From positions 1 through 50,653 of the forward strand of contig NZ_JHXH01000016.1 in assembly GCF_000621805.1 (NCBI RefSeq): a stretch of DNA of 50,653 nucleotides, in the 5' to 3' direction. Below are positions 1 to 50,653 of this stretch, one piece after another. How positions within the stretch are numbered: the first letter of the stretch is position 1; each line of letters opens with the position of its first letter. The position numbers and the translations under genes are program-made. This DNA is from Ruminococcus sp. FC2018. Lineage in GTDB: Bacteria > Bacillota > Clostridia > Oscillospirales > Ruminococcaceae. The notes below the pieces were generated by a model, which worked only from the letters and a program-made list of their open reading frames with translations, was not told where the DNA came from and ran no database searches.

Positions 1-310
1 GGTAGTATTGGATCCTCATGAATACCCCCTTCGGTTTCAGGTTGAAGGTTTATGTATCATGAGTGCCGTCAGGTCACGGCTTTATTCTATCATTCAGCGC
101 AAGATGTGTCAATAGATAACTGTACAAAAAAACTCCCCACAAAATAATAATTGTGTGATATAATATGTATGATGTAAAAGAATTAGATAGCAGGAGAACG
201 GACTGTTTATATAATGCCACTACTGAAAGTGAATTTTATGCAGTATTTTATTGAAACTTTGGCTCTTTGTTAAGGCTTTTACAGAAATAGCCAGCAATTT
301 GTGTGTGATA
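1..310. other. upstream non-coding region
   Basis: No convincing gene is seen in the first 310 bases. The stretch is AT-rich. A weak short stem (GCCGT/ACGGC at 65-80 followed by TTTATT) could end a gene lying left of the window. Nothing else can be supported. Confidence 0.4.
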
Positions 311-339
311 TTGACATTTATATACTTTTATGATATAAT
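311..339 (+). promoter_or_regulatory. sigma-A type promoter of the BREX operon
   Basis: TTGACA at 311-316 and TATAAT at 334-339 are separated by exactly 17 bases, a perfect consensus. It is the only strong promoter seen upstream of brxA, so transcription would start near 346 and give a leader of about 195 nt before the first gene. Assignment to the BREX operon is by position. Confidence 0.8.
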
Positions 340-460
340 TAACAAGGATTTTGGCAATAAATTTATTTATTTTTAACAAGAAATGAGTTGGCAAAAATTA
401 TGAGAAACGGTACAATTCGACAGACAGACAGGATAACTGCGTCTTTTTTTCAATATGGAA

Positions 461-510
461 AAAAGCACGCTCTTTGGGCAGCCATGCCTAAAGAGCGTGC
501 TTTTCGTTTT
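461..510 (+). terminator. strong leader hairpin before brxA (terminator or attenuator)
   Basis: The arms 461-480 and 485-504 pair over about 20 bp with a single G-T wobble around a GCCA loop, and CGTTTTTG follows. This has the shape of an intrinsic terminator, yet it lies between the only visible promoter (311-339) and brxA (541), and no second promoter is visible after it. It could attenuate the operon, end a small leader RNA of about 160 nt, or block read-through from upstream. Confidence 0.7.
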
Positions 511-540
511 TGCCGATAATTTTTTCGGGGGTAAGGATAA

Positions 541-1143
541 ATGAACAATGATAATTACAGCGGCGGATTGACTCGTGAGCAGTTTCTTTTTGAGGAAACA
601 AGGATAACTGCAAGGCTCATGGATCAGGGCTTGGAAGATAAAGAAATAGTGGACATGATACAGGCAGACAACCTGTTTCAGTACCCGACAGAGAAGATGC
701 TTCGGTCCAAGGCTCTATCGTGTCTGAGGAGGCTGAAGGCGCTTGACAATAAACATCTTGTTTATCATCTTGCGCATGGTTCGGGCAGCCTTGCAAGGCA
801 GATAAATCTATATGCTGTTATGAGGGAAAATGCGATCGTATGGGATTTTTTTGTTTATACGATCGGTGATAAATACAAAGCACAGGATCTTAACTTTACT
901 CAAAGGGATATCAACGCATTTATAAGCGAGCTTATGGAACGTGTCCCGAAGTGTTCGCAGTGGAGCGAATCTACAGAGAAAAAAATCAAGCAGGTACTTA
1001 AGAAAATGCTCGTTGAGTGCGGGTTCCTCAGAGATATAAAATCTGAAAGATTGGAACAGATCTACCTTTATCCCGAGCTTGAGGACGGCATTGTTGCAAA
1101 CGGTGACAGCATTGTGCTTGCAGCATTTAACAGTATCAGATGA
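541..1143 (+). CDS. brxA: BrxA (DUF1819), BREX type 1 protein
   Basis: This 200-residue protein matches the length and general character of BrxA (DUF1819), a small DNA-binding protein and the usual first gene of type 1 BREX loci. BREX blocks replication of incoming phage DNA and marks host DNA by adenine methylation. The N-terminal half is helical and charged, compatible with the DNA-binding helical domains of the family. The ATG at 541 is preceded by GGGGGTAAGG. The stop overlaps the ATGA preceding brxB. The call rests mostly on the neighbour order brxA-brxB-brxC-pglX-pglZ-brxL, which is complete here, plus the family-like sequence. No damage is seen. Confidence 0.9.
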   Translation: MNNDNYSGGLTREQFLFEETRITARLMDQGLEDKEIVDMIQADNLFQYPTEKMLRSKALSCLRRLKALDNKHLVYHLAHGSGSLARQINLYAVMRENAIVWDFFVYTIGDKYKAQDLNFTQRDINAFISELMERVPKCSQWSESTEKKIKQVLKKMLVECGFLRDIKSERLEQIYLYPELEDGIVANGDSIVLAAFNSIR

Positions 1144-1154
1144 GAGGTAATGAT

Positions 1155-1712
1155 ATGAGCGATATAAAAGACAGACTCGCAAAGGTCGAGGAGCTTATTT
1201 CAGATGAGAAATTCCTCACCAATAAAGGCGTTGCAAATGAGGTTGGGATTCATATTTTTCAGTATGATCCCAAGGATGAGATAACAGTAAGGAGCTTTTT
1301 TGAAGAGCTCAGTCAGTCAGCAGGCAAGCCGTTCAGATTTGTTGAGTGTGATCTGTTTGAGATCTTTCTGCAGATATGCGATGAAAAGCATCTTACAAAG
1401 AATATCGAGAAAACAGAAGAAAAACGAGGCAAGGATTATCTGCTGACTAATATCCACAAGGCTGTTCCGGTCGAGCTGTATGTTAAGAAAATGCAGTATG
1501 AGCCGCACGAGCAGGGCGATATACTCCTTATAACCGGCGTGGGTAAGGTGTATCCGTTCATGAGATCACATACTGTGCTCAACAACATTCAGCATATGTT
1601 CTCGGATATTCCGGTAATAATGCTTTATCCGGGCAGCTATGACGGACAGAGCCTGAAGCTGTTTTCAAAATTCACCGATGACAACTATTACAGGGCGTTC
1701 AACCTGATCTGA
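1155..1712 (+). CDS. brxB: BrxB (DUF1788), BREX type 1 protein
   Basis: A 185-residue protein of the BrxB family (DUF1788), an essential BREX-1 component of unclear biochemical role that is thought to act in the complex with PglX, PglZ and BrxC. The segment ILLITGVGKVYPFMRSHTVL followed by a predicted strand and MLYPGSYDG is typical of the family. I place the start at ATG 1155 because AGAGGT lies about 6 bases before it. An in-frame ATG at 1140 overlaps the brxA stop and would add five residues. It is tightly packed between brxA and brxC (10-base gap). Confidence 0.9.
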   Translation: MSDIKDRLAKVEELISDEKFLTNKGVANEVGIHIFQYDPKDEITVRSFFEELSQSAGKPFRFVECDLFEIFLQICDEKHLTKNIEKTEEKRGKDYLLTNIHKAVPVELYVKKMQYEPHEQGDILLITGVGKVYPFMRSHTVLNNIQHMFSDIPVIMLYPGSYDGQSLKLFSKFTDDNYYRAFNLI

Positions 1713-1722
1713 AACGGGGGCA

Positions 1723-4700
1723 ATGAAAATGCAATTGCAGAATATATACAAGGCGGACATAAACAGAAATATCAACGGAGTTATCAAGGTTGCACAGGAT
1801 GATGAGGCATCAATAAAGCAGGAGCTTAGCGAGTATGTTATTACCAGAGAGCTGAGAAGTCATTTTGCGACTTTTTTTGAGAACTATGAGAACTCGATCC
1901 ACGAGCCGACGGATAAGATAGGCGTTTGGATCTCGGGCTTTTTTGGAAGCGGTAAATCTCACTTCCTGAAGATGCTTTCTTATCTGCTGTCAAACCCTGT
2001 TGTTGCGGGTAAAAGAGCTGTGGATTACTTTTCGGATAAGTTTGATGATCCGATGATGTTTGCACAGATAGAAAGCTGCGCAAAGGTACCTACGAAGACT
2101 ATTCTTTTCAATATAGACAACAAAGCACCGATAAACAAGGACAAGACGGTTATCGTAAGGACTTTTGCAAAGGTGTTCTATGAGCATCTCGGATATTACG
2201 GCGATGATCTGAAGGTCGCTAAGTTTGAGCAGTTCCTTGCGAAGTCAGGAAAATCAGATGCTTTCAAGAACAGCTTTGAACAGATCAATGGTGACAGCTG
2301 GGAAGATGCAAGAACAGCATTCGGGCTTATAGAGGACGATATTGTTGAAGCTCTGACAGGCGGTATCGGAATGAGCGAAACAGCTGCACGCAACTGGTTC
2401 AACGGAACAGAGGATGCCGAGATAAGCATCGAGAGCCTTGTAAGAGATATCAAGGATTATATTGATTCACAAGGCAAGGATTTCAGGCTTATGTTCATGG
2501 TCGATGAGATCGGTCAGTACATAGGCTCGGACAGTAATCTTATGCTCAATCTCCAGACCATCGTTGAAGAGATCGGAACACGCTGCGCAGGCAGAGTGTG
2601 GGTAATGGTGACCAGCCAGGAGGCTATTGACAGCATTACAAAGATAAGCGGAAACGATTTTTCAAAGATCCAGGGCAGATTCAATACCAGGCTTAGTCTT
2701 TCTTCGTCTTCTGTTGATGAGGTCATAAAGAGAAGAATACTTGCAAAGAACGAGCAGGGCGAGGATATGCTCAAAATGAGCTATGCTAAAAACGAAATGG
2801 TCCTTAGGAATCTCTATACGTTCGATAAAAATGCTGCGGTGCTCGATATGAAGGGCTATGCAGGTGAGGGAGAGTTTGTAGAGACATACCCATTTGTGCC
2901 ATATCAGTTCAAGCTCATGCAGAATGTTCTTGTTCAGATAAGGCAGCACGGCAATTCGGGCAAGCATCTTTCAGGCGGAGAGCGTTCGATGCTTTCAGGC
3001 TTCCAGGAGGCTGCTCAGGCAATCGGTGACAAGGACGAGAATGCCCTTGTGCCTTTCTGGAGATTTTACGATACTGTTCACACATTCCTTGAGGGTACTA
3101 TCCGCCGTGTTATCGACAGATGTCAGACTGCTGCGGATGGTAATGACGGTGTGGAACAGTATGATGTCAGTGTTCTCAAGCTTTTGTACCTGATAAGATA
3201 TGTAAACGATGTAAGGGCCAATGTTGATAATATCACCACGCTAATGATAGATGACATAAGAGCTGACAAGATCGAAATGAGGAAAAAGATACAGAATTCT
3301 CTTGACAGGCTTGTATGGCAGAACTATGTTTCAAGAAGCGGTGACACTTACACGTTCCTGACCAATGATGAGCAGGATATAGAAAGAGATATCAAAAAGA
3401 CGATGATCGGAGTAATGGATCTGACCAAGGGAATGAGCGATATTCTTTTCCAGGAGCTGTTCGATGAGAGAAAGCTTCGTTACGGCAAGAACGATTTCCC
3501 GTTTGACAGAGTAGTTGATGATGTTCCTGTCGGTCAGCCCAACGGCGCAATTCAGCTGTATTTTGTAACCTCTGCCAATTGCAGCTTTAACGAAGATGAT
3601 GATCCTGCGTACAGATTGTACTCAGGCTCACACAATGCGGCACTTATTGCTTTGCCTGATGATAACAGGTATCACAATGAGCTTGAAGAGGCACTGAAGA
3701 TCGAGAAATACTTAAAAGAAAAGAATGTTTCGCAGATGCCTGAGGCTATCCAGACTATCATCAGATCAAAGCGTGATCAGGCGCATATGTATAAGCAGCA
3801 CGCAAAAGAGCTTACCAAGAAAGCTATTGCAGATGCAGATGTTTATGTTGCGGGTGAAAAGCTGAATATAAAGACAAGCGATATACATGAAAAGATCAGG
3901 AGAAGCCTTGAGGCGCTTGTTGAGAGTGTTTATACAAAGCTGAGCTATGTCAGAAAAAACTATGATGATGACTCGGATATACTAAAGATTCTTGCAGGTG
4001 CTGACGGGCAGACCAGCTTTGATGGCATCGGTTCACCTAACAGTGAGGCGTGCGACGAGGTCTTGCAGTATGTTGACCTTCAGAATCACAAGAGTATCCC
4101 AGCTAATATGATGGATATACACAGGAGATTTTCAGGCATACCGTATGGCTGGAGAGAGATAGATATAGCAGGCGTTGTTGCTGAACTGGTCGCACAGAGA
4201 AAGCTTACCGTAAGCTACAGCGGTGAAGCGGTACTTGCGGCTGACAGAAAAATGCCCGATTACCTGCGCAAGAAAAATGCAATTGATAAAACAGTTATCA
4301 GTATGCGTGTGAGCATATCACCTAAGCTCATCAAGGACGCAAGAGATGTTCTCAAGGAGTATTATAATGTCAATACCATGACGATACCTGAGGACGAGGA
4401 CAAACTGATAGAATACATTGTTGACAGTTTCACAAAAGATAAGCAGCGCCTTACGGATATGCTTTCCAATGAGTACGGACAGCACAGATATCCGGGAAAG
4501 GATACGGTGCAAAAAGGTATTGATCTGCATAACAAGCTGCTTGCACAGAGAAAGGATAACGTAGCTCTTTTAAATGCTATAGTTGATTCGCAGGACGAGA
4601 TGTTTGACCAGGCGGACGATATGGCAGATGTTGATTCATTCTTCAAAATACAAAAGGAGGTTTTCAAAAAGGCAGCAGCTCAGGCAGCTCGGCTTGAAAA

Positions 4701-5229
4701 TGAAAAAGACTATCTTGAAGCAGACAGCGAGGCAGTAAAAACACTTGGCAGGATCAGAGAGATACTTGAAAGCCCACGTCCATACAACCGCATAAGCGAA
4801 TTGCCGGAGCTTTGCAAAACGCTTGAGGATAAATATAATGCGATCTTAGCTCTGAAAAAAGATGAGCTGAGCAGTGATATTATTTCGGCACGGGGTGATG
4901 TTCACCAGGCAGCTGACGAGATAAAGCAGCAGGATATTATCAAGCGTGCTGATGATGAGCTGGATATGAAGCTCAGCGATGTCAGAAATGCTGATTCAAT
5001 TACAAGACTTGATGCGATGAAGACACGTATCAATGCGATAAGACAGAAGTATATCCAGCAGATAATGACACCGCCTGATGGAAAAGTTGATATAGTTACA
5101 ACGAGCAGAAGTGCTGTTTGTCACAGTGCTAAACTGAGATCAGAGGCGGATATTGACGAGTATCTGTCAGAGGTAAAGCAGAGGCTTATGGAAAAGCTCG
5201 GTGAACACGAAATACTTCAGATAATGTAA
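1723..5229 (+). CDS. brxC: BrxC, DUF499-type BREX ATPase
   Basis: This 1168-residue protein is the large P-loop ATPase of BREX (BrxC/PglY). The Walker A box GFFGSGKSH is near residue 75 and the Walker B-like segment FMVDEIGQYIG near residue 258. The C-terminal third (about residues 900-1150) is rich in charged helices and probably coiled. The length is normal for the family. BrxC hydrolyses ATP and is required for both phage exclusion and host methylation in studied systems. GGGGG precedes the ATG at 1723, and the gap to pglX is only 12 bases. The frame is intact throughout. Confidence 0.93.
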   Translation: MKMQLQNIYKADINRNINGVIKVAQDDEASIKQELSEYVITRELRSHFATFFENYENSIHEPTDKIGVWISGFFGSGKSHFLKMLSYLLSNPVVAGKRAVDYFSDKFDDPMMFAQIESCAKVPTKTILFNIDNKAPINKDKTVIVRTFAKVFYEHLGYYGDDLKVAKFEQFLAKSGKSDAFKNSFEQINGDSWEDARTAFGLIEDDIVEALTGGIGMSETAARNWFNGTEDAEISIESLVRDIKDYIDSQGKDFRLMFMVDEIGQYIGSDSNLMLNLQTIVEEIGTRCAGRVWVMVTSQEAIDSITKISGNDFSKIQGRFNTRLSLSSSSVDEVIKRRILAKNEQGEDMLKMSYAKNEMVLRNLYTFDKNAAVLDMKGYAGEGEFVETYPFVPYQFKLMQNVLVQIRQHGNSGKHLSGGERSMLSGFQEAAQAIGDKDENALVPFWRFYDTVHTFLEGTIRRVIDRCQTAADGNDGVEQYDVSVLKLLYLIRYVNDVRANVDNITTLMIDDIRADKIEMRKKIQNSLDRLVWQNYVSRSGDTYTFLTNDEQDIERDIKKTMIGVMDLTKGMSDILFQELFDERKLRYGKNDFPFDRVVDDVPVGQPNGAIQLYFVTSANCSFNEDDDPAYRLYSGSHNAALIALPDDNRYHNELEEALKIEKYLKEKNVSQMPEAIQTIIRSKRDQAHMYKQHAKELTKKAIADADVYVAGEKLNIKTSDIHEKIRRSLEALVESVYTKLSYVRKNYDDDSDILKILAGADGQTSFDGIGSPNSEACDEVLQYVDLQNHKSIPANMMDIHRRFSGIPYGWREIDIAGVVAELVAQRKLTVSYSGEAVLAADRKMPDYLRKKNAIDKTVISMRVSISPKLIKDARDVLKEYYNVNTMTIPEDEDKLIEYIVDSFTKDKQRLTDMLSNEYGQHRYPGKDTVQKGIDLHNKLLAQRKDNVALLNAIVDSQDEMFDQADDMADVDSFFKIQKEVFKKAAAQAARLENEKDYLEADSEAVKTLGRIREILESPRPYNRISELPELCKTLEDKYNAILALKKDELSSDIISARGDVHQAADEIKQQDIIKRADDELDMKLSDVRNADSITRLDAMKTRINAIRQKYIQQIMTPPDGKVDIVTTSRSAVCHSAKLRSEADIDEYLSEVKQRLMEKLGEHEILQIM

Positions 5230-5241
5230 CAGGAGCGAACG

Positions 5242-7806
5242 ATGAATAAAACAGCGATAAAAAATTTCGCCATAGGGGCAAGAGTAAGTCTTATCTCGGC
5301 GGTTACGCAGAGAGCTTACGAGTACGAGATCACAAAGGACGGCGAGAACACTGCTGCGCTTGATCAGGTCAGCGGCAGACCGCTTACACCGACCGAGAAA
5401 AGCCAGCGTTCACAGCTCATCGCAAGGATAAACGAAAAGGGCTTTGACAATGTGATGGAGGAGGCTGCGTACACCTGGTTCAACAGGTTCACAGCTCTGC
5501 GTTACATGGAGGTCAATGGCTACCTGCCAACGAGGATAAAGGTTTTCTCGAACGAAAGCGATGAGTTCAAACCGGAAATACTTTCGCAGGCTCTCGATGT
5601 TGAGATCGAAGGGCTTGATAAGTCGTACATAGTTGATCTGATAGATGCACAGGATAACGAAACGCTTTACAAGTATCTGCTGATAGCGCAGTGCAATGCT
5701 CTGAATAAGGGGCTGCCCGAGCTTTTTGAGCAGATAGGCGGCTGGACGGAGCTTTTGTTCCCGAGAAATCTGCTGCGTGAGGACAGCGTAATTGCACGAA
5801 TGGTAAAGGATATTCCGCAGCAGGATTGGCAGGATCAGGTGCAGATCATCGGGTGGCTGTATCAGTATTACAACAGCGAGCCCAAGGACAAGGTTTTTGC
5901 AAATCTGAAAAAGAATATCAAGATCAGTAAGGACGACATACCAGCGGCAACACAGCTTTTCACTCCCGACTGGATAGTTCGGTATATGGTGGAAAACTCC
6001 CTCGGTCGGCTGTGGGCAGAGGGTCACGGCAAGATTGATTCTGCCGACTGGAAATACTATCTTGAAGAAGCACAGCAGGAGGAATCTGTAAAGGCAGAGC
6101 TTGAAAAGCTGCGGGCGGAGTATGCGCAGATAAAGCCCGAGCAGATCAAGTTCCTTGACCCGTGTATGGGGTCGGGGCATATCCTCGTGTATGCGTTTGA
6201 CCTGCTGATGAGCATTTACACGCAGCAGGGCTGGAGCGAGCGTGATGCAGCGGTTAGTATAATCACAAAGAACCTGTACGGGCTGGACATTGACCGCCGT
6301 GCGTATCAGCTGGCGTATTTCTCGCTGATGATGAAAGCAAGGCAGTACAACCGCAGGCTGCTGAGTCTGTCGGCAGAGGGTGCCTGCACGCCGAATCTTG
6401 CGAATTTTCAGGACATCGGCAGATTCAGCACAGATATGCTGACGGGGGAGATAGCGCAGCTTGCAGGGCAGTTTGAGAACTGCGACACCTACGGCTCGCT
6501 GATAGACGTGCAGGAAATACAGGGACTTGACGAGGCGATCGACGAGTTTCACGGGGTGATCGGGTTCAACGCACAGCAGCTTGAGCGAATGATGCAGCTT
6601 TACAAGATACTTTCGCAGCGGTACGATGTGGTGTGCACCAATCCGCCGTATATGGGCGGCTCTGGAATGAACAGCACGCTGTCAGCGTTTGTCAAAGACA
6701 AGTATCCCGACAGCAAGAGCGACCTGTTTGCGTGCTTTATTGAAAAGTGCGGAAAGTTCGCAAAGGCTGACGGATTATATGCGATGATAACACAGCACGC
6801 TTGGATGTTCCTGTCGAGCTATGAAGGACTGCGGAAAATGTTGTTAAATCACAAATCAATAATTGATATGGCGCACTTAGGCATTGGCACATTTGAGGAT
6901 TTGAATAGTAAAGTTGTTCAGTCAGTTTCTTTTGTATTTTGCAATAATTATATACATAGCTATCTTGGAAGATATGATAGGCTTTTTGAGAAACAGGGTT
7001 TGCAGGAGAGCAATAATGATAAAGCTCAATGGTTAATTCAAGGAAAGCATAAGTTCCATGTGAAGCAGGAAAACTTCTCCAAGATTCCGGGTATGCCGGT
7101 GGCTTATTGGGTGAGTGAGAATTTTGTTAGGGCGTTTGAACACGGCACTCTACTTGGAGAAATTGCTGACTCAAAACAAGGACTTGCAACAACAGATAAT
7201 AAAAGATTTCTTAGGTTATGGTTTGAAATATCATACAAAGATATAATGTTTAACGTTGATGACATTGAATCAGCTGCTAAGACTATGGCAAAGTGGTTTC
7301 CCTATAATAAAGGGGGAGAATACAGAAAATGGTATGGCAACAATGATTACATTGTTAATTATCAAGATGATGGTGAAGAGATAAAGAAGAATGTTTTACG
7401 AAAGTACACATATCTCAAAACGCCAGACTTTGTTGTAAAAAATACTAATTATTATTTTAAGGAATGTTTTAGTTGGTCTTTGATTTCTTCAAGTGTTGCA
7501 GCATTTAGGTATAAAGAAAAAGGTTTTATTTTTGATGTTGCAGGAATGAGTTGTTTCTCGAAAAATAACCTTCTTTATTTACTTGCGCTTTGTAATAGCA
7601 ACTTTGTTATGAAAGTTCTTGAAATAATTGCGCCAACAATAAACTATCAATGTGGTGATATTGCAAATATTCCAGTGATTTTCCCTGAATCTCTGGACGA
7701 AAAGAACCATATTGAGAAAATGGTTAAAGAAAGTATTAACTTATGTAAAATTGACTGGGACAGCTTTGAAACAAGCTGGGATTTTGAAAGGCACCCGTTG
7801 GTGTGA
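5242..7806 (+). CDS. pglX: PglX N-terminal part: N6-adenine methyltransferase plus specificity region (split)
   Basis: This 854-residue protein corresponds to the N-terminal two-thirds of BREX-1 PglX, the site-specific adenine methyltransferase. The SAM-binding motif FLDPCMGSGH is near residue 304 and the catalytic NPPY near residue 466. The presumed target-recognition region covers about residues 530-850. It ends at SWDFERHPLV, a sequence that in full-length PglX (about 1200 residues) leads straight into the C-terminal domain. Here a stop follows and the rest lies at 8241-9245. From about 6835 the DNA turns AT-rich (15 of 60 bases G+C at 7441-7500, against 33 of 60 at 6601-6660), which suggests an imported recognition segment. 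Whether the split enzyme works is unknown. Confidence 0.92.
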   Translation: MNKTAIKNFAIGARVSLISAVTQRAYEYEITKDGENTAALDQVSGRPLTPTEKSQRSQLIARINEKGFDNVMEEAAYTWFNRFTALRYMEVNGYLPTRIKVFSNESDEFKPEILSQALDVEIEGLDKSYIVDLIDAQDNETLYKYLLIAQCNALNKGLPELFEQIGGWTELLFPRNLLREDSVIARMVKDIPQQDWQDQVQIIGWLYQYYNSEPKDKVFANLKKNIKISKDDIPAATQLFTPDWIVRYMVENSLGRLWAEGHGKIDSADWKYYLEEAQQEESVKAELEKLRAEYAQIKPEQIKFLDPCMGSGHILVYAFDLLMSIYTQQGWSERDAAVSIITKNLYGLDIDRRAYQLAYFSLMMKARQYNRRLLSLSAEGACTPNLANFQDIGRFSTDMLTGEIAQLAGQFENCDTYGSLIDVQEIQGLDEAIDEFHGVIGFNAQQLERMMQLYKILSQRYDVVCTNPPYMGGSGMNSTLSAFVKDKYPDSKSDLFACFIEKCGKFAKADGLYAMITQHAWMFLSSYEGLRKMLLNHKSIIDMAHLGIGTFEDLNSKVVQSVSFVFCNNYIHSYLGRYDRLFEKQGLQESNNDKAQWLIQGKHKFHVKQENFSKIPGMPVAYWVSENFVRAFEHGTLLGEIADSKQGLATTDNKRFLRLWFEISYKDIMFNVDDIESAAKTMAKWFPYNKGGEYRKWYGNNDYIVNYQDDGEEIKKNVLRKYTYLKTPDFVVKNTNYYFKECFSWSLISSSVAAFRYKEKGFIFDVAGMSCFSKNNLLYLLALCNSNFVMKVLEIIAPTINYQCGDIANIPVIFPESLDEKNHIEKMVKESINLCKIDWDSFETSWDFERHPLV

Positions 7807-7816
7807 GGTAAGAAAA

Positions 7817-8260
7817 ATGTGTGATGTGATATGTAATATATTAATTGGTTTATTAAGTGGTATTGTTTCAAGTGGAATAGTTACAATTGCGTATGATAAA
7901 AAAACAAAGAAAATTGAGCATGAGCGTAATTTCAACGCTGACAAACAGGTGTATCATAGATATATTCTTAGTATAAGGAACGAACTGTTTTTTGCATATA
8001 AAAATAATGATTATGAAAACTTGATAAGGACAATTGAAAACGAACCGATTAGAGATAGTTTTACCAATTTAGATGATGAGAGTCATAAGAGCATAGGAGA
8101 GATTAGTAATTTTATTTCGCAGATGAAAGAAAGAATCCTATCAACAGGTTATTCTATGAAAGAAAAAGATTATAAAATCTATAACGGAAAACTATTTCAG
8201 TATAGTGTTCACGCATTGAAACTTGAGGAAGTGAAGGAAAATGGGAAAACTGATAAGTGA
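7817..8260 (+). CDS. small single-span membrane protein inserted between the PglX halves
   Basis: A 147-residue protein with one hydrophobic N-terminal segment (about residues 4-24, ILIGLLSGIVSSGIVTIAY) followed by a charged, helical cytosolic-type tail. I know no family for it. I take the ATG at 7817 as the start because GAGGT lies at 7805-7809; the longer in-frame extension overlaps pglX and lacks a ribosome site. The gene begins 10 bases after the stop of the first pglX half and overlaps the second half by 20 bases, so all three are probably co-translated. It is as AT-rich as the preceding recognition segment. It may have arrived with that segment and may anchor or modulate the split methyltransferase. 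This is inference only. Confidence 0.75.
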   Translation: MCDVICNILIGLLSGIVSSGIVTIAYDKKTKKIEHERNFNADKQVYHRYILSIRNELFFAYKNNDYENLIRTIENEPIRDSFTNLDDESHKSIGEISNFISQMKERILSTGYSMKEKDYKIYNGKLFQYSVHALKLEEVKENGKTDK

Positions 8261-9245
8261 CAAATACAAAGTATGGGAACAGGAATGCGAAGCCCGTTTC
8301 CAGAAGCTAAAGGCGAACGAGGAAGAACTCAACCGCATTTTTATCGACATTTACGGCTTGGGCGGCGAGCTGACACCCGAGGTGGAGGACAAGGACGTGA
8401 CCGTGCGCCGTGCAGACCTCACCCGTGAGATCAAAAGTCTTGTCAGCTACGCTGTGGGCTGTATGTTCGGGCGGTACAGCGTTCAGCGCAAAGGGCTGGT
8501 GTTCGCAGGCGGCGAGTGGGGCGATGCGTTCCGTGAAAGCGAGGAGTCTAAAAATCAGCAGGAGGAGGCGCTCTCCGAGGCGGGCAGGGCGCTGAATGTC
8601 AAGAAAAAAGTCTACGATGAGATATTCATTGACGGTGCCTGGGAAAAGTGTATTTTCCCGCCCGACAGCGACAATGTTATCCCGATCTGCGATGACGAGT
8701 ATTTCCGTGACGATGCAACCACCCGCTTTGTCGAGTTCGTTAAGGTCGTTTACGGCGAGGACACCCTTGAGGAAAACCTCAATTTTGTCGCTGACGCTCT
8801 CGGCACAAAGGGCGACGGCGCAAGGGAAAAGATACGCAGTTATTTTCTGAACGATTTTTACCCAGACCACTGCAGGATCTATCAGAAACGTCCGATCTAC
8901 TGGCTTTTCAGCTCGGGCAAAAAACACGGCTTCAAGGCGCTGATGTATATTCACCGCTACCGCCCCGACACCGTTGCAACGGTCAGAACAAACTATGTTC
9001 ACGAGCTTCAGGAGCGTTACCACACGCAGATAGAAATGCTGGAGTCTCAGCTCGTATCGGCATCGGGTGCACAGCAGGCACGCATCAAAAAGCAGCTGGA
9101 AAAACTGCGTACACAATCCGATGAGATCGCTGCTTACGAGCCAAAGGTCAAGCACCTTGCGGATTCGATGATACCGCTTGACCTTGATGACGGCGTAAAG
9201 AATAACTACGAAAAGCTTTCAGACATTCTGGAGAAAATCAAGTAA
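8241..9245 (+). CDS. pglX: PglX C-terminal part (split)
   Basis: These 334 residues match the C-terminal domain of BREX-1 PglX. The diagnostic run LKANEEELNRIFIDIYGL and the following LTPEVEDKDVTVRRADL lie near the N-terminus. Then come SYAVGCMFGRYS and a C-terminal helical segment with a coiled coil (about residues 250-300). It has its own ATG at 8241 preceded by AAGGA, inside the 3' end of the small membrane-protein gene. The two halves add up to 1188 residues, the size of an intact PglX. The base composition returns to the GC-richer level of the operon (35 of 60 at 8341-8400). It could reconstitute PglX by non-covalent assembly. Confidence 0.9.
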   Translation: MGKLISDKYKVWEQECEARFQKLKANEEELNRIFIDIYGLGGELTPEVEDKDVTVRRADLTREIKSLVSYAVGCMFGRYSVQRKGLVFAGGEWGDAFRESEESKNQQEEALSEAGRALNVKKKVYDEIFIDGAWEKCIFPPDSDNVIPICDDEYFRDDATTRFVEFVKVVYGEDTLEENLNFVADALGTKGDGAREKIRSYFLNDFYPDHCRIYQKRPIYWLFSSGKKHGFKALMYIHRYRPDTVATVRTNYVHELQERYHTQIEMLESQLVSASGAQQARIKKQLEKLRTQSDEIAAYEPKVKHLADSMIPLDLDDGVKNNYEKLSDILEKIK

Positions 9246-9260
9246 AAAGGGCTGGTTCAA

Positions 9261-11846
9261 ATGACCATTGAAAATATAAAGCAAAATCTTACCGAGCGTT
9301 TCAGCGCACCGCTGCTGGAGTTCTACAAGCGCCGCATTGTGTTCTGGTTCGATCCCGAAAAAGAGTTCGAGGACGTTATTGATGAGCTTGTTCCTGACGG
9401 TGTTAAGCTGCTAAAGCTCACGGGCAGCAATAATTTCACTGCAAAAAAGCTGCTGGAGCACGATGATGCTCAGTGCGATTACCTCGTCTATGATCCCACC
9501 GAACACGGCAGAGCCCAGGACAACTGGCTGCACGATATCGAGCTTTACAGCGAATCGTTCAGTGCCGACAGGATATCTATGTTTATGCAGGATATTGGCA
9601 TCCCCGACGAGCATAATTTCCGTAAGGCTTTAAAGGGCTATTCAAAGTTTCTGGCAAGCCAGGACAGAGTGGGTAAGCTGAAGGCTTTCGGCACAAAGTA
9701 TACATCTGTCGGTCAGCTGAACTGTGATATTATTGCCGTACTTCTCGGCGTTAAAGATAACAGCAGCCGAGGAATCATCAAGTCGCTGATGATTGCTTCA
9801 CTGCGGTGTGATGACAGCTATATGCTTGAAAACATAACTAAGTTCGGTAATGATGATGCTTTCCGCCAGATGCTGATAAACTCCGTTGGCTTTGCAAGTG
9901 AAGCGATCGATCTGAATGAGCTTGCGGCGCATGTTATCATTTCAGCGGCAGCATCAGAGCTTGGCGACGATATGGTGGACGGCTTGGAAAAGTATATTTC
10001 CGAGCAGAGCTCAAAATGTGATAATTGCTATTCTCTTATCAGCGATTGGCAGCACTCGGGTGACAGTGATGTATTGTACGAAATAATCGCACAAGTCAAT
10101 GAGCGTTTGCAGCTTAATGAAAAGTTCAGAACACTGGAATACGAAACTCTGCAGCGTGCCAGCTGTCTGCCTTGCTTTGATGAGCTTTTGCTTGAAAAGA
10201 TGTACTCAGGTCTGATAAATGACAGCATCCGCACAGATGAGCTTATCAGCGTATGTGAGAGCCGAAAGCTATGCGGCTGGATAGATAAGTATCGTGATGT
10301 ATATGATGGTATCAGCTGCGCTGCACAGATGATAGAGTGTCTGCGTGAAAGCATGGCACAGCTACACGTATCGCAGTATAGCGAATTGTGGTCGCTGTAT
10401 ACTGACAAGCTCTGTTATATAGATACATATTACAGAAAGTTCTGCCTTGCATTTGAACGCTCGGTAAAGCACCCGATCGACTATCTTGACGATATTTTCA
10501 AGACAGCTGCTGAAAGGGTAGAGAATATTTACAAGAATGAATATCTTTGCAAGCTCGGTTCAAAATGGTCTGCACTTATCGCTGATGATGTGAGAGAAGA
10601 TATGTGTCTTGTGGGTATCGAGCAGCAATGTGAATTCTATAAGCGCAAGGTCCAGCCGATAGTTTCGGGAGGATCAAGAGTCTATGTTATAATCTCTGAT
10701 GCATTCAGATACGAAGCAGCAAAGGAGCTTGAAAAGAGACTTACCGCTGAAACTAACGGTAATGCTAAGCTTTCTTCCATGCAGTCTGTTTTCCCTTCTG
10801 CGACCAAATATGGAATGGCTGCACTGCTTCCGCATAGCGATCTTGAGTTAACAGACGATATGAAGGTCACCTGTGACGGATCAAGCACCTCAGGCACTTC
10901 AAATCGTGATAAGATTCTCAAAAAAAGTAACGCTAAAAACGCTGCTGTGAAGTACACAGACCTTATGGCTATGAAAAAAGAGGACAGACGTGCTCTTGTC
11001 AACGGTGCTGATGTAGTTTATATCTACCACAACAGCATAGATGCAATGGGTGAAGAGGCTGCTACCGAAAATCAGGTGTTTGAGGCTTGCGAGACAGCAA
11101 TGGAGGAGATCAAGTCAGCAGTCAAAATGATCTGCGGAACACTCAGCGGTTCAAACATAATCATCACCGCAGATCACGGATTTTTGTACTCAAGAAGTCC
11201 GCTTGAGGAGAGCGAAAAACTTGATAAGCAGCATATTACGGGTGAGATAAAAGAACTCGACAGACGATATGCTGTAACTTCGGCGGATTCAAATGCAGAG
11301 TATATGCTTGATGTTTCTTTAAACAGATATGGCACTGATTACAAGGGCTTTGCACCTCAGGAGTCGATAAGGATCAAAATGCAGGGCGGTGGTGTGAACT
11401 ATGTGCACGGCGGAATGAGTCTGCAGGAAATAGTTGTTCCTGTTATTGAGTTCAAGAACTACCGCGCGGATTCAAAGAATTTTGTGGACATAAAGAAAGT
11501 CCAGCTCCAGCTGCTTGCGGAAAGCAGAAGGATAACCACATCGTCTGTATTTATCAGATTCTATCAGGTAGAGCCTGTTGAGGGCAAGACGATCGCTGCA
11601 TCATTTGAAGTGTACTTCACCGATAAAAACGGAAATATCATTAGTGATGTGCATACTATTACAGCTGATAAGGTTTCACAGAATGCTCAGGACAGAGTTT
11701 TCAAAGTGAACTTTGCTATGAAAGGTGAGCAGTTCAGCGACAGCGAGGTATATTATCTTAACATAGCTGATAAGGATAGCAAGGAAGTGCTTGCTAAGGA
11801 AGACTACAAGATCAACATAGCTTTTGCTGATGACTTTGATTTTTAA
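9261..11846 (+). CDS. pglZ: PglZ, alkaline-phosphatase-superfamily BREX protein
   Basis: An 861-residue PglZ, a hallmark protein shared by BREX types. It belongs to the alkaline phosphatase superfamily and has been reported to have metal-dependent phosphodiesterase/nuclease activity. The N-terminal segment FYKRRIVFWFDPEKEFEDV is typical of type 1 PglZ. The metal-site motif SDAFRYE is near residue 478 and ADHGFLYS near residue 636. The C-terminal 150 residues form a beta-rich domain. The ATG at 9261 lies 15 bases after the PglX C-part. The reading frame is intact and the length normal. Confidence 0.93.
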   Translation: MTIENIKQNLTERFSAPLLEFYKRRIVFWFDPEKEFEDVIDELVPDGVKLLKLTGSNNFTAKKLLEHDDAQCDYLVYDPTEHGRAQDNWLHDIELYSESFSADRISMFMQDIGIPDEHNFRKALKGYSKFLASQDRVGKLKAFGTKYTSVGQLNCDIIAVLLGVKDNSSRGIIKSLMIASLRCDDSYMLENITKFGNDDAFRQMLINSVGFASEAIDLNELAAHVIISAAASELGDDMVDGLEKYISEQSSKCDNCYSLISDWQHSGDSDVLYEIIAQVNERLQLNEKFRTLEYETLQRASCLPCFDELLLEKMYSGLINDSIRTDELISVCESRKLCGWIDKYRDVYDGISCAAQMIECLRESMAQLHVSQYSELWSLYTDKLCYIDTYYRKFCLAFERSVKHPIDYLDDIFKTAAERVENIYKNEYLCKLGSKWSALIADDVREDMCLVGIEQQCEFYKRKVQPIVSGGSRVYVIISDAFRYEAAKELEKRLTAETNGNAKLSSMQSVFPSATKYGMAALLPHSDLELTDDMKVTCDGSSTSGTSNRDKILKKSNAKNAAVKYTDLMAMKKEDRRALVNGADVVYIYHNSIDAMGEEAATENQVFEACETAMEEIKSAVKMICGTLSGSNIIITADHGFLYSRSPLEESEKLDKQHITGEIKELDRRYAVTSADSNAEYMLDVSLNRYGTDYKGFAPQESIRIKMQGGGVNYVHGGMSLQEIVVPVIEFKNYRADSKNFVDIKKVQLQLLAESRRITTSSVFIRFYQVEPVEGKTIAASFEVYFTDKNGNIISDVHTITADKVSQNAQDRVFKVNFAMKGEQFSDSEVYYLNIADKDSKEVLAKEDYKINIAFADDFDF

Positions 11847-11864
11847 TTGTTTGGAGGAATAACC

Positions 11865-13985
11865 ATGGATGCTCTTGACAGAAAGGTCATAGATACTTTT
11901 CCGGGGAAGATAGTAAGAAAGGATCTCACTGCGCTGATGAAGCGTGGTGCGAATGTGCCAACGTATGTGCTTGAATATCTTCTTGGAATGTACTGCTCGA
12001 CAGATGATGAGGAGATCATAAATAACGGCATCGAAAAGATAAAGAAAATTCTTTCCGAGAACTATGTCAAGCCCGATCAGAGTGAGTATGTGAAATACAA
12101 GATCAAGGAAAAAGGCCGCTACACGGTCATTGACAAGATAACTGTGCGTTTTGATGAGGATGAATGCAAGTACATTGCTGAGTTTACAAACCTTGATATA
12201 TCACCGTTTGAGGTGCAGTCTGACCTTGTTTCACATAACGAAAAGCTGCTTATCGGCGGTATCTGGTGCATAGTAAAGATCGAGTATAAGGATCCTGATA
12301 TGCAGCAGGAAGAAGAAACCTTCGATATCTTTGACGGCGACAAGCAAAAACAGAAAAGGGGCAGAAAAAAGAAGTCAAAGTACGGATCACCATTCAGCAT
12401 TGAGTCGCTAAGACCGATACAGATGGCAAATCTTGATCTTGATGAGATAATAAATGCAAGAAGCGAGTTTACAAAAGACGAATGGATATCTCTTATGCTG
12501 CGCTCCGCAGGATACGAGCCTGATGAGCTTGATGAAAAGCAGAAGCTGCATTATATGCTCAGATTTGTGCCGTTTATTCAGAAGAATTATAACCTCGTTG
12601 AACTTGGACCGAGGGGTACAGGCAAAAGCCATGTTTACAGCGAGCTTTCGCCGTTCTCGATCCTGATGAGCAGCGGACAGACGACTGTTTCAAATATGTT
12701 TTACAATCTGTCTGCACGCAGAGTCGGTCTGGTAGGTAACTGGGACTGCGTTGCTTTTGATGAGGTCGGCGGAATGAAAAAAGCTCCCGTTGATTTTGTT
12801 CAGACGATGAAAAACTACATGGCTAACGGTTCGTTTGCAAGAGGTTCTGAATCGATAGGCAGCGATGCATCTATCGCATTTGAGGGCAATACTTTTAGAA
12901 CAGTCGGTGAAATGCTGCGCACAACGAATCTGTTTGAACCGTTCCCGGATTCGTTCAATAATGACTCGGCATTCTTTGACAGGATACACGCATATCTTCC
13001 GGGCTGGGAGACACCGAAGCTGCGTTCAAGCCTGTTCACTCAGCACTTCGGGCTTATTTCAGACTGCTTTTCAGAGTATTGTCATGCTATGAGAAAGTAT
13101 GATTTCACCAACAGCTTCGGCGAGTATTTTGAGCTTAACCGCAACTTCAATACCCGTGATGAAACGGCTGTCAGAAGGACATTCTCAGGGCTTGCAAAGC
13201 TATTGTACCCTGATGAAGTTATGACCAAGGACGAGATGAAAGAACTGCTTGAGTATTCGATCGAATGCCGACGCAGAGTGAAAGAGCAGCTTCGTAAAAT
13301 GGAGCCTACCGAGTTCAGTGATGTAGGACTGGGATACATTGACCTGGAAACTAATGAAGAACATATAGTTTATCTTCCCGAAGAAGCAGACGGCACGCTT
13401 ATTCCGGAAGGCTTTGAAAAGCCCGGTTATGTATATGCTGTCGGAAAGTCTGTCGAGGATAAGGTCGGCATATACAGGCTTGAAAACAAGCTGCTTGACA
13501 GCGGAAGCGGAAAGCTCAGCTTCAAGAATGTTGAGGGCTTGGGAAAATCTCCGAAAGCAGTCAGGGAAAGCATTATTGCTGCATTCAATTATTGCGGTGA
13601 AACTTATGCTAATCTGGTCAGAAACAGATTCGCTGATTACGATTACAGCCTTTTCTTCAATGACCTTCAGGGAAAGGGTTCAAGTGATGAGCTGTCAGTT
13701 GCAGAGGTCGTTGGGCTGTTTTCGGCACTCGCTAACCGTCCTGTTATGCCTTCAACTATAATCTGCGGCAAGGTGGTAATGTCGGGCAGCATGATGCCGC
13801 TTACAAGTGATATCAGCGAGATATTTGTTGCCTGTGCAAATGCAGGTGCAAAGAGGATCTTTATGCCTGACGATTTCAGGGATAAGTATGACACTCTGCC
13901 AGAAAGAATAAAAAACGAGATAAAGGTCGTCTTTTATACGTCGCCGCTGGATGCGGCTAAAAAAGCACTCGGAGTTGATTATTGA
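11865..13985 (+). CDS. brxL: BrxL, Lon-like AAA+ protein of BREX
   Basis: A 706-residue BrxL, the AAA+ ring-forming DNA-binding protein that defines type 1 BREX. The N-terminal DNA-binding region includes DRKVIDTFPGKIVRKDL. A basic linker (KQKQKRGRKKK, about residues 163-173) leads to the P-loop GPRGTGKSH near residue 249 and the Walker B-like VAFDEVGGM near residue 300. The C-terminal Lon-like domain aligns around MSGSMMPLTSDISEIF, but I see no lysine where the Lon catalytic lysine would fall, so protease activity is doubtful. The start is the ATG at 11865 behind GGAGGA; the open frame from 11847 has no ribosome site. The stop overlaps the next ATG by one base. Confidence 0.93.
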   Translation: MDALDRKVIDTFPGKIVRKDLTALMKRGANVPTYVLEYLLGMYCSTDDEEIINNGIEKIKKILSENYVKPDQSEYVKYKIKEKGRYTVIDKITVRFDEDECKYIAEFTNLDISPFEVQSDLVSHNEKLLIGGIWCIVKIEYKDPDMQQEEETFDIFDGDKQKQKRGRKKKSKYGSPFSIESLRPIQMANLDLDEIINARSEFTKDEWISLMLRSAGYEPDELDEKQKLHYMLRFVPFIQKNYNLVELGPRGTGKSHVYSELSPFSILMSSGQTTVSNMFYNLSARRVGLVGNWDCVAFDEVGGMKKAPVDFVQTMKNYMANGSFARGSESIGSDASIAFEGNTFRTVGEMLRTTNLFEPFPDSFNNDSAFFDRIHAYLPGWETPKLRSSLFTQHFGLISDCFSEYCHAMRKYDFTNSFGEYFELNRNFNTRDETAVRRTFSGLAKLLYPDEVMTKDEMKELLEYSIECRRRVKEQLRKMEPTEFSDVGLGYIDLETNEEHIVYLPEEADGTLIPEGFEKPGYVYAVGKSVEDKVGIYRLENKLLDSGSGKLSFKNVEGLGKSPKAVRESIIAAFNYCGETYANLVRNRFADYDYSLFFNDLQGKGSSDELSVAEVVGLFSALANRPVMPSTIICGKVVMSGSMMPLTSDISEIFVACANAGAKRIFMPDDFRDKYDTLPERIKNEIKVVFYTSPLDAAKKALGVDY

Positions 13986-16630
13986 TGGACGTTTACAAGT
14001 GCATAGCCTGCGGTGAAGAAAAGCAGAGCGATACGCCCTGCAGCTGCAGTATCTGCGGATTCACAATGTATAAGACTCCGTATGACAGAAAAGATCTCAT
14101 CATTTCGGAGATAAGAAGATATATTTATTCGTACTCTACCGATCCGATTAAAATGAATGAGCTGGAATTCCGTGGTCTCAAAGAGGCATTGACACGTTTC
14201 CCAAGCTACAGCGAAATAAGCAGGTTTGTTCACGATGCAGAAAAGACAGAGGTATTCATTGACCGTCTTAACAGGTCATGTGACCAGCTGAACGAGTATG
14301 TACACAAAAGCTATGAAAACAGTTTTGTTGCCGATCTTGACAAAGCAGAGGATCATATGATCGAAAACAAGCTTACTCTTGATGCCTTTTTTGATGTGCT
14401 TGGAAAGAGTTACGAAGTAAAGGATATTGAGCTGCCGAAAGTCGTTATGCACTATGTAGTGACGCCTTTTGACGAACGTGTAAGAAAAGCCGATGAGCTT
14501 TTTGAGCTGCAAAAACAGGTGATAGCAAAGCTGTGGAGGTTCATCAAGCAGAACAATCTCTTTGGTGAGAAGTCGTTTGCCTCAAAGAAGATAATGAAAC
14601 TCGGCAAGGATCCGCAGTGGGACGAGCTTTATTCCAAATGCAGGCAGGAACTTGAACGAGTACTTGAAAAAAGGTATATGGTGGATATATTTGATGATGG
14701 CACTGCAGAGATCGGTGAAATGCTCGGTGCGGTAATGAGTGCTGTCAATGTTATCATCAGCTCGGATATACTGCGGTCAAGTAAGAAGTATATTTTCAAC
14801 GGTGAAAAATGGCTTGGGCAGGATGAGTGTGAGCAGCGTATCAGCGAGTGCTTGAACAGCATATTTGCAGATGCAAGAGAGGTTGCAGACAGTGAGGATT
14901 TCTTAAAAGAAGAATCTGAGGATAAGCTCTTTGATATCTACAACGAGATGCTTGAAATGGATCCTAAAATGTATATGAAGCTTTACAAGGGCAAGCTGTT
15001 TGTAGGCAGGGCAGAGCGAAAACTCAACGAGCTTATCGGGCTTGATGTAATAAAGAACAACATTCAGAAGATAAAGGCATATGCGCTCGCAAATAAAAAT
15101 GATGAGAATTTCAACCTGCATATGTGCTTTTACGGAAATCCGGGAACTGGCAAGACGGAGGTCGCCCGCATTATTGCTGGAATACTGCACGAAAATGGTT
15201 TGCTGCCGACGGACAAGGTGATAGAAACAGACCGCAGCGGACTTGTTGGCAGATATATGGGCGAAACGCCGCAGAAAACTCTTGAGGTCATAGCCGCTGC
15301 AATGGGCGGTGTGCTGTTCATTGATGAGGCGTATTCGCTTGTGCCTGATGATAATGGACAGGATTACGGTCACGAGGCTGTTGCCACGCTTATAAAGGCG
15401 ATGGAGGATTTCAGAGGCAAATTCTGCGTTATCCTTGCAGGCTATAAGAACAAGCTCAACGAGATGATAAAAACCAATCCGGGTTTTCGTTCCCGCATTC
15501 AGTTCGAGCTTGATTTCCCTAACTACTCCCGTGAGGAGCTTGGCAGGATAGCAAAGATGATGTTCAGAAACAGAAAATATTCCATCAGTGATCCTGCTAT
15601 GGACAAGGTGCTTGATATAACTGATGTCAGGCGAAAGGATCCCAACTTTGCAAACGCAAGAGAGATCAGAAATATAATCGACCAGGTCGTTATGAACAAC
15701 AGCCTGCGCTGTATTGGTTCGGAGGAGCGCATTGTTGAGATAGTTGATGTCAACAAGTACATAAAGGATTCTGGCATTAATTTGCCGCTGACGAACGATA
15801 AGGTCAACAGGCGTATTCTCACAGCTGATGAGGAACTTGATGCTCTTGTCGGGCTTGACGCTGTCAAGCGTATGGTGAAAAAGATAAAGGCTTATGGAAA
15901 GCGTAACAAGGACAGCGCAGATTTCAATATGCACATGTGCTTTTACGGAAACCCCGGAACGGGCAAGACAGAAGTTGCCAGGATACTTTCACGGCTTTTG
16001 TACGATGCAGGTGTTCTGCCCGAAGCAAAACTGACAGAGACCGACGCACACGGTCTTATCGGCAAGTATGTAGGTTCTACTGCACCAAAGACGCTTGAAA
16101 AGATCAACGATGCTATGGGCGGTGTGCTGTTTATTGACGAGGCGTATGCACTGACTAATGACAGCAAGAGTGCAGAGTACGGCGACGAGGCAATATCTGT
16201 TCTGCTGAAAGAGATGGAAGACAAGCGGGGAAAGTTCTGCGTTATCATGGCAGGCTACAAAGACGAAATGACGGAGATGATAAGTACCAACCCGGGACTT
16301 GCATCACGCATTCAGTTCACGCTGGATTTTGAGGACTATACCCGTGAAGAGCTTGGTGAGATAGCCGTGAGGATGCTTGAAAGCAAGGGCTATGTCATCA
16401 GGGAGGATGCACTGAAGCTGGTACTTGACCTGACAGATCATTTCAGAAAGCAGGACAACTTTGCAAACGCACGAACAGTCAGAAATATACTCGATCAGGT
16501 TATAATGAACCAGAACCTGCGCACCGAGGACGAGGGCGGAAATGACATTATCCTCAGCGATGTGCAGGACTATATCACCGACGAAAAGATAGATCTTTCC
16601 AAGAACCAAACCAAGAAGATCGGGTTTTAA
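13985..16630 (+). CDS. zinc-ribbon protein with tandem CbbX/SpoVK-like AAA+ domains
   Basis: An 881-residue cytosolic protein. Cys6, Cys9, Cys19 or Cys21, and Cys24 form a zinc-ribbon-like N-terminus. A helical region of about 330 residues follows, then two AAA+ modules of the CbbX/SpoVK type, each with a full Walker A (FYGNPGTGKTEVA near residues 382 and 654) and Walker B (GGVLFIDEAY). The two modules share long runs of identical sequence, so they arose by duplication. CbbX-type enzymes remodel target proteins as hexameric rings. The ATG at 13985 shares one base with the brxL TGA, so translation is coupled to BREX. It is not a core BREX gene that I know of. I infer an accessory remodelling ATPase. 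Confidence 0.85.
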   Translation: MDVYKCIACGEEKQSDTPCSCSICGFTMYKTPYDRKDLIISEIRRYIYSYSTDPIKMNELEFRGLKEALTRFPSYSEISRFVHDAEKTEVFIDRLNRSCDQLNEYVHKSYENSFVADLDKAEDHMIENKLTLDAFFDVLGKSYEVKDIELPKVVMHYVVTPFDERVRKADELFELQKQVIAKLWRFIKQNNLFGEKSFASKKIMKLGKDPQWDELYSKCRQELERVLEKRYMVDIFDDGTAEIGEMLGAVMSAVNVIISSDILRSSKKYIFNGEKWLGQDECEQRISECLNSIFADAREVADSEDFLKEESEDKLFDIYNEMLEMDPKMYMKLYKGKLFVGRAERKLNELIGLDVIKNNIQKIKAYALANKNDENFNLHMCFYGNPGTGKTEVARIIAGILHENGLLPTDKVIETDRSGLVGRYMGETPQKTLEVIAAAMGGVLFIDEAYSLVPDDNGQDYGHEAVATLIKAMEDFRGKFCVILAGYKNKLNEMIKTNPGFRSRIQFELDFPNYSREELGRIAKMMFRNRKYSISDPAMDKVLDITDVRRKDPNFANAREIRNIIDQVVMNNSLRCIGSEERIVEIVDVNKYIKDSGINLPLTNDKVNRRILTADEELDALVGLDAVKRMVKKIKAYGKRNKDSADFNMHMCFYGNPGTGKTEVARILSRLLYDAGVLPEAKLTETDAHGLIGKYVGSTAPKTLEKINDAMGGVLFIDEAYALTNDSKSAEYGDEAISVLLKEMEDKRGKFCVIMAGYKDEMTEMISTNPGLASRIQFTLDFEDYTREELGEIAVRMLESKGYVIREDALKLVLDLTDHFRKQDNFANARTVRNILDQVIMNQNLRTEDEGGNDIILSDVQDYITDEKIDLSKNQTKKIGF

Positions 16631-16642
16631 GGAGGTAGGGAA

Positions 16643-19600
16643 ATGGGATTTGAGATTTCGAAAACCGGATTGCTAGCAAAGTATATCAAAGAAGACGATA
16701 CTCAGGATGTTGTTGTGCCTGAAACTATTAAAGGCATAGGAAAAGATGCATTTAAGGGTATTGAAGGGATAACCTCTGTAAAATTGGGAGCAAAGATCAA
16801 AAAAATCACGGTTTGGGGATTTATAAAATGCAGTGATCTGCTTGATATTAATGTCTCGAAGAATAATCCCAACTACTCCAGCAGAGATGGCGTCCTGTAT
16901 AACAAGGACGGCACGGTTTTGTTATTCATGCCGCAGGGAAGATCTGAACTTGTAATTCCGGAGGGCGTGGTTGAGATAGGTGACTACGCATGTTCATGTG
17001 CGTTCAAACTAAACAAGGTAGTTTTGCCAAGCACTTTGAAGACTATAGGAAAAGAAGCGTTTCTGCATTGTTCGTTTGAGCAGATCGCAATTCCCAAAAG
17101 CGTTGAAAGCATTTCTGAAAATGCATTTGCCGATTGTACTAAACTGAGAACAGTCAGAATAGATGCAAAACTTGAGGCTATCAGCAGCTATTCATTTGCA
17201 TTTTGCAAGAAACTCGAAGAAGTTAATATCCCTGAAAGTGTAAAAACTATCGATATAGGAGCATTTGACGGATGTAGTTCTCTTAAGTCTATCGTGTTCT
17301 CTGATGGCTTAAAAACCATAGGCCATTATGCATTTAAAAAATGTATTTCTCTTAAGTCCATTATTATCCCCAAGAGTGTGGAAAGAATTCAAAGTTATGC
17401 ATTTGAAAAATGCGTTTTTGAATACGATGATGTAGTATTCAAAAGCAATGAAACTGTTATGGAAATATGTGCTTTCCCTGATAGTGTATTGGATGAGTAT
17501 ACTCCAACAAAACTGGTGCATAGCCCGGATGAATTCATCGCAACACCCAGACCGCTGCTGGATCAATACATTACGAAAAGCGGTGTGCTCAAAAAAGTTC
17601 CTAAAAAAGCGCATAGGTGGCATCTGAAGATCCCTGAGGGAGTTAAAGAGATCGCTGCTGATGCTTTTTCCGGAAGTGCTATAATCCGTGATGTAACTTT
17701 CCCGACAAGTCTTACAAAAATAGGGGATCGGGCGTTTTCTGAGTGTGAAAACTTAAAAAAAACTATTTTTGCCAACGGCCTTGAAACGATCGGTGAGAGT
17801 GCATTCGAAAAGTGTTCTATTGTACTTGTTGAGCTTCCCAATTCGTTAGTTACTGTCGGCATGAATGCTTTTTGTGAAAACTATAGTTTGCGTAAAGTAG
17901 TTGTTCCTTCAAGCGTAAAAACAATAGAAGAAGGCGCTTTTCACAGCAGCAGGTATTTGCAAAGGCTGTTACTGAGCGAAGGCATAGAAGAGATAGGACC
18001 TAATGCTTTTTATAATTGTCCTGTATTGGACACTATCGTTCTGCCTAAAAGTCTGACAAAAATCGGAGATAGAGCATTCTGCTATTTAGACCCCGATGAC
18101 GATGAGGTAATTAATGAATGGATAAACGCACCGATATACTGTTATGAAAACTCTGCCGGTGAGGAATATGCGATAAAGAATAATTTTGAACACAGACCTT
18201 ATGATGAAGCAGACAATGATCCATATTTCATAATCAAAGATGGAGTATTGGAACGGTACTTCGGTGAATCCGGAAAAACAGAGCTCATTATCCCCGCAGG
18301 TGTAAAGGAAATTGGCAGAAGTGCATTTTATAAATGTGATGAATTGGAACATATTATAATTCCAAATGGGGTAACCATTATCGGTGATGGCGCCTTTGCA
18401 GCTTGTTATAATCTATCCGAGATAACTATCCCAGAAAGTGTTGTTAGTCTTGGATTCAGGTCGTTTTCAGATTGTAGAAGGCTTGAAAGAGTAATAGTTG
18501 AAAATAACGATATTTCGATTGACGATACTGCATTTGAATTATGCTTTGAGCTGAAAGGGCTTACATATATCAATGATCCGGATGCTTATGAGCATAAACG
18601 AAAACTTGCATTGAGAAACCCTGAAACTGAGAATAATCAGACTGCTGCAAAAACAAAACAGCAAATTGTCAGCACATCAAAACCTGTGACACCTGTACCG
18701 GTTACCGAATCGGCAGAACCGAAAAAGTCGGAGCTTGTTAAGACAGCGGATACTGTTCATGCTACTGATGCCGTTAAGCCTGTTTCAGAGGTTAATCCCG
18801 ATTCGCCCAATCCCTCATCTCCGGCAGATGTCAAGCCCGCCGAGCCGGCTCCGGTGGAAGCCGAAGCAGCTGCGCCGCAGGTTGCTTCTGCCGAGTACAT
18901 ACCGCCTGTTTTCCCGCCGAGAATCAACGATCTGGAGATCAAGCGTTTTTATGAATATACCGATCCGTTTGCTGATGTTAACGGCAAGGAGTTTGCGGTA
19001 TTTATTGATGAATTCTATTATGCCTCATGCATAGATTATCTTAATCGCAATGGTGCAAAGGTCGTGCTTTGTCCTTCGGAGAACACGGATTACATTCTTG
19101 TTGAGCTTCCCAACTACCACAAGGCGTTTTATTATGCACACAAGGTCGGTTTCAAGGGCAAATTTACATTAGTGGATGATATTAAAAAGTATCTGACAGA
19201 AGAAGAAAGAGAGTACTACCATTACTGCGAAGATGTCGTTGGTTTCGAGTTCTCTTATGAACCAAAGATCGATTTTGAAAAAAGCTGCGAACTGATGTAT
19301 GCCGTGTATGATGTGGTGCTCGGTGAACTTAATAAGTGCAGAACCCGTCCGTATGGTGAAAGCATCAGGTATGTGACATCAATAACTTCTTGCTTAGGAT
19401 CCTCGAAACCGGATAATTCATACAACGATATGATCGACTGGATAAAGGGCAAAGAGGCTGATGAAAACTTTGATAAATATGAACAATTGATCTACGGTAT
19501 GTCGTTTGAGGACAAGCTTTGTGCGGTGATGTATGCACTTGCCCGTTACGAGTGGACGGGCTATGAAGATGACGAATCAATGTGCGATTTTGCATACAAG

Positions 19601-20605
19601 CTCACGCAGAAGTGGTTCAGAAAAAAAGAAAAGCCAAAGCTCAAAGAGAAGATCACTGAAGATGTAGCATATCTCAGATTAAAATTCAAAGATATTGACA
19701 AGAGTGAACGCTTCGATGGCATAGGCTTAAAGTATTATGTCCCTTATGTCGACCTGATGAGATTTGAGTGGGCAAAGGAAAGGCTTTGCGTTGTTGCAAG
19801 AACTGATAAGAAACAGAAAGTCCTTAAATCCGATGTGTTCTCCGCACAGCAGGGCGATGTGAACCTGTATGTTTGCTATGCTGCTAATCCCGAAAAAGAG
19901 GATTATTATTACCTCGACAACACTCAGCCGTTCCAGTGGCGAATGACTCCCGTGGAGATCTGGAACGCTGCAAAAGAAAAGATAGTGTGGCTGTCAAAAA
20001 AGGAAATGCCTGCAAACATTCCGGAGCGGATAGATACGAGCATTTCCGAGCTTGAGGAACTCGGTAAGAACGGCAGAAAGAAGATGCTTGACAAGATCAA
20101 AAAGCAGGCTGCACAGCTTGAAAAGTACACCCACAAGATAGATCCCGAAAGCGTGCCTTGCTTTGCTGACCTCGGTGCAGTCATCAAGGAACTTGAGGAA
20201 AACAAGGCAAAGATTCAGCAGCAGGCAGAAGAAGTTGAGGCGGAGCTCAGAGCGGTCGACAGCAAGCTGAGAGAGGCGTTTGATCAGCAAAGTGCACAGG
20301 TGCCGTCGGCAGTCAAGAAAAAGGATACCGAGGCGGAGATCGCAAGGCTGACAGATGAAAAGAGTCACCTTGGATTTTTCAAGGGCAAGCAGAAAAAGGC
20401 ACTGCAGGCGCAGATAGACGAGCTGAACGCACAGCTGCCGCAGCTCGACAGTGCGATAGCTGCAGAGAAACAGGATCAGAAAGCAAAGTACGACCCGATT
20501 ATTACCGAACTCGGCACGCAGAAATCGCAGCTCCAGCAAAGGCTGAAAGAACTCAAAGACCTTATCGCCGAGGCAGACAGTACGATAGCATCTCTGAAGT
20601 TTTAG
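16643..20605 (+). CDS. large LRR (BspA-like) protein with BRCT-like segment and coiled-coil tail
   Basis: A 1320-residue protein without signal peptide. Residues 1 to about 655 hold leucine-rich repeats of the LRR_5/BspA type (repeating pattern IGxxAFxxCxxLxxVxIPxSVxxI), in three blocks separated by short linkers. Residues about 660-760 form a Pro/Ala/Glu-rich linker. Residues about 775-850 (FAVFIDEFYYASCIDYL, then TDYILVEL and a closing helix) resemble a BRCT fold, which is tentative. An unrecognised domain follows, and the last 220 residues are coiled coil ending in DSTIASLKF. BspA-like LRR proteins are usually exported, so the cytosolic form is notable. GGAGG lies 12 bases after the AAA+ gene. 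I infer an intracellular sensor or scaffold for the module. Confidence 0.8.
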   Translation: MGFEISKTGLLAKYIKEDDTQDVVVPETIKGIGKDAFKGIEGITSVKLGAKIKKITVWGFIKCSDLLDINVSKNNPNYSSRDGVLYNKDGTVLLFMPQGRSELVIPEGVVEIGDYACSCAFKLNKVVLPSTLKTIGKEAFLHCSFEQIAIPKSVESISENAFADCTKLRTVRIDAKLEAISSYSFAFCKKLEEVNIPESVKTIDIGAFDGCSSLKSIVFSDGLKTIGHYAFKKCISLKSIIIPKSVERIQSYAFEKCVFEYDDVVFKSNETVMEICAFPDSVLDEYTPTKLVHSPDEFIATPRPLLDQYITKSGVLKKVPKKAHRWHLKIPEGVKEIAADAFSGSAIIRDVTFPTSLTKIGDRAFSECENLKKTIFANGLETIGESAFEKCSIVLVELPNSLVTVGMNAFCENYSLRKVVVPSSVKTIEEGAFHSSRYLQRLLLSEGIEEIGPNAFYNCPVLDTIVLPKSLTKIGDRAFCYLDPDDDEVINEWINAPIYCYENSAGEEYAIKNNFEHRPYDEADNDPYFIIKDGVLERYFGESGKTELIIPAGVKEIGRSAFYKCDELEHIIIPNGVTIIGDGAFAACYNLSEITIPESVVSLGFRSFSDCRRLERVIVENNDISIDDTAFELCFELKGLTYINDPDAYEHKRKLALRNPETENNQTAAKTKQQIVSTSKPVTPVPVTESAEPKKSELVKTADTVHATDAVKPVSEVNPDSPNPSSPADVKPAEPAPVEAEAAAPQVASAEYIPPVFPPRINDLEIKRFYEYTDPFADVNGKEFAVFIDEFYYASCIDYLNRNGAKVVLCPSENTDYILVELPNYHKAFYYAHKVGFKGKFTLVDDIKKYLTEEEREYYHYCEDVVGFEFSYEPKIDFEKSCELMYAVYDVVLGELNKCRTRPYGESIRYVTSITSCLGSSKPDNSYNDMIDWIKGKEADENFDKYEQLIYGMSFEDKLCAVMYALARYEWTGYEDDESMCDFAYKLTQKWFRKKEKPKLKEKITEDVAYLRLKFKDIDKSERFDGIGLKYYVPYVDLMRFEWAKERLCVVARTDKKQKVLKSDVFSAQQGDVNLYVCYAANPEKEDYYYLDNTQPFQWRMTPVEIWNAAKEKIVWLSKKEMPANIPERIDTSISELEELGKNGRKKMLDKIKKQAAQLEKYTHKIDPESVPCFADLGAVIKELEENKAKIQQQAEEVEAELRAVDSKLREAFDQQSAQVPSAVKKKDTEAEIARLTDEKSHLGFFKGKQKKALQAQIDELNAQLPQLDSAIAAEKQDQKAKYDPIITELGTQKSQLQQRLKELKDLIAEADSTIASLKF

Positions 20606-20640
20606 GAGGGATTTATTATGGGATTTAAGATTGAAAACGG
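20489..20640 (+). repeat. 152-bp duplicated block, copy 1
   Basis: This covers the last 39 codons of the coiled-coil LRR gene, its stop, the AGGAGG site and the first codons of the next LRR gene. It recurs at 24878-25029 with 146 of 152 bases identical and no gaps by my count. The duplication joins the end of one gene to the start of the next. Confidence 0.9.
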
Positions 20641-22360
20641 AGTAATGCTCGGATTTGATTTCATGGATTTGGCTGAAATAGCAGTGATCCCCGACGGTGT
20701 CACTCAAATAAAAGATGGTGCTTTCAGAGCATGCAAAACATTGACTAAAGTGGTGATACCCGCATCGGTTAAGACAATTTATAGTTCGGCTTTTGCAAAT
20801 TGTGATAAACTTAAAACTGTGGTTATAAGTGATGGGCTTGAGACGATTTGGGATAGAGCCTTTTACAAATGTCCATTGCTTGAAGAAATAACATTGCCTG
20901 ATACATTGAAAGAAATAGGTGATGAAGCTTTTTACAGATGTTCAGGTCTTAAAGAATTAAAACTCCCTGAATCATTGGTGAAAATAGGAGTATCCGCTTT
21001 TTCGGGCTGCTCAAGTTTAAAAGAAATAAGCATTCCTGAATCAGTTGCTGAAATGGGAGTTAGTTTTCTTGAGGGCTGCACAGAACTAAGGTCTGTCGAT
21101 ATAAGATGCAATACTGATGATATAACATATTGTGCTTTCGAGGGATGTAAAAACCTTGTAAGTGTTAATATGCCCGAGAGTGTCAAGGAGATAGGGCAGG
21201 GTGCTTTCAGGGATTGTTCGAGTCTATCAGATGTAAAACTACCTGATGGTCTTATTAGGATAGATTTTCAGGCTTTTAAGTCTTGTCTGGGACTAAAGAG
21301 CATTGTACTGCCCGAGGGATTAACTACAATTGATGGTAATGCATTTGAAGATTGTGAAAACCTTGAAGATGTAGTTTTCCCTAAAAGTGTCACTGACATC
21401 GGAGAGCATGCATTTTATAATACTAAGTTTTTAAAGAAGGGAACTCCTTTAACGCTGGTAAACGGCATATTGATAGGCTGTAATGCAACGGGTGACACCC
21501 TTGAGATCCCACAGGAAATTAAGGAGATCCCAGCCAGGTTTTTTGCACATGAAAAAATCAAAAAGGTGATCATTTCAGGCGCAACAAAGAGGATAGGGGG
21601 CAGCGCATTTGAAGGATGCGAATTGGAAGAGGTCGTTTTGAATGAGGGCGTGCAATACATAGGCACTTGTGCTTTCATGTCGTGTAAAAACCTTAAACAA
21701 ATAGATCTGCCTAAAAGCATTGTAAGTATAGATAACTGGGCGTTTTCAGGAACAAGTATTCAAAGAGTTGTTGTCCCGCCAGATGTCGATTTTCCTGACA
21801 ATGGAAGCGCTGTGTTCCCAAGATGTCTTGAATATATTGAATTACACGAATCGATAAAAGAAATCCCGGAAGAACTGTTTGTATCAGGTGCAGCAACTGG
21901 TAACGGTATGGGTGAGAAATACGCACTGAAGACGATTGTAATGGCTCTGGATTGCACGTTTGATTCCGATGATCCGAGTGAGTGCTTATGTTATAATTAC
22001 TATCCAGATCAGAGCATCAGCTTGAAACATACAAAGGAATCTTTAGAGTGTGACATTATTCTGACGAAGGGTAATATCAGAGTTAAACTTCCGTATGTTG
22101 CAAAGTGGAGCAGTAAGGATCCTAAAAACGCACTCCTGCTTCTTTGTGAAACAGATCACGATAAATGCAAAGAATTATTTGACTCTGTTAAAAACACAAA
22201 GCTTAAACCAGCTCTGGCAGTAATGCTGGCCCTTAAAGGAATGGATGATATCGTTGCAGACTACATGGCTGCAAAGTCCAAGGTAATTATTGATATGCTG
22301 ATGGCTGATGATTATTTTGATACGATCTACGCTATAAAAGAAAAGGGACTGATAAAGTAG
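20618..22360 (+). CDS. cytosolic LRR protein with helical C-terminal domain
   Basis: A 580-residue protein that starts MGFKIENG, like the other LRR proteins of this locus. LRR_5/BspA-type repeats occupy about residues 15-430, with the recurrent IxDGAFxxCxxL pattern. The C-terminal 150 residues are non-LRR, helical, and end in a segment with ALKGMDDIVADYMAAK and IYAIKEKGLIK. There is no signal peptide and no membrane segment. AGGAGG lies 7 bases upstream, 12 bases after the previous stop. It is followed 27 bases later by the 31-residue microprotein gene, a pairing repeated at 25007-26359. I infer a sensor or scaffold; the ligand is unknown. Confidence 0.8.
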   Translation: MGFKIENGVMLGFDFMDLAEIAVIPDGVTQIKDGAFRACKTLTKVVIPASVKTIYSSAFANCDKLKTVVISDGLETIWDRAFYKCPLLEEITLPDTLKEIGDEAFYRCSGLKELKLPESLVKIGVSAFSGCSSLKEISIPESVAEMGVSFLEGCTELRSVDIRCNTDDITYCAFEGCKNLVSVNMPESVKEIGQGAFRDCSSLSDVKLPDGLIRIDFQAFKSCLGLKSIVLPEGLTTIDGNAFEDCENLEDVVFPKSVTDIGEHAFYNTKFLKKGTPLTLVNGILIGCNATGDTLEIPQEIKEIPARFFAHEKIKKVIISGATKRIGGSAFEGCELEEVVLNEGVQYIGTCAFMSCKNLKQIDLPKSIVSIDNWAFSGTSIQRVVVPPDVDFPDNGSAVFPRCLEYIELHESIKEIPEELFVSGAATGNGMGEKYALKTIVMALDCTFDSDDPSECLCYNYYPDQSISLKHTKESLECDIILTKGNIRVKLPYVAKWSSKDPKNALLLLCETDHDKCKELFDSVKNTKLKPALAVMLALKGMDDIVADYMAAKSKVIIDMLMADDYFDTIYAIKEKGLIK

Positions 22361-22387
22361 CACAGTGCTTTCAGGAGGTGTGGTATT

Positions 22388-22483
22388 ATGCTCAAAGGAA
22401 TACTCGTAATAGTTATCGGTTTTCTGCTGGTCAAAGCATTTTGCGATACCGTGCTTGATATCTTCTTCGGAAAGAAAAAGTAG
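22388..22483 (+). CDS. 31-residue membrane microprotein, copy 1
   Basis: ATG at 22388, preceded by AGGAGG at 22374-22379, opens 31 codons: a hydrophobic span (MLKGILVIVIGFLLVKAF), then CDTVLDIFFGKKK. It would insert once in the membrane, with a basic C-terminus. The same 31 residues are encoded at 26264-26359 with five base differences (codons 2, 12, 15, 26 and 27), all synonymous. That pattern shows selection on the peptide, so this is a real gene although far below normal annotation limits. It directly follows an LRR gene in both copies. It may be a small toxin-like or channel-modulating peptide (inference). Confidence 0.85.
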   Translation: MLKGILVIVIGFLLVKAFCDTVLDIFFGKKK

Positions 22484-22529
22484 TTGTTATTTCATAAGAA
22501 CAAGAAATCAGATATAAAGGAGTAAAATT

Positions 22530-22810
22530 ATGCATCGGAAATTTACTATCACAATAGACAAGAATTCACCTCAGGCACTTTTATTTATGAAGGAATACAT
22601 AATACCGTATATTACTTTCCTAGACGAATCAATTAGAAAAATCACACTGATTTTGTGACCAATTCCAGCAGCTCAGGTAGATTCTTGGAAATCATGCGTG
22701 AATTTATCCCATTGGATGAGATTGGCGAGGATAAGGCAAGGAAACTATTTGATTCAGATATGGAAAGCGGTAAGTTTACATGTAATGTTTATATGGATAG
22801 AACGGATTAA
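22530..22810 (+). pseudogene. small frameshifted gene of unknown family
   Basis: ATG at 22530, behind AAAGGAGT, opens 42 codons (start MHRKFTITIDKNSPQALLF) and stops at 22656. An adjacent frame continues without stop from 22655 as VTNSSSSGRFLEIMREF to a TAA at 22808-22810 (ending CNVYMDRTD). The two parts look like one protein of about 93 residues broken by a single frameshift near 22650. A sequencing error or a genuine pair of tiny genes cannot be excluded. I do not recognise the family. It sits between the microprotein and the channel gene. Confidence 0.5.
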
Positions 22811-22871
22811 TGCAATAGCGTTAATGACGAAAAATGAAAATGAATAGGCGTATCAATAGGAAGTGTAAGAC

Positions 22872-24818
22872 ATGAAGAAAAAATACTCACTGAAGCAGCG
22901 GATGCAGTTTCGTTTTGACAGCATTATGTCAAAGGGAGTCGCATCGAAGATTGGACTTCTGATAGTCATAACCCTGATCTTTATACTCATAATGGGTATA
23001 CTTGCGGCAATCATTCTTGGCGATCTGCATGGCCTGCTGCCGTGGACAAGCTGGAAAACGCTGATGTATACTCTCGATCCGGGAAATCTTGACGGTGCTG
23101 AGGGACGTCATCTGTACATTGCAATGATGCTTGTTGCAACGTTGTATGGTTTGTTCTTTACGGCAGTGCTGATAGGTCTCATAAACGATGCTATCTCACA
23201 GAAAATGGATTCGCTGGCAAGGGCGAAAGGTGCGGTCATTGCGGAAGGGCATACGGTTATTCTTGGTTTCAATGAGTCGACTTTCGTTATACTCTACGAG
23301 CTGATCGAGGCTAATCTCAACCAGAAGGAAAAGCAGGCTGTGGTCATTATGGACGATGTCGATCCTATCGAGATGAGAGAACAGGTCAACGCATTTATCA
23401 AGCAGAACAAGCATTCAAAGAATACGAGGATCTATTGCCGCAACGGAAGCATCTATGACCGTGAGGATCTTGAAAAGTGCTCGGTGCTGACAAGCCGTTC
23501 AATAATCATCAATACGCAGAATGATTTCGATACTACAAAAGCGATCCTTGCCTGCACAAGCATTCTCAACGAGCATCCTGAGGATTCCGATTCGTACACG
23601 GTCGCAGTTGTTTATGATGCGAAGAACGAAGATGCTGCTCAGATAGCAGGCTGCGATGGACGTAAAAACGACAGACTTGTAATGCTGCCGCTTCAAAAGA
23701 CTCTTGCGAGGATAGCTGTGCACACCTCACGTCAGCCCGGTATCTCAAAGGTTTTTACCGAAGTGTTCAGTTATGATGATAACGAGTTTTATATTCTTGA
23801 CAAGGACGATTGCTTTGACAGACTGTATGGCAAGACAATCACGCAGATCAATCTTATGTTCAAAGCTGCAATTGCTATTGGCGTTTACAACGAGCGAAAT
23901 GGAATCGTCATTGACGATCCGGAAAAGGTAATGTTTGAAAACGGTGACAAGCTGATATTGCTTCAGGATGACGATGATCCTCTTGCGACTGAGGATAATG
24001 AGTTTTCACCTCAGATTTTTCATGGTATCAAGATGAAACCTGCTGAAAAATGCAAATGCCTTGTTATCAGAGCAAGACCTATCACAAACGATGTCCTTGT
24101 GGAGCAGCCAAGCTATTTCAGTCCGGGTTCGAGCGTTATTCTTGCAGGTGAAAAGCAGAACATAGACGAGTATCTCTCACCGGATGTCAGAAAAGTATTT
24201 GATGATACTGATATTGATTTTGTCGTTCATGAGGTTGAACATCTGCATACAAAGAAATGCATCGACGAACTGATGCAGCAGTATCTGCCCGATTATGTGC
24301 TTATTCTTTCGGGTGCGGTCACTGTCGAAGAGATGGAAGCCGAGGACGAAGAAACGATCAAGATCCTGCTTTATCTCAGAGAGTTCCAGAGGGTAACGGG
24401 ACACAAGTTCTTTGTTACCAGTCAGCTCAACAGCGTCAAGAACCAGAAGCTTGCCAATGTGACCGGTACAGATGACTTTATCATCAGCCGTCACATCGCC
24501 GCATTGCTGATGACGCAGATATCGCAGACAAGAGAGCTTAGGCAACTGTTTGATGTGTTGCTTGAAAGCGAAGGATATGAGTTGTACATGGAAAAGGCTT
24601 CGGGTTTTGTGCCGTTGGGGGTACCTGTTGATATCTATTCAGCTGTAAATGCTGCATCTAAAAAGCAAAGGGTATTTGTAGGAATCAGACAGATGAAAGA
24701 TGGGAAATACCTTGATCCTGATGTCAACCCGCTGAAATATGAAAACGGGGAGCTGAAAAAATACATATTTGGTGAGCAGGACTACTTTATTGTCCTTGCT
24801 GAGGAACTATTGGTTTGA
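22872..24818 (+). CDS. CASTOR/POLLUX-type ion channel with RCK-like cytosolic domains
   Basis: A 648-residue membrane protein. Two transmembrane helices (about residues 26-50 and 82-108) flank a short pore region, and large cytosolic Rossmann-like RCK/TrkA-N domains follow, starting at AEGHTVILGFNESTF (about residue 125). This is the layout of the CASTOR/POLLUX cation channels known from plant nuclear envelopes and of their bacterial relatives. The cytosolic part would gate the pore upon ligand or ion binding. GGAAG precedes the ATG by several bases. It lies inside the BREX-linked operon between two LRR-microprotein pairs. I infer that it could be the effector that depolarises the cell. Confidence 0.82.
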   Translation: MKKKYSLKQRMQFRFDSIMSKGVASKIGLLIVITLIFILIMGILAAIILGDLHGLLPWTSWKTLMYTLDPGNLDGAEGRHLYIAMMLVATLYGLFFTAVLIGLINDAISQKMDSLARAKGAVIAEGHTVILGFNESTFVILYELIEANLNQKEKQAVVIMDDVDPIEMREQVNAFIKQNKHSKNTRIYCRNGSIYDREDLEKCSVLTSRSIIINTQNDFDTTKAILACTSILNEHPEDSDSYTVAVVYDAKNEDAAQIAGCDGRKNDRLVMLPLQKTLARIAVHTSRQPGISKVFTEVFSYDDNEFYILDKDDCFDRLYGKTITQINLMFKAAIAIGVYNERNGIVIDDPEKVMFENGDKLILLQDDDDPLATEDNEFSPQIFHGIKMKPAEKCKCLVIRARPITNDVLVEQPSYFSPGSSVILAGEKQNIDEYLSPDVRKVFDDTDIDFVVHEVEHLHTKKCIDELMQQYLPDYVLILSGAVTVEEMEAEDEETIKILLYLREFQRVTGHKFFVTSQLNSVKNQKLANVTGTDDFIISRHIAALLMTQISQTRELRQLFDVLLESEGYELYMEKASGFVPLGVPVDIYSAVNAASKKQRVFVGIRQMKDGKYLDPDVNPLKYENGELKKYIFGEQDYFIVLAEELLV

Positions 24819-24877
24819 AATAAGGGCTGCAATGTCTTTAAATATTATTTATTATTAAGGAAAAAACTATGGCATAA

Positions 24878-25029
24878 TACTACCCGATCATCACCGAACT
24901 CGGCACGCAGAAATCGCAGCTTCAGCAAAGGCTGAAAGAGCTCAAAGACCTTATCGCCGAGGCAGACAGTACGATAGCATCTCTGAAGTTTTAGGAGGGA
25001 TTTATTATGGGATTTAAAATTGAAAACGG
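24878..25029 (+). repeat. 152-bp duplicated block, copy 2 (coiled-coil relic)
   Basis: Copy 2 of the block at 20489-20640. The 3' end of the large LRR gene's coiled coil survives here as an orphan of 39 codons, in frame with an upstream ATG GCA TAA (24869-24877), so it is cut off by a stop. It leads into the start of the third LRR gene. This relic shows that an LRR-microprotein block was copied together with the tail of the gene before it. Confidence 0.9.
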
Positions 25030-26227
25030 GCTTTTGCGTAAGTATATTAAAACACCCGGAGAAACATCGGTTGTTGTTCCGAATGGAGTAATAAAAATAG
25101 CTCATGGTGCATTTGAATACTGCGCTGGAATTAAATCTGTTTCACTGCCGGATAGCCTTCTGGAGATAGGTGGTAAGGCTTTTTGCGGATGCAAAAAGCT
25201 GACGAAGATCAATATACCTAAATGCGTAGAAAGAATCGGGACAGATGCATTTGATGAAACAAAATTGATTGAAGACCTGAGAAAACAGGCTTATAAGGAT
25301 TATCAGGATAATAAGGTGGATGTTCTTTACTGTAGAACTATCATAATAGATTCGGCTTTGATAGAGGTAAAACTGCCTATGTATGGCTCGACCATTGGGA
25401 ATGTATATAAAAGAGAAGAAGTTGTTTTCATAGTACCTGAACATATTACTTGTATTGCAGACAATGCTTTTTATGATATGGAACGCAGAGAAACACCCAA
25501 GGTCGTATCTATAGAACTTCCAAAGGGATTAAAGAGGATCGGTTATTCATCATTCAATAAGTGTAAGAGTTTAACACATATAGACATACCTGAAGGAGTA
25601 ACATCAATTTCTGATTGTGCTTTCTTAGGATGTGAAAAGCTTGAAAGCATAGATCTTCCACAGGGGCTTGAGGTGATTGGAGAAGCGGCGTTCTCAGGAT
25701 GTGCAAAACTGCGTTCTGTTGATATTCCTGATTCGGTAGTACGCATTGATTCATCGGCATTCAGTGGATGTAAAATGCTTAAAAATGTGAATTTCAACCG
25801 TGATATACCATGTGTCTTTGCAGATTCTTTTGACGGAACTAAGTGGATAGAAGATATGAAAAAGAAGTCCGACTTTGTTGTGCTTGGTAAAACTCTTTTG
25901 TGTTCATCTCAATCTGTCACGGGTGATCTTGTTATTCCGGAAGGTGTTACTGTAATTGCGGGTCGATCGTTCTTGGGCGCAGAGATCACATCGCTGACTA
26001 TACCAGAGGGGGTTACAACAATATGTGATCAAGCATTTCAGGATTGTGAAAAGATCACAGAACTAAAGCTGCCAAGCACTTTGCGAAAAATAGGAACGAG
26101 TGTGTTTTTGCGATGCAATAATGTCTCGAAGCTTGTCATTGCTGATAATCCGTATCTGGAACTGAAAAACGATCAGTTGTATAAGAAGGATTCAAGAAGA
26201 GTCAAGATACTAACGCTAAAAAAATAA
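25007..26227 (+). CDS. third cytosolic LRR protein
   Basis: A 406-residue protein starting MGFKIENGLLRKYIK, homologous at its N-terminus to the two LRR proteins upstream. BspA/LRR_5 repeats fill most of the chain (for example CAFLGCEKLESIDLPQGL at about residues 205-222). A non-repeat insert of about 60 residues (90-150, with NKVDVLYCRTIIID) interrupts the repeats. There is no signal peptide and no extra C-terminal domain. AGGAGG precedes the ATG, duplicated from the second LRR gene. It is followed by the second microprotein copy. It diverges strongly from its paralogue outside the first residues, so the pair is not a recent identical duplication. Confidence 0.8.
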   Translation: MGFKIENGLLRKYIKTPGETSVVVPNGVIKIAHGAFEYCAGIKSVSLPDSLLEIGGKAFCGCKKLTKINIPKCVERIGTDAFDETKLIEDLRKQAYKDYQDNKVDVLYCRTIIIDSALIEVKLPMYGSTIGNVYKREEVVFIVPEHITCIADNAFYDMERRETPKVVSIELPKGLKRIGYSSFNKCKSLTHIDIPEGVTSISDCAFLGCEKLESIDLPQGLEVIGEAAFSGCAKLRSVDIPDSVVRIDSSAFSGCKMLKNVNFNRDIPCVFADSFDGTKWIEDMKKKSDFVVLGKTLLCSSQSVTGDLVIPEGVTVIAGRSFLGAEITSLTIPEGVTTICDQAFQDCEKITELKLPSTLRKIGTSVFLRCNNVSKLVIADNPYLELKNDQLYKKDSRRVKILTLKK

Positions 26228-26263
26228 CGGATGGATATGGATGCTGATAAGGAGGTATCATCT

Positions 26264-26359
26264 ATGCTTAAAGGAATACTCGTAATAGTTATCGGTTTCC
26301 TGCTGGTTAAAGCATTTTGCGATACCGTGCTTGATATCTTTTTTGGAAAGAAAAAGTAG
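26264..26359 (+). CDS. 31-residue membrane microprotein, copy 2
   Basis: ATG at 26264, preceded by AAGGAGG at 26250-26255 region, encodes exactly the same 31 residues as 22388-22483: one membrane span, then CDTVLDIFFGKKK. All five base differences between the copies are silent. It is the last gene before the terminator at 26373. Its repeat pairing with an LRR gene suggests the LRR protein and the microprotein act together. Confidence 0.85.
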   Translation: MLKGILVIVIGFLLVKAFCDTVLDIFFGKKK

Positions 26360-26372
26360 CATACATTAAAAG

Positions 26373-26398
26373 CAGTCGGGGAAACCCGGCTGTTTTTT
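26373..26398 (+). terminator. intrinsic terminator ending the BREX/LRR/channel unit
   Basis: The stem CAGTCGGG/CCCGGCTG (one T-G wobble) with a GAAA tetraloop is followed by six T. It is the first clear terminator after the leader hairpin at 461-504, which supports a single transcription unit of about 26 kb. Confidence 0.88.
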
Positions 26399-26497
26399 GA
26401 TATCTCACATGATGAGTTTGTCCGCTTGACAATGGGGCGGTACTATGGCACTATGAGAATGAAAAGCATTTATTAACGCATTTAAGGAGAAACCATT

Positions 26498-26905
26498 GTG
26501 AAAAAGAATGATATAACCGTTCGCTCGGGGGCGGTGGAGTACATCACTTATGTGGCGGCTGTGGGCGAGAAAGAGGACAGCTTTGAGGTCAGGTATGAGG
26601 ACGAGAACATCTGGCTGACGCAGAAGATGATGGCTGCGCTTTATGATGTAAGCGTTGCTGCGGTGAATCAGCACATCAAGAAGATATTTGACGACGGCGA
26701 GCTGAGCGAAGAGACAACTATTAAGAAATACTTAATAGTTCAAAATAAGCAAAGAAATATGGATACAAAGAATAGATATCTGTTAGTAAGCTGTGACAGA
26801 AAAATGCCTGCCCGAGTATCAATTCGGACAGGGTCGATTTTTATCATATTTCGGAAAATACTGCGGAATAACAATATAAATTTTCCAATTTCGGAAAACA
26901 CTTGA
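26498..26905 (+). pseudogene. truncated RhuM-family gene
   Basis: A GTG start at 26498 behind AAGGAG opens a 135-codon frame. About the first 80 residues match the RhuM family N-terminus (ENIWLTQKMMAALYDVSV, NQHIKKIFDDGELSEETTIK, KYLIVQ), a presumed DNA-binding module seen in mobile and pathogenicity islands; full RhuM proteins have over 300 residues. Homology ends near 26735. The remainder is unrelated and AT-rich and leads into the promoter of the ATPase gene. I read it as a gene cut off by a recombination event. Confidence 0.75.
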
Positions 26906-26930
26906 CATTTTGCTTTGCATGTGGTATACT
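26881..26930 (+). promoter_or_regulatory. promoter and possible operator of the ATPase gene
   Basis: TTGACA at 26902-26907 and TATACT at 26925-26930 are 17 bases apart. Just upstream, TTTTCC (26881-26886) and GGAAAA (26893-26898) form an inverted repeat, and a related TTTCGGAAAA box lies at about 26850-26859. A regulator could bind these boxes next to the -35; none is identified. Confidence 0.7.
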
Positions 26931-26951
26931 CTTGGAAAGGAGGCGATTGGC

Positions 26952-28169
26952 ATGGTAAAGCGTGAGGAATACTTGAAAAAGCTTCTTTCATGGAAGGACG
27001 AACAGGTAATAAAAGTAGTATCTGGTATTCGCCGATGCGGAAAGTCCACTCTTTTAAAGCAGTTCATTGAGTTGCTTCAATCCCAGGGCATTGACAGTGA
27101 ACAGATAATCTATCTGAATCTTGAAGAAATAGAAAATGATGAGCTTTACGATTATAAGTCACTTTACAACTACATCACAGAGCGTTTATGCAAGGGTAGG
27201 AACACATATATCTTTCTTGATGAGATACAGAAGGTCGATGAGTTTGAAAAGGCTGTTGACAGTCTTTATGTTAAGGAGAACACCGACATTTATATTACAG
27301 GTTCAAATGCCTATTTGCTTTCTGGTGAGCTTGCAACGCTTCTTTCAGGAAGATATGTTGAGATATCTATACTGCCGCTTTCATTCAAGGAATTCTGTAG
27401 TTTGAAAGGCGGCGACAATACGGATATGCTGCTCGCAGAATACATGCGCGACGGCGGATTTCCATATGTTTCGGTCATGGAAAAGACAACGGAAAAGGTA
27501 AGCACTTATCTAGAGGGCATTTTCAATACCATTGTTATCAAAGATATTGAGGAACGCAGCAAACGACGGGAGACCGATGCAGACAAACGCAAGATTAATG
27601 ATATAGCATTGCTTAAAAGCATCGCAAAGTATCTGGCAAGCTCTGTGGGCAATCTGATCTCAACCAAGAGCATTGCGGATTATATTTCTTCATCATATAG
27701 AAAGGTCTCGCAGAACACGGTAAGTGATTATATCTCAGCTCTGGAGGAAGCATTTATATTTTACAGCGCTGACAGGTTCAATGTTCCGGGGAAGGCAATA
27801 ATGAAGACCTATCGAAAACTGTATATTGCGGATCTTGGACTGCGAAGATATCTGCTTGCAAGAAAGAACTATGACCTCGGGTTCTCGCTGGAGAATATAG
27901 TGTATCTGGAACTTCTGCGTCGTGGCTATCATGTGTCTGTGGGCAAGGTACAGGATCTGGAGGTTGATTTTGTTGCTCGCAAGGATGACAGGACAGAGTA
28001 TTATCAAGTTACAGCAAATATGACCGATGAGAGTACTTTCGAGCGGGAAATCAAACCACTCAGGCTGATCACCGACAATTACCCAAAGACAATACTCACT
28101 CTTGACAGATTCACACTTGGAGACTACGAAGGTATAGAGGTACGCAGCGTTGTAGACTGGCTGCTTTGA
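26952..28169 (+). CDS. AAA_14/DUF4143 ATPase
   Basis: A 405-residue ATPase of the widespread AAA_14-DUF4143 family. The Walker A box GIRRCGKSTLLKQF is at about residues 21-34, the Walker B-like TYIFLDEIQKVDEFEKA near residue 83 and the sensor ITGSNAYLL near residue 115. The C-terminal DUF4143 domain ends with a nuclease-like fold (EVDFVARKDDRTEYYQV, about residues 335-351). The cellular role is unknown; the family is common in accessory DNA of anaerobes. The ATG at 26952 follows AAAGGAGG. The gene has its own promoter and stands alone, outside the BREX unit. Confidence 0.88.
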   Translation: MVKREEYLKKLLSWKDEQVIKVVSGIRRCGKSTLLKQFIELLQSQGIDSEQIIYLNLEEIENDELYDYKSLYNYITERLCKGRNTYIFLDEIQKVDEFEKAVDSLYVKENTDIYITGSNAYLLSGELATLLSGRYVEISILPLSFKEFCSLKGGDNTDMLLAEYMRDGGFPYVSVMEKTTEKVSTYLEGIFNTIVIKDIEERSKRRETDADKRKINDIALLKSIAKYLASSVGNLISTKSIADYISSSYRKVSQNTVSDYISALEEAFIFYSADRFNVPGKAIMKTYRKLYIADLGLRRYLLARKNYDLGFSLENIVYLELLRRGYHVSVGKVQDLEVDFVARKDDRTEYYQVTANMTDESTFEREIKPLRLITDNYPKTILTLDRFTLGDYEGIEVRSVVDWLL

Positions 28170-28515
28170 TATAAGCTATGCAAAAAAACTACACAAATCA
28201 AGAATTTTAATAAGCCGAGTATACTCGCAGCTAGTATTATGACTCAAATGATCTTGCATTCTGTGTAATGATTTTACTCTGAAAGGAAATTCAGTGCAAT
28301 TTGCGAGATAATGTGTACATTTTACTGCATTGATGTTCTTGCATCCGTTCCGGTGAAGCAGCATGATCTTAATAAGTTACAAGAAGATATTCAACATTTT
28401 TATAAGAAATATGGTCAGTTGTTTATGCCAAATCATTTGGTAAAATCAAGTCTAGATTTTCTGAAGGTTTCAGTTGACAAACTAGTTGACATGTGCTATA
28501 ATGAAGGTGTAGCAA
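28170..28515. other. gene-poor stretch with a partial repeat and a gene remnant
   Basis: No intact gene is supported. Bases 28223-28262 resemble 28593-28632 of the 274-bp repeat (34 of 40 identical), so they are a third, decayed partial copy. An open frame at 28311-28529 (72 codons, with HDLNKLQEDIQHFYKKYGQL) has no ribosome site and no recognised family. It may be the end of a lost gene. Confidence 0.5.
28474..28502 (+). promoter_or_regulatory. consensus promoter reading into the 274-bp repeat
   Basis: TTGACA at 28474-28479 and TATAAT at 28497-28502 are separated by 17 bases, a perfect consensus. The predicted start near 28509 lies at the edge of the repeat at 28516, with no protein gene on this strand until 29291. 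It may transcribe a small RNA ending at the hairpin near 28650-28685. Copy 2 of the repeat lacks an equivalent promoter. Confidence 0.6.
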
Positions 28516-28789
28516 AAAAAGCTTTATAGCTTTTTGTAAGGGCGGCACTGCGGTGGCGTCCTATTTTTTGCGTAAATACGAGCTTTGAAGCACACTCGCA
28601 GCCAATATTATTACTCTAATGATCTTACACTCTTAAGAACGCCAAAAACCCTGCCCATTTTATTCTTTGGGCAGGGTGGTTTTGTTGTTATGCGACTATT
28701 TCGATCTGGTATGTAATCGCTGATTCTGCGGTGTTTGCACGCAGCTTGCGTGGTGGGAACATAAATTGGAGTTCGGGTCCTTTCATTTT
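28516..28789. repeat. 274-bp intergenic/coding repeat, copy 1
   Basis: Nearly identical to 34266-34538, with scattered substitutions and one single-base gap. It begins with a hairpin (AAAAAGCT-TTAT-AGCTTTTT), then a GGGCG/CGTCC stem, and carries a bidirectional terminator (ACCCTGCCC/GGGCAGGGT type, about 28649-28679). It ends inside a minus-strand gene, where it supplies 32 in-frame codons. Both borders are sharp, so it behaves as a discrete inserted or converted unit. Confidence 0.88.
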
Positions 28790-29002
28790 CCAAAGCTGTG
28801 CAAAGTTCGGAGCGCCCTTGATCTTTTCTGCATCTATACCCGTGAGCTGCGTGTTGAAGTAATCGAAATGCGTTTCGGGATCAACGAGCGAAAAGTAGTT
28901 AGCGACGATCTTACTATCCTTTATCGCTGTTATTCCTATCGCACTCATACGGTCGTTTGCACGGTTGGGTGTTTCAACATCAAACACGATGTAGACTGCC
29001 AT
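28688..29002 (-). CDS. truncated DnaQ-like exonuclease fused to the shared 32-residue tail
   Basis: A 104-residue product. Residues 1-71 match the start of a DEDD-type 3'-5' exonuclease (YIVFDVETPNRANDRMSAIG with exonuclease motif I DVET, then DYFNTQLTGIDAEKIKGAP). The exo II and III motifs are missing. From residue 72 the chain becomes the tail MKGPELQF...YQIEIVA, identical but for one residue to the end of the product at 34437-34685. The start is the ATG at 29002 behind AGGAG, under a good promoter (29038-29066). Nuclease activity is unlikely because the other catalytic acids are lost. Whether the fused protein has a function is unknown. Confidence 0.75.
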   Translation of the reverse strand: MAVYIVFDVETPNRANDRMSAIGITAIKDSKIVANYFSLVDPETHFDYFNTQLTGIDAEKIKGAPNFAQLWKMKGPELQFMFPPRKLRANTAESAITYQIEIVA

Positions 29003-29037
29003 GATACATCACTCCTATCGCAGTAGCTCTTAGGATA

Positions 29038-29066
29038 ATTATACCGTACCGCAGACAAAAGGTCAA
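29038..29066 (-). promoter_or_regulatory. promoter of the exonuclease-tail gene
   Basis: On the minus strand TTGACC (29066-29061) and TATAAT (29043-29038) are 17 bases apart, and AGGAG precedes the ATG at 29002. The truncated gene therefore still has complete expression signals. Confidence 0.75.
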
Positions 29067-29135
29067 TTGGCAAATCATTATTGCTCACAACCCAATGTGA
29101 CATTCTTGTTAAAAAATATGAAACCTGTGTGAAAA

Positions 29136-29178
29136 ATAGCACTCTCCCCTTGACAGTGCTAATTCAGAGTGCTATAAT
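29136..29178 (+). promoter_or_regulatory. CIRCE element over the hsp20 promoter
   Basis: ATAGCACTC (29136-29144), nine bases, CAGTGCTAA (29154-29162) match the HrcA operator CIRCE (TTAGCACTC-N9-GAGTGCTAA) in 16 of 18 arm positions. It overlaps the -35 TTGACA (29150-29155), which has a 17-base spacer to TATAAT (29173-29178). HrcA binding would block this promoter and heat would release it. Confidence 0.85.
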
Positions 29179-29290
29179 ATAATCAGAACAAAGGAACAGA
29201 GAAGCACCAAAGGATCCGGGTGCGGAACCCTCCGTCCCCTTGCTCGAAGCAATGGAAACAATGTGACGAGTAAAAAAGGAGGACTGACCT

Positions 29291-29734
29291 ATGTTGTATC
29301 CAAGCATTTTCGGTGAAAACTTATTCGATGATTTCTTCAGATTCCCTGATTTTAGCAGAGACGTGGAGAAGAAGCTGTACGGTAAACACGCCGCCCAGGT
29401 CATGAAGACTGATGTTCATGAGCATGATGATCACTATGAGATCGTGATCGACCTGCCGGGCTTCAAGAAAGATCAGATCAATCTTGAGCTTCAGAACGGT
29501 TATCTGACTGTCAGTGCCGCAAAGGGACTTGACAAGGACGGAAAAACTAAGAAGGGCAAGCTGATCCGTCAGGAGCGTTACGCAGGCGCAATGCAGAGGA
29601 GCTTCTATATCGGAGATACTGTTACAGAAGCCGATGTGAAGGCGAAGTTTGAGGACGGTGTTCTGAACATCTGCGTTCCGAAGGCAGAGCCTAAGAAGCT
29701 GAAGAATCACAAGTATATCGCAATTGAGGGATAA
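29291..29734 (+). CDS. small heat-shock protein, Hsp20/alpha-crystallin family
   Basis: A 147-residue ATP-independent chaperone that holds unfolded proteins. The N-terminal arm MLYPSIFGENLFDDFFRFPD is typical. The alpha-crystallin domain spans about residues 38-140 (HDDHYEIVIDLPGFKKDQIN; then DGVLNICVPKAEPKK). GGAGG precedes the ATG at 29291. A leader of about 105 nt separates it from the CIRCE-controlled promoter. It is single-gene, closed by the terminator at 29766-29812. Control by CIRCE rather than a dedicated sHsp regulator is read directly from the sequence. Confidence 0.93.
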   Translation: MLYPSIFGENLFDDFFRFPDFSRDVEKKLYGKHAAQVMKTDVHEHDDHYEIVIDLPGFKKDQINLELQNGYLTVSAAKGLDKDGKTKKGKLIRQERYAGAMQRSFYIGDTVTEADVKAKFEDGVLNICVPKAEPKKLKNHKYIAIEG

Positions 29735-29765
29735 TACCTCGCTAAGTTATGATCCCAAAATGATG

Positions 29766-29812
29766 CTCCCCGGAGCTGTTCGTATGAGCAGTTCCGGGGA
29801 GTTTGTTTTTTT
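29766..29812 (+). terminator. terminator of hsp20
   Basis: The arms CTCCCCGGAGCTG (29766-29778) and CAGTTCCGGGGAG (29789-29801) pair with one mismatch and are followed by a T-rich run. It may also serve the convergent small gene on the minus strand. Confidence 0.9.
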
Positions 29813-29829
29813 ATGATTTGAATGAATCA

Positions 29830-30024
29830 TTATCCTGCCATTTCAAACAGGCTCTTGAAATTCTTTTTGGAGAACGAGGTCAGCCGTCCGTTGCTCACCC
29901 ATTCTATGAATACATTGTCGAGATCGTCGATGTATAAGGCCATGGCAATACTGCCAACAGGCACACTGTCACTTATCTTCTCCCTGAGCTTGACCTTTGC
30001 TCCGGCTGTTACTTCATCTATCAT
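29830..30024 (-). CDS. 64-residue small protein, paralogue A
   Basis: A 64-residue basic/acidic protein (VTAGAKVKLREKISDSVPVG, ALYIDDLDNVFIEW, LTSFSKKNFKSLFE). The pattern of short strands with a central IDD..NVFIEW suggests an SH3-like barrel, perhaps DUF4314-like, but I do not firmly recognise it. A paralogue of the same length lies at 33705-33899, with similar sequence and a similar leader. AGGAGG lies 8 bases before the ATG at 30024. Its promoter is at 30056-30084. The role is unknown. Confidence 0.75.
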   Translation of the reverse strand: MIDEVTAGAKVKLREKISDSVPVGSIAMALYIDDLDNVFIEWVSNGRLTSFSKKNFKSLFEMAG

Positions 30025-30055
30025 TGCTATGACCTCCTAAAAACACACTTGTGTT

Positions 30056-30084
30056 ATTATACAACAGCGGAACGGGAGTGTCAA
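30056..30084 (-). promoter_or_regulatory. promoter of paralogue A
   Basis: On the minus strand TTGACA (30084-30079), 17 bases, TATAAT (30061-30056). The transcript start region CACAAGTGTGT is shared with the leader of paralogue B near 33915-33925, so the two genes were copied with their leaders. Confidence 0.8.
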
Positions 30085-30126
30085 GCATTGATCGAAACTT
30101 TGAATCCACTGGGTTCAAAGTCAGAA

Positions 30127-30600
30127 TTATTTTACAGGCTTTCTTTTACCTGTTATGCTTTCGACCTCAAGGGCATACACAAGCGTTCTCGGTATAGCCG
30201 CCGTGCTGAACGGCATATCTTTTCCGTCATGATAATGCGCCATGAGCAGTTTCAGCGCAGGCAGTTTTTCTTCTTCCGAGAGGATACGGATATGCCCTCT
30301 GCCGATCACACTTCCGTATGCCATTGTGCAGTATCCTTTGTCCTCGAAGTATTGCAGCTCATGTTTGCAGTCCATTTCAAATGAAGCCCTGTTATCCTTT
30401 TGGATAAGCCCGACCTTGTAGCCCTCCAAAGCACTATGAAAATAGAGCGTGATCTTGTCTCCGTTCACCGCCATACCGAAATTCAGCGGCAGGATATACG
30501 GAAATCCATCATCATTCAGAGCCAGTCTGCATACATCGCAGTTTTTCATGATCTCTATGATCTCGCTGAGATCGGTCACTTCACGGTCTTTTCTTCTCAT
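30127..30600 (-). CDS. NimA-like flavin-binding (pyridoxamine-5'-phosphate oxidase fold) protein
   Basis: A 157-residue protein of the PNPOx-like split-barrel fold, close to the NimA/nitroimidazole-resistance group. Family features are [20 protein letters not shown], the [15 protein letters not shown] flavin-site segment and ASFEMDC. Such proteins bind FMN or haem and reduce small toxic molecules. Its ATG overlaps the hcp TGA in ATGA, so it is translated with hcp. It is the last gene of the Fe-S protein-hcp-NimA operon, which suggests a role in nitrosative or oxidative stress. True nitroimidazole resistance cannot be read from the sequence. Confidence 0.85.
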
Positions 30601-32225
30601 AAGCCGAAAATCCTCATATCCTCGTCAACGGTTGTAATTCCTGCAATGCCGAAGCTGTCTACAAGAACCTTTGCCACATTCGGAGACAGGAACGCAGGCA
30701 GTGTCGGTCCGAGGTGGATATTCTTCACGCCGAGATAAAGCAGAGCCAGCAGAACTATAACTGCTTTCTGCTCATACCAAGCGATGTTATAGGCAATAGG
30801 CAGATCATTCACATCATCAAAACCGAATACCTCTTTCAGCTTCAGAGCGATAAGTGCCAAAGAATAAGAATCATTGCACTGTCCTGCATCAAGAACTCTC
30901 GGAATACCACCAATGTCGCCTAAATTGAGCTTGTTATACTTGTACTTCGCACAGCCTGCGGTGAGAATAACTGTATCTTTTGGCAGCTTCTCAGCAAATT
31001 CCTGATAGTAGCTTCTGGACTTCGCTCTGCCGTCACAGCCTGCCATGACTACGAATTTGCGGATAGCCCCCGATTTTACTGCTTCTACAACAGTGTCGGC
31101 AAGTGCGAATACCTGTTCATGGGCAAAGCCGCCGATAATAGAGCCAGTTTCGATCTCGGTAGGCGGAGGACATTTCTTAGCCTGTTCGATGATCGGCGAG
31201 AAATCCTTTACTTCGCCGTAGGGTGCGTCAATATGCTTACAGCCCGGATAACCTGCGGCACCTGTTGTCCAAAGCCTGTCCTTGTAGCTGTCCTTCGGCG
31301 GAACGATGCAGTTTGTGGTCATCAGCACCGGACCGTTAAAGCTCTCAAATTCCTCTTTCTGCTTCCACCACGCATTGCCGTAGTTTCCTGCAAAATGCGG
31401 ATACTTTTTGAAGAACGGATAATAATGCGCAGGTAGCATTTCCGAGTGCGTATAAACATCAACTCCCGTATCCTTTGTCTGCTCAAGGAGCATTTCAAGG
31501 TCTTTCAGATCGTGACCTGAGATCAGTATTGCAGGATTTTTGCGGACACCGATATCAACTGTCGTGATCTCAGGATTGCCGTATGCTGTAGTATTTGCAG
31601 CATCAAGGTCAGCCATACCCTGAACGCCGTACTTGCCGACTTCCAGCGTGAGAGCCACAAGGTCATCGACCGACAGACTGTCATCAAGTGTTTTAGCAAG
31701 AGCCGACTGTAAGAAAGCATCAAGCTCCTCGTCATCGCTGAGCAGAGCATTTGCGTGTTTCGTGTAAGCCGCAAGTCCTTTCAGACCGTAAGTGATCAGC
31801 TCACGCAAGGAACGTATATCCTCATTCTCTGTTGCAAGAACGCCGACAGTCTTTGCTTTCCAGGCATAGTCCGTACCATTCCACAGAGCTGCTTCGGGGA
31901 GAGACTCCTTATCCTGCACCTGTCCGAGCAATTCTTCTTTGACTGCAAGTGTTTCAGTAACCTTAGCAGTAATGCTGTCAAGATCGAAATTCGCATTGGT
32001 GATCGTGATAAACAGGTTCACACTGATAAGATGATTGACAGCCTTATCGACAGCCTGTCCCTCTGCACGAAGCTGATTTGTCAACGCAGACAGCCCCTTT
32101 GTAACGTACACAAGCAAGTCCTGCATTGCTGCGACTTCGGGTTGTTTACCGCAGACACCGCAAGCGGTACAACCCTTACAGCCTGCTGTTTCCTGACACT
32201 GATAGCAAAACATTTTCTGTTCCAT
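30597..32225 (-). CDS. hcp: hybrid-cluster protein (hydroxylamine reductase)
   Basis: A 542-residue Hcp. The N-terminal Cys7, Cys10, Cys16, Cys19, Cys22 and Cys25 ([20 protein letters not shown]) supply the ligands of the cubane cluster. Conserved downstream blocks around the hybrid Fe-S-O cluster include [45 protein letters not shown] and [12 protein letters not shown]. Hcp reduces nitric oxide and/or hydroxylamine in anaerobes. The length fits the common type without a large central deletion. AGGT precedes the ATG at 32225. It is co-transcribed with a ferredoxin-like protein upstream and a NimA-like protein downstream. Confidence 0.95.
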
Positions 32226-32239
32226 GATAAATACCTCCG

Positions 32240-32935
32240 TTATTTTCTTATCTCAACGATACTGCCGTCCGGCGAAATGACTGCGACTTCAAGCGGAATA
32301 TCCTTACCGCTTGCTTCTATCGCACGTTTTATCGCATACTCCATACCTCCACAGCATGGTACGGTCATTCTTGTGAGAGTGATGCTCTTTATATCGTTAT
32401 TACGGAATATCTCTGTCAGCTTTTCGGAGTAATCAACAGCATCGAGCTTCGGACAGCCGATGAGCGTAATCTTCCCACGGATAAAATCATGGTGGAAGTT
32501 CCCGTAGGCGTAAGCTGTGCAATCGGCAGCGATAAGCAGATCAGCACCGTTGAAATAAGGTGCATTTGTGGGCAGGAGCTTTATCTGTATCGGGAACTGT
32601 CTCAAACAGCTTGGAACACGGACATCGCTGTCATCTTCTTTTGGCGTAAAGCTCTGCAATGCAGAACCCGGACAGGTGAAACCGCTGCAAGCGGACTTCT
32701 TCTGCTTGTTTTCTTGCACCGCCTTTTCATCATAAGCCGCCGCTTCACGCTCGGTGAAGTGGATAGCGTCCATAGGACAGGCAGGGAGACAGTCACCGAA
32801 GCCGTCGCAGAAATCGTCACGCATGAGCTTAGCCTTGCCGTTCACAATAGCGATAGCCCCCTCATGACAAGCCTTAGCACACAGACCGCAGCCGTTGCAT
32901 TTTTCTTCGTCTATCTCAATTATTTTCCGTATCAT
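32240..32935 (-). CDS. ferredoxin-like 4Fe-4S protein, probable electron partner of Hcp
   Basis: A 231-residue protein. Two 4Fe-4S motifs lie at the N-terminus ([15 protein letters not shown] and [15 protein letters not shown]). A linker follows (a CSGFTCPGS segment) and then a domain with [28 protein letters not shown] and [11 protein letters not shown]. Proteins of this type stand beside hcp in many clostridia and probably hand electrons to it. I choose ATG 32935 because AAGGAGG lies 7 bases before it; the ATG six bases upstream is too close to that site. It is the first gene of the hcp operon, under the palindrome-containing divergent promoter region. Confidence 0.88.
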
Positions 32936-32947
32936 AGCCATACCTCC

Positions 32948-32976
32948 TTGACTTTCTGTATCCATTATAGTATAAT
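32948..32976 (+). promoter_or_regulatory. promoter of the Crp/Fnr-type regulator
   Basis: TTGACT (32948-32953), 17 bases, TATAAT (32971-32976). Transcription would start near 32983, just before the palindrome at 32990-33007, so binding there would block the regulator's own transcript. Confidence 0.7.
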
Positions 32977-33007
32977 CAAAGGAGAAAGTATGTTGTAATT
33001 ACAACAT
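32964..33007 (-). promoter_or_regulatory. hcp operon promoter with 18-bp palindromic operator
   Basis: ATGTTGTAATTACAACAT (32990-33007) is a perfect palindrome. On the minus strand a -10 TATAAT lies at 32969-32964, with a poor -35 (CATACT). The palindrome centre (32998.5) is 41.5 bases upstream of the predicted start near 32957, the standard position for activation by Crp/Fnr proteins at class II promoters. Confidence 0.75.
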
Positions 33008-33021
33008 TTTTGGAGAAAAAT

Positions 33022-33666
33022 ATGGATATTTCAGTTTTGCATAATTCGATACTGTTCAAGGGCTTTGATGATACCGAAATATCGGAGCTTATGAAAGCGC
33101 TTAATGCAGTTGAAAAGAAATATAATAAGGGTACGATGATCTTTTCTTCGGGAGAGATCACCGATAAGCTATGCTTTGTGACCGCAGGCAGCGTTACCGT
33201 GGAGAGCAACGATATGTGGGGAAACCGAACGATACTCAACCTCGTAGGTAAAGGACAGTTCTTTGCGGAAAGTTATGCACTCCTGCCTGATGTGCCTATG
33301 CTGGTCGATGTCTGCGCCGCTGAGGATTGCACTGTTGTTTTTCTGCGCATGAAGTCGCTCGCTGACCTCAACGATACGATAAGGGCGAGACTTCTTGCAA
33401 ATCTTCTGACTATCACCACAAGAAAAAATCTGCACCTGTCGAGCCGGAGCTTTCATACTGCTCCGAGACAGGTGCGTGGACGTATTATGGCGTATCTTAA
33501 TACCGTATCGGTTCAGAAGCATTCCCGTGAGTTTGATATACCCTTTGACCGTCAGCAGCTTGCGGACTACCTCAATGTGGAACGCTCGGTGCTATCAAAT
33601 GAATTGAGCAAGATGCAGAGGGACGGACTGATACGATGCAGGAAGAACCATTTTGAGATCATATAA
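33022..33666 (+). CDS. Crp/Fnr-family regulator, HcpR-like
   Basis: A 214-residue regulator. The cyclic-nucleotide-binding fold spans about residues 8-120 (LCFVTAGSVTVESNDMWGN, NLVGKGQFFAESYALL). The C-terminal winged helix is at about residues 145-210 (FDRQQLADYLNVERSVLSNE). The start is the ATG at 33022 behind GGAG; an upstream in-frame TTG at 33010 is unlikely. It is divergent from hcp, as HcpR is in many anaerobes, and the shared intergenic palindrome is the obvious site. I infer that it senses NO or redox and activates hcp while repressing itself. The ligand cannot be read from the sequence. Confidence 0.88.
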   Translation: MDISVLHNSILFKGFDDTEISELMKALNAVEKKYNKGTMIFSSGEITDKLCFVTAGSVTVESNDMWGNRTILNLVGKGQFFAESYALLPDVPMLVDVCAAEDCTVVFLRMKSLADLNDTIRARLLANLLTITTRKNLHLSSRSFHTAPRQVRGRIMAYLNTVSVQKHSREFDIPFDRQQLADYLNVERSVLSNELSKMQRDGLIRCRKNHFEII

Positions 33667-33670
33667 CAGA

Positions 33671-33706
33671 AGCGCAGATGACCATTTTAGCCATCTGCGC
33701 TTTTTT
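33671..33706. terminator. bidirectional terminator
   Basis: AGCGCAGATG and CATCTGCGCT pair around an 11-base loop, followed by TTTTTT on the plus strand, with A runs on the other side. It ends the regulator gene and the convergent small gene at 33705. Confidence 0.9.
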
Positions 33707-33899
33707 ATGCTCCTGTTTTTTCAAAGCCTTTCAAGACCTGTTTATCCGAGAACGAGGACAGCTTCCCGTCCGACCATTCTATGAAAGCATTGTCCATTTC
33801 GTCTATATAAAGTATCGTTGCCCTTGAGCCGACAGGATAATCCCCGGTGACTGCTTCTGTCATTCTGATCTTAGCACCGACTGTGATAGAGTCCATCAT
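33705..33899 (-). CDS. 64-residue small protein, paralogue B
   Basis: A 64-residue protein (MMDSITVGAKIRMTEAVTG, ILYIDEMDNAFIEW, LSSFSDKQVLKGFEKTG). It aligns end to end with paralogue A at 29830-30024 without gaps beyond one or two residues. The ATG at 33899 has AGGAGG 8 bases upstream, the same spacing as A; the frame upstream has no site. The leader resembles that of A (TTGTATAATA then CAAGTGTGT). Its function is unknown, with an SH3-like or DUF4314-like fold possible. Confidence 0.75.
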   Translation of the reverse strand: MMDSITVGAKIRMTEAVTGDYPVGSRATILYIDEMDNAFIEWSDGKLSSFSDKQVLKGFEKTGA

Positions 33900-33926
33900 A
33901 GTTATAACCTCCTGAAATTCACACAC

Positions 33927-34289
33927 TTGCTCTATTATACAATGTTCGGTAAGTGGCAGCCAAGAACCAATAATCCAATGCTGAGTTTGTATTCAGGTAT
34001 TGCAATATCAAAGGCAAAGGCGAATAGAAGCACCCCATATACAGTTTTCGCTGTAATTGATGATAAGACCGATCCTGCCAACGAGAAGTTTGAAATGGAA
34101 TGGAACGTTTTCTGGCTTTTCGTCAATGTTCTCCAGTTTAACCCTGAGTTTTCGTTTGTAACAGCAATAGGTCTTGAAAAGATGATCTATATTATTTCCC
34201 GAAATGGAATAGATGCGTTTTTAGATTCAAGAGGTTGGTTCTTGAGATGCAAAAAACTGAAGCATAAAAAGCTTTATAGCTTTTTGTAA
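33927..34289 (+). pseudogene. remnant, possibly of a helicase C-terminus
   Basis: An open frame of 120 codons lacking a ribosome site or clear start. The segment EKFEMEWNVFWLFVNVLQFN resembles a motif near the C-terminus of some large DEAD/DEAH helicases, but this is weak. Its last codons and stop come from the hairpin at the start of the 274-bp repeat copy 2. I treat it as the broken end of a lost gene. Confidence 0.4.
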
Positions 34290-34538
34290 GGGCGGCACTG
34301 CGGTGGCGTCCTATTTTTTGCGTAATTACGTGCTTTGAAGCACACTCGTAGCTCATATTATTACTCTAATGATCTTACACTCTTAAGAACGCCAAAACCC
34401 TGCCCATTTTATTCTTTGGGCAGGGTAGTTTTGTTGTTATGCCACTATTTCGATTTGGTATGTAATTGCTGATTCTGCGGTGTTTGCACGCAGTTTTCGT
34501 GGCGGGAATAAAAATTGGAGTTCGGGACCTTTCATTTT
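34266..34538. repeat. 274-bp intergenic/coding repeat, copy 2
   Basis: The second copy of 28516-28789, in the same orientation, 273 bases long because of one missing A. It carries the same AGCT hairpin, the bidirectional terminator (ACCCTGCCC/GGGCAGGGT, about 34400-34428) and the 32-codon tail on the minus strand. The flanks on both sides are unrelated to those of copy 1. Confidence 0.88.
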
Positions 34539-34685
34539 GACCATCTGACCGCCGACTGAACCTGCTTCACGGGAAGTAAGGTCGCCGTTGTAGCCCTGCT
34601 TCAGGTTTACTCCTACCTCGCTGGCTGCTTCCATCTTGAATCTGTTGAGGGTCTCTCTGCCCTGCTGTGATGTTATACCTTTCAT
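34437..34685 (-). CDS. alpha/beta-type small acid-soluble spore protein fused to the shared 32-residue tail
   Basis: An 82-residue product. Residues 1-50 match alpha/beta-type SASPs, which coat spore DNA: LNRFKMEAASEVGVNLKQGY includes the germination protease recognition region (EAASEVGV), followed by GDLTSREAGSVGGQMVK. The normal last dozen or so residues are replaced by the 32-residue tail shared with the exonuclease fusion at 28688-29002. The ATG at 34685 follows AGGAG. The core DNA-binding parts remain, so it may still work. It indicates an organism with sporulation genes. Confidence 0.82.
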   Translation of the reverse strand: MKGITSQQGRETLNRFKMEAASEVGVNLKQGYNGDLTSREAGSVGGQMVKMKGPELQFLFPPRKLRANTAESAITYQIEIVA

Positions 34686-34800
34686 CTTTAAAATCTCCTT
34701 TTTTCTTCGGGTCTGCTTTATTATCTTGCGCAGGCTTTACGAAATTATAAAAGGAAATTTTTGATTGTTTGAAAATACATAAGTACGAAATTATGGACTG

Positions 34801-35590
34801 TTATACTTTGGGTGACGTAATCTCATTTTCCTTTATTTCAATAATGTCATTTTTGTTAGTATCCTCATCGAGTTCCTCCAGTGTGATCTCAACAGGTTCT
34901 TCTTCCTTTTTATCCTGACTAAAGTCGCCCTCCATAAACCATTTGTACGCTCTTTTGGAAATAACCTTTGTTTCGGCAAAATCAATGCTGCCCCCAATGA
35001 CAGCGCCAACACCGGGAACAAATTTTCCGAGGTTTACGATTCCCTTTTGACCAAATTTAGTAATGAATCTGAATCCGACTTTCTGATTGATCTTTGTAAG
35101 GACTTTGCCAGGTATCTTTTTTATCATTGACTCTGCAAATTTGACACCAAATTTTATTGTTGCTTGTTTTATGATCTCGTTAACGCTGACACCGGCAAGA
35201 CAAGCATAAACAAATGTTTGTGTCTGATCACAATTAAGGTCATATCCCGACATATAAGCAATGCACGCTATCATTCGCATCTGAACATAAAGGACGCTGG
35301 TCACATTGGCTGGAAGCGTTACAGGTAGAGTGATTATTCCGCCAAAGCCTGTGAGAAAACCTGATGTGGTACACTTGGCAATCTGGCTCTTTATCATTGC
35401 TTTGCAGGCTTATTCCTTTGTTTTGTGTTTTTTAAGATAATCCTCTGCAAGTTCTTCGACGCTCGGACTTACTTTAGGTACACCGTTAACACTCTTTTCA
35501 TAGCATGCTCCGAGCACTTTCATAATATCTTCTTGTGTTATTTTTTTTCCTCGGCTCTTTATTGTCCTCTTTTTTCTTCTCTCCCAGCAT
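34801..35590 (-). pseudogene. EcsC-family gene broken by a frameshift and a stop
   Basis: The open frame 35397-34801 (198 residues) matches the EcsC family (GFLTGFGGIITLPVTLPANV, GVGAVIGGSIDFAETK), whose members may associate with membranes. Reading upstream in the same frame across an in-frame TAA (before ACKAMIKSQ) gives QEDIMKVLGACYEKSVNGV and ELAEDYLKKHK, the family's normal N-terminus. The ATG at 35590 behind AGGAGG lies in another frame, so there is also a frameshift within the A-rich first codons. Two lesions make a pseudogene likely; reinitiation at 35397 is possible. Confidence 0.75.
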
Positions 35591-36007
35591 TTTTATTCCT
35601 CCTTGATTTTTGAAATGATATTTATTTCTATTTATTATATAGTCTGTGGAACATATTGTCAATAAAATCATTATATTTTTACTGTTAATAACTGAAGGAT
35701 AAAACAAAAGCACCAACTGTACTGAAATTTGTACTGTTAGTGCTTTGCTTTCTTCAGGCTGTGAGCTTATCTATCAGCACAAGCATGCGGTTGTACTTTT
35801 TCACACAATATCTGATAAATGATCCGGATCTTTGGGGTATATGATAGTTTTTACGTGACCGTGATCAATACTGTAAGGTCGCAGAATCAGATCGCTGCCG
35901 TGATGAATAATGAAATAAAGTGATAACTTTATATCATTTTGATAATATTAGGCGAATATTAGGCGTAAAAATCTTAAAGATATTTTCTCAGATCGCAAAA
36001 AAAGGGG
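35591..36007. other. intergenic region with a hairpin and a decayed minus-strand remnant
   Basis: A strong hairpin lies at 35707-35746 (AAAGCAC..GTAC / GTAC..GTGCTTT). On the minus strand, about 35906-35757 encodes HHGSDLILRPYSIDHGHVK and, after a frameshift, YCVKKYNRMLVLIDKLTA followed by a stop just before the hairpin. This is probably the end of a lost gene with its terminator. The rest is AT-rich and shows nothing else. Confidence 0.5.
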
Positions 36008-36038
36008 TTGACTTTTTTTGTTAAACATTGTAAAATAT
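36008..36038 (+). promoter_or_regulatory. possible promoter of the pilin-like gene
   Basis: TTGACT near 36008-36013 is followed after about 17 bases by TAAAAT. It lies about 95 bases before the pilin-like ATG. The match is moderate and the surroundings are AT-rich, so a chance match is possible. Confidence 0.45.
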
Positions 36039-36132
36039 CTATATACTGTTAGAATGGATGAATTATGCTTATTTTCATTTTTCTAATAATACTTATCCTA
36101 TATTCCACTGGCAAAGGGGGTGGTGTATTTAT

Positions 36133-36714
36133 ATGATAAAGAGAATGCTTGGTCGCATTGTCACGGCGGCCATTGCAGTTTGCATTGTGGCAGCAATAAT
36201 GTGTTTTCCTGTATTCGCAGCAGGAGATACCTGTGAGCTTTATATCCCTGTATCCATAAGCGACAGCGGAGGCAAGATCCCTAAGGGGACTGTCTTTACA
36301 GTTGAGATAAAAAGCGAAACGGGAGCTCCTTTGCCTGAGAAAACGACTCTTACAGTCGATGTTTCAGGCAACTGTCAGTTCGGACCGATCGTATTTGACG
36401 AACCGGGCAATTATGAATACACCATCAGTGAGCATAAAGTCACGCAGGATAAAGTCATAACCGATGATACCGTGTATGATGTCCATATACTACCCTATAA
36501 AATTACACTACGAGTTCAAATAAAGATCCTTCCAAATCGTTTGGCTCAGCCGTTCGCACAAGTGTTGTGCATTAAACCTTGCTGTTGGCAGGGCTTTTTT
36601 TGTCTGTTTGAAGGTTATACTTTTTCGTATTGTAGCATAAGCCAAAGGGGCAGTCAACGGATAACAGTACAATTATTTGTACATGATCGGTTGGGTCGGT
36701 TTTTGTGCAATTAA
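36133..36714 (+). pseudogene. truncated pilin-like protein with FctA/Spy0128-type domain
   Basis: The ATG at 36133 follows GGGGG. A signal peptide (about residues 1-33, ending VFAAG) precedes a domain of the streptococcal pilin isopeptide-linkage type (FTVEIKSETGAPLP, GNYEYTISEHKVTQD, DDTVYDVHI). Family proteins continue through several more strands and end with a sortase signal and membrane anchor. Here homology stops near 36490 and the open frame runs on through a hairpin and terminator into unrelated sequence. The product would be secreted but not anchored. I call it a 3'-truncated pseudogene. Confidence 0.7.
36577..36602 (+). terminator. terminator-like hairpin
   Basis: CCTTGC and GCAGGG pair (one G-T) around a short loop, followed by seven T. 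A second small hairpin, GCACAA/TTGTGC, precedes it at 36556-36570. Both lie inside the run-on frame of the broken pilin gene, supporting that the frame there is not coding. Confidence 0.65.
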
Positions 36715-36839
36715 GCATATCACACAAGCACTTTTTGTAGAAATTTACAATCCAAATCCGCTGTCATCAGGCAGGTGGTATGTGACCTTGCAGCTTGTTT
36801 AAAATGCAGATATTATCTTTTGGTTTTAATGTAAAGCAG

Positions 36840-36869
36840 TTGACATTATGCAAATGGATATGATAAAAT
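36840..36869 (+). promoter_or_regulatory. promoter of the S41-type peptidase gene
   Basis: TTGACA (36840-36845), 18 bases, TAAAAT (36864-36869), about 80 bases before the ATG at 36951. The interval from the pilin remnant to this site holds no gene. Confidence 0.65.
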
Positions 36870-36950
36870 AAGATAAACGGGTATATGCCGTAATGAACTG
36901 ACAATGTCAGAGATATGCGGACAGTTATACCAGAATGAGGAGGAGAAAAG

Positions 36951-38870
36951 ATGGCTATAAAAAAACGTATTATTGCAGCGTTAGCGTCAGCACTTTTTGC
37001 AGTTTCTATATTTCCGTTTTCCGCACTTGCAGATGCAGGACCTGCTTACGAAAAAAAGGATGTTACGGCATACAGATACAGCATGGATAAAAGCGAGACG
37101 CTTCAGTGCCTGTTCCTCAATGATCTGCCTGAGGTGCCGTATGTGAATGTTGAGGATTACCTTGACAGGATCTACGTTAAGGATTATACTACTTCGGCAA
37201 GCGGCGATGTTTACACAATAAGCGGAAACGGCATGACGATCGTGGCGGATACAACAAAGGACACGGTGACGATCAGCGGTTATGATTCAAACATAAGGCA
37301 GAATGTTGTTGTGTTGGAAAAGGAAGACGACCCTGAATATATCAAGTCACCTGGTACGGTTATAAATGGAACGGAAAAACCTGTCGTACTTGATTATTCA
37401 AAGTACAGCATCGATCTTATCGGCGACAGCGGAAAGCTGTATTTCCCTTTGACAACTATTTCGGATATGTTTGACTGCACATACCGTGCGGCAGAGTACA
37501 TTGACGGTAATCTGTACTTTGTGGCGACCTTAACAATGAAGAGCGATAACGATGGTTATTTCGACCGTTCATCTGTTTACAAGAACACAGAACGCTCACA
37601 GGCAATGGCAGATTATACCTACAACGAGCTGTGCTTCTTTATGGATCATTTTTACGGCAGACCGTCAAAGGCTCCGATAGCAAAGAGCATTGCAGAAAAA
37701 GGATTCGATAAAGCTCTTGATGATTACAGCGGTGTAAAGCAGCTGCTTCGCTCAACGAACCGTGCTGATTTTCATATCGGTACAATGATGCTGCTCGATC
37801 CCACCGAGGACGGCGGACATACGTCATTGTGCGGCGGTATACTCAGCGAGCTTGATAGCTATAGTGAGGATGAGGACTGTGTGATGTTAAGTGATTTCAC
37901 AGGGAAAATGCTTAAGACCGGTTTGATCGCAAAGATACTCAATAAAACTGATGATAGTGAGATCACCAAAGAAAAGATCAAAAATGTCAGAGAAGAAAAG
38001 CTTAAGGATGCAACTTTATTAAAGAAATGGGAAGATAATAAAACGGCACTTTATGTTAAGGGCGAAACTGCTCTTTTCCAGTTTGGATCATTTATTCAGG
38101 GCGTTGTTGACGATTTCAAATGGTCGCTTGATTACGCATCAAAAAACGGAATAAAGAATTTTGTGATCGATATTGCTGCAAACGACGGCGGAGACGAAAC
38201 GATAGCGCACTTTATTAACACTATCATCGCAAACAAGCAGAAAAACAATAATGAAATAAATGCAAAAATGCGCAGTATGGTCAGCGGCAATATTCTTGAT
38301 ACCAAATGGATATCCGACCTTGACCGAAACGGAATAATAGACGATAAGGATAAAACCGTATATTACGATCTTAACTATGCTATTCTCACATCAAGCGCCT
38401 CCTTCTCAAGCGCAAACCTGATGCCATGTATGGCAAAGGATAACGGCATACTTATCATCGGTGAGACCTCCGGCGGCGGTACATGTATGCTCAGCAAGCA
38501 TTATTACCCCGACGGCACGTACTATATGACCTCAGGAGATTTAGTTTTGCTTCGTGGTGACAAAACTGATGTCGAAAGCGGCGCAAAGGTGGATTTTGAC
38601 CTTACGTTCATCGGCGAGGACGGCTTGAAGCACTACGACAATTTCTATGATTTTGCAAAGCTGGAGGAATGTATCAACAAGTTCTATGGCATAGCTCCGG
38701 AAGTCAAGCCGGAGGTCAAGCCTCAGGAGCAGCCAAAGGTTGAGCCTGCAAAGGCAGAGGCAGACAAGGACGCAGCTCCTCCGACAGGTCACGTGGGGAA
38801 CACGTTTACGGTCACAGTTCTTTTTATAGCCGTTTGTACGCTGGCTGTTAAGAGAAAGGACGAAGAGTAG
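36951..38870 (+). CDS. exported S41-family peptidase-like protein with C-terminal anchor
   Basis: A 639-residue secreted protein. The signal peptide covers residues 1-27 (cleavage after SALA). Residues about 30-220 are an unassigned beta-rich region. The S41/tail-specific-protease-like domain covers about 360-570, with NFVIDIAANDGGDETIAHF and the likely nucleophile region LTSSASFSSANLMP, then GETSGGG. A Pro/Glu/Lys linker (EVKPEVKPQEQPKVEP) ends in PPTGH, a hydrophobic span and KRKDEE, which resembles a sortase or membrane anchor with a non-standard motif. GAGGAGAA precedes the ATG. The substrate is unknown. A decayed copy of this gene's 3' end lies at 40982-41072. Confidence 0.82.
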   Translation: MAIKKRIIAALASALFAVSIFPFSALADAGPAYEKKDVTAYRYSMDKSETLQCLFLNDLPEVPYVNVEDYLDRIYVKDYTTSASGDVYTISGNGMTIVADTTKDTVTISGYDSNIRQNVVVLEKEDDPEYIKSPGTVINGTEKPVVLDYSKYSIDLIGDSGKLYFPLTTISDMFDCTYRAAEYIDGNLYFVATLTMKSDNDGYFDRSSVYKNTERSQAMADYTYNELCFFMDHFYGRPSKAPIAKSIAEKGFDKALDDYSGVKQLLRSTNRADFHIGTMMLLDPTEDGGHTSLCGGILSELDSYSEDEDCVMLSDFTGKMLKTGLIAKILNKTDDSEITKEKIKNVREEKLKDATLLKKWEDNKTALYVKGETALFQFGSFIQGVVDDFKWSLDYASKNGIKNFVIDIAANDGGDETIAHFINTIIANKQKNNNEINAKMRSMVSGNILDTKWISDLDRNGIIDDKDKTVYYDLNYAILTSSASFSSANLMPCMAKDNGILIIGETSGGGTCMLSKHYYPDGTYYMTSGDLVLLRGDKTDVESGAKVDFDLTFIGEDGLKHYDNFYDFAKLEECINKFYGIAPEVKPEVKPQEQPKVEPAKAEADKDAAPPTGHVGNTFTVTVLFIAVCTLAVKRKDEE

Positions 38871-38903
38871 ATCCACACGGCGAAATAATGAGCGACAACA
38901 AAC

Positions 38904-38993
38904 CCTGCTCGATCAGTTTCGGGCAGGGTATTATTATTGTATGCTGAAGCATACAAAGAGATCCACCGCCGTGAGTTTCACGGCAGCGGATCC
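38904..38993. terminator. two terminators between convergent genes
   Basis: ACCCTGC/GCAGGGT (about 38912-38930) ends the peptidase gene. GATCC..CCGCCGTGA and TCACGGC..GCGGATC (about 38961-38993) form a longer hairpin that, on the minus strand, ends the 613-residue gene and is followed by TCTTTG. Confidence 0.8.
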
Positions 38994-39016
38994 TGTCTTT
39001 ATATTTGGTATTATGA

Positions 39017-40858
39017 CTATGGAGCGCCGAGAACGGGATCCTGCTTTTGTGCCTGCGCTTGGCGATCCTTCTCGATCTGCATTTCCATTCTCGCTTTCTG
39101 AGTATCCTCAATAATGATCTGCTTGCCTGCCTGATGCAGCTGCTCCAGAAGTTCATTGCCGTTCTTTGCCTTGCCGATGATAGCATTCAGTTCCTTAGTG
39201 CTCTTTATGTCTTGTGCCATTCTATTGAAGTCGTCTCTGGTCTTGATGTCTTCAGCGGCAGCGTTAAGATATTCATCCGACATAAGCTCGTCCAGCTCCG
39301 CCGACAACTCCTCCTGCGTCATAGTTTCGCCCATCTCCTGCATACCGACCTTCATGCTCTTTACAGTTCTTGCAGCGGTCTGTATGGCGATCATCTTAGC
39401 CATTGCATCAATGACCTGCTCCCTCTGCTGGTCAAAGAATTCGTCCTCGCTCAGATACTCAGGACGCTTTGCATTTGCAATGCGGTCAAGCTCCTTCCTC
39501 TGTTCATTGACCTTATGATCCTCTACATCGATCCTGATCTTGCTGACCTTGCTTTCTGCTTCCATATTTTCCTGAGCGCTCAGCTCGTTGAGTACGGCAG
39601 GCTCTGTAAGATGCTCTTTTACAGTCTCCTGTATCTTTGCGGCAAAGGGGTCATTAGGATGCAGCTCTGCCTCTGCTTTCATCTCCATAAGCTTTTGAAC
39701 ATATACGGCAAAGGAATAAGCTATCTCCTTCTTCTTTTTCCTGTCCTTGATCTCACAAGAGTCGTAGTAATCAGACCAGGTGATGCCGTCTATCATAGCG
39801 TCGACCATCGTGCTGAGCTTAGCAGTCTCTTCTGTGGGCTTTGTCGTGTTCTTTATATTTTTAAGCTCGACAACTGTCATCTGCCTATCCATGTCAAGGA
39901 AGAAACTTCTCTTTTGATTGTCTAAGTTGACTCCGTTAAGAGCTCTCTGATCTTTCACAGGCTTTGTCACATCGTAGATAAGGTCGCCTTTTTTGACGGA
40001 ATCATGGTTTGTAAAATTGTAGATCTCTCGCTGGTCATCAGGCTTTTTTGCGTCCTCGTTAAACTGCTTTTCAAAGTGGAGTATATTCTTTTCGGCAGAT
40101 CTTACATCAGACACAAACTTATTGCGCAGATCCTTCATCTTTGCAAGGTCGGGAACCGGCTTGTTAAATTCCTTTACCCACTGAACGTTGTGCTCCTCAA
40201 GGCTCACAAAGTCCTGCATAATACCCAGAACGCCAAATTTTTTCAGCGACTTTTCTACCACAACGGGATCCTTATAGCTGTATTTGGCAATATCCATGCT
40301 GCCGTTTTTATCTTCACGCTCAATATCCAGAATAACATCCTGAAATTTCTGGATACCTTTGGCGCTCTTATAAAACATGGCTCCGGGAGCAGGCAAAACT
40401 CCGATGCCCTCCAGCGCTGCTTTTTCCTTTGTCTTTAACAGCTTTACGGTGTTGTTCAGGTAAGCGTGCTCAGGCTTGTCCTTATACTTTTTCTCTATCT
40501 TGTCAAGAAGCGATAATTGCTTTTTAAGAGAGCCCACGAGCTGCTTGTCCTCAACGTTAACGAATCTGGTAATACCCTTGCTATCTTCGCCGTTGTAGAG
40601 GTCGAAGTTTGACATTCTGAACGTTTCGCCGTTGCCGTTCACGACCTTTACAGAGTTTTTCTGATCCAGGACCGCAACCTCATCACCTATTTCATCGTCA
40701 TAATACACATCTGATGAGTGGCGGCTCGCTTCATTACGCATATCGTATACCTGAGCTCTCAGCGGGTCGTCTGCAGGTAAAAGGGCATAGATGTTGTACC
40801 AATACTGCTCAATATTGATCTGTGTATTAACATGTGATTTTCTTACAAGCTTTGGCAT
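39017..40858 (-). CDS. 613-residue cytosolic protein of unknown function
   Basis: I do not recognise this family. The protein has no signal peptide or membrane span. It is rich in Lys, Glu and Asp, mostly helical, with likely coiled-coil stretches (about residues 100-150, 380-480 and 560-605) and a mixed region at about 45-95 (YYDDEIGDEVAVLDQKNSVK). Met-rich helices (AMAKMIAIQ, MKVGMQEMGETM) lie near 500-530. AAAGGAGA precedes the ATG at 40858. It is a lone gene, convergent to the peptidase and closed by its own terminator. The frame is long and clean, so it is certainly coding. Confidence 0.85.
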   Translation of the reverse strand: MPKLVRKSHVNTQINIEQYWYNIYALLPADDPLRAQVYDMRNEASRHSSDVYYDDEIGDEVAVLDQKNSVKVVNGNGETFRMSNFDLYNGEDSKGITRFVNVEDKQLVGSLKKQLSLLDKIEKKYKDKPEHAYLNNTVKLLKTKEKAALEGIGVLPAPGAMFYKSAKGIQKFQDVILDIEREDKNGSMDIAKYSYKDPVVVEKSLKKFGVLGIMQDFVSLEEHNVQWVKEFNKPVPDLAKMKDLRNKFVSDVRSAEKNILHFEKQFNEDAKKPDDQREIYNFTNHDSVKKGDLIYDVTKPVKDQRALNGVNLDNQKRSFFLDMDRQMTVVELKNIKNTTKPTEETAKLSTMVDAMIDGITWSDYYDSCEIKDRKKKKEIAYSFAVYVQKLMEMKAEAELHPNDPFAAKIQETVKEHLTEPAVLNELSAQENMEAESKVSKIRIDVEDHKVNEQRKELDRIANAKRPEYLSEDEFFDQQREQVIDAMAKMIAIQTAARTVKSMKVGMQEMGETMTQEELSAELDELMSDEYLNAAAEDIKTRDDFNRMAQDIKSTKELNAIIGKAKNGNELLEQLHQAGKQIIIEDTQKARMEMQIEKDRQAQAQKQDPVLGAP

Positions 40859-41131
40859 AAGTCATTTCTCCTTTGGATCTATTTCTTCAAGTTTTTTGTT
40901 CGCTTTCATAAGTAATACCCCCGCCGGAAACAAACGGGTGCAAAAAATATAATTAAAAAAGAGAATGGCTGTTAGTGCAGCGGCTGTTAAGAGAAAAGGC
41001 GTGGAGCAGATGCACAGGTGGGACAATGAGTGGCAATAACAAACCCTGCTCGATCAGTTTCGGGCAGGGTATATTTTATTGTTATGGGTCACTAACAGTT
41101 CAGCGGATATTATAATAGTCACCGCTGCACT
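40859..41131. other. intergenic region with relic of the peptidase gene's 3' end
   Basis: Bases 40982-41072 resemble 38843-38931, the last codons and terminator of the S41-type gene (GGCTGTTAAGAGAAA, then an identical CCCTGCTCGATCAGTTTCGG terminator core). In frame it reads AVKRKGVEQ. The remainder holds nothing recognisable. Confidence 0.75.
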
Positions 41132-42694
41132 TTATTCGTGCAGCATATACTGTGTATCTCTGTCGATAATGCTAAGCATTGCTGTTGCAGGTGCTAAATC
41201 GAACTGCGTGCCGATGTTTTTCTCTATCTCGCTGCGTGCCACCGCCTGAGGCAGATATTTTCTGTAGCTGCGGTTTGAGGTCATTGTATCATAGCTGTCG
41301 GCTACGGCAATTATTCTTGCCATATACGGTATATCGTAGCCTGATAATCCGTCGGGGTAGCCCTTGCCGTCTACTCGCTCGTGATGATAGCGTGCGCCTA
41401 TGGACAGATCGGGCATACTTTGTATCTGCGAAAGGATATCATATCCGTAGATGGGGTGCTTTTTGATTATTTCATATTCCTCGTCAGTAAGCTTTGTAGT
41501 TTTATTGATAATCGTATTGGGTATGCCTATCTTGCCGATATCGTGCAAAAGTCCCATATAATAGATGTCAAGCTGCTGCTGCTTTGACATACCGAGCTCT
41601 GAGGCTATCATCATCGAATACATCGCCACACGCAGAGAGTGGCCGTTGGTGTATTTGTCCTTTGCGTCGATCGTGCGTGCAAGTGCTTCCATGACTTCTG
41701 TGGTGAGGGTCTTGATCTTCTCTGTGTACGAGGTGATCTCCTGCACAAGTGCCCCTACGTCATGAGACAGCACACCTATCTCGTTATGAGTTTTGATCTT
41801 TTTCAGATGCTCCTGTGCAGCTTCGCTGTCCTTGCTTTTCATATACTCTCTCACAGTCAGCTGGACATTTGAAAGGGGTTTGATCGCAAGGCGGTTGACA
41901 AGTATCATCAGTATGATGCAGCACAGGACCATTCCGCCCAGCAAAAGCCCTGCCATCAACCAGATCTGCTCCACAAGCTGTGAATGGAAAGAATCCCAGT
42001 TGTAGTCGATAGCCATAACGGCTTTTATCTCTCCGTTATAGACAAGGGGCATATAGCCTATGTAATAGTTGCTGCCGCTTTCCCACTCGGCAGGTGCAAC
42101 TTCAAAGGCGTAGGTATCATAGTCGCCGTCAAGTATCTTTTTTATAGCGGGGTGAGATTTCAGCTCCAGCTTACACCTGTCTCCAAGGACGCTGTTATTA
42201 TCGCCCTCATTTTTTGCAGCCTCATAATAAACAAACCCACGATCCTTTTCACGGATATCTATACACACCATACCTCCGTATTTGAAGACATTAGTCTGGC
42301 TGTCAAATGAAATCGTGATATTTTTATATATTGACTGGGCAAGGAACAGTTTTTCTTCCTCGGGGAGCGAGGCGATCATCTGGTCAATAGTTATGTTTTT
42401 ATCACGGAGTTTTGTATAGACATCATCAAAAAAGTTATAATCAGTTTTTATGGAAGGTGTTTTTATCTCGCTGCTGTGTTCTTTGCTGTAATCAAAGAAC
42501 CATGACATGACTTCGGGAAATTCCATCATATCTTTCACGAATTTAAAATCACGCTCGATCATGTCGTTCTTTGCGCTCAGATAGCTGTTTCTTGAGCTGT
42601 AATACATAGCGATGGTACCGATCACAGTGCCGATAACATAAAACAGCATCACAAGCGCAAGTATCTGCAATCTGAGGCGGCGTTTGTTCTTCAA
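41132..42694 (-). CDS. membrane receptor with HD-GYP phosphodiesterase domain
   Basis: A 520-residue protein. A transmembrane helix (about 10-32) is followed by an extracellular sensor region (about 35-230, possibly CACHE-like), a second helix (about 232-256), a HAMP-like linker and the HD-GYP domain. Catalytic and signature motifs are HDIGKIGIP (about 385), HHERVDGKGYPDGL (about 435) and ADSYDTMTS (about 464). HD-GYP proteins hydrolyse cyclic di-GMP or related dinucleotides, here under control of an outside signal. The start is TTG at 42694 behind GAGGAG; no better ATG is nearby. The promoter is at 42744-42772. It is a single gene. Confidence 0.93.
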   Translation of the reverse strand: MKNKRRLRLQILALVMLFYVIGTVIGTIAMYYSSRNSYLSAKNDMIERDFKFVKDMMEFPEVMSWFFDYSKEHSSEIKTPSIKTDYNFFDDVYTKLRDKNITIDQMIASLPEEEKLFLAQSIYKNITISFDSQTNVFKYGGMVCIDIREKDRGFVYYEAAKNEGDNNSVLGDRCKLELKSHPAIKKILDGDYDTYAFEVAPAEWESGSNYYIGYMPLVYNGEIKAVMAIDYNWDSFHSQLVEQIWLMAGLLLGGMVLCCIILMILVNRLAIKPLSNVQLTVREYMKSKDSEAAQEHLKKIKTHNEIGVLSHDVGALVQEITSYTEKIKTLTTEVMEALARTIDAKDKYTNGHSLRVAMYSMMIASELGMSKQQQLDIYYMGLLHDIGKIGIPNTIINKTTKLTDEEYEIIKKHPIYGYDILSQIQSMPDLSIGARYHHERVDGKGYPDGLSGYDIPYMARIIAVADSYDTMTSNRSYRKYLPQAVARSEIEKNIGTQFDLAPATAMLSIIDRDTQYMLHE

Positions 42695-42743
42695 TGCTAC
42701 TCCTCGCTTTCGTTATGAAACTTTCATGGTTTTGCTGTTTTTG

Positions 42744-42772
42744 ATTATAGCACAAATAAAATGGTTTATCAA
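42744..42772 (-). promoter_or_regulatory. promoter of the HD-GYP gene
   Basis: On the minus strand TTGATA (42772-42767), 17 bases, TATAAT (42749-42744), giving a leader of about 45 nt before the TTG start. Confidence 0.75.
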
Positions 42773-42874
42773 CAATTTTTTTAATTATTTTTCTTGTTTA
42801 GTTTAAGCTCAAAGCATGATAAAGCACCATTGAATTTTCGGGGCAGTATTATTTGATCGGGGTGAGATCATTTA

Positions 42875-42918
42875 TAAAAAATGCCAACCATACAAAGATT
42901 GTACGGTCAGCATTTTTT
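42875..42918. terminator. terminator hairpin of the GTAC family
   Basis: The arms AAAAAATGC..TACA and TGTA..GCATTTTTTT pair with a few internal mismatches around a five-base loop. It lies downstream of the minus-strand secreted-protein gene. It shares the GTAC core and overall layout with hairpins at 35707-35746 and 43870-43907. Confidence 0.8.
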
Positions 42919-42985
42919 TCTTTCAAGCTTTCACAACAGCATTACGGCTTATTCTTTATTTACGCCGTAAGCATGAAGATACATC

Positions 42986-43669
42986 TTATGCCTGTGAGGA
43001 AGAGGTATCTTTACCGGTCTGCTCGGAGTTATCCGTTGTCTGCTTATCTTCGGAAGATTTGCTGTGCTTATGCTTTGACGAAACCTTTACCTTAACAAGC
43101 TTATTATTCTCGTCGTATTTAAGCTTTACTATATCGCCCACGCTTATATCGGAAGCGGTAATTGCCTCGCCTTTTTTCTTCAGGGCAACTTCTGAAGTGA
43201 TATCCGCCTGAACGGTGGTGCCGTTTTCGGTGAATTCACCTTTGCTGCCTTTACCGCCATGCTTTCTGCCGTGCTTTCTTGGGGCTCTCTTTTCGGAAGT
43301 TCCGGTGCGGGCGGAGTCAGATGATTTGCTGTTTGAGTCTGTATCAGAACCGGACACGGTGCTGTCAGAGCTCGTTTTCTTTTTGCCTTTGGTCTTGCTT
43401 ACAGAGCCTGAACTGTCGTCAGATGATGTTTTTGCGCCGTCGCTCTGACCGGAGGTAAACTCACCCAATGCAACGGTAATACTGCTGCCGTTTATGGCTG
43501 TGACCTTGCCGACTTTAACGTTGGTCGTTTTTGTTTTGGCGGTATCTGTCTGTGCTGAAGCGGCAGGCTGCTGAGTGCTTTCGGCGGCAGTAACGCTGAA
43601 AGCAGTGAGTGATGACGTTGCCATTATCAATGCGCATAGACACGCCAGTGTTCTTTTTGAAACCTTCAT
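42986..43669 (-). CDS. exported Ser/Thr-rich protein with DUF5666-like segments
   Basis: A 227-residue secreted protein. The signal peptide covers residues 1-28 (LACLCALIMATSSLTAFSVTA). A short segment with KVGKVTAINGSSITVALGEF follows. A low-complexity Ser/Asp/Lys/Gly region (about 65-145, with KHGRKHGGKGSKG) comes next, then QADITSEVALKKKGEAITAS and VGDIVKLKYDENNKLVKVKV, and a charged C-terminus. The repeated small beta units resemble DUF5666; this is tentative. I choose ATG 43669 because the signal peptide starts there, although AAAGGA is about 12 bases away. The longer frame runs into the structured leader and is unlikely. The role is unknown. Confidence 0.75.
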   Translation of the reverse strand: MKVSKRTLACLCALIMATSSLTAFSVTAAESTQQPAASAQTDTAKTKTTNVKVGKVTAINGSSITVALGEFTSGQSDGAKTSSDDSSGSVSKTKGKKKTSSDSTVSGSDTDSNSKSSDSARTGTSEKRAPRKHGRKHGGKGSKGEFTENGTTVQADITSEVALKKKGEAITASDISVGDIVKLKYDENNKLVKVKVSSKHKHSKSSEDKQTTDNSEQTGKDTSSSQA

Positions 43670-43689
43670 TGTTATCACTGTCCTTTCAT

Positions 43690-43805
43690 GTTTCGTTTTT
43701 CGGGCTTTTCCCTGTGAGATCCAGGGGGTAACGTGCCTCCTTTCAACCAAAGCCCTTTTATTCTCTTTGGGCTCAAAGCAGATTTTCTGAGCCTGAACTG
43801 ATTAT
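43690..43805 (-). promoter_or_regulatory. structured leader of the exported Ser/Thr-rich protein gene
   Basis: On the minus strand the leader holds GGCTCA..TGAGCC, then CCAAAG..CTTTGG, then a GAGGCACGTTACCCCCTGG segment before AAAGGA and the ATG. The stems are adjacent, and an upstream TATAAT lies near 43806-43811. It looks like a regulatory RNA leader, but I cannot match it to a riboswitch class. Confidence 0.45.
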
Positions 43806-43869
43806 ATTCCCCTGACTTAAAATTTGATTTAAATAATAATGACAGGTAAATAACTTCTGTAAGAATTAA

Positions 43870-43907
43870 AAGCACTAAGAGTACGAAAAAATGTACGCTT
43901 AGTGCTT
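43870..43907. terminator. terminator of the ECF operon, GTAC-family hairpin
   Basis: AAGCACTAAGAGTAC and GTACGCTTAGTGCTT pair with one mismatch around an eight-base loop. It begins at the stop of the S-component gene on the minus strand. Confidence 0.8.
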
Positions 43908-44622
43908 ATTTTTCTGTATCGCTTTCACTTGCAAGGGGATTAGTCCCGATGCCGTATTTTACTCGAAGTCGTTTGAATATCCTGCCTAAGGGCTGCATAA
44001 ACAGAGCAAGGAAAATAACGTTTGAGACCGCATAGGTCACGGTGACCCAGGCGGCAGAGGAGATAAGAGCGAGATAACGGGAGAATATAATTTTGCCGTC
44101 CGTCCACAGGCAGGTATAAAGGTCCATGAGCAGGGAAAAGAAAACGCCTATCACCGCTCCGTATACAAGCAGCAGGATACGGTTTTTCACCAGCCATTTG
44201 CCAAGCATACCTGCAAAGTATCCTGTAAGCCCCCAGGCAAGCATCTGGAAGGGTGTCCAGCCTCCTTGTCCGAAATAGAAGTTAGAGACCAATGCTGTGA
44301 AGGCACCCACCATAAAGCCTGTTTCTCTGCCAAAATAGATGGCTGTAAGAATGATTATGGCGGAGCAGGGTTTAAGGGAGGGAAGAAAGGCAAAGACTAT
44401 CCTTCCAACCACAGAGAGGGCGCTCATCAGGGCGATGATAACCAGTTCGGCGGCGGGAGAGCTTTTCTTTTCATAGATATACAGGTAGGCAGCAATCATA
44501 AGGATCACCACGCTGATACATGAAAAGCTTACGGAGCGTTCCTTGAAAAATACCATTCCTGTCACGCACACAGCAGGGATACACAAGAGGAAAACGCAAA
44601 GGCTTATAACTCGTGCTTTCAT
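43906..44622 (-). CDS. ECF transporter S component (substrate-binding membrane subunit)
   Basis: A 238-residue membrane protein with about six to seven helices. The pattern ALMSALSVVGRIVFAFLPSL, GFMVGAFTALVSNFYFGQG and MLAWGLTGYFAGMLG is typical of ECF S components, which bind a vitamin or metal and toggle in the membrane on an EcfT/EcfA engine. An extra N-terminal pair of helices (about residues 5-50) precedes the core. Its ATG overlaps the EcfA stop in ATGA. The cargo is not certain from sequence. The DUF4430 lipoprotein in the same operon and the neighbouring cobalamin-dependent methionine synthase point to cobalamin or another corrinoid. Confidence 0.85.
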   Translation of the reverse strand: MKARVISLCVFLLCIPAVCVTGMVFFKERSVSFSCISVVILMIAAYLYIYEKKSSPAAELVIIALMSALSVVGRIVFAFLPSLKPCSAIIILTAIYFGRETGFMVGAFTALVSNFYFGQGGWTPFQMLAWGLTGYFAGMLGKWLVKNRILLLVYGAVIGVFFSLLMDLYTCLWTDGKIIFSRYLALISSAAWVTVTYAVSNVIFLALFMQPLGRIFKRLRVKYGIGTNPLASESDTEK

Positions 44623-46256
44623 CTGCGTTCACTCTCCTTGACCGCTTTTTCCAGGGCGGCTGTGGTGGTCACGCCGGGGAAGACGCTGCGGGCTATCCTG
44701 CTTGCATCGGTGGTATAAAAATTATTGTGGGAGAAAAATTCATTTGCCACAGTCTTGCTGTGTATTTTTCCGTCAAAAAACAATGCACAGGTATGGGCGT
44801 ACTCGGCGGCAAAGTCAAGGTCATGGGTGGCGATGATAACGGTTTTGCCTTGCTCACACAGGCGGGTAAGTGTGTTGCCCAGCAGAGCTTTGGCGGCAGG
44901 GTCAAGCCCTTTGCCCGGTTCGTCAAGAAAGAGTATTTCCGGCTTGGTGAGCAGCAGTTTGACCAGGGCGCATTTTTGTATTTCTCCCCCGCTCAGGTCA
45001 TAGGGGTTCATATCAAGCAGCGGCTCAATATCAAAGGTTCGGACAAGCTCATCAAGGGTATCCGTTTGTCCCATAAACTTACAGGTGTTTTCAAACTCCT
45101 GCCCTACGGTGGGGCTTACAAACAGCTCGCAGGGGTCCTGTGGCATATAGGCTACATTTTCACGGTAAAGGGTATTACCTTTATATGCTTTGATGTTTTT
45201 TCCGTTGATAGTAATCTTGCCCTGCCATGGTCTGAGTATTCCGCAGAAAAGCTTTAACATGGTGGTCTTTCCGCAGCCGTTGGAGCCTACGGCGGCAAAA
45301 AATTCTCCTTGTTTTACGCATACATCAAGGCAGTCCACAACGTCCTTGCCGTTTGGGGAATATCTGAAATAGAGGTCATTGGCTTTAAATGCCAAGGGCT
45401 TATTTTTATCCTGTTTGACAAGTGTGGGCTTGTCCGGCTTTTTGTCAAAGGTCTGCTCCAGAATATTCTTGGCATCTCTGACGTAAAGGGCGGTTTTGCC
45501 CAGGGGGAGCAGAGTTCTGGTACAGGGCGGGATATAGCCTTGAAGTGCAGGGTCATCGGCTGCTGCGGCGATAAAGCTTTGTTTATCGTAACACTTTGCT
45601 CTGCCGTTTTCAAGGAGAATTATCTTATCACAATAGGGGAATATTTCACGGGGACGGTGCTCGGCAATGACCAGGGTGATGCCAAGCTCGCTGTTGAGCC
45701 GCACAAGCAGAGAAAACAGCTTGCTTGTGCCGATGGGATCAAGCTGTGCGGCAGGTTCGTCAAGCAAGAGTATCTTTGGGGACTGCACCAGGGCGGAGCA
45801 GAGGCAGCACAGCTGTTTTTGTCCGCCGGAAAGGTTATGTATAGGACGGTCATAGATGTCCTCGATACCCAGATAGGTTGCCATTTCGCCAACTCTGCCC
45901 AGTATTTCACGGCTGTTGGTACCCAGGTTCTCCAGTCCGAAGGCAAGCTCGGAGCTGACCTTATGGGTGACAGTCTGGGTATGGGGATCCTGAGAAATAT
46001 AGGACAGGGTGCGGGTGCTTTCAAGCAGGGAAAGTTCATTTTGAGGTTTGCCGTTTATATTTATTTCGCCGCAAAGCTCTCCTGCGGGAGCGATCTCTTT
46101 TTTCAGTAGCTTCAAAAGGGTAGTTTTGCCGCTGCCTGTTTTGCCAACAACAAGCACCACCTGAGATGGCTGCACATCAAAGGTGACATCGTGCAGGGTA
46201 TGGTTACGGCTGCCGTTATATCTGAATTTCAGCTTGCTGCAGGACAGTATCTCCAT
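44619..46256 (-). CDS. ECF transporter fused ATPase (EcfA-EcfA')
   Basis: A 545-residue protein of two ABC ATPase domains in tandem. The first has Walker A GKTGSGKTT (about residue 38), signature LSGGQKQLCCL (about 143) and Walker B ILLLDEPAAQLDP. The second has Walker A GSNGCGKTT (about 325), signature LSGGEIQKCAL (about 422) and ILFLDEPGKGLDP. All catalytic motifs are complete in both halves. It powers the ECF transporter on the inner face of the membrane. I take ATG 46256 because AAGGAGA precedes it. It overlaps the end of EcfT by 28 bases and the S component by four, so the operon is translationally coupled. Confidence 0.93.
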   Translation of the reverse strand: MEILSCSKLKFRYNGSRNHTLHDVTFDVQPSQVVLVVGKTGSGKTTLLKLLKKEIAPAGELCGEININGKPQNELSLLESTRTLSYISQDPHTQTVTHKVSSELAFGLENLGTNSREILGRVGEMATYLGIEDIYDRPIHNLSGGQKQLCCLCSALVQSPKILLLDEPAAQLDPIGTSKLFSLLVRLNSELGITLVIAEHRPREIFPYCDKIILLENGRAKCYDKQSFIAAAADDPALQGYIPPCTRTLLPLGKTALYVRDAKNILEQTFDKKPDKPTLVKQDKNKPLAFKANDLYFRYSPNGKDVVDCLDVCVKQGEFFAAVGSNGCGKTTMLKLFCGILRPWQGKITINGKNIKAYKGNTLYRENVAYMPQDPCELFVSPTVGQEFENTCKFMGQTDTLDELVRTFDIEPLLDMNPYDLSGGEIQKCALVKLLLTKPEILFLDEPGKGLDPAAKALLGNTLTRLCEQGKTVIIATHDLDFAAEYAHTCALFFDGKIHSKTVANEFFSHNNFYTTDASRIARSVFPGVTTTAALEKAVKESERR

Positions 46257-47086
46257 AACAGTTTCTCCTTGATAATATAGTACATTGGTGACAGGCACAG
46301 CAGAAAATAGCTTCCCACGCCAAGGGCATCAAAGCCTTGGGTGGATAGACGGGGATAGTACCAGTAATCCAGCCGCCGGCTTCCGATCAGGACATAACAG
46401 GTGATGCACAGGGCAAGGGAAAAGGCAAGAGCTGCGGCATCCTTTTTGCGAAAATGTCTTCGCTGTGAATAGGTGCGGCTCTTTGATCCGTAGCCTCTGG
46501 CTTTCATGGAAAGGGATATATCAATGACCTGTTCAGCCTCATAGGCAAGGCAGGCAGTGAATATCATTGCTGTGCGTTTAAGGCTTTTCCGACGGGTGCC
46601 TCCGCCGGCATAAAAGGCATGGAGCAGCCGGGTATATTTACTGTGAAGCTTGGGGATAAAGCCAAGTATCATAGATATAACAAGAGCGGTCTTGGGCATA
46701 CGTTTGCCAAAAACCGCAAGTATTTCATCCTGTGTGATAAGGGCACTCCAGACGCCGAACCATATCAGCAGGCTTGCGATGGAGCATCCAAGGCTGAGCC
46801 CGTAAAGTAGTGCTTCAAGGGTATAGGGCTGTTTGCCCACATAAAACAGCTCGGTCATGCCTCGGTGGACAAAAAGGGGATTGGTGACAGCCATTACAGC
46901 CATTATCAGAGCGCAGACGGCAAGAAGCTTCAGCGACTCTTTCTTTTTAATGCTCACAAGCAGCACCACGCCTCCAGTCAGGGCGCAGACCTGCAGATAC
47001 GGATTTACCGTAAATACACAAATGCTCATGACGCATAGAAAATACGTCATGGGCACTGTGGGGTCAAATGTTTTCAGATAGCACAT
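46229..47086 (-). CDS. ECF transporter transmembrane subunit (EcfT)
   Basis: A 285-residue membrane protein with about six helices. The CbiQ/EcfT family signature is seen in the cytosolic coupling region (AFYAGGGTRRKSLKRTA, then ISLSMKARGYGSKSRT, where the ARG motif contacts the ATPases). EcfT links the S component to the ATPase. Its ATG shares one base with the TAA of the lipoprotein gene (TAATG), and its end overlaps the ATPase gene. The length is normal for the family. Confidence 0.9.
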   Translation of the reverse strand: MCYLKTFDPTVPMTYFLCVMSICVFTVNPYLQVCALTGGVVLLVSIKKKESLKLLAVCALIMAVMAVTNPLFVHRGMTELFYVGKQPYTLEALLYGLSLGCSIASLLIWFGVWSALITQDEILAVFGKRMPKTALVISMILGFIPKLHSKYTRLLHAFYAGGGTRRKSLKRTAMIFTACLAYEAEQVIDISLSMKARGYGSKSRTYSQRRHFRKKDAAALAFSLALCITCYVLIGSRRLDYWYYPRLSTQGFDALGVGSYFLLCLSPMYYIIKEKLLWRYCPAAS

Positions 47087-47715
47087 TATGCTGCCTTCTG
47101 GGTAGTGGTCTCTGTATCGGCAGGGTAAAGCTTATTATAGTCGCACACGTAGAAGAACTCCACTTTATCGCCGGCTTTGAGCTTGCAGGCATCTGCGCCG
47201 ACGTCGGGGATCGTGCCGTTTACCTTGAACATCCAGCCGGAGGTCTTTCCGCAGGAGCCTTCGCTGATGTGGTTGATACCGCTGACATATGTACCGTACT
47301 CTGTCTTTTTAGTCTCCACCTTGATGTTGTTATCCTCTGCTGCCTTGTTGAGCAGGTCAAGGGCGGTCATACCGTCGGTTATCTCATAGCTTTTGCCGTC
47401 AAGGACTTTTCCGCTCTTTGGAACGAACTCTTCGCTTTGCAGTCCCTTTTCAAGGGTATCGTAGTTTGCAAGTATATCGGCAACGTCGATAGTCATTACA
47501 GCTTGCTGTTTATTGTCCTGTGAGGAGGAGCTTTCTGCGGCTGAGGATGGATCGGCGGCAGATACTGCATCGGCGTTGGAGGACGACTCGCTTACAGAGC
47601 TTGCTCCTGCAGTGGATGAGCTTTTGCTGTCGGAAGAAGAGCTTGAATCTCCGCAGGAAACCAGGCAGGCAGTACAAAGGACTGCTGCGGCTAACATTGA
47701 TAATAATTTTTTCAT
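47086..47715 (-). CDS. DUF4430 lipoprotein, probable ligand-capturing component
   Basis: A 209-residue lipoprotein. The signal sequence ends in LVSC with the lipid-modified Cys21, followed by a Ser/Ala-rich spacer (about 22-70) and a DUF4430 domain (about 75-200: LEKGLQSEEFVPKSGKVLDG, ITDGMTALDLLNKAAED, GWMFKVNGTIPDVGADACKL, GDKVEFFYV). DUF4430 is related to the C-terminal beta domain of transcobalamin and intrinsic factor, which caps bound cobalamin. It stands first in the ECF operon, under its own promoter (47749-47776). I infer that it presents a cobalamin-like ligand to the transporter. Confidence 0.88.
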   Translation of the reverse strand: MKKLLSMLAAAVLCTACLVSCGDSSSSSDSKSSSTAGASSVSESSSNADAVSAADPSSAAESSSSQDNKQQAVMTIDVADILANYDTLEKGLQSEEFVPKSGKVLDGKSYEITDGMTALDLLNKAAEDNNIKVETKKTEYGTYVSGINHISEGSCGKTSGWMFKVNGTIPDVGADACKLKAGDKVEFFYVCDYNKLYPADTETTTQKAA

Positions 47716-47748
47716 TTCACATTTCTCCTTACTGTTAGTGATAACTAA

Positions 47749-47776
47749 ATTATATCACACTGAATTAATAAGTCAA
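47749..47776 (-). promoter_or_regulatory. promoter of the DUF4430/ECF operon
   Basis: On the minus strand TTGACT (47776-47771), 16 bases, TATAAT (47754-47749). The leader is only about 25-30 nt, too short for a cobalamin riboswitch, so any cobalamin control is not at this site. Confidence 0.75.
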
Positions 47777-47792
47777 TATATAAAGCGACAGA

Positions 47793-47819
47793 AAAACCGA
47801 CGGGATCCGTAGGTTTTTG
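47793..47819 (-). terminator. terminator of metH
   Basis: On the minus strand AAAAACC..ACGG and CCGT..GGTTTTT form a hairpin with a T run, 27 bases after the metH stop. It separates metH from the ECF operon. Confidence 0.8.
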
Positions 47820-47845
47820 GTCAAACTGACTACTCAGCAGCTTTA

Positions 47846-50209
47846 CTACTCGCCATAGACGGTCTTTGCGTAGTCAACGGTAGCTTTGGCGTCCTTGGCA
47901 TAGCAGTCTGCGCCTATCTTTTGGGCATAGTCCGCTGTAAGCACTGCGCCGCCTACCACGGTCTTACAGCCGGGGTACTGTTCGTTGAGCAGCTTTATAG
48001 TTTGTTCCATAGCACCAACGGTGGTGGTCATAAGGGCAGAAAGCCCCACCAGCTTGACCTGCTTTTCGATAGCAGTATCCACTATTTTCTGAGGGGGGAC
48101 GTCCTTTCCAAGGTCGATGACCTGGTAGCCGTAGTTTTCAAGGAGCAGGCGTACGATATTTTTTCCGATATCGTGGACGTCGCCCTGGACGGTGGCAATA
48201 ACTATTTTTCCCTTATCCGCTTTAACGCCCTTTGCAGCCATAGATTGCTTTATAACGCCGAAGGCACTTTGTGCAGCGGTGGCAGCTTGAATGAGCTGGG
48301 GGAGGAAGACCTTGCCTTTTTCGTAATCCTCTCCCACTTTATCAAGGGCGGGTATAAGCATATTGTCCACCACCTCAAGAGCAGGCAGGTCTTTGAGGGC
48401 ATCCTGTGTGAGCCGTGCGGCATCCTGTCGCAGACCACGGATAACTGCACTTTCAAGAGTGATATCAGCTGCGCTGTCACTGCCGGGTGAAGCGGATACA
48501 GGAGCACCTGCGCTATCCTGATATGCGGCGATAAAGCTCCGGCAGCCCGGGTCAAAGCCTGACAGCATTCTGAACGCACGCACCGTATCGGTCATGCCCT
48601 CTGCCATGGGATTGATTATTGGCAGGGTAAGTCCGTTTTGCAAAGCCATGCACAGGAAATTACGGTTGATAAGGGGGCGGTTAGGAAGTCCGAAGCTTAT
48701 GTTTGAAACGCCAAGGACGGTTTGAAGTCCAAGCTCTTCACGTACACGGCGTACTGCCTGAAGTGTTTGTCCCGGTCCTGTTTCCCCTGTGGAGGCAGTA
48801 AGAGTCAGACAGTCGATAAACACGTCCTTTTCAGGGATCCCAAGGGATACGGCTTTTTCAAGTATACGCTTTGCAATATCAAACCGCTGCTGTGCTGTTT
48901 CGGGGATACCGTTCTCGTCAAGAGTCAATCCTACCACAGCTGCACCGTAATGCTTTACAAGGGGCAGCACCGTTTCAAGGGACTGCTGTTTACCGTTGAC
49001 GGAATTTATTATAGGTTTACCCGGATACACACGCAGGGCAGCTTCAAGAGCCTGTGCAGAAGAGGAATCAAGCTGCAGGGGAAGGTCGGTGACTTCAAGG
49101 ATAGCGTTGACTGCCTGTGGCAGCACGGCTGCTTCGTCGATACCGGGAGTTCCCACGTTAACATCGAGAATATCAGCTCCCGAATCGGTCTGGGATATAG
49201 CTTCAGAGCGGATATAGTCAAAATCATTGTCAAGCAGGGCTTGCTTCATTCGCTTTTTGCCCGTGGGGTTGATACGCTCGCCGATGATCCGAGGCATATC
49301 AAGCAGCACAGTTTTTGTTCCTGAGCAGACTGCGGCCGGGCAGGCTTTTTCACGATCCCCTCGCCTTATGTTTTCAAGCTTTGCCCGCATTGCTCGGATA
49401 AAGTCGGGGGTCGTTCCGCAGCAACCGCCGAAGATCTGCACACCGCACTGTGCAAACCGGGGCATATACTCCGCAAAGTCGTCGGGGGTAAGGTGATACT
49501 CTCCGGTGACAGGATCGGGCAGACCTGCGTTTGGCTTTGCGATAAGGGGCAGGCTTGTCCACTTTGAAAGCTCTTTTATCATGGGCAGGATCTCCCCGGG
49601 ACCAAGGGAGCAGTTTATGCCTATGGCTGATGCGCCAAGTCCTTCAAGCGTAATAGCTGCGGCGGAGATCGGGCAGCCTGTAAAAGTACGTCCGTTTTCG
49701 GTGAAGGTCATGGTGACAAATACAGGCAGGTCGGTATTCTCCTTTGCGGCAAGAAGAGCTGCTTTTGTTTCAAGCAGATCGCTCATGGTTTCGATCACCA
49801 CAAGTTCCGCACCTGCTTTTGCACCTGCAAGACACATGGTTTTAAAGGAATCATACGCTTGCTCAAAGGTCATTTGTCCCGCAGGCGGCATAAGCTGCCC
49901 TGTGGGTCCGATGTCAAGCGCAACACATACGTCCTCACCTACCGCCTGCTTCGCAAGTGCAATGGCTGCAGTTATGCTCTCCGCCGGGTCAACACCCGTA
50001 CCCGCAAGCTTTATCGGGTTTGCTCCGAACGTGTTTGCGTAAACTATCTGTGAGCCTGCCTGGGCATATGCCTTGTGTACCGCCGCTACTCGCTCGGGCT
50101 CCGTAAGATTGAGCCGCTCAGGCAGTTCCCCCGGTCTGAGCCGCAGCATGGTCCCCATGCCGCCATCTAAATATGTGTATTCGTTTCTTAATAGCCTCTG
50201 TATCTCCAT
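47846..50209 (-). CDS. metH: cobalamin-dependent methionine synthase, short form without activation domain
   Basis: A 787-residue enzyme that transfers a methyl group from methyltetrahydrofolate to homocysteine via cobalamin. Domains in order: homocysteine S-methyltransferase (about 1-290) with zinc ligands in GINCSLGP (about 205) and GGCCGTTP (about 270); pterin-binding domain (about 310-570, IIGERINPTGKKRMKQAL); cobalamin cap (about 590-670); and B12-binding Rossmann domain with GDVHDIGKN, whose His near residue 679 is the axial ligand. The S-adenosylmethionine reactivation domain of long MetH is absent, as is usual in many Firmicutes, so a separate activase must serve. AGGAGG precedes the ATG at 50209. 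Confidence 0.95.
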   Translation of the reverse strand: MEIQRLLRNEYTYLDGGMGTMLRLRPGELPERLNLTEPERVAAVHKAYAQAGSQIVYANTFGANPIKLAGTGVDPAESITAAIALAKQAVGEDVCVALDIGPTGQLMPPAGQMTFEQAYDSFKTMCLAGAKAGAELVVIETMSDLLETKAALLAAKENTDLPVFVTMTFTENGRTFTGCPISAAAITLEGLGASAIGINCSLGPGEILPMIKELSKWTSLPLIAKPNAGLPDPVTGEYHLTPDDFAEYMPRFAQCGVQIFGGCCGTTPDFIRAMRAKLENIRRGDREKACPAAVCSGTKTVLLDMPRIIGERINPTGKKRMKQALLDNDFDYIRSEAISQTDSGADILDVNVGTPGIDEAAVLPQAVNAILEVTDLPLQLDSSSAQALEAALRVYPGKPIINSVNGKQQSLETVLPLVKHYGAAVVGLTLDENGIPETAQQRFDIAKRILEKAVSLGIPEKDVFIDCLTLTASTGETGPGQTLQAVRRVREELGLQTVLGVSNISFGLPNRPLINRNFLCMALQNGLTLPIINPMAEGMTDTVRAFRMLSGFDPGCRSFIAAYQDSAGAPVSASPGSDSAADITLESAVIRGLRQDAARLTQDALKDLPALEVVDNMLIPALDKVGEDYEKGKVFLPQLIQAATAAQSAFGVIKQSMAAKGVKADKGKIVIATVQGDVHDIGKNIVRLLLENYGYQVIDLGKDVPPQKIVDTAIEKQVKLVGLSALMTTTVGAMEQTIKLLNEQYPGCKTVVGGAVLTADYAQKIGADCYAKDAKATVDYAKTVYGE

Positions 50210-50232
50210 CTTTACCTCCTATGGTCTATCGT

Positions 50233-50598
50233 AAATCAGAATTTGTCGGGGTATGCGTGTCGAGCAGCTGGGGGAAACCCTTTTGGAGAAGGGTTCTCCC
50301 CCAGGCCCCCTTCCTAAACCTTTTAATGACTTTTCAGCAACGGGAGGCAAAGCTCCCGTCACTGAAAAGTGTTAGAGAGTTCAGAAAAAGAGTTTGAGAA
50401 AAAACGCTCCCAAGAGAATACCCACAGTTGCTTGACAGGTATACCTCAACAAATGCGGATTTACCGAGGTTTGCACAACACAGCTCTACTCTTGTACAGT
50501 TATCACAAAGTGAAAGCCCGGAGCGGCACGAAAGCCGTTGCCTGCTCAAACCGATATGCGACGGACAAGCGTGCCGCCGCGGCGGCAAATTCTGATTT
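50233..50598. mobile_element. MITE-like element with 14-bp terminal inverted repeats
   Basis: TAAATCAGAATTTG (50232-50245) and CAAATTCTGATTTA (50586-50599) are perfect inverted repeats, including a TA at each outer edge, as expected for a TA target duplication. Inside lie two long hairpins (50268-50304 and 50329-50370) and a perfect GC palindrome TGCCGCCGCGGCGGCA (about 50571-50586). No transposase is encoded. It lies 23 bases upstream of the metH start, so metH may be transcribed from within or through it. The region 50600-50653 shows nothing else. Confidence 0.75.
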
Positions 50599-50653
50599 AT
50601 GTTATGGTTTTCGCATTTTACAGGTTTTATTATAGGGACAATCGGAACAGGAT

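Follow-up and report, generated by a model that had tools for sequence, protein, structure and literature searches.

The mechanism by which BREX systems act against phages, and the roles that BrxL and the C-terminal domain of PglZ have in it, are still unsettled. That domain is described as a beta-sandwich in section 18 of a 2026 survey (PMC12839542) and as a beta-barrel in parts of PMC12205998; sections 18 and 38 of the survey propose that it recognises invaders, and published pull-downs have recovered BrxL together with other BREX proteins (parts of PMC12205998). We analysed a stretch of 50,653 nucleotides (hereafter, the window) from contig NZ_JHXH01000016.1, contig C16 of the 2.40-Mb genome of Ruminococcus sp. 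FC2018, which is assembled in 32 contigs. The window has all six core genes of BREX type 1 in order, with pglX as two ORFs. It differs from BREX type 1 in a seventh gene, for a tandem AAA+ ATPase that overlaps or abuts brxL, and in the slot of leucine-rich repeat (LRR) genes that comes after it. The BREX loci of some gut and rumen bacteria have such an extra AAA+ motor gene after brxL, and swappable LRR genes follow in some of them.

Among solved structures, both halves of this ATPase are closest to CbbX, the red-type Rubisco activase, and the protein differs from CbbX, SpoVK and EccA in having two ATPase domains per chain and a Cys4 N-terminal region, and in being part of a BREX locus. To our knowledge, its gene is absent from the known core BREX genes, as the earlier note on this DNA had also held. 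It is missing as well from the parts of PMC12839542 searched; in the portions of the main text of that survey covered here, the terms LRR, leucine, CbxX, SpoVK, ion channel and Lamassu do not occur, and MoxR-vWA systems are mentioned only in passages on other matters. None of the titles and abstract openings (open literature, without supplements) on BREX with CbbX, SpoVK or leucine-rich repeat, or on BrxL with SbcC or PglZ, reports an AAA+ gene beside brxL. A partial precedent is CoCoNuT, which, in the parts of PMC11090510 seen, combines a tandem SpoVK-family ATPase with an LRR element in a restriction context. The difference is that, according to that paper, the LRR is fused to the SpoVK-like ATPase there and only one ATPase domain is active; the window proteins scanned show no McrB-specific match, the GTPase motif itself lying outside that scan.

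The features of the locus are listed in Table 1. After brxL, the genes for the AAA+ protein, LRR1, LRR2, the peptide, the channel, LRR3 and the second peptide copy, and then a hairpin, follow one another on one strand; the three LRR genes, two identical peptides and channel of the earlier note were all where it had placed them. The overlap of one nucleotide that it had reported between brxL and the AAA+ gene was confirmed by the sequence TGATG, in which the brxL stop and the AAA+ ATG share one base. Its remark that no terminator is seen before the end of the region also agrees with our results, as nothing convincing was found up to 26368-26397. There, a hairpin with a U tract folds with -19.9 kcal/mol (50-nt slice folded). 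A simple terminator scan of both strands of 13000-29000 gave 13 sites against 11.7 expected and did not list this hairpin; two terminator-like sites were on the plus strand of 13985-26368, both weak. An Rfam search of the window gave no match.

Table 1. Features of the BREX locus and of the region downstream of brxL in the window.
Feature	Position	Strand	Description or basis
BREX-1 core operon	541..13985	+	Pfam, PADLOC and NCBIfam matches
Core genes	brxA 541, brxB 1140, brxC 1723, pglZ 9261-11846	+	
pglX (two ORFs)	5242-7806 and 8241-9245	+	
brxL	11847-13985	+	homologous start about 11865
PglZ C-terminal domain	11439..11843	+	aa 727-861, final residues DDFDF; alignment and profile search
Tandem CbbX/SpoVK-type AAA+ ATPase	13985..16630	+	881 aa, ATG at 13985, Cys4 N-terminus, two complete ATPase domains
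LRR1	16643..20605	+	1320 aa, BspA-type LRR N-half and constant C-half; LRR_5 2.5e-119
LRR1 constant C-terminal half	18806..20605	+	aa 739-1320 aligned; long coiled coil predicted at end
LRR2	20618..22360	+	580 aa, LRR_5
31-residue hydrophobic peptide, copy 1	22388..22483	+	
Small ORFs	22530..22810	+	look like one interrupted gene (by eye)
CASTOR/POLLUX-type ion channel	22872..24818	+	648 aa; PF06241 5e-18
158-nt repeat	24872..25029	+	95% to 20483-20640; LRR1 3'-end remnant and start of next LRR gene
LRR3	25007..26227	+	406 aa, LRR_5
31-residue peptide, copy 2	26264..26359	+	same protein as copy 1
Intrinsic-terminator-like hairpin ending the region	26368..26397	+	fold

The AAA+ protein was found to contain two Pfam AAA and two AAA_lid_6 domains. 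Its cysteines C7, C10, C22 and C25 are invariant in all 13 aligned orthologues, as in a zinc ribbon; the earlier note had described the protein as a Zn-ribbon tandem AAA+. For both ATPase halves, the best PDB match was CbbX (7.5e-55 and 2.5e-48; 3zuh, 3syk), and the Walker motifs are intact. The NCBIfam models for SpoVK, CbbX and EccA all match; the protein passes the cut-off of the SpoVK model (456.7 vs 422.95, a whole-protein score over two domains) and falls below that of the CbbX equivalog (435.2 vs 459.25 bits). We assigned it to the CbbX/SpoVK family by its CbbX-like ATPase, AAA_lid_6 and intact Walker motifs. Residues Y425 and G427, at the position of the YIG loop of CbbX, which we take to be the pore loop, are also invariant in 13/13 orthologues, and the aromatic residue of the second loop varies (Y, F or V). 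The AlphaFold model (mean pLDDT 82, pTM 0.40) is reliable for the domains and not for their arrangement. Plasmid records matched the AAA+ protein in 29 cases, all below 60% identity and none covering more than 80% of the query; the 15 listed of these matches had 36-38% identity and started at residue 346 or later. Among viral contigs, five stretches fit a pattern, and none of them encodes a relative of the AAA+ protein.

Searching GTDB species genomes with three aligned AAA+ orthologues recovered 25 related loci, in gut and rumen Clostridia where titles tell, with one record labelled Gastranaerophilales; since the AAA+ gene was the bait, the search could overlook brxL genes of this clade that lack it. 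We found brxL directly 5' of the AAA+ gene in 17 of the 25 loci (tblastn; L060, L063 and L066 included), as in the window, and the eight loci without it (L054, L056, L058, L062 and L067-L070) are distant matches or are incomplete at the 5' end, the contig starting within the AAA+ gene or the 5' part of the gene being absent. The junction was measured in the window and in 14 loci, leaving out three whose contig starts within the gene (L054, L056 and L062), two with little sequence 5' of it (L060 and L063), L058 (gene without its 5' part, and upstream genes not BREX-like), L066 (decayed BREX genes) and L067-L070 (distant or partial matches). In all 15 cases (13 once three near-identical copies are collapsed), the AAA+ gene starts between -11 and +35 nt from the brxL stop. 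The brxL genes of the AAA+ clade have 67-74% identity to that of the window, near-identical copies aside, and those of other members of the order, at about 41-46% identity, show no AAA+ gene in flanks of up to 1.5 kb. Within the genus, brxL and the AAA+ gene lie side by side in 4 of 29 genomes. Pairwise AAA+ and BrxL distances were strongly correlated over the 15 loci (r = 0.88; as high in none of 9,999 permutations), a correlation that could come from common descent alone, without contact between the proteins. At the level of gene sequence, brxL and the tandem CbbX-type AAA+ gene are shown to be inherited together, and the data support the AAA+ gene as a fixed neighbour of brxL, an added constant component of one BREX lineage.

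We also searched the 2,700 ORFs of at least 60 aa in the window and the related loci with a profile made from 18 PglZ C-termini. The profile recovered PglZ and only four other proteins, all encoded beside brxL-AAA+ (1e-11, 3e-8, 1.5e-7 and 9e-7), and had no match in reversed or shuffled ORFs; a profile from seven canonical PglZ sequences found three of the four (1e-6, 8e-6 and 2.5e-5), the one of L052 being missed. The four carriers belong to loci L049, L052, L051 and L064. In L049, the gene directly after the AAA+ gene encodes a protein of 1191 aa with LRRs and a coiled-coil region, and in L052 there is a coiled-coil protein of 669 aa; both end in a PglZ-type C-terminal domain and keep its last residues, (N/D)DF(D/G)F. 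SMC/Rad50-like proteins encoded upstream of brxL in L051 and L064 end in a PglZ-type domain as well, with last residues that are less alike. The SMC-like label of the 1497-aa protein of L051 comes from a match to LmuB (2e-15), with Rad50/SMC models far below their cut-offs, and that of the L064 protein from AAA_23, just below its cut-off. A related 881-aa protein of L059 was assigned by blastp only and missed by the 18-row profile. The window's own LRR proteins do not match the profile. Counting the L059 protein, all 15 loci examined encode PglZ or a different protein that has its C-terminal domain. As these carriers were drawn from neighbourhoods selected with the AAA+ gene, their position beside it is partly built in, to which a plasmid control gives a partial answer. 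In 72,556 plasmid records, the C-terminus of the window PglZ matched 101 entries, and the 40 listed comprised 33 pglZ, three otherwise named (alkaline phosphatase, or TIGR02687/TIGR02688) and four unannotated; the L052 domain matched six, five annotated as PglZ and one as TIGR02687/TIGR02688. Outside brxL-AAA+ neighbourhoods, the domain is thus seen in PglZ, under other names or at sites with no annotation, with no clear second carrier among the matches listed.

Loci L051, L059 and L064 combine an SMC-like partner with brxL and the AAA+ gene, and the upstream genes read are not BREX-like. The L051 arrangement resembles Lamassu in the LmuB match of its 1497-aa protein, a likeness that the window does not share, and differs from it in the PglZ-type domain at the end of that protein, in the brxL and AAA+ genes that follow and in giving no LmuA match. 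BrxC was not found in the genomes of L051 and L064; it was found in 10 of the 19 genomes tested and missed in nine, including those of L050, L053 and L057, which have PglZ; little weight can therefore be put on its absence. The AAA+ tree places L051 (SMC-type) and L052 (BREX-type) as sisters with support of 100/100, and it seems from this that the brxL-AAA+ pair changed partners. These SMC-like loci suggest that BREX is not the only setting in which BrxL can work, and the related loci as a whole suggest an AAA+/BrxL unit that is pluggable into different defence systems.

The region after the AAA+ gene is far more variable. It could be compared in 14 loci, because the sequence of L064 stops within the AAA+ gene; no more than about 2.5 kb of the region is visible in L050 and L055. 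LRR genes are present within the next few genes in six of the 14, with one other gene between them and the AAA+ gene in L048; in the other eight, no LRR gene is nearby (an LRR gene about 9 kb downstream in L059 was left out of the count). The six LRR-bearing loci lie on one side of a branch with support of 98/97 in the AAA+ tree and 98/94 in the BrxL tree. Genomes G209 and G216 have 97.9% nucleotide identity to the window between pglX2 and the LRR slot, into whose first codons the identity extends before the contents diverge, and homology resumes in LRR3, the peptide and the hairpin. The slot of G216 holds a gene for a 621-aa LRR protein, LRR3 and the peptide; that of G209, a gene for an 852-aa protein without LRR match, an LRR3-like gene and the peptide; and that of G212, one LRR gene. 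The last part of the 852-aa protein corresponds to the C-half of LRR1 (95% nucleotide identity over 1.8 kb; 96% in amino acids) and its N-terminus is unrelated. An AlphaFold model of this constant half was poor except for the coiled coil (mean pLDDT 48), and a BRCT-like fold seen by eye was dropped for that reason and because Pfam gave no support. The window itself has an extra block of LRR2, peptide and channel bounded by the 158-nt repeat, and the remnant of the LRR1 3'-end before LRR3 points to the insertion or duplication of a cassette.

Orthologues of LRR2 (89.6% in amino acids, 93% in nucleotides) and LRR3 (93.8% and 95%, respectively) were found with the peptide in genome G222, where neither brxL (E <= 1e-30) nor the AAA+ gene (E <= 1e-60) was detected; LRR3 is 94% identical in G216 (BREX) and G222 (non-BREX). 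The G222 genes adjoin a MoxR-like ATPase and a vWA protein, as in the MoxR-vWA ternary conflict systems described in parts of PMC7159879, with a clear vWA match and a weak bpMoxR match, below cut-off, on contig C11. In L048, a vWA gene follows the LRR genes, and MoxR-like genes were recognised in L048 and L049 by N-terminal likeness only. The window differs from those systems in that its AAA+ protein is of the CbbX type and no vWA or bpMoxR match was obtained among the nine window proteins scanned (13982-28169). LRR2, LRR3 and the peptide are common to BREX and other loci, given G222 and the other contexts of the peptide, and the sensor-like genes of the slot move between BREX and MoxR-vWA loci. 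These alignments show that a variable slot behind brxL-AAA+ takes up LRR genes, the 31-residue peptide and, in this strain only, the channel.

The two copies of the peptide encode identical residues and differ in five codons, all synonymous. Each is preceded by a good ribosome-binding site, and a single residue varies over four copies from three genomes; given the synonymous changes and that single variable residue, the peptide is probably translated. It consists of a conserved hydrophobic segment with a basic tail. A peptide profile matched 28 of 394 genomes at E <= 0.05 and six at E <= 1e-5 (G000, G197, G209, G215, G216 and G222), and the weak matches (E > 1e-3, in 22 of the 28) look like chance. 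Other copies in G222 follow a gene for a 369-aa protein and a Sel1-repeat gene, and the second copy of G216 follows a similar 369-aa gene, with GmrSD and type I restriction genes close by. In L049, an LRR gene is followed by a homologue of the peptide with 42% identity, and the same scan showed none in L048 or G212. The strong matches in G222, G215, G197 and the second place of G216 rule out that the peptide is specific to BREX.

The channel reached 65.4 bits with the Castor_Poll_mid model (cut-off 26.7), has an RCK domain and matched CASTOR (3e-24) and DMI1 among PDB entries. It resembles CASTOR/POLLUX channels in PF06241 and the RCK domain, and differs from them in its place next to BREX, which is seen in this strain alone. 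The 25 related loci gave no tblastn match (E <= 1e-3) to the channel, and phages gave no relative of it. In a family sample, 4 of 197 genomes matched, its own included; the other three matches are distant (23-26% identity), with no window-like BREX genes in the flanks read. The channel as a core component is ruled out by the 25 loci and by the lack of BREX neighbours in this sample.

Our preferred reading, to which we give a probability of about one half, is that the region represents a lineage-specific extension of BREX-1, in which BrxL and the CbbX-like AAA+ protein would make up an exchangeable unit directed at partners that bear the PglZ C-terminal domain, and the LRR genes would be interchangeable adaptors or cargo. 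The AAA+ protein may form a two-tier ring, be recruited via its Cys4 N-terminal region and remodel complexes of BrxL with proteins that carry the PglZ C-terminal domain (PglZ and, elsewhere, LRR/coiled-coil or SMC-like proteins). CbbX pulls on the C-terminal tail of Rubisco, remodelling the enzyme; by analogy, the substrate of the AAA+ protein would be BrxL or the C-terminal tail of the PglZ-domain proteins, and its action could load BrxL and its partners on phage DNA, release them or reset them. The LRR proteins would recruit targets as exchangeable adaptors or sensors, and the peptide and the channel would be accessory cargo outside the core. A PglZ-type domain at the end of unrelated proteins beside brxL suggests a docking role, unlike the invader recognition proposed in the survey. 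The domain is present in BREX-1 systems without this AAA+ protein too; its ligand may therefore be BrxL, another protein or DNA, with no relation to the ATPase; for the same reason, BrxL would be the likelier docking site and the AAA+ protein a remodeller of that complex. An assembly or loading factor dedicated to BrxL alone, with no action on PglZ-domain proteins, would fit brxL being the only constant gene right beside the AAA+ gene and the strong correlation of their divergence, and we consider it unlikely in view of the PglZ-domain protein encoded in every locus examined. More tentatively than the preferred reading, BrxL and the tandem ATPase could make up a portable restriction engine for which the PglZ C-terminal domain is the plug of any carrier, be it PglZ, an LRR/coiled-coil sensor or an SMC/Rad50-like sensor; BREX would then be one of several such systems, and the SMC-like/BrxL/AAA+ operons of genomes in which BrxC was not detected would represent a defence system of their own, as yet undescribed.

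The remaining alternatives concern the slot. The earlier note had proposed a single fused system in which LRR proteins sense infection, the AAA+ protein remodels them, and the channel and peptides act on the membrane, so that growth arrest or cell death follows if BREX fails; this would amount to an abortive back-up by depolarisation. The single strand, tight spacing and one hairpin at the end agree with this, as do the LRR genes after the AAA+ gene in six loci of one group and the hydrophobic, basic-tailed peptide with its homologue after the L049 LRR gene; set against them are the channel, matched in 0/25 related loci, the eight of 14 loci with no LRR gene nearby, and G222, with LRR2, LRR3 and the peptide outside BREX. 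A single fused system is not supported, given the channel and G222, and we regard the abortive back-up as improbable. Of the co-occurrence of these genes that the earlier note had suggested looking for, the tie of the AAA+ gene to brxL and the recurrence of LRR genes held, whereas the peptide also follows unrelated genes elsewhere and the channel does not recur in the related loci; the unrelated contexts that, by the same note, would speak against a module turned up in part, as far as LRR2, LRR3 and the peptide are concerned. Alternatively, the LRR genes, peptide and channel might be independent passengers of a defence island in a recombination slot, with only the AAA+ gene belonging to BREX. 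The sharp homology breakpoints towards G209 and G216 and the flanking repeat point that way, and LRR_5 matches are common among the relatives (six genomes: 72-154 in four, 33 in G594 and 18 in G000), so that adjacency alone is weak evidence there. This is doubtful, as all six LRR-bearing loci cluster in both trees and the LRR protein adjoining the AAA+ gene in L049 carries the PglZ C-terminal domain itself.

Finally, some further genes of the locus and its relatives were recorded. A variable ORF sits between the two pglX ORFs; ORFs in that position looked HEPN-like by eye, a reading that was discarded as Pfam gave no match. The first residues of the small ORFs at 22530-22810 resemble, by eye, part of a 448-aa ORF that comes after the peptide in G222:C11. 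Among the loci tested, a BrxR-like WYL regulator directly follows the AAA+ gene in L055 and L059 (above cut-off) and in L053 (a weak match), and in L049 it lies one gene further downstream.

In further stretches of related DNA, we found brxL and the tandem AAA+ gene as the last two members of a four-gene operon, in which they were preceded by genes for a 323-aa protein and for an SMC/LmuB-like ATPase with a PglZ-type C-terminus. Among the related AAA+ loci of the genome scan, L064 had an additional N-terminal DUF4357-like part in the 323-aa protein, and in L059 the SMC-like gene was represented by two ORFs. These four genes possibly form a separate defence system.

Features and their coordinates in the window and in related stretches of DNA.
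Feature	Location	Remarks
Four-gene operon	L103:10273-19998	
Four-gene operon	L104:7786-17668	
Four-gene operon	L102	reverse strand
pglX	window 5242-9245	encoded by separate ORFs for the MTase portion and the C-terminal portion (two in all), variable ORF in between
Two pglX-like genes	L106:6982-13243	
Two pglX-like genes	L108	reverse strand
AAA_14/DUF4143 ATPase	window 26910-28169	downstream of the AAA+/LRR/channel region
369-aa gene, then 31-residue peptide	L139:6141-7440	
369-aa gene, then 31-residue peptide	L140:3594-4824	

The split of pglX was also detected in three relatives with LRR genes after the AAA+ gene (G209, G212 and G216) and in loci L048 and L055, with differing middle ORFs; pglX was fused in L049 and L052. 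As judged by eye, one of the middle ORFs was phosphoribosyltransferase-like and two carried a HEPN-like motif; the middle ORFs that were scanned had no Pfam match. R. flavefaciens XPD3002 and E. ruminantium FB3002 combined two pglX-like genes within a single BREX operon. The gene set pglZ-brxL-AAA+ was observed in L105 (reverse strand) and L057, where the upstream stretch that was read contained neither brxC nor pglX, and the genome gave no BrxC match. L066 was a decayed BREX locus, with brxA, brxC, pglX, pglZ and brxL as fragments and a shortened AAA+ gene.

The G209 copy of the AAA_14/DUF4143 ATPase was 99.8% identical, and none was seen at the corresponding place in G216. The 369-aa gene preceding the hydrophobic 31-residue peptide had no Pfam match; in G216, both adjoined type I restriction and GmrSD genes.
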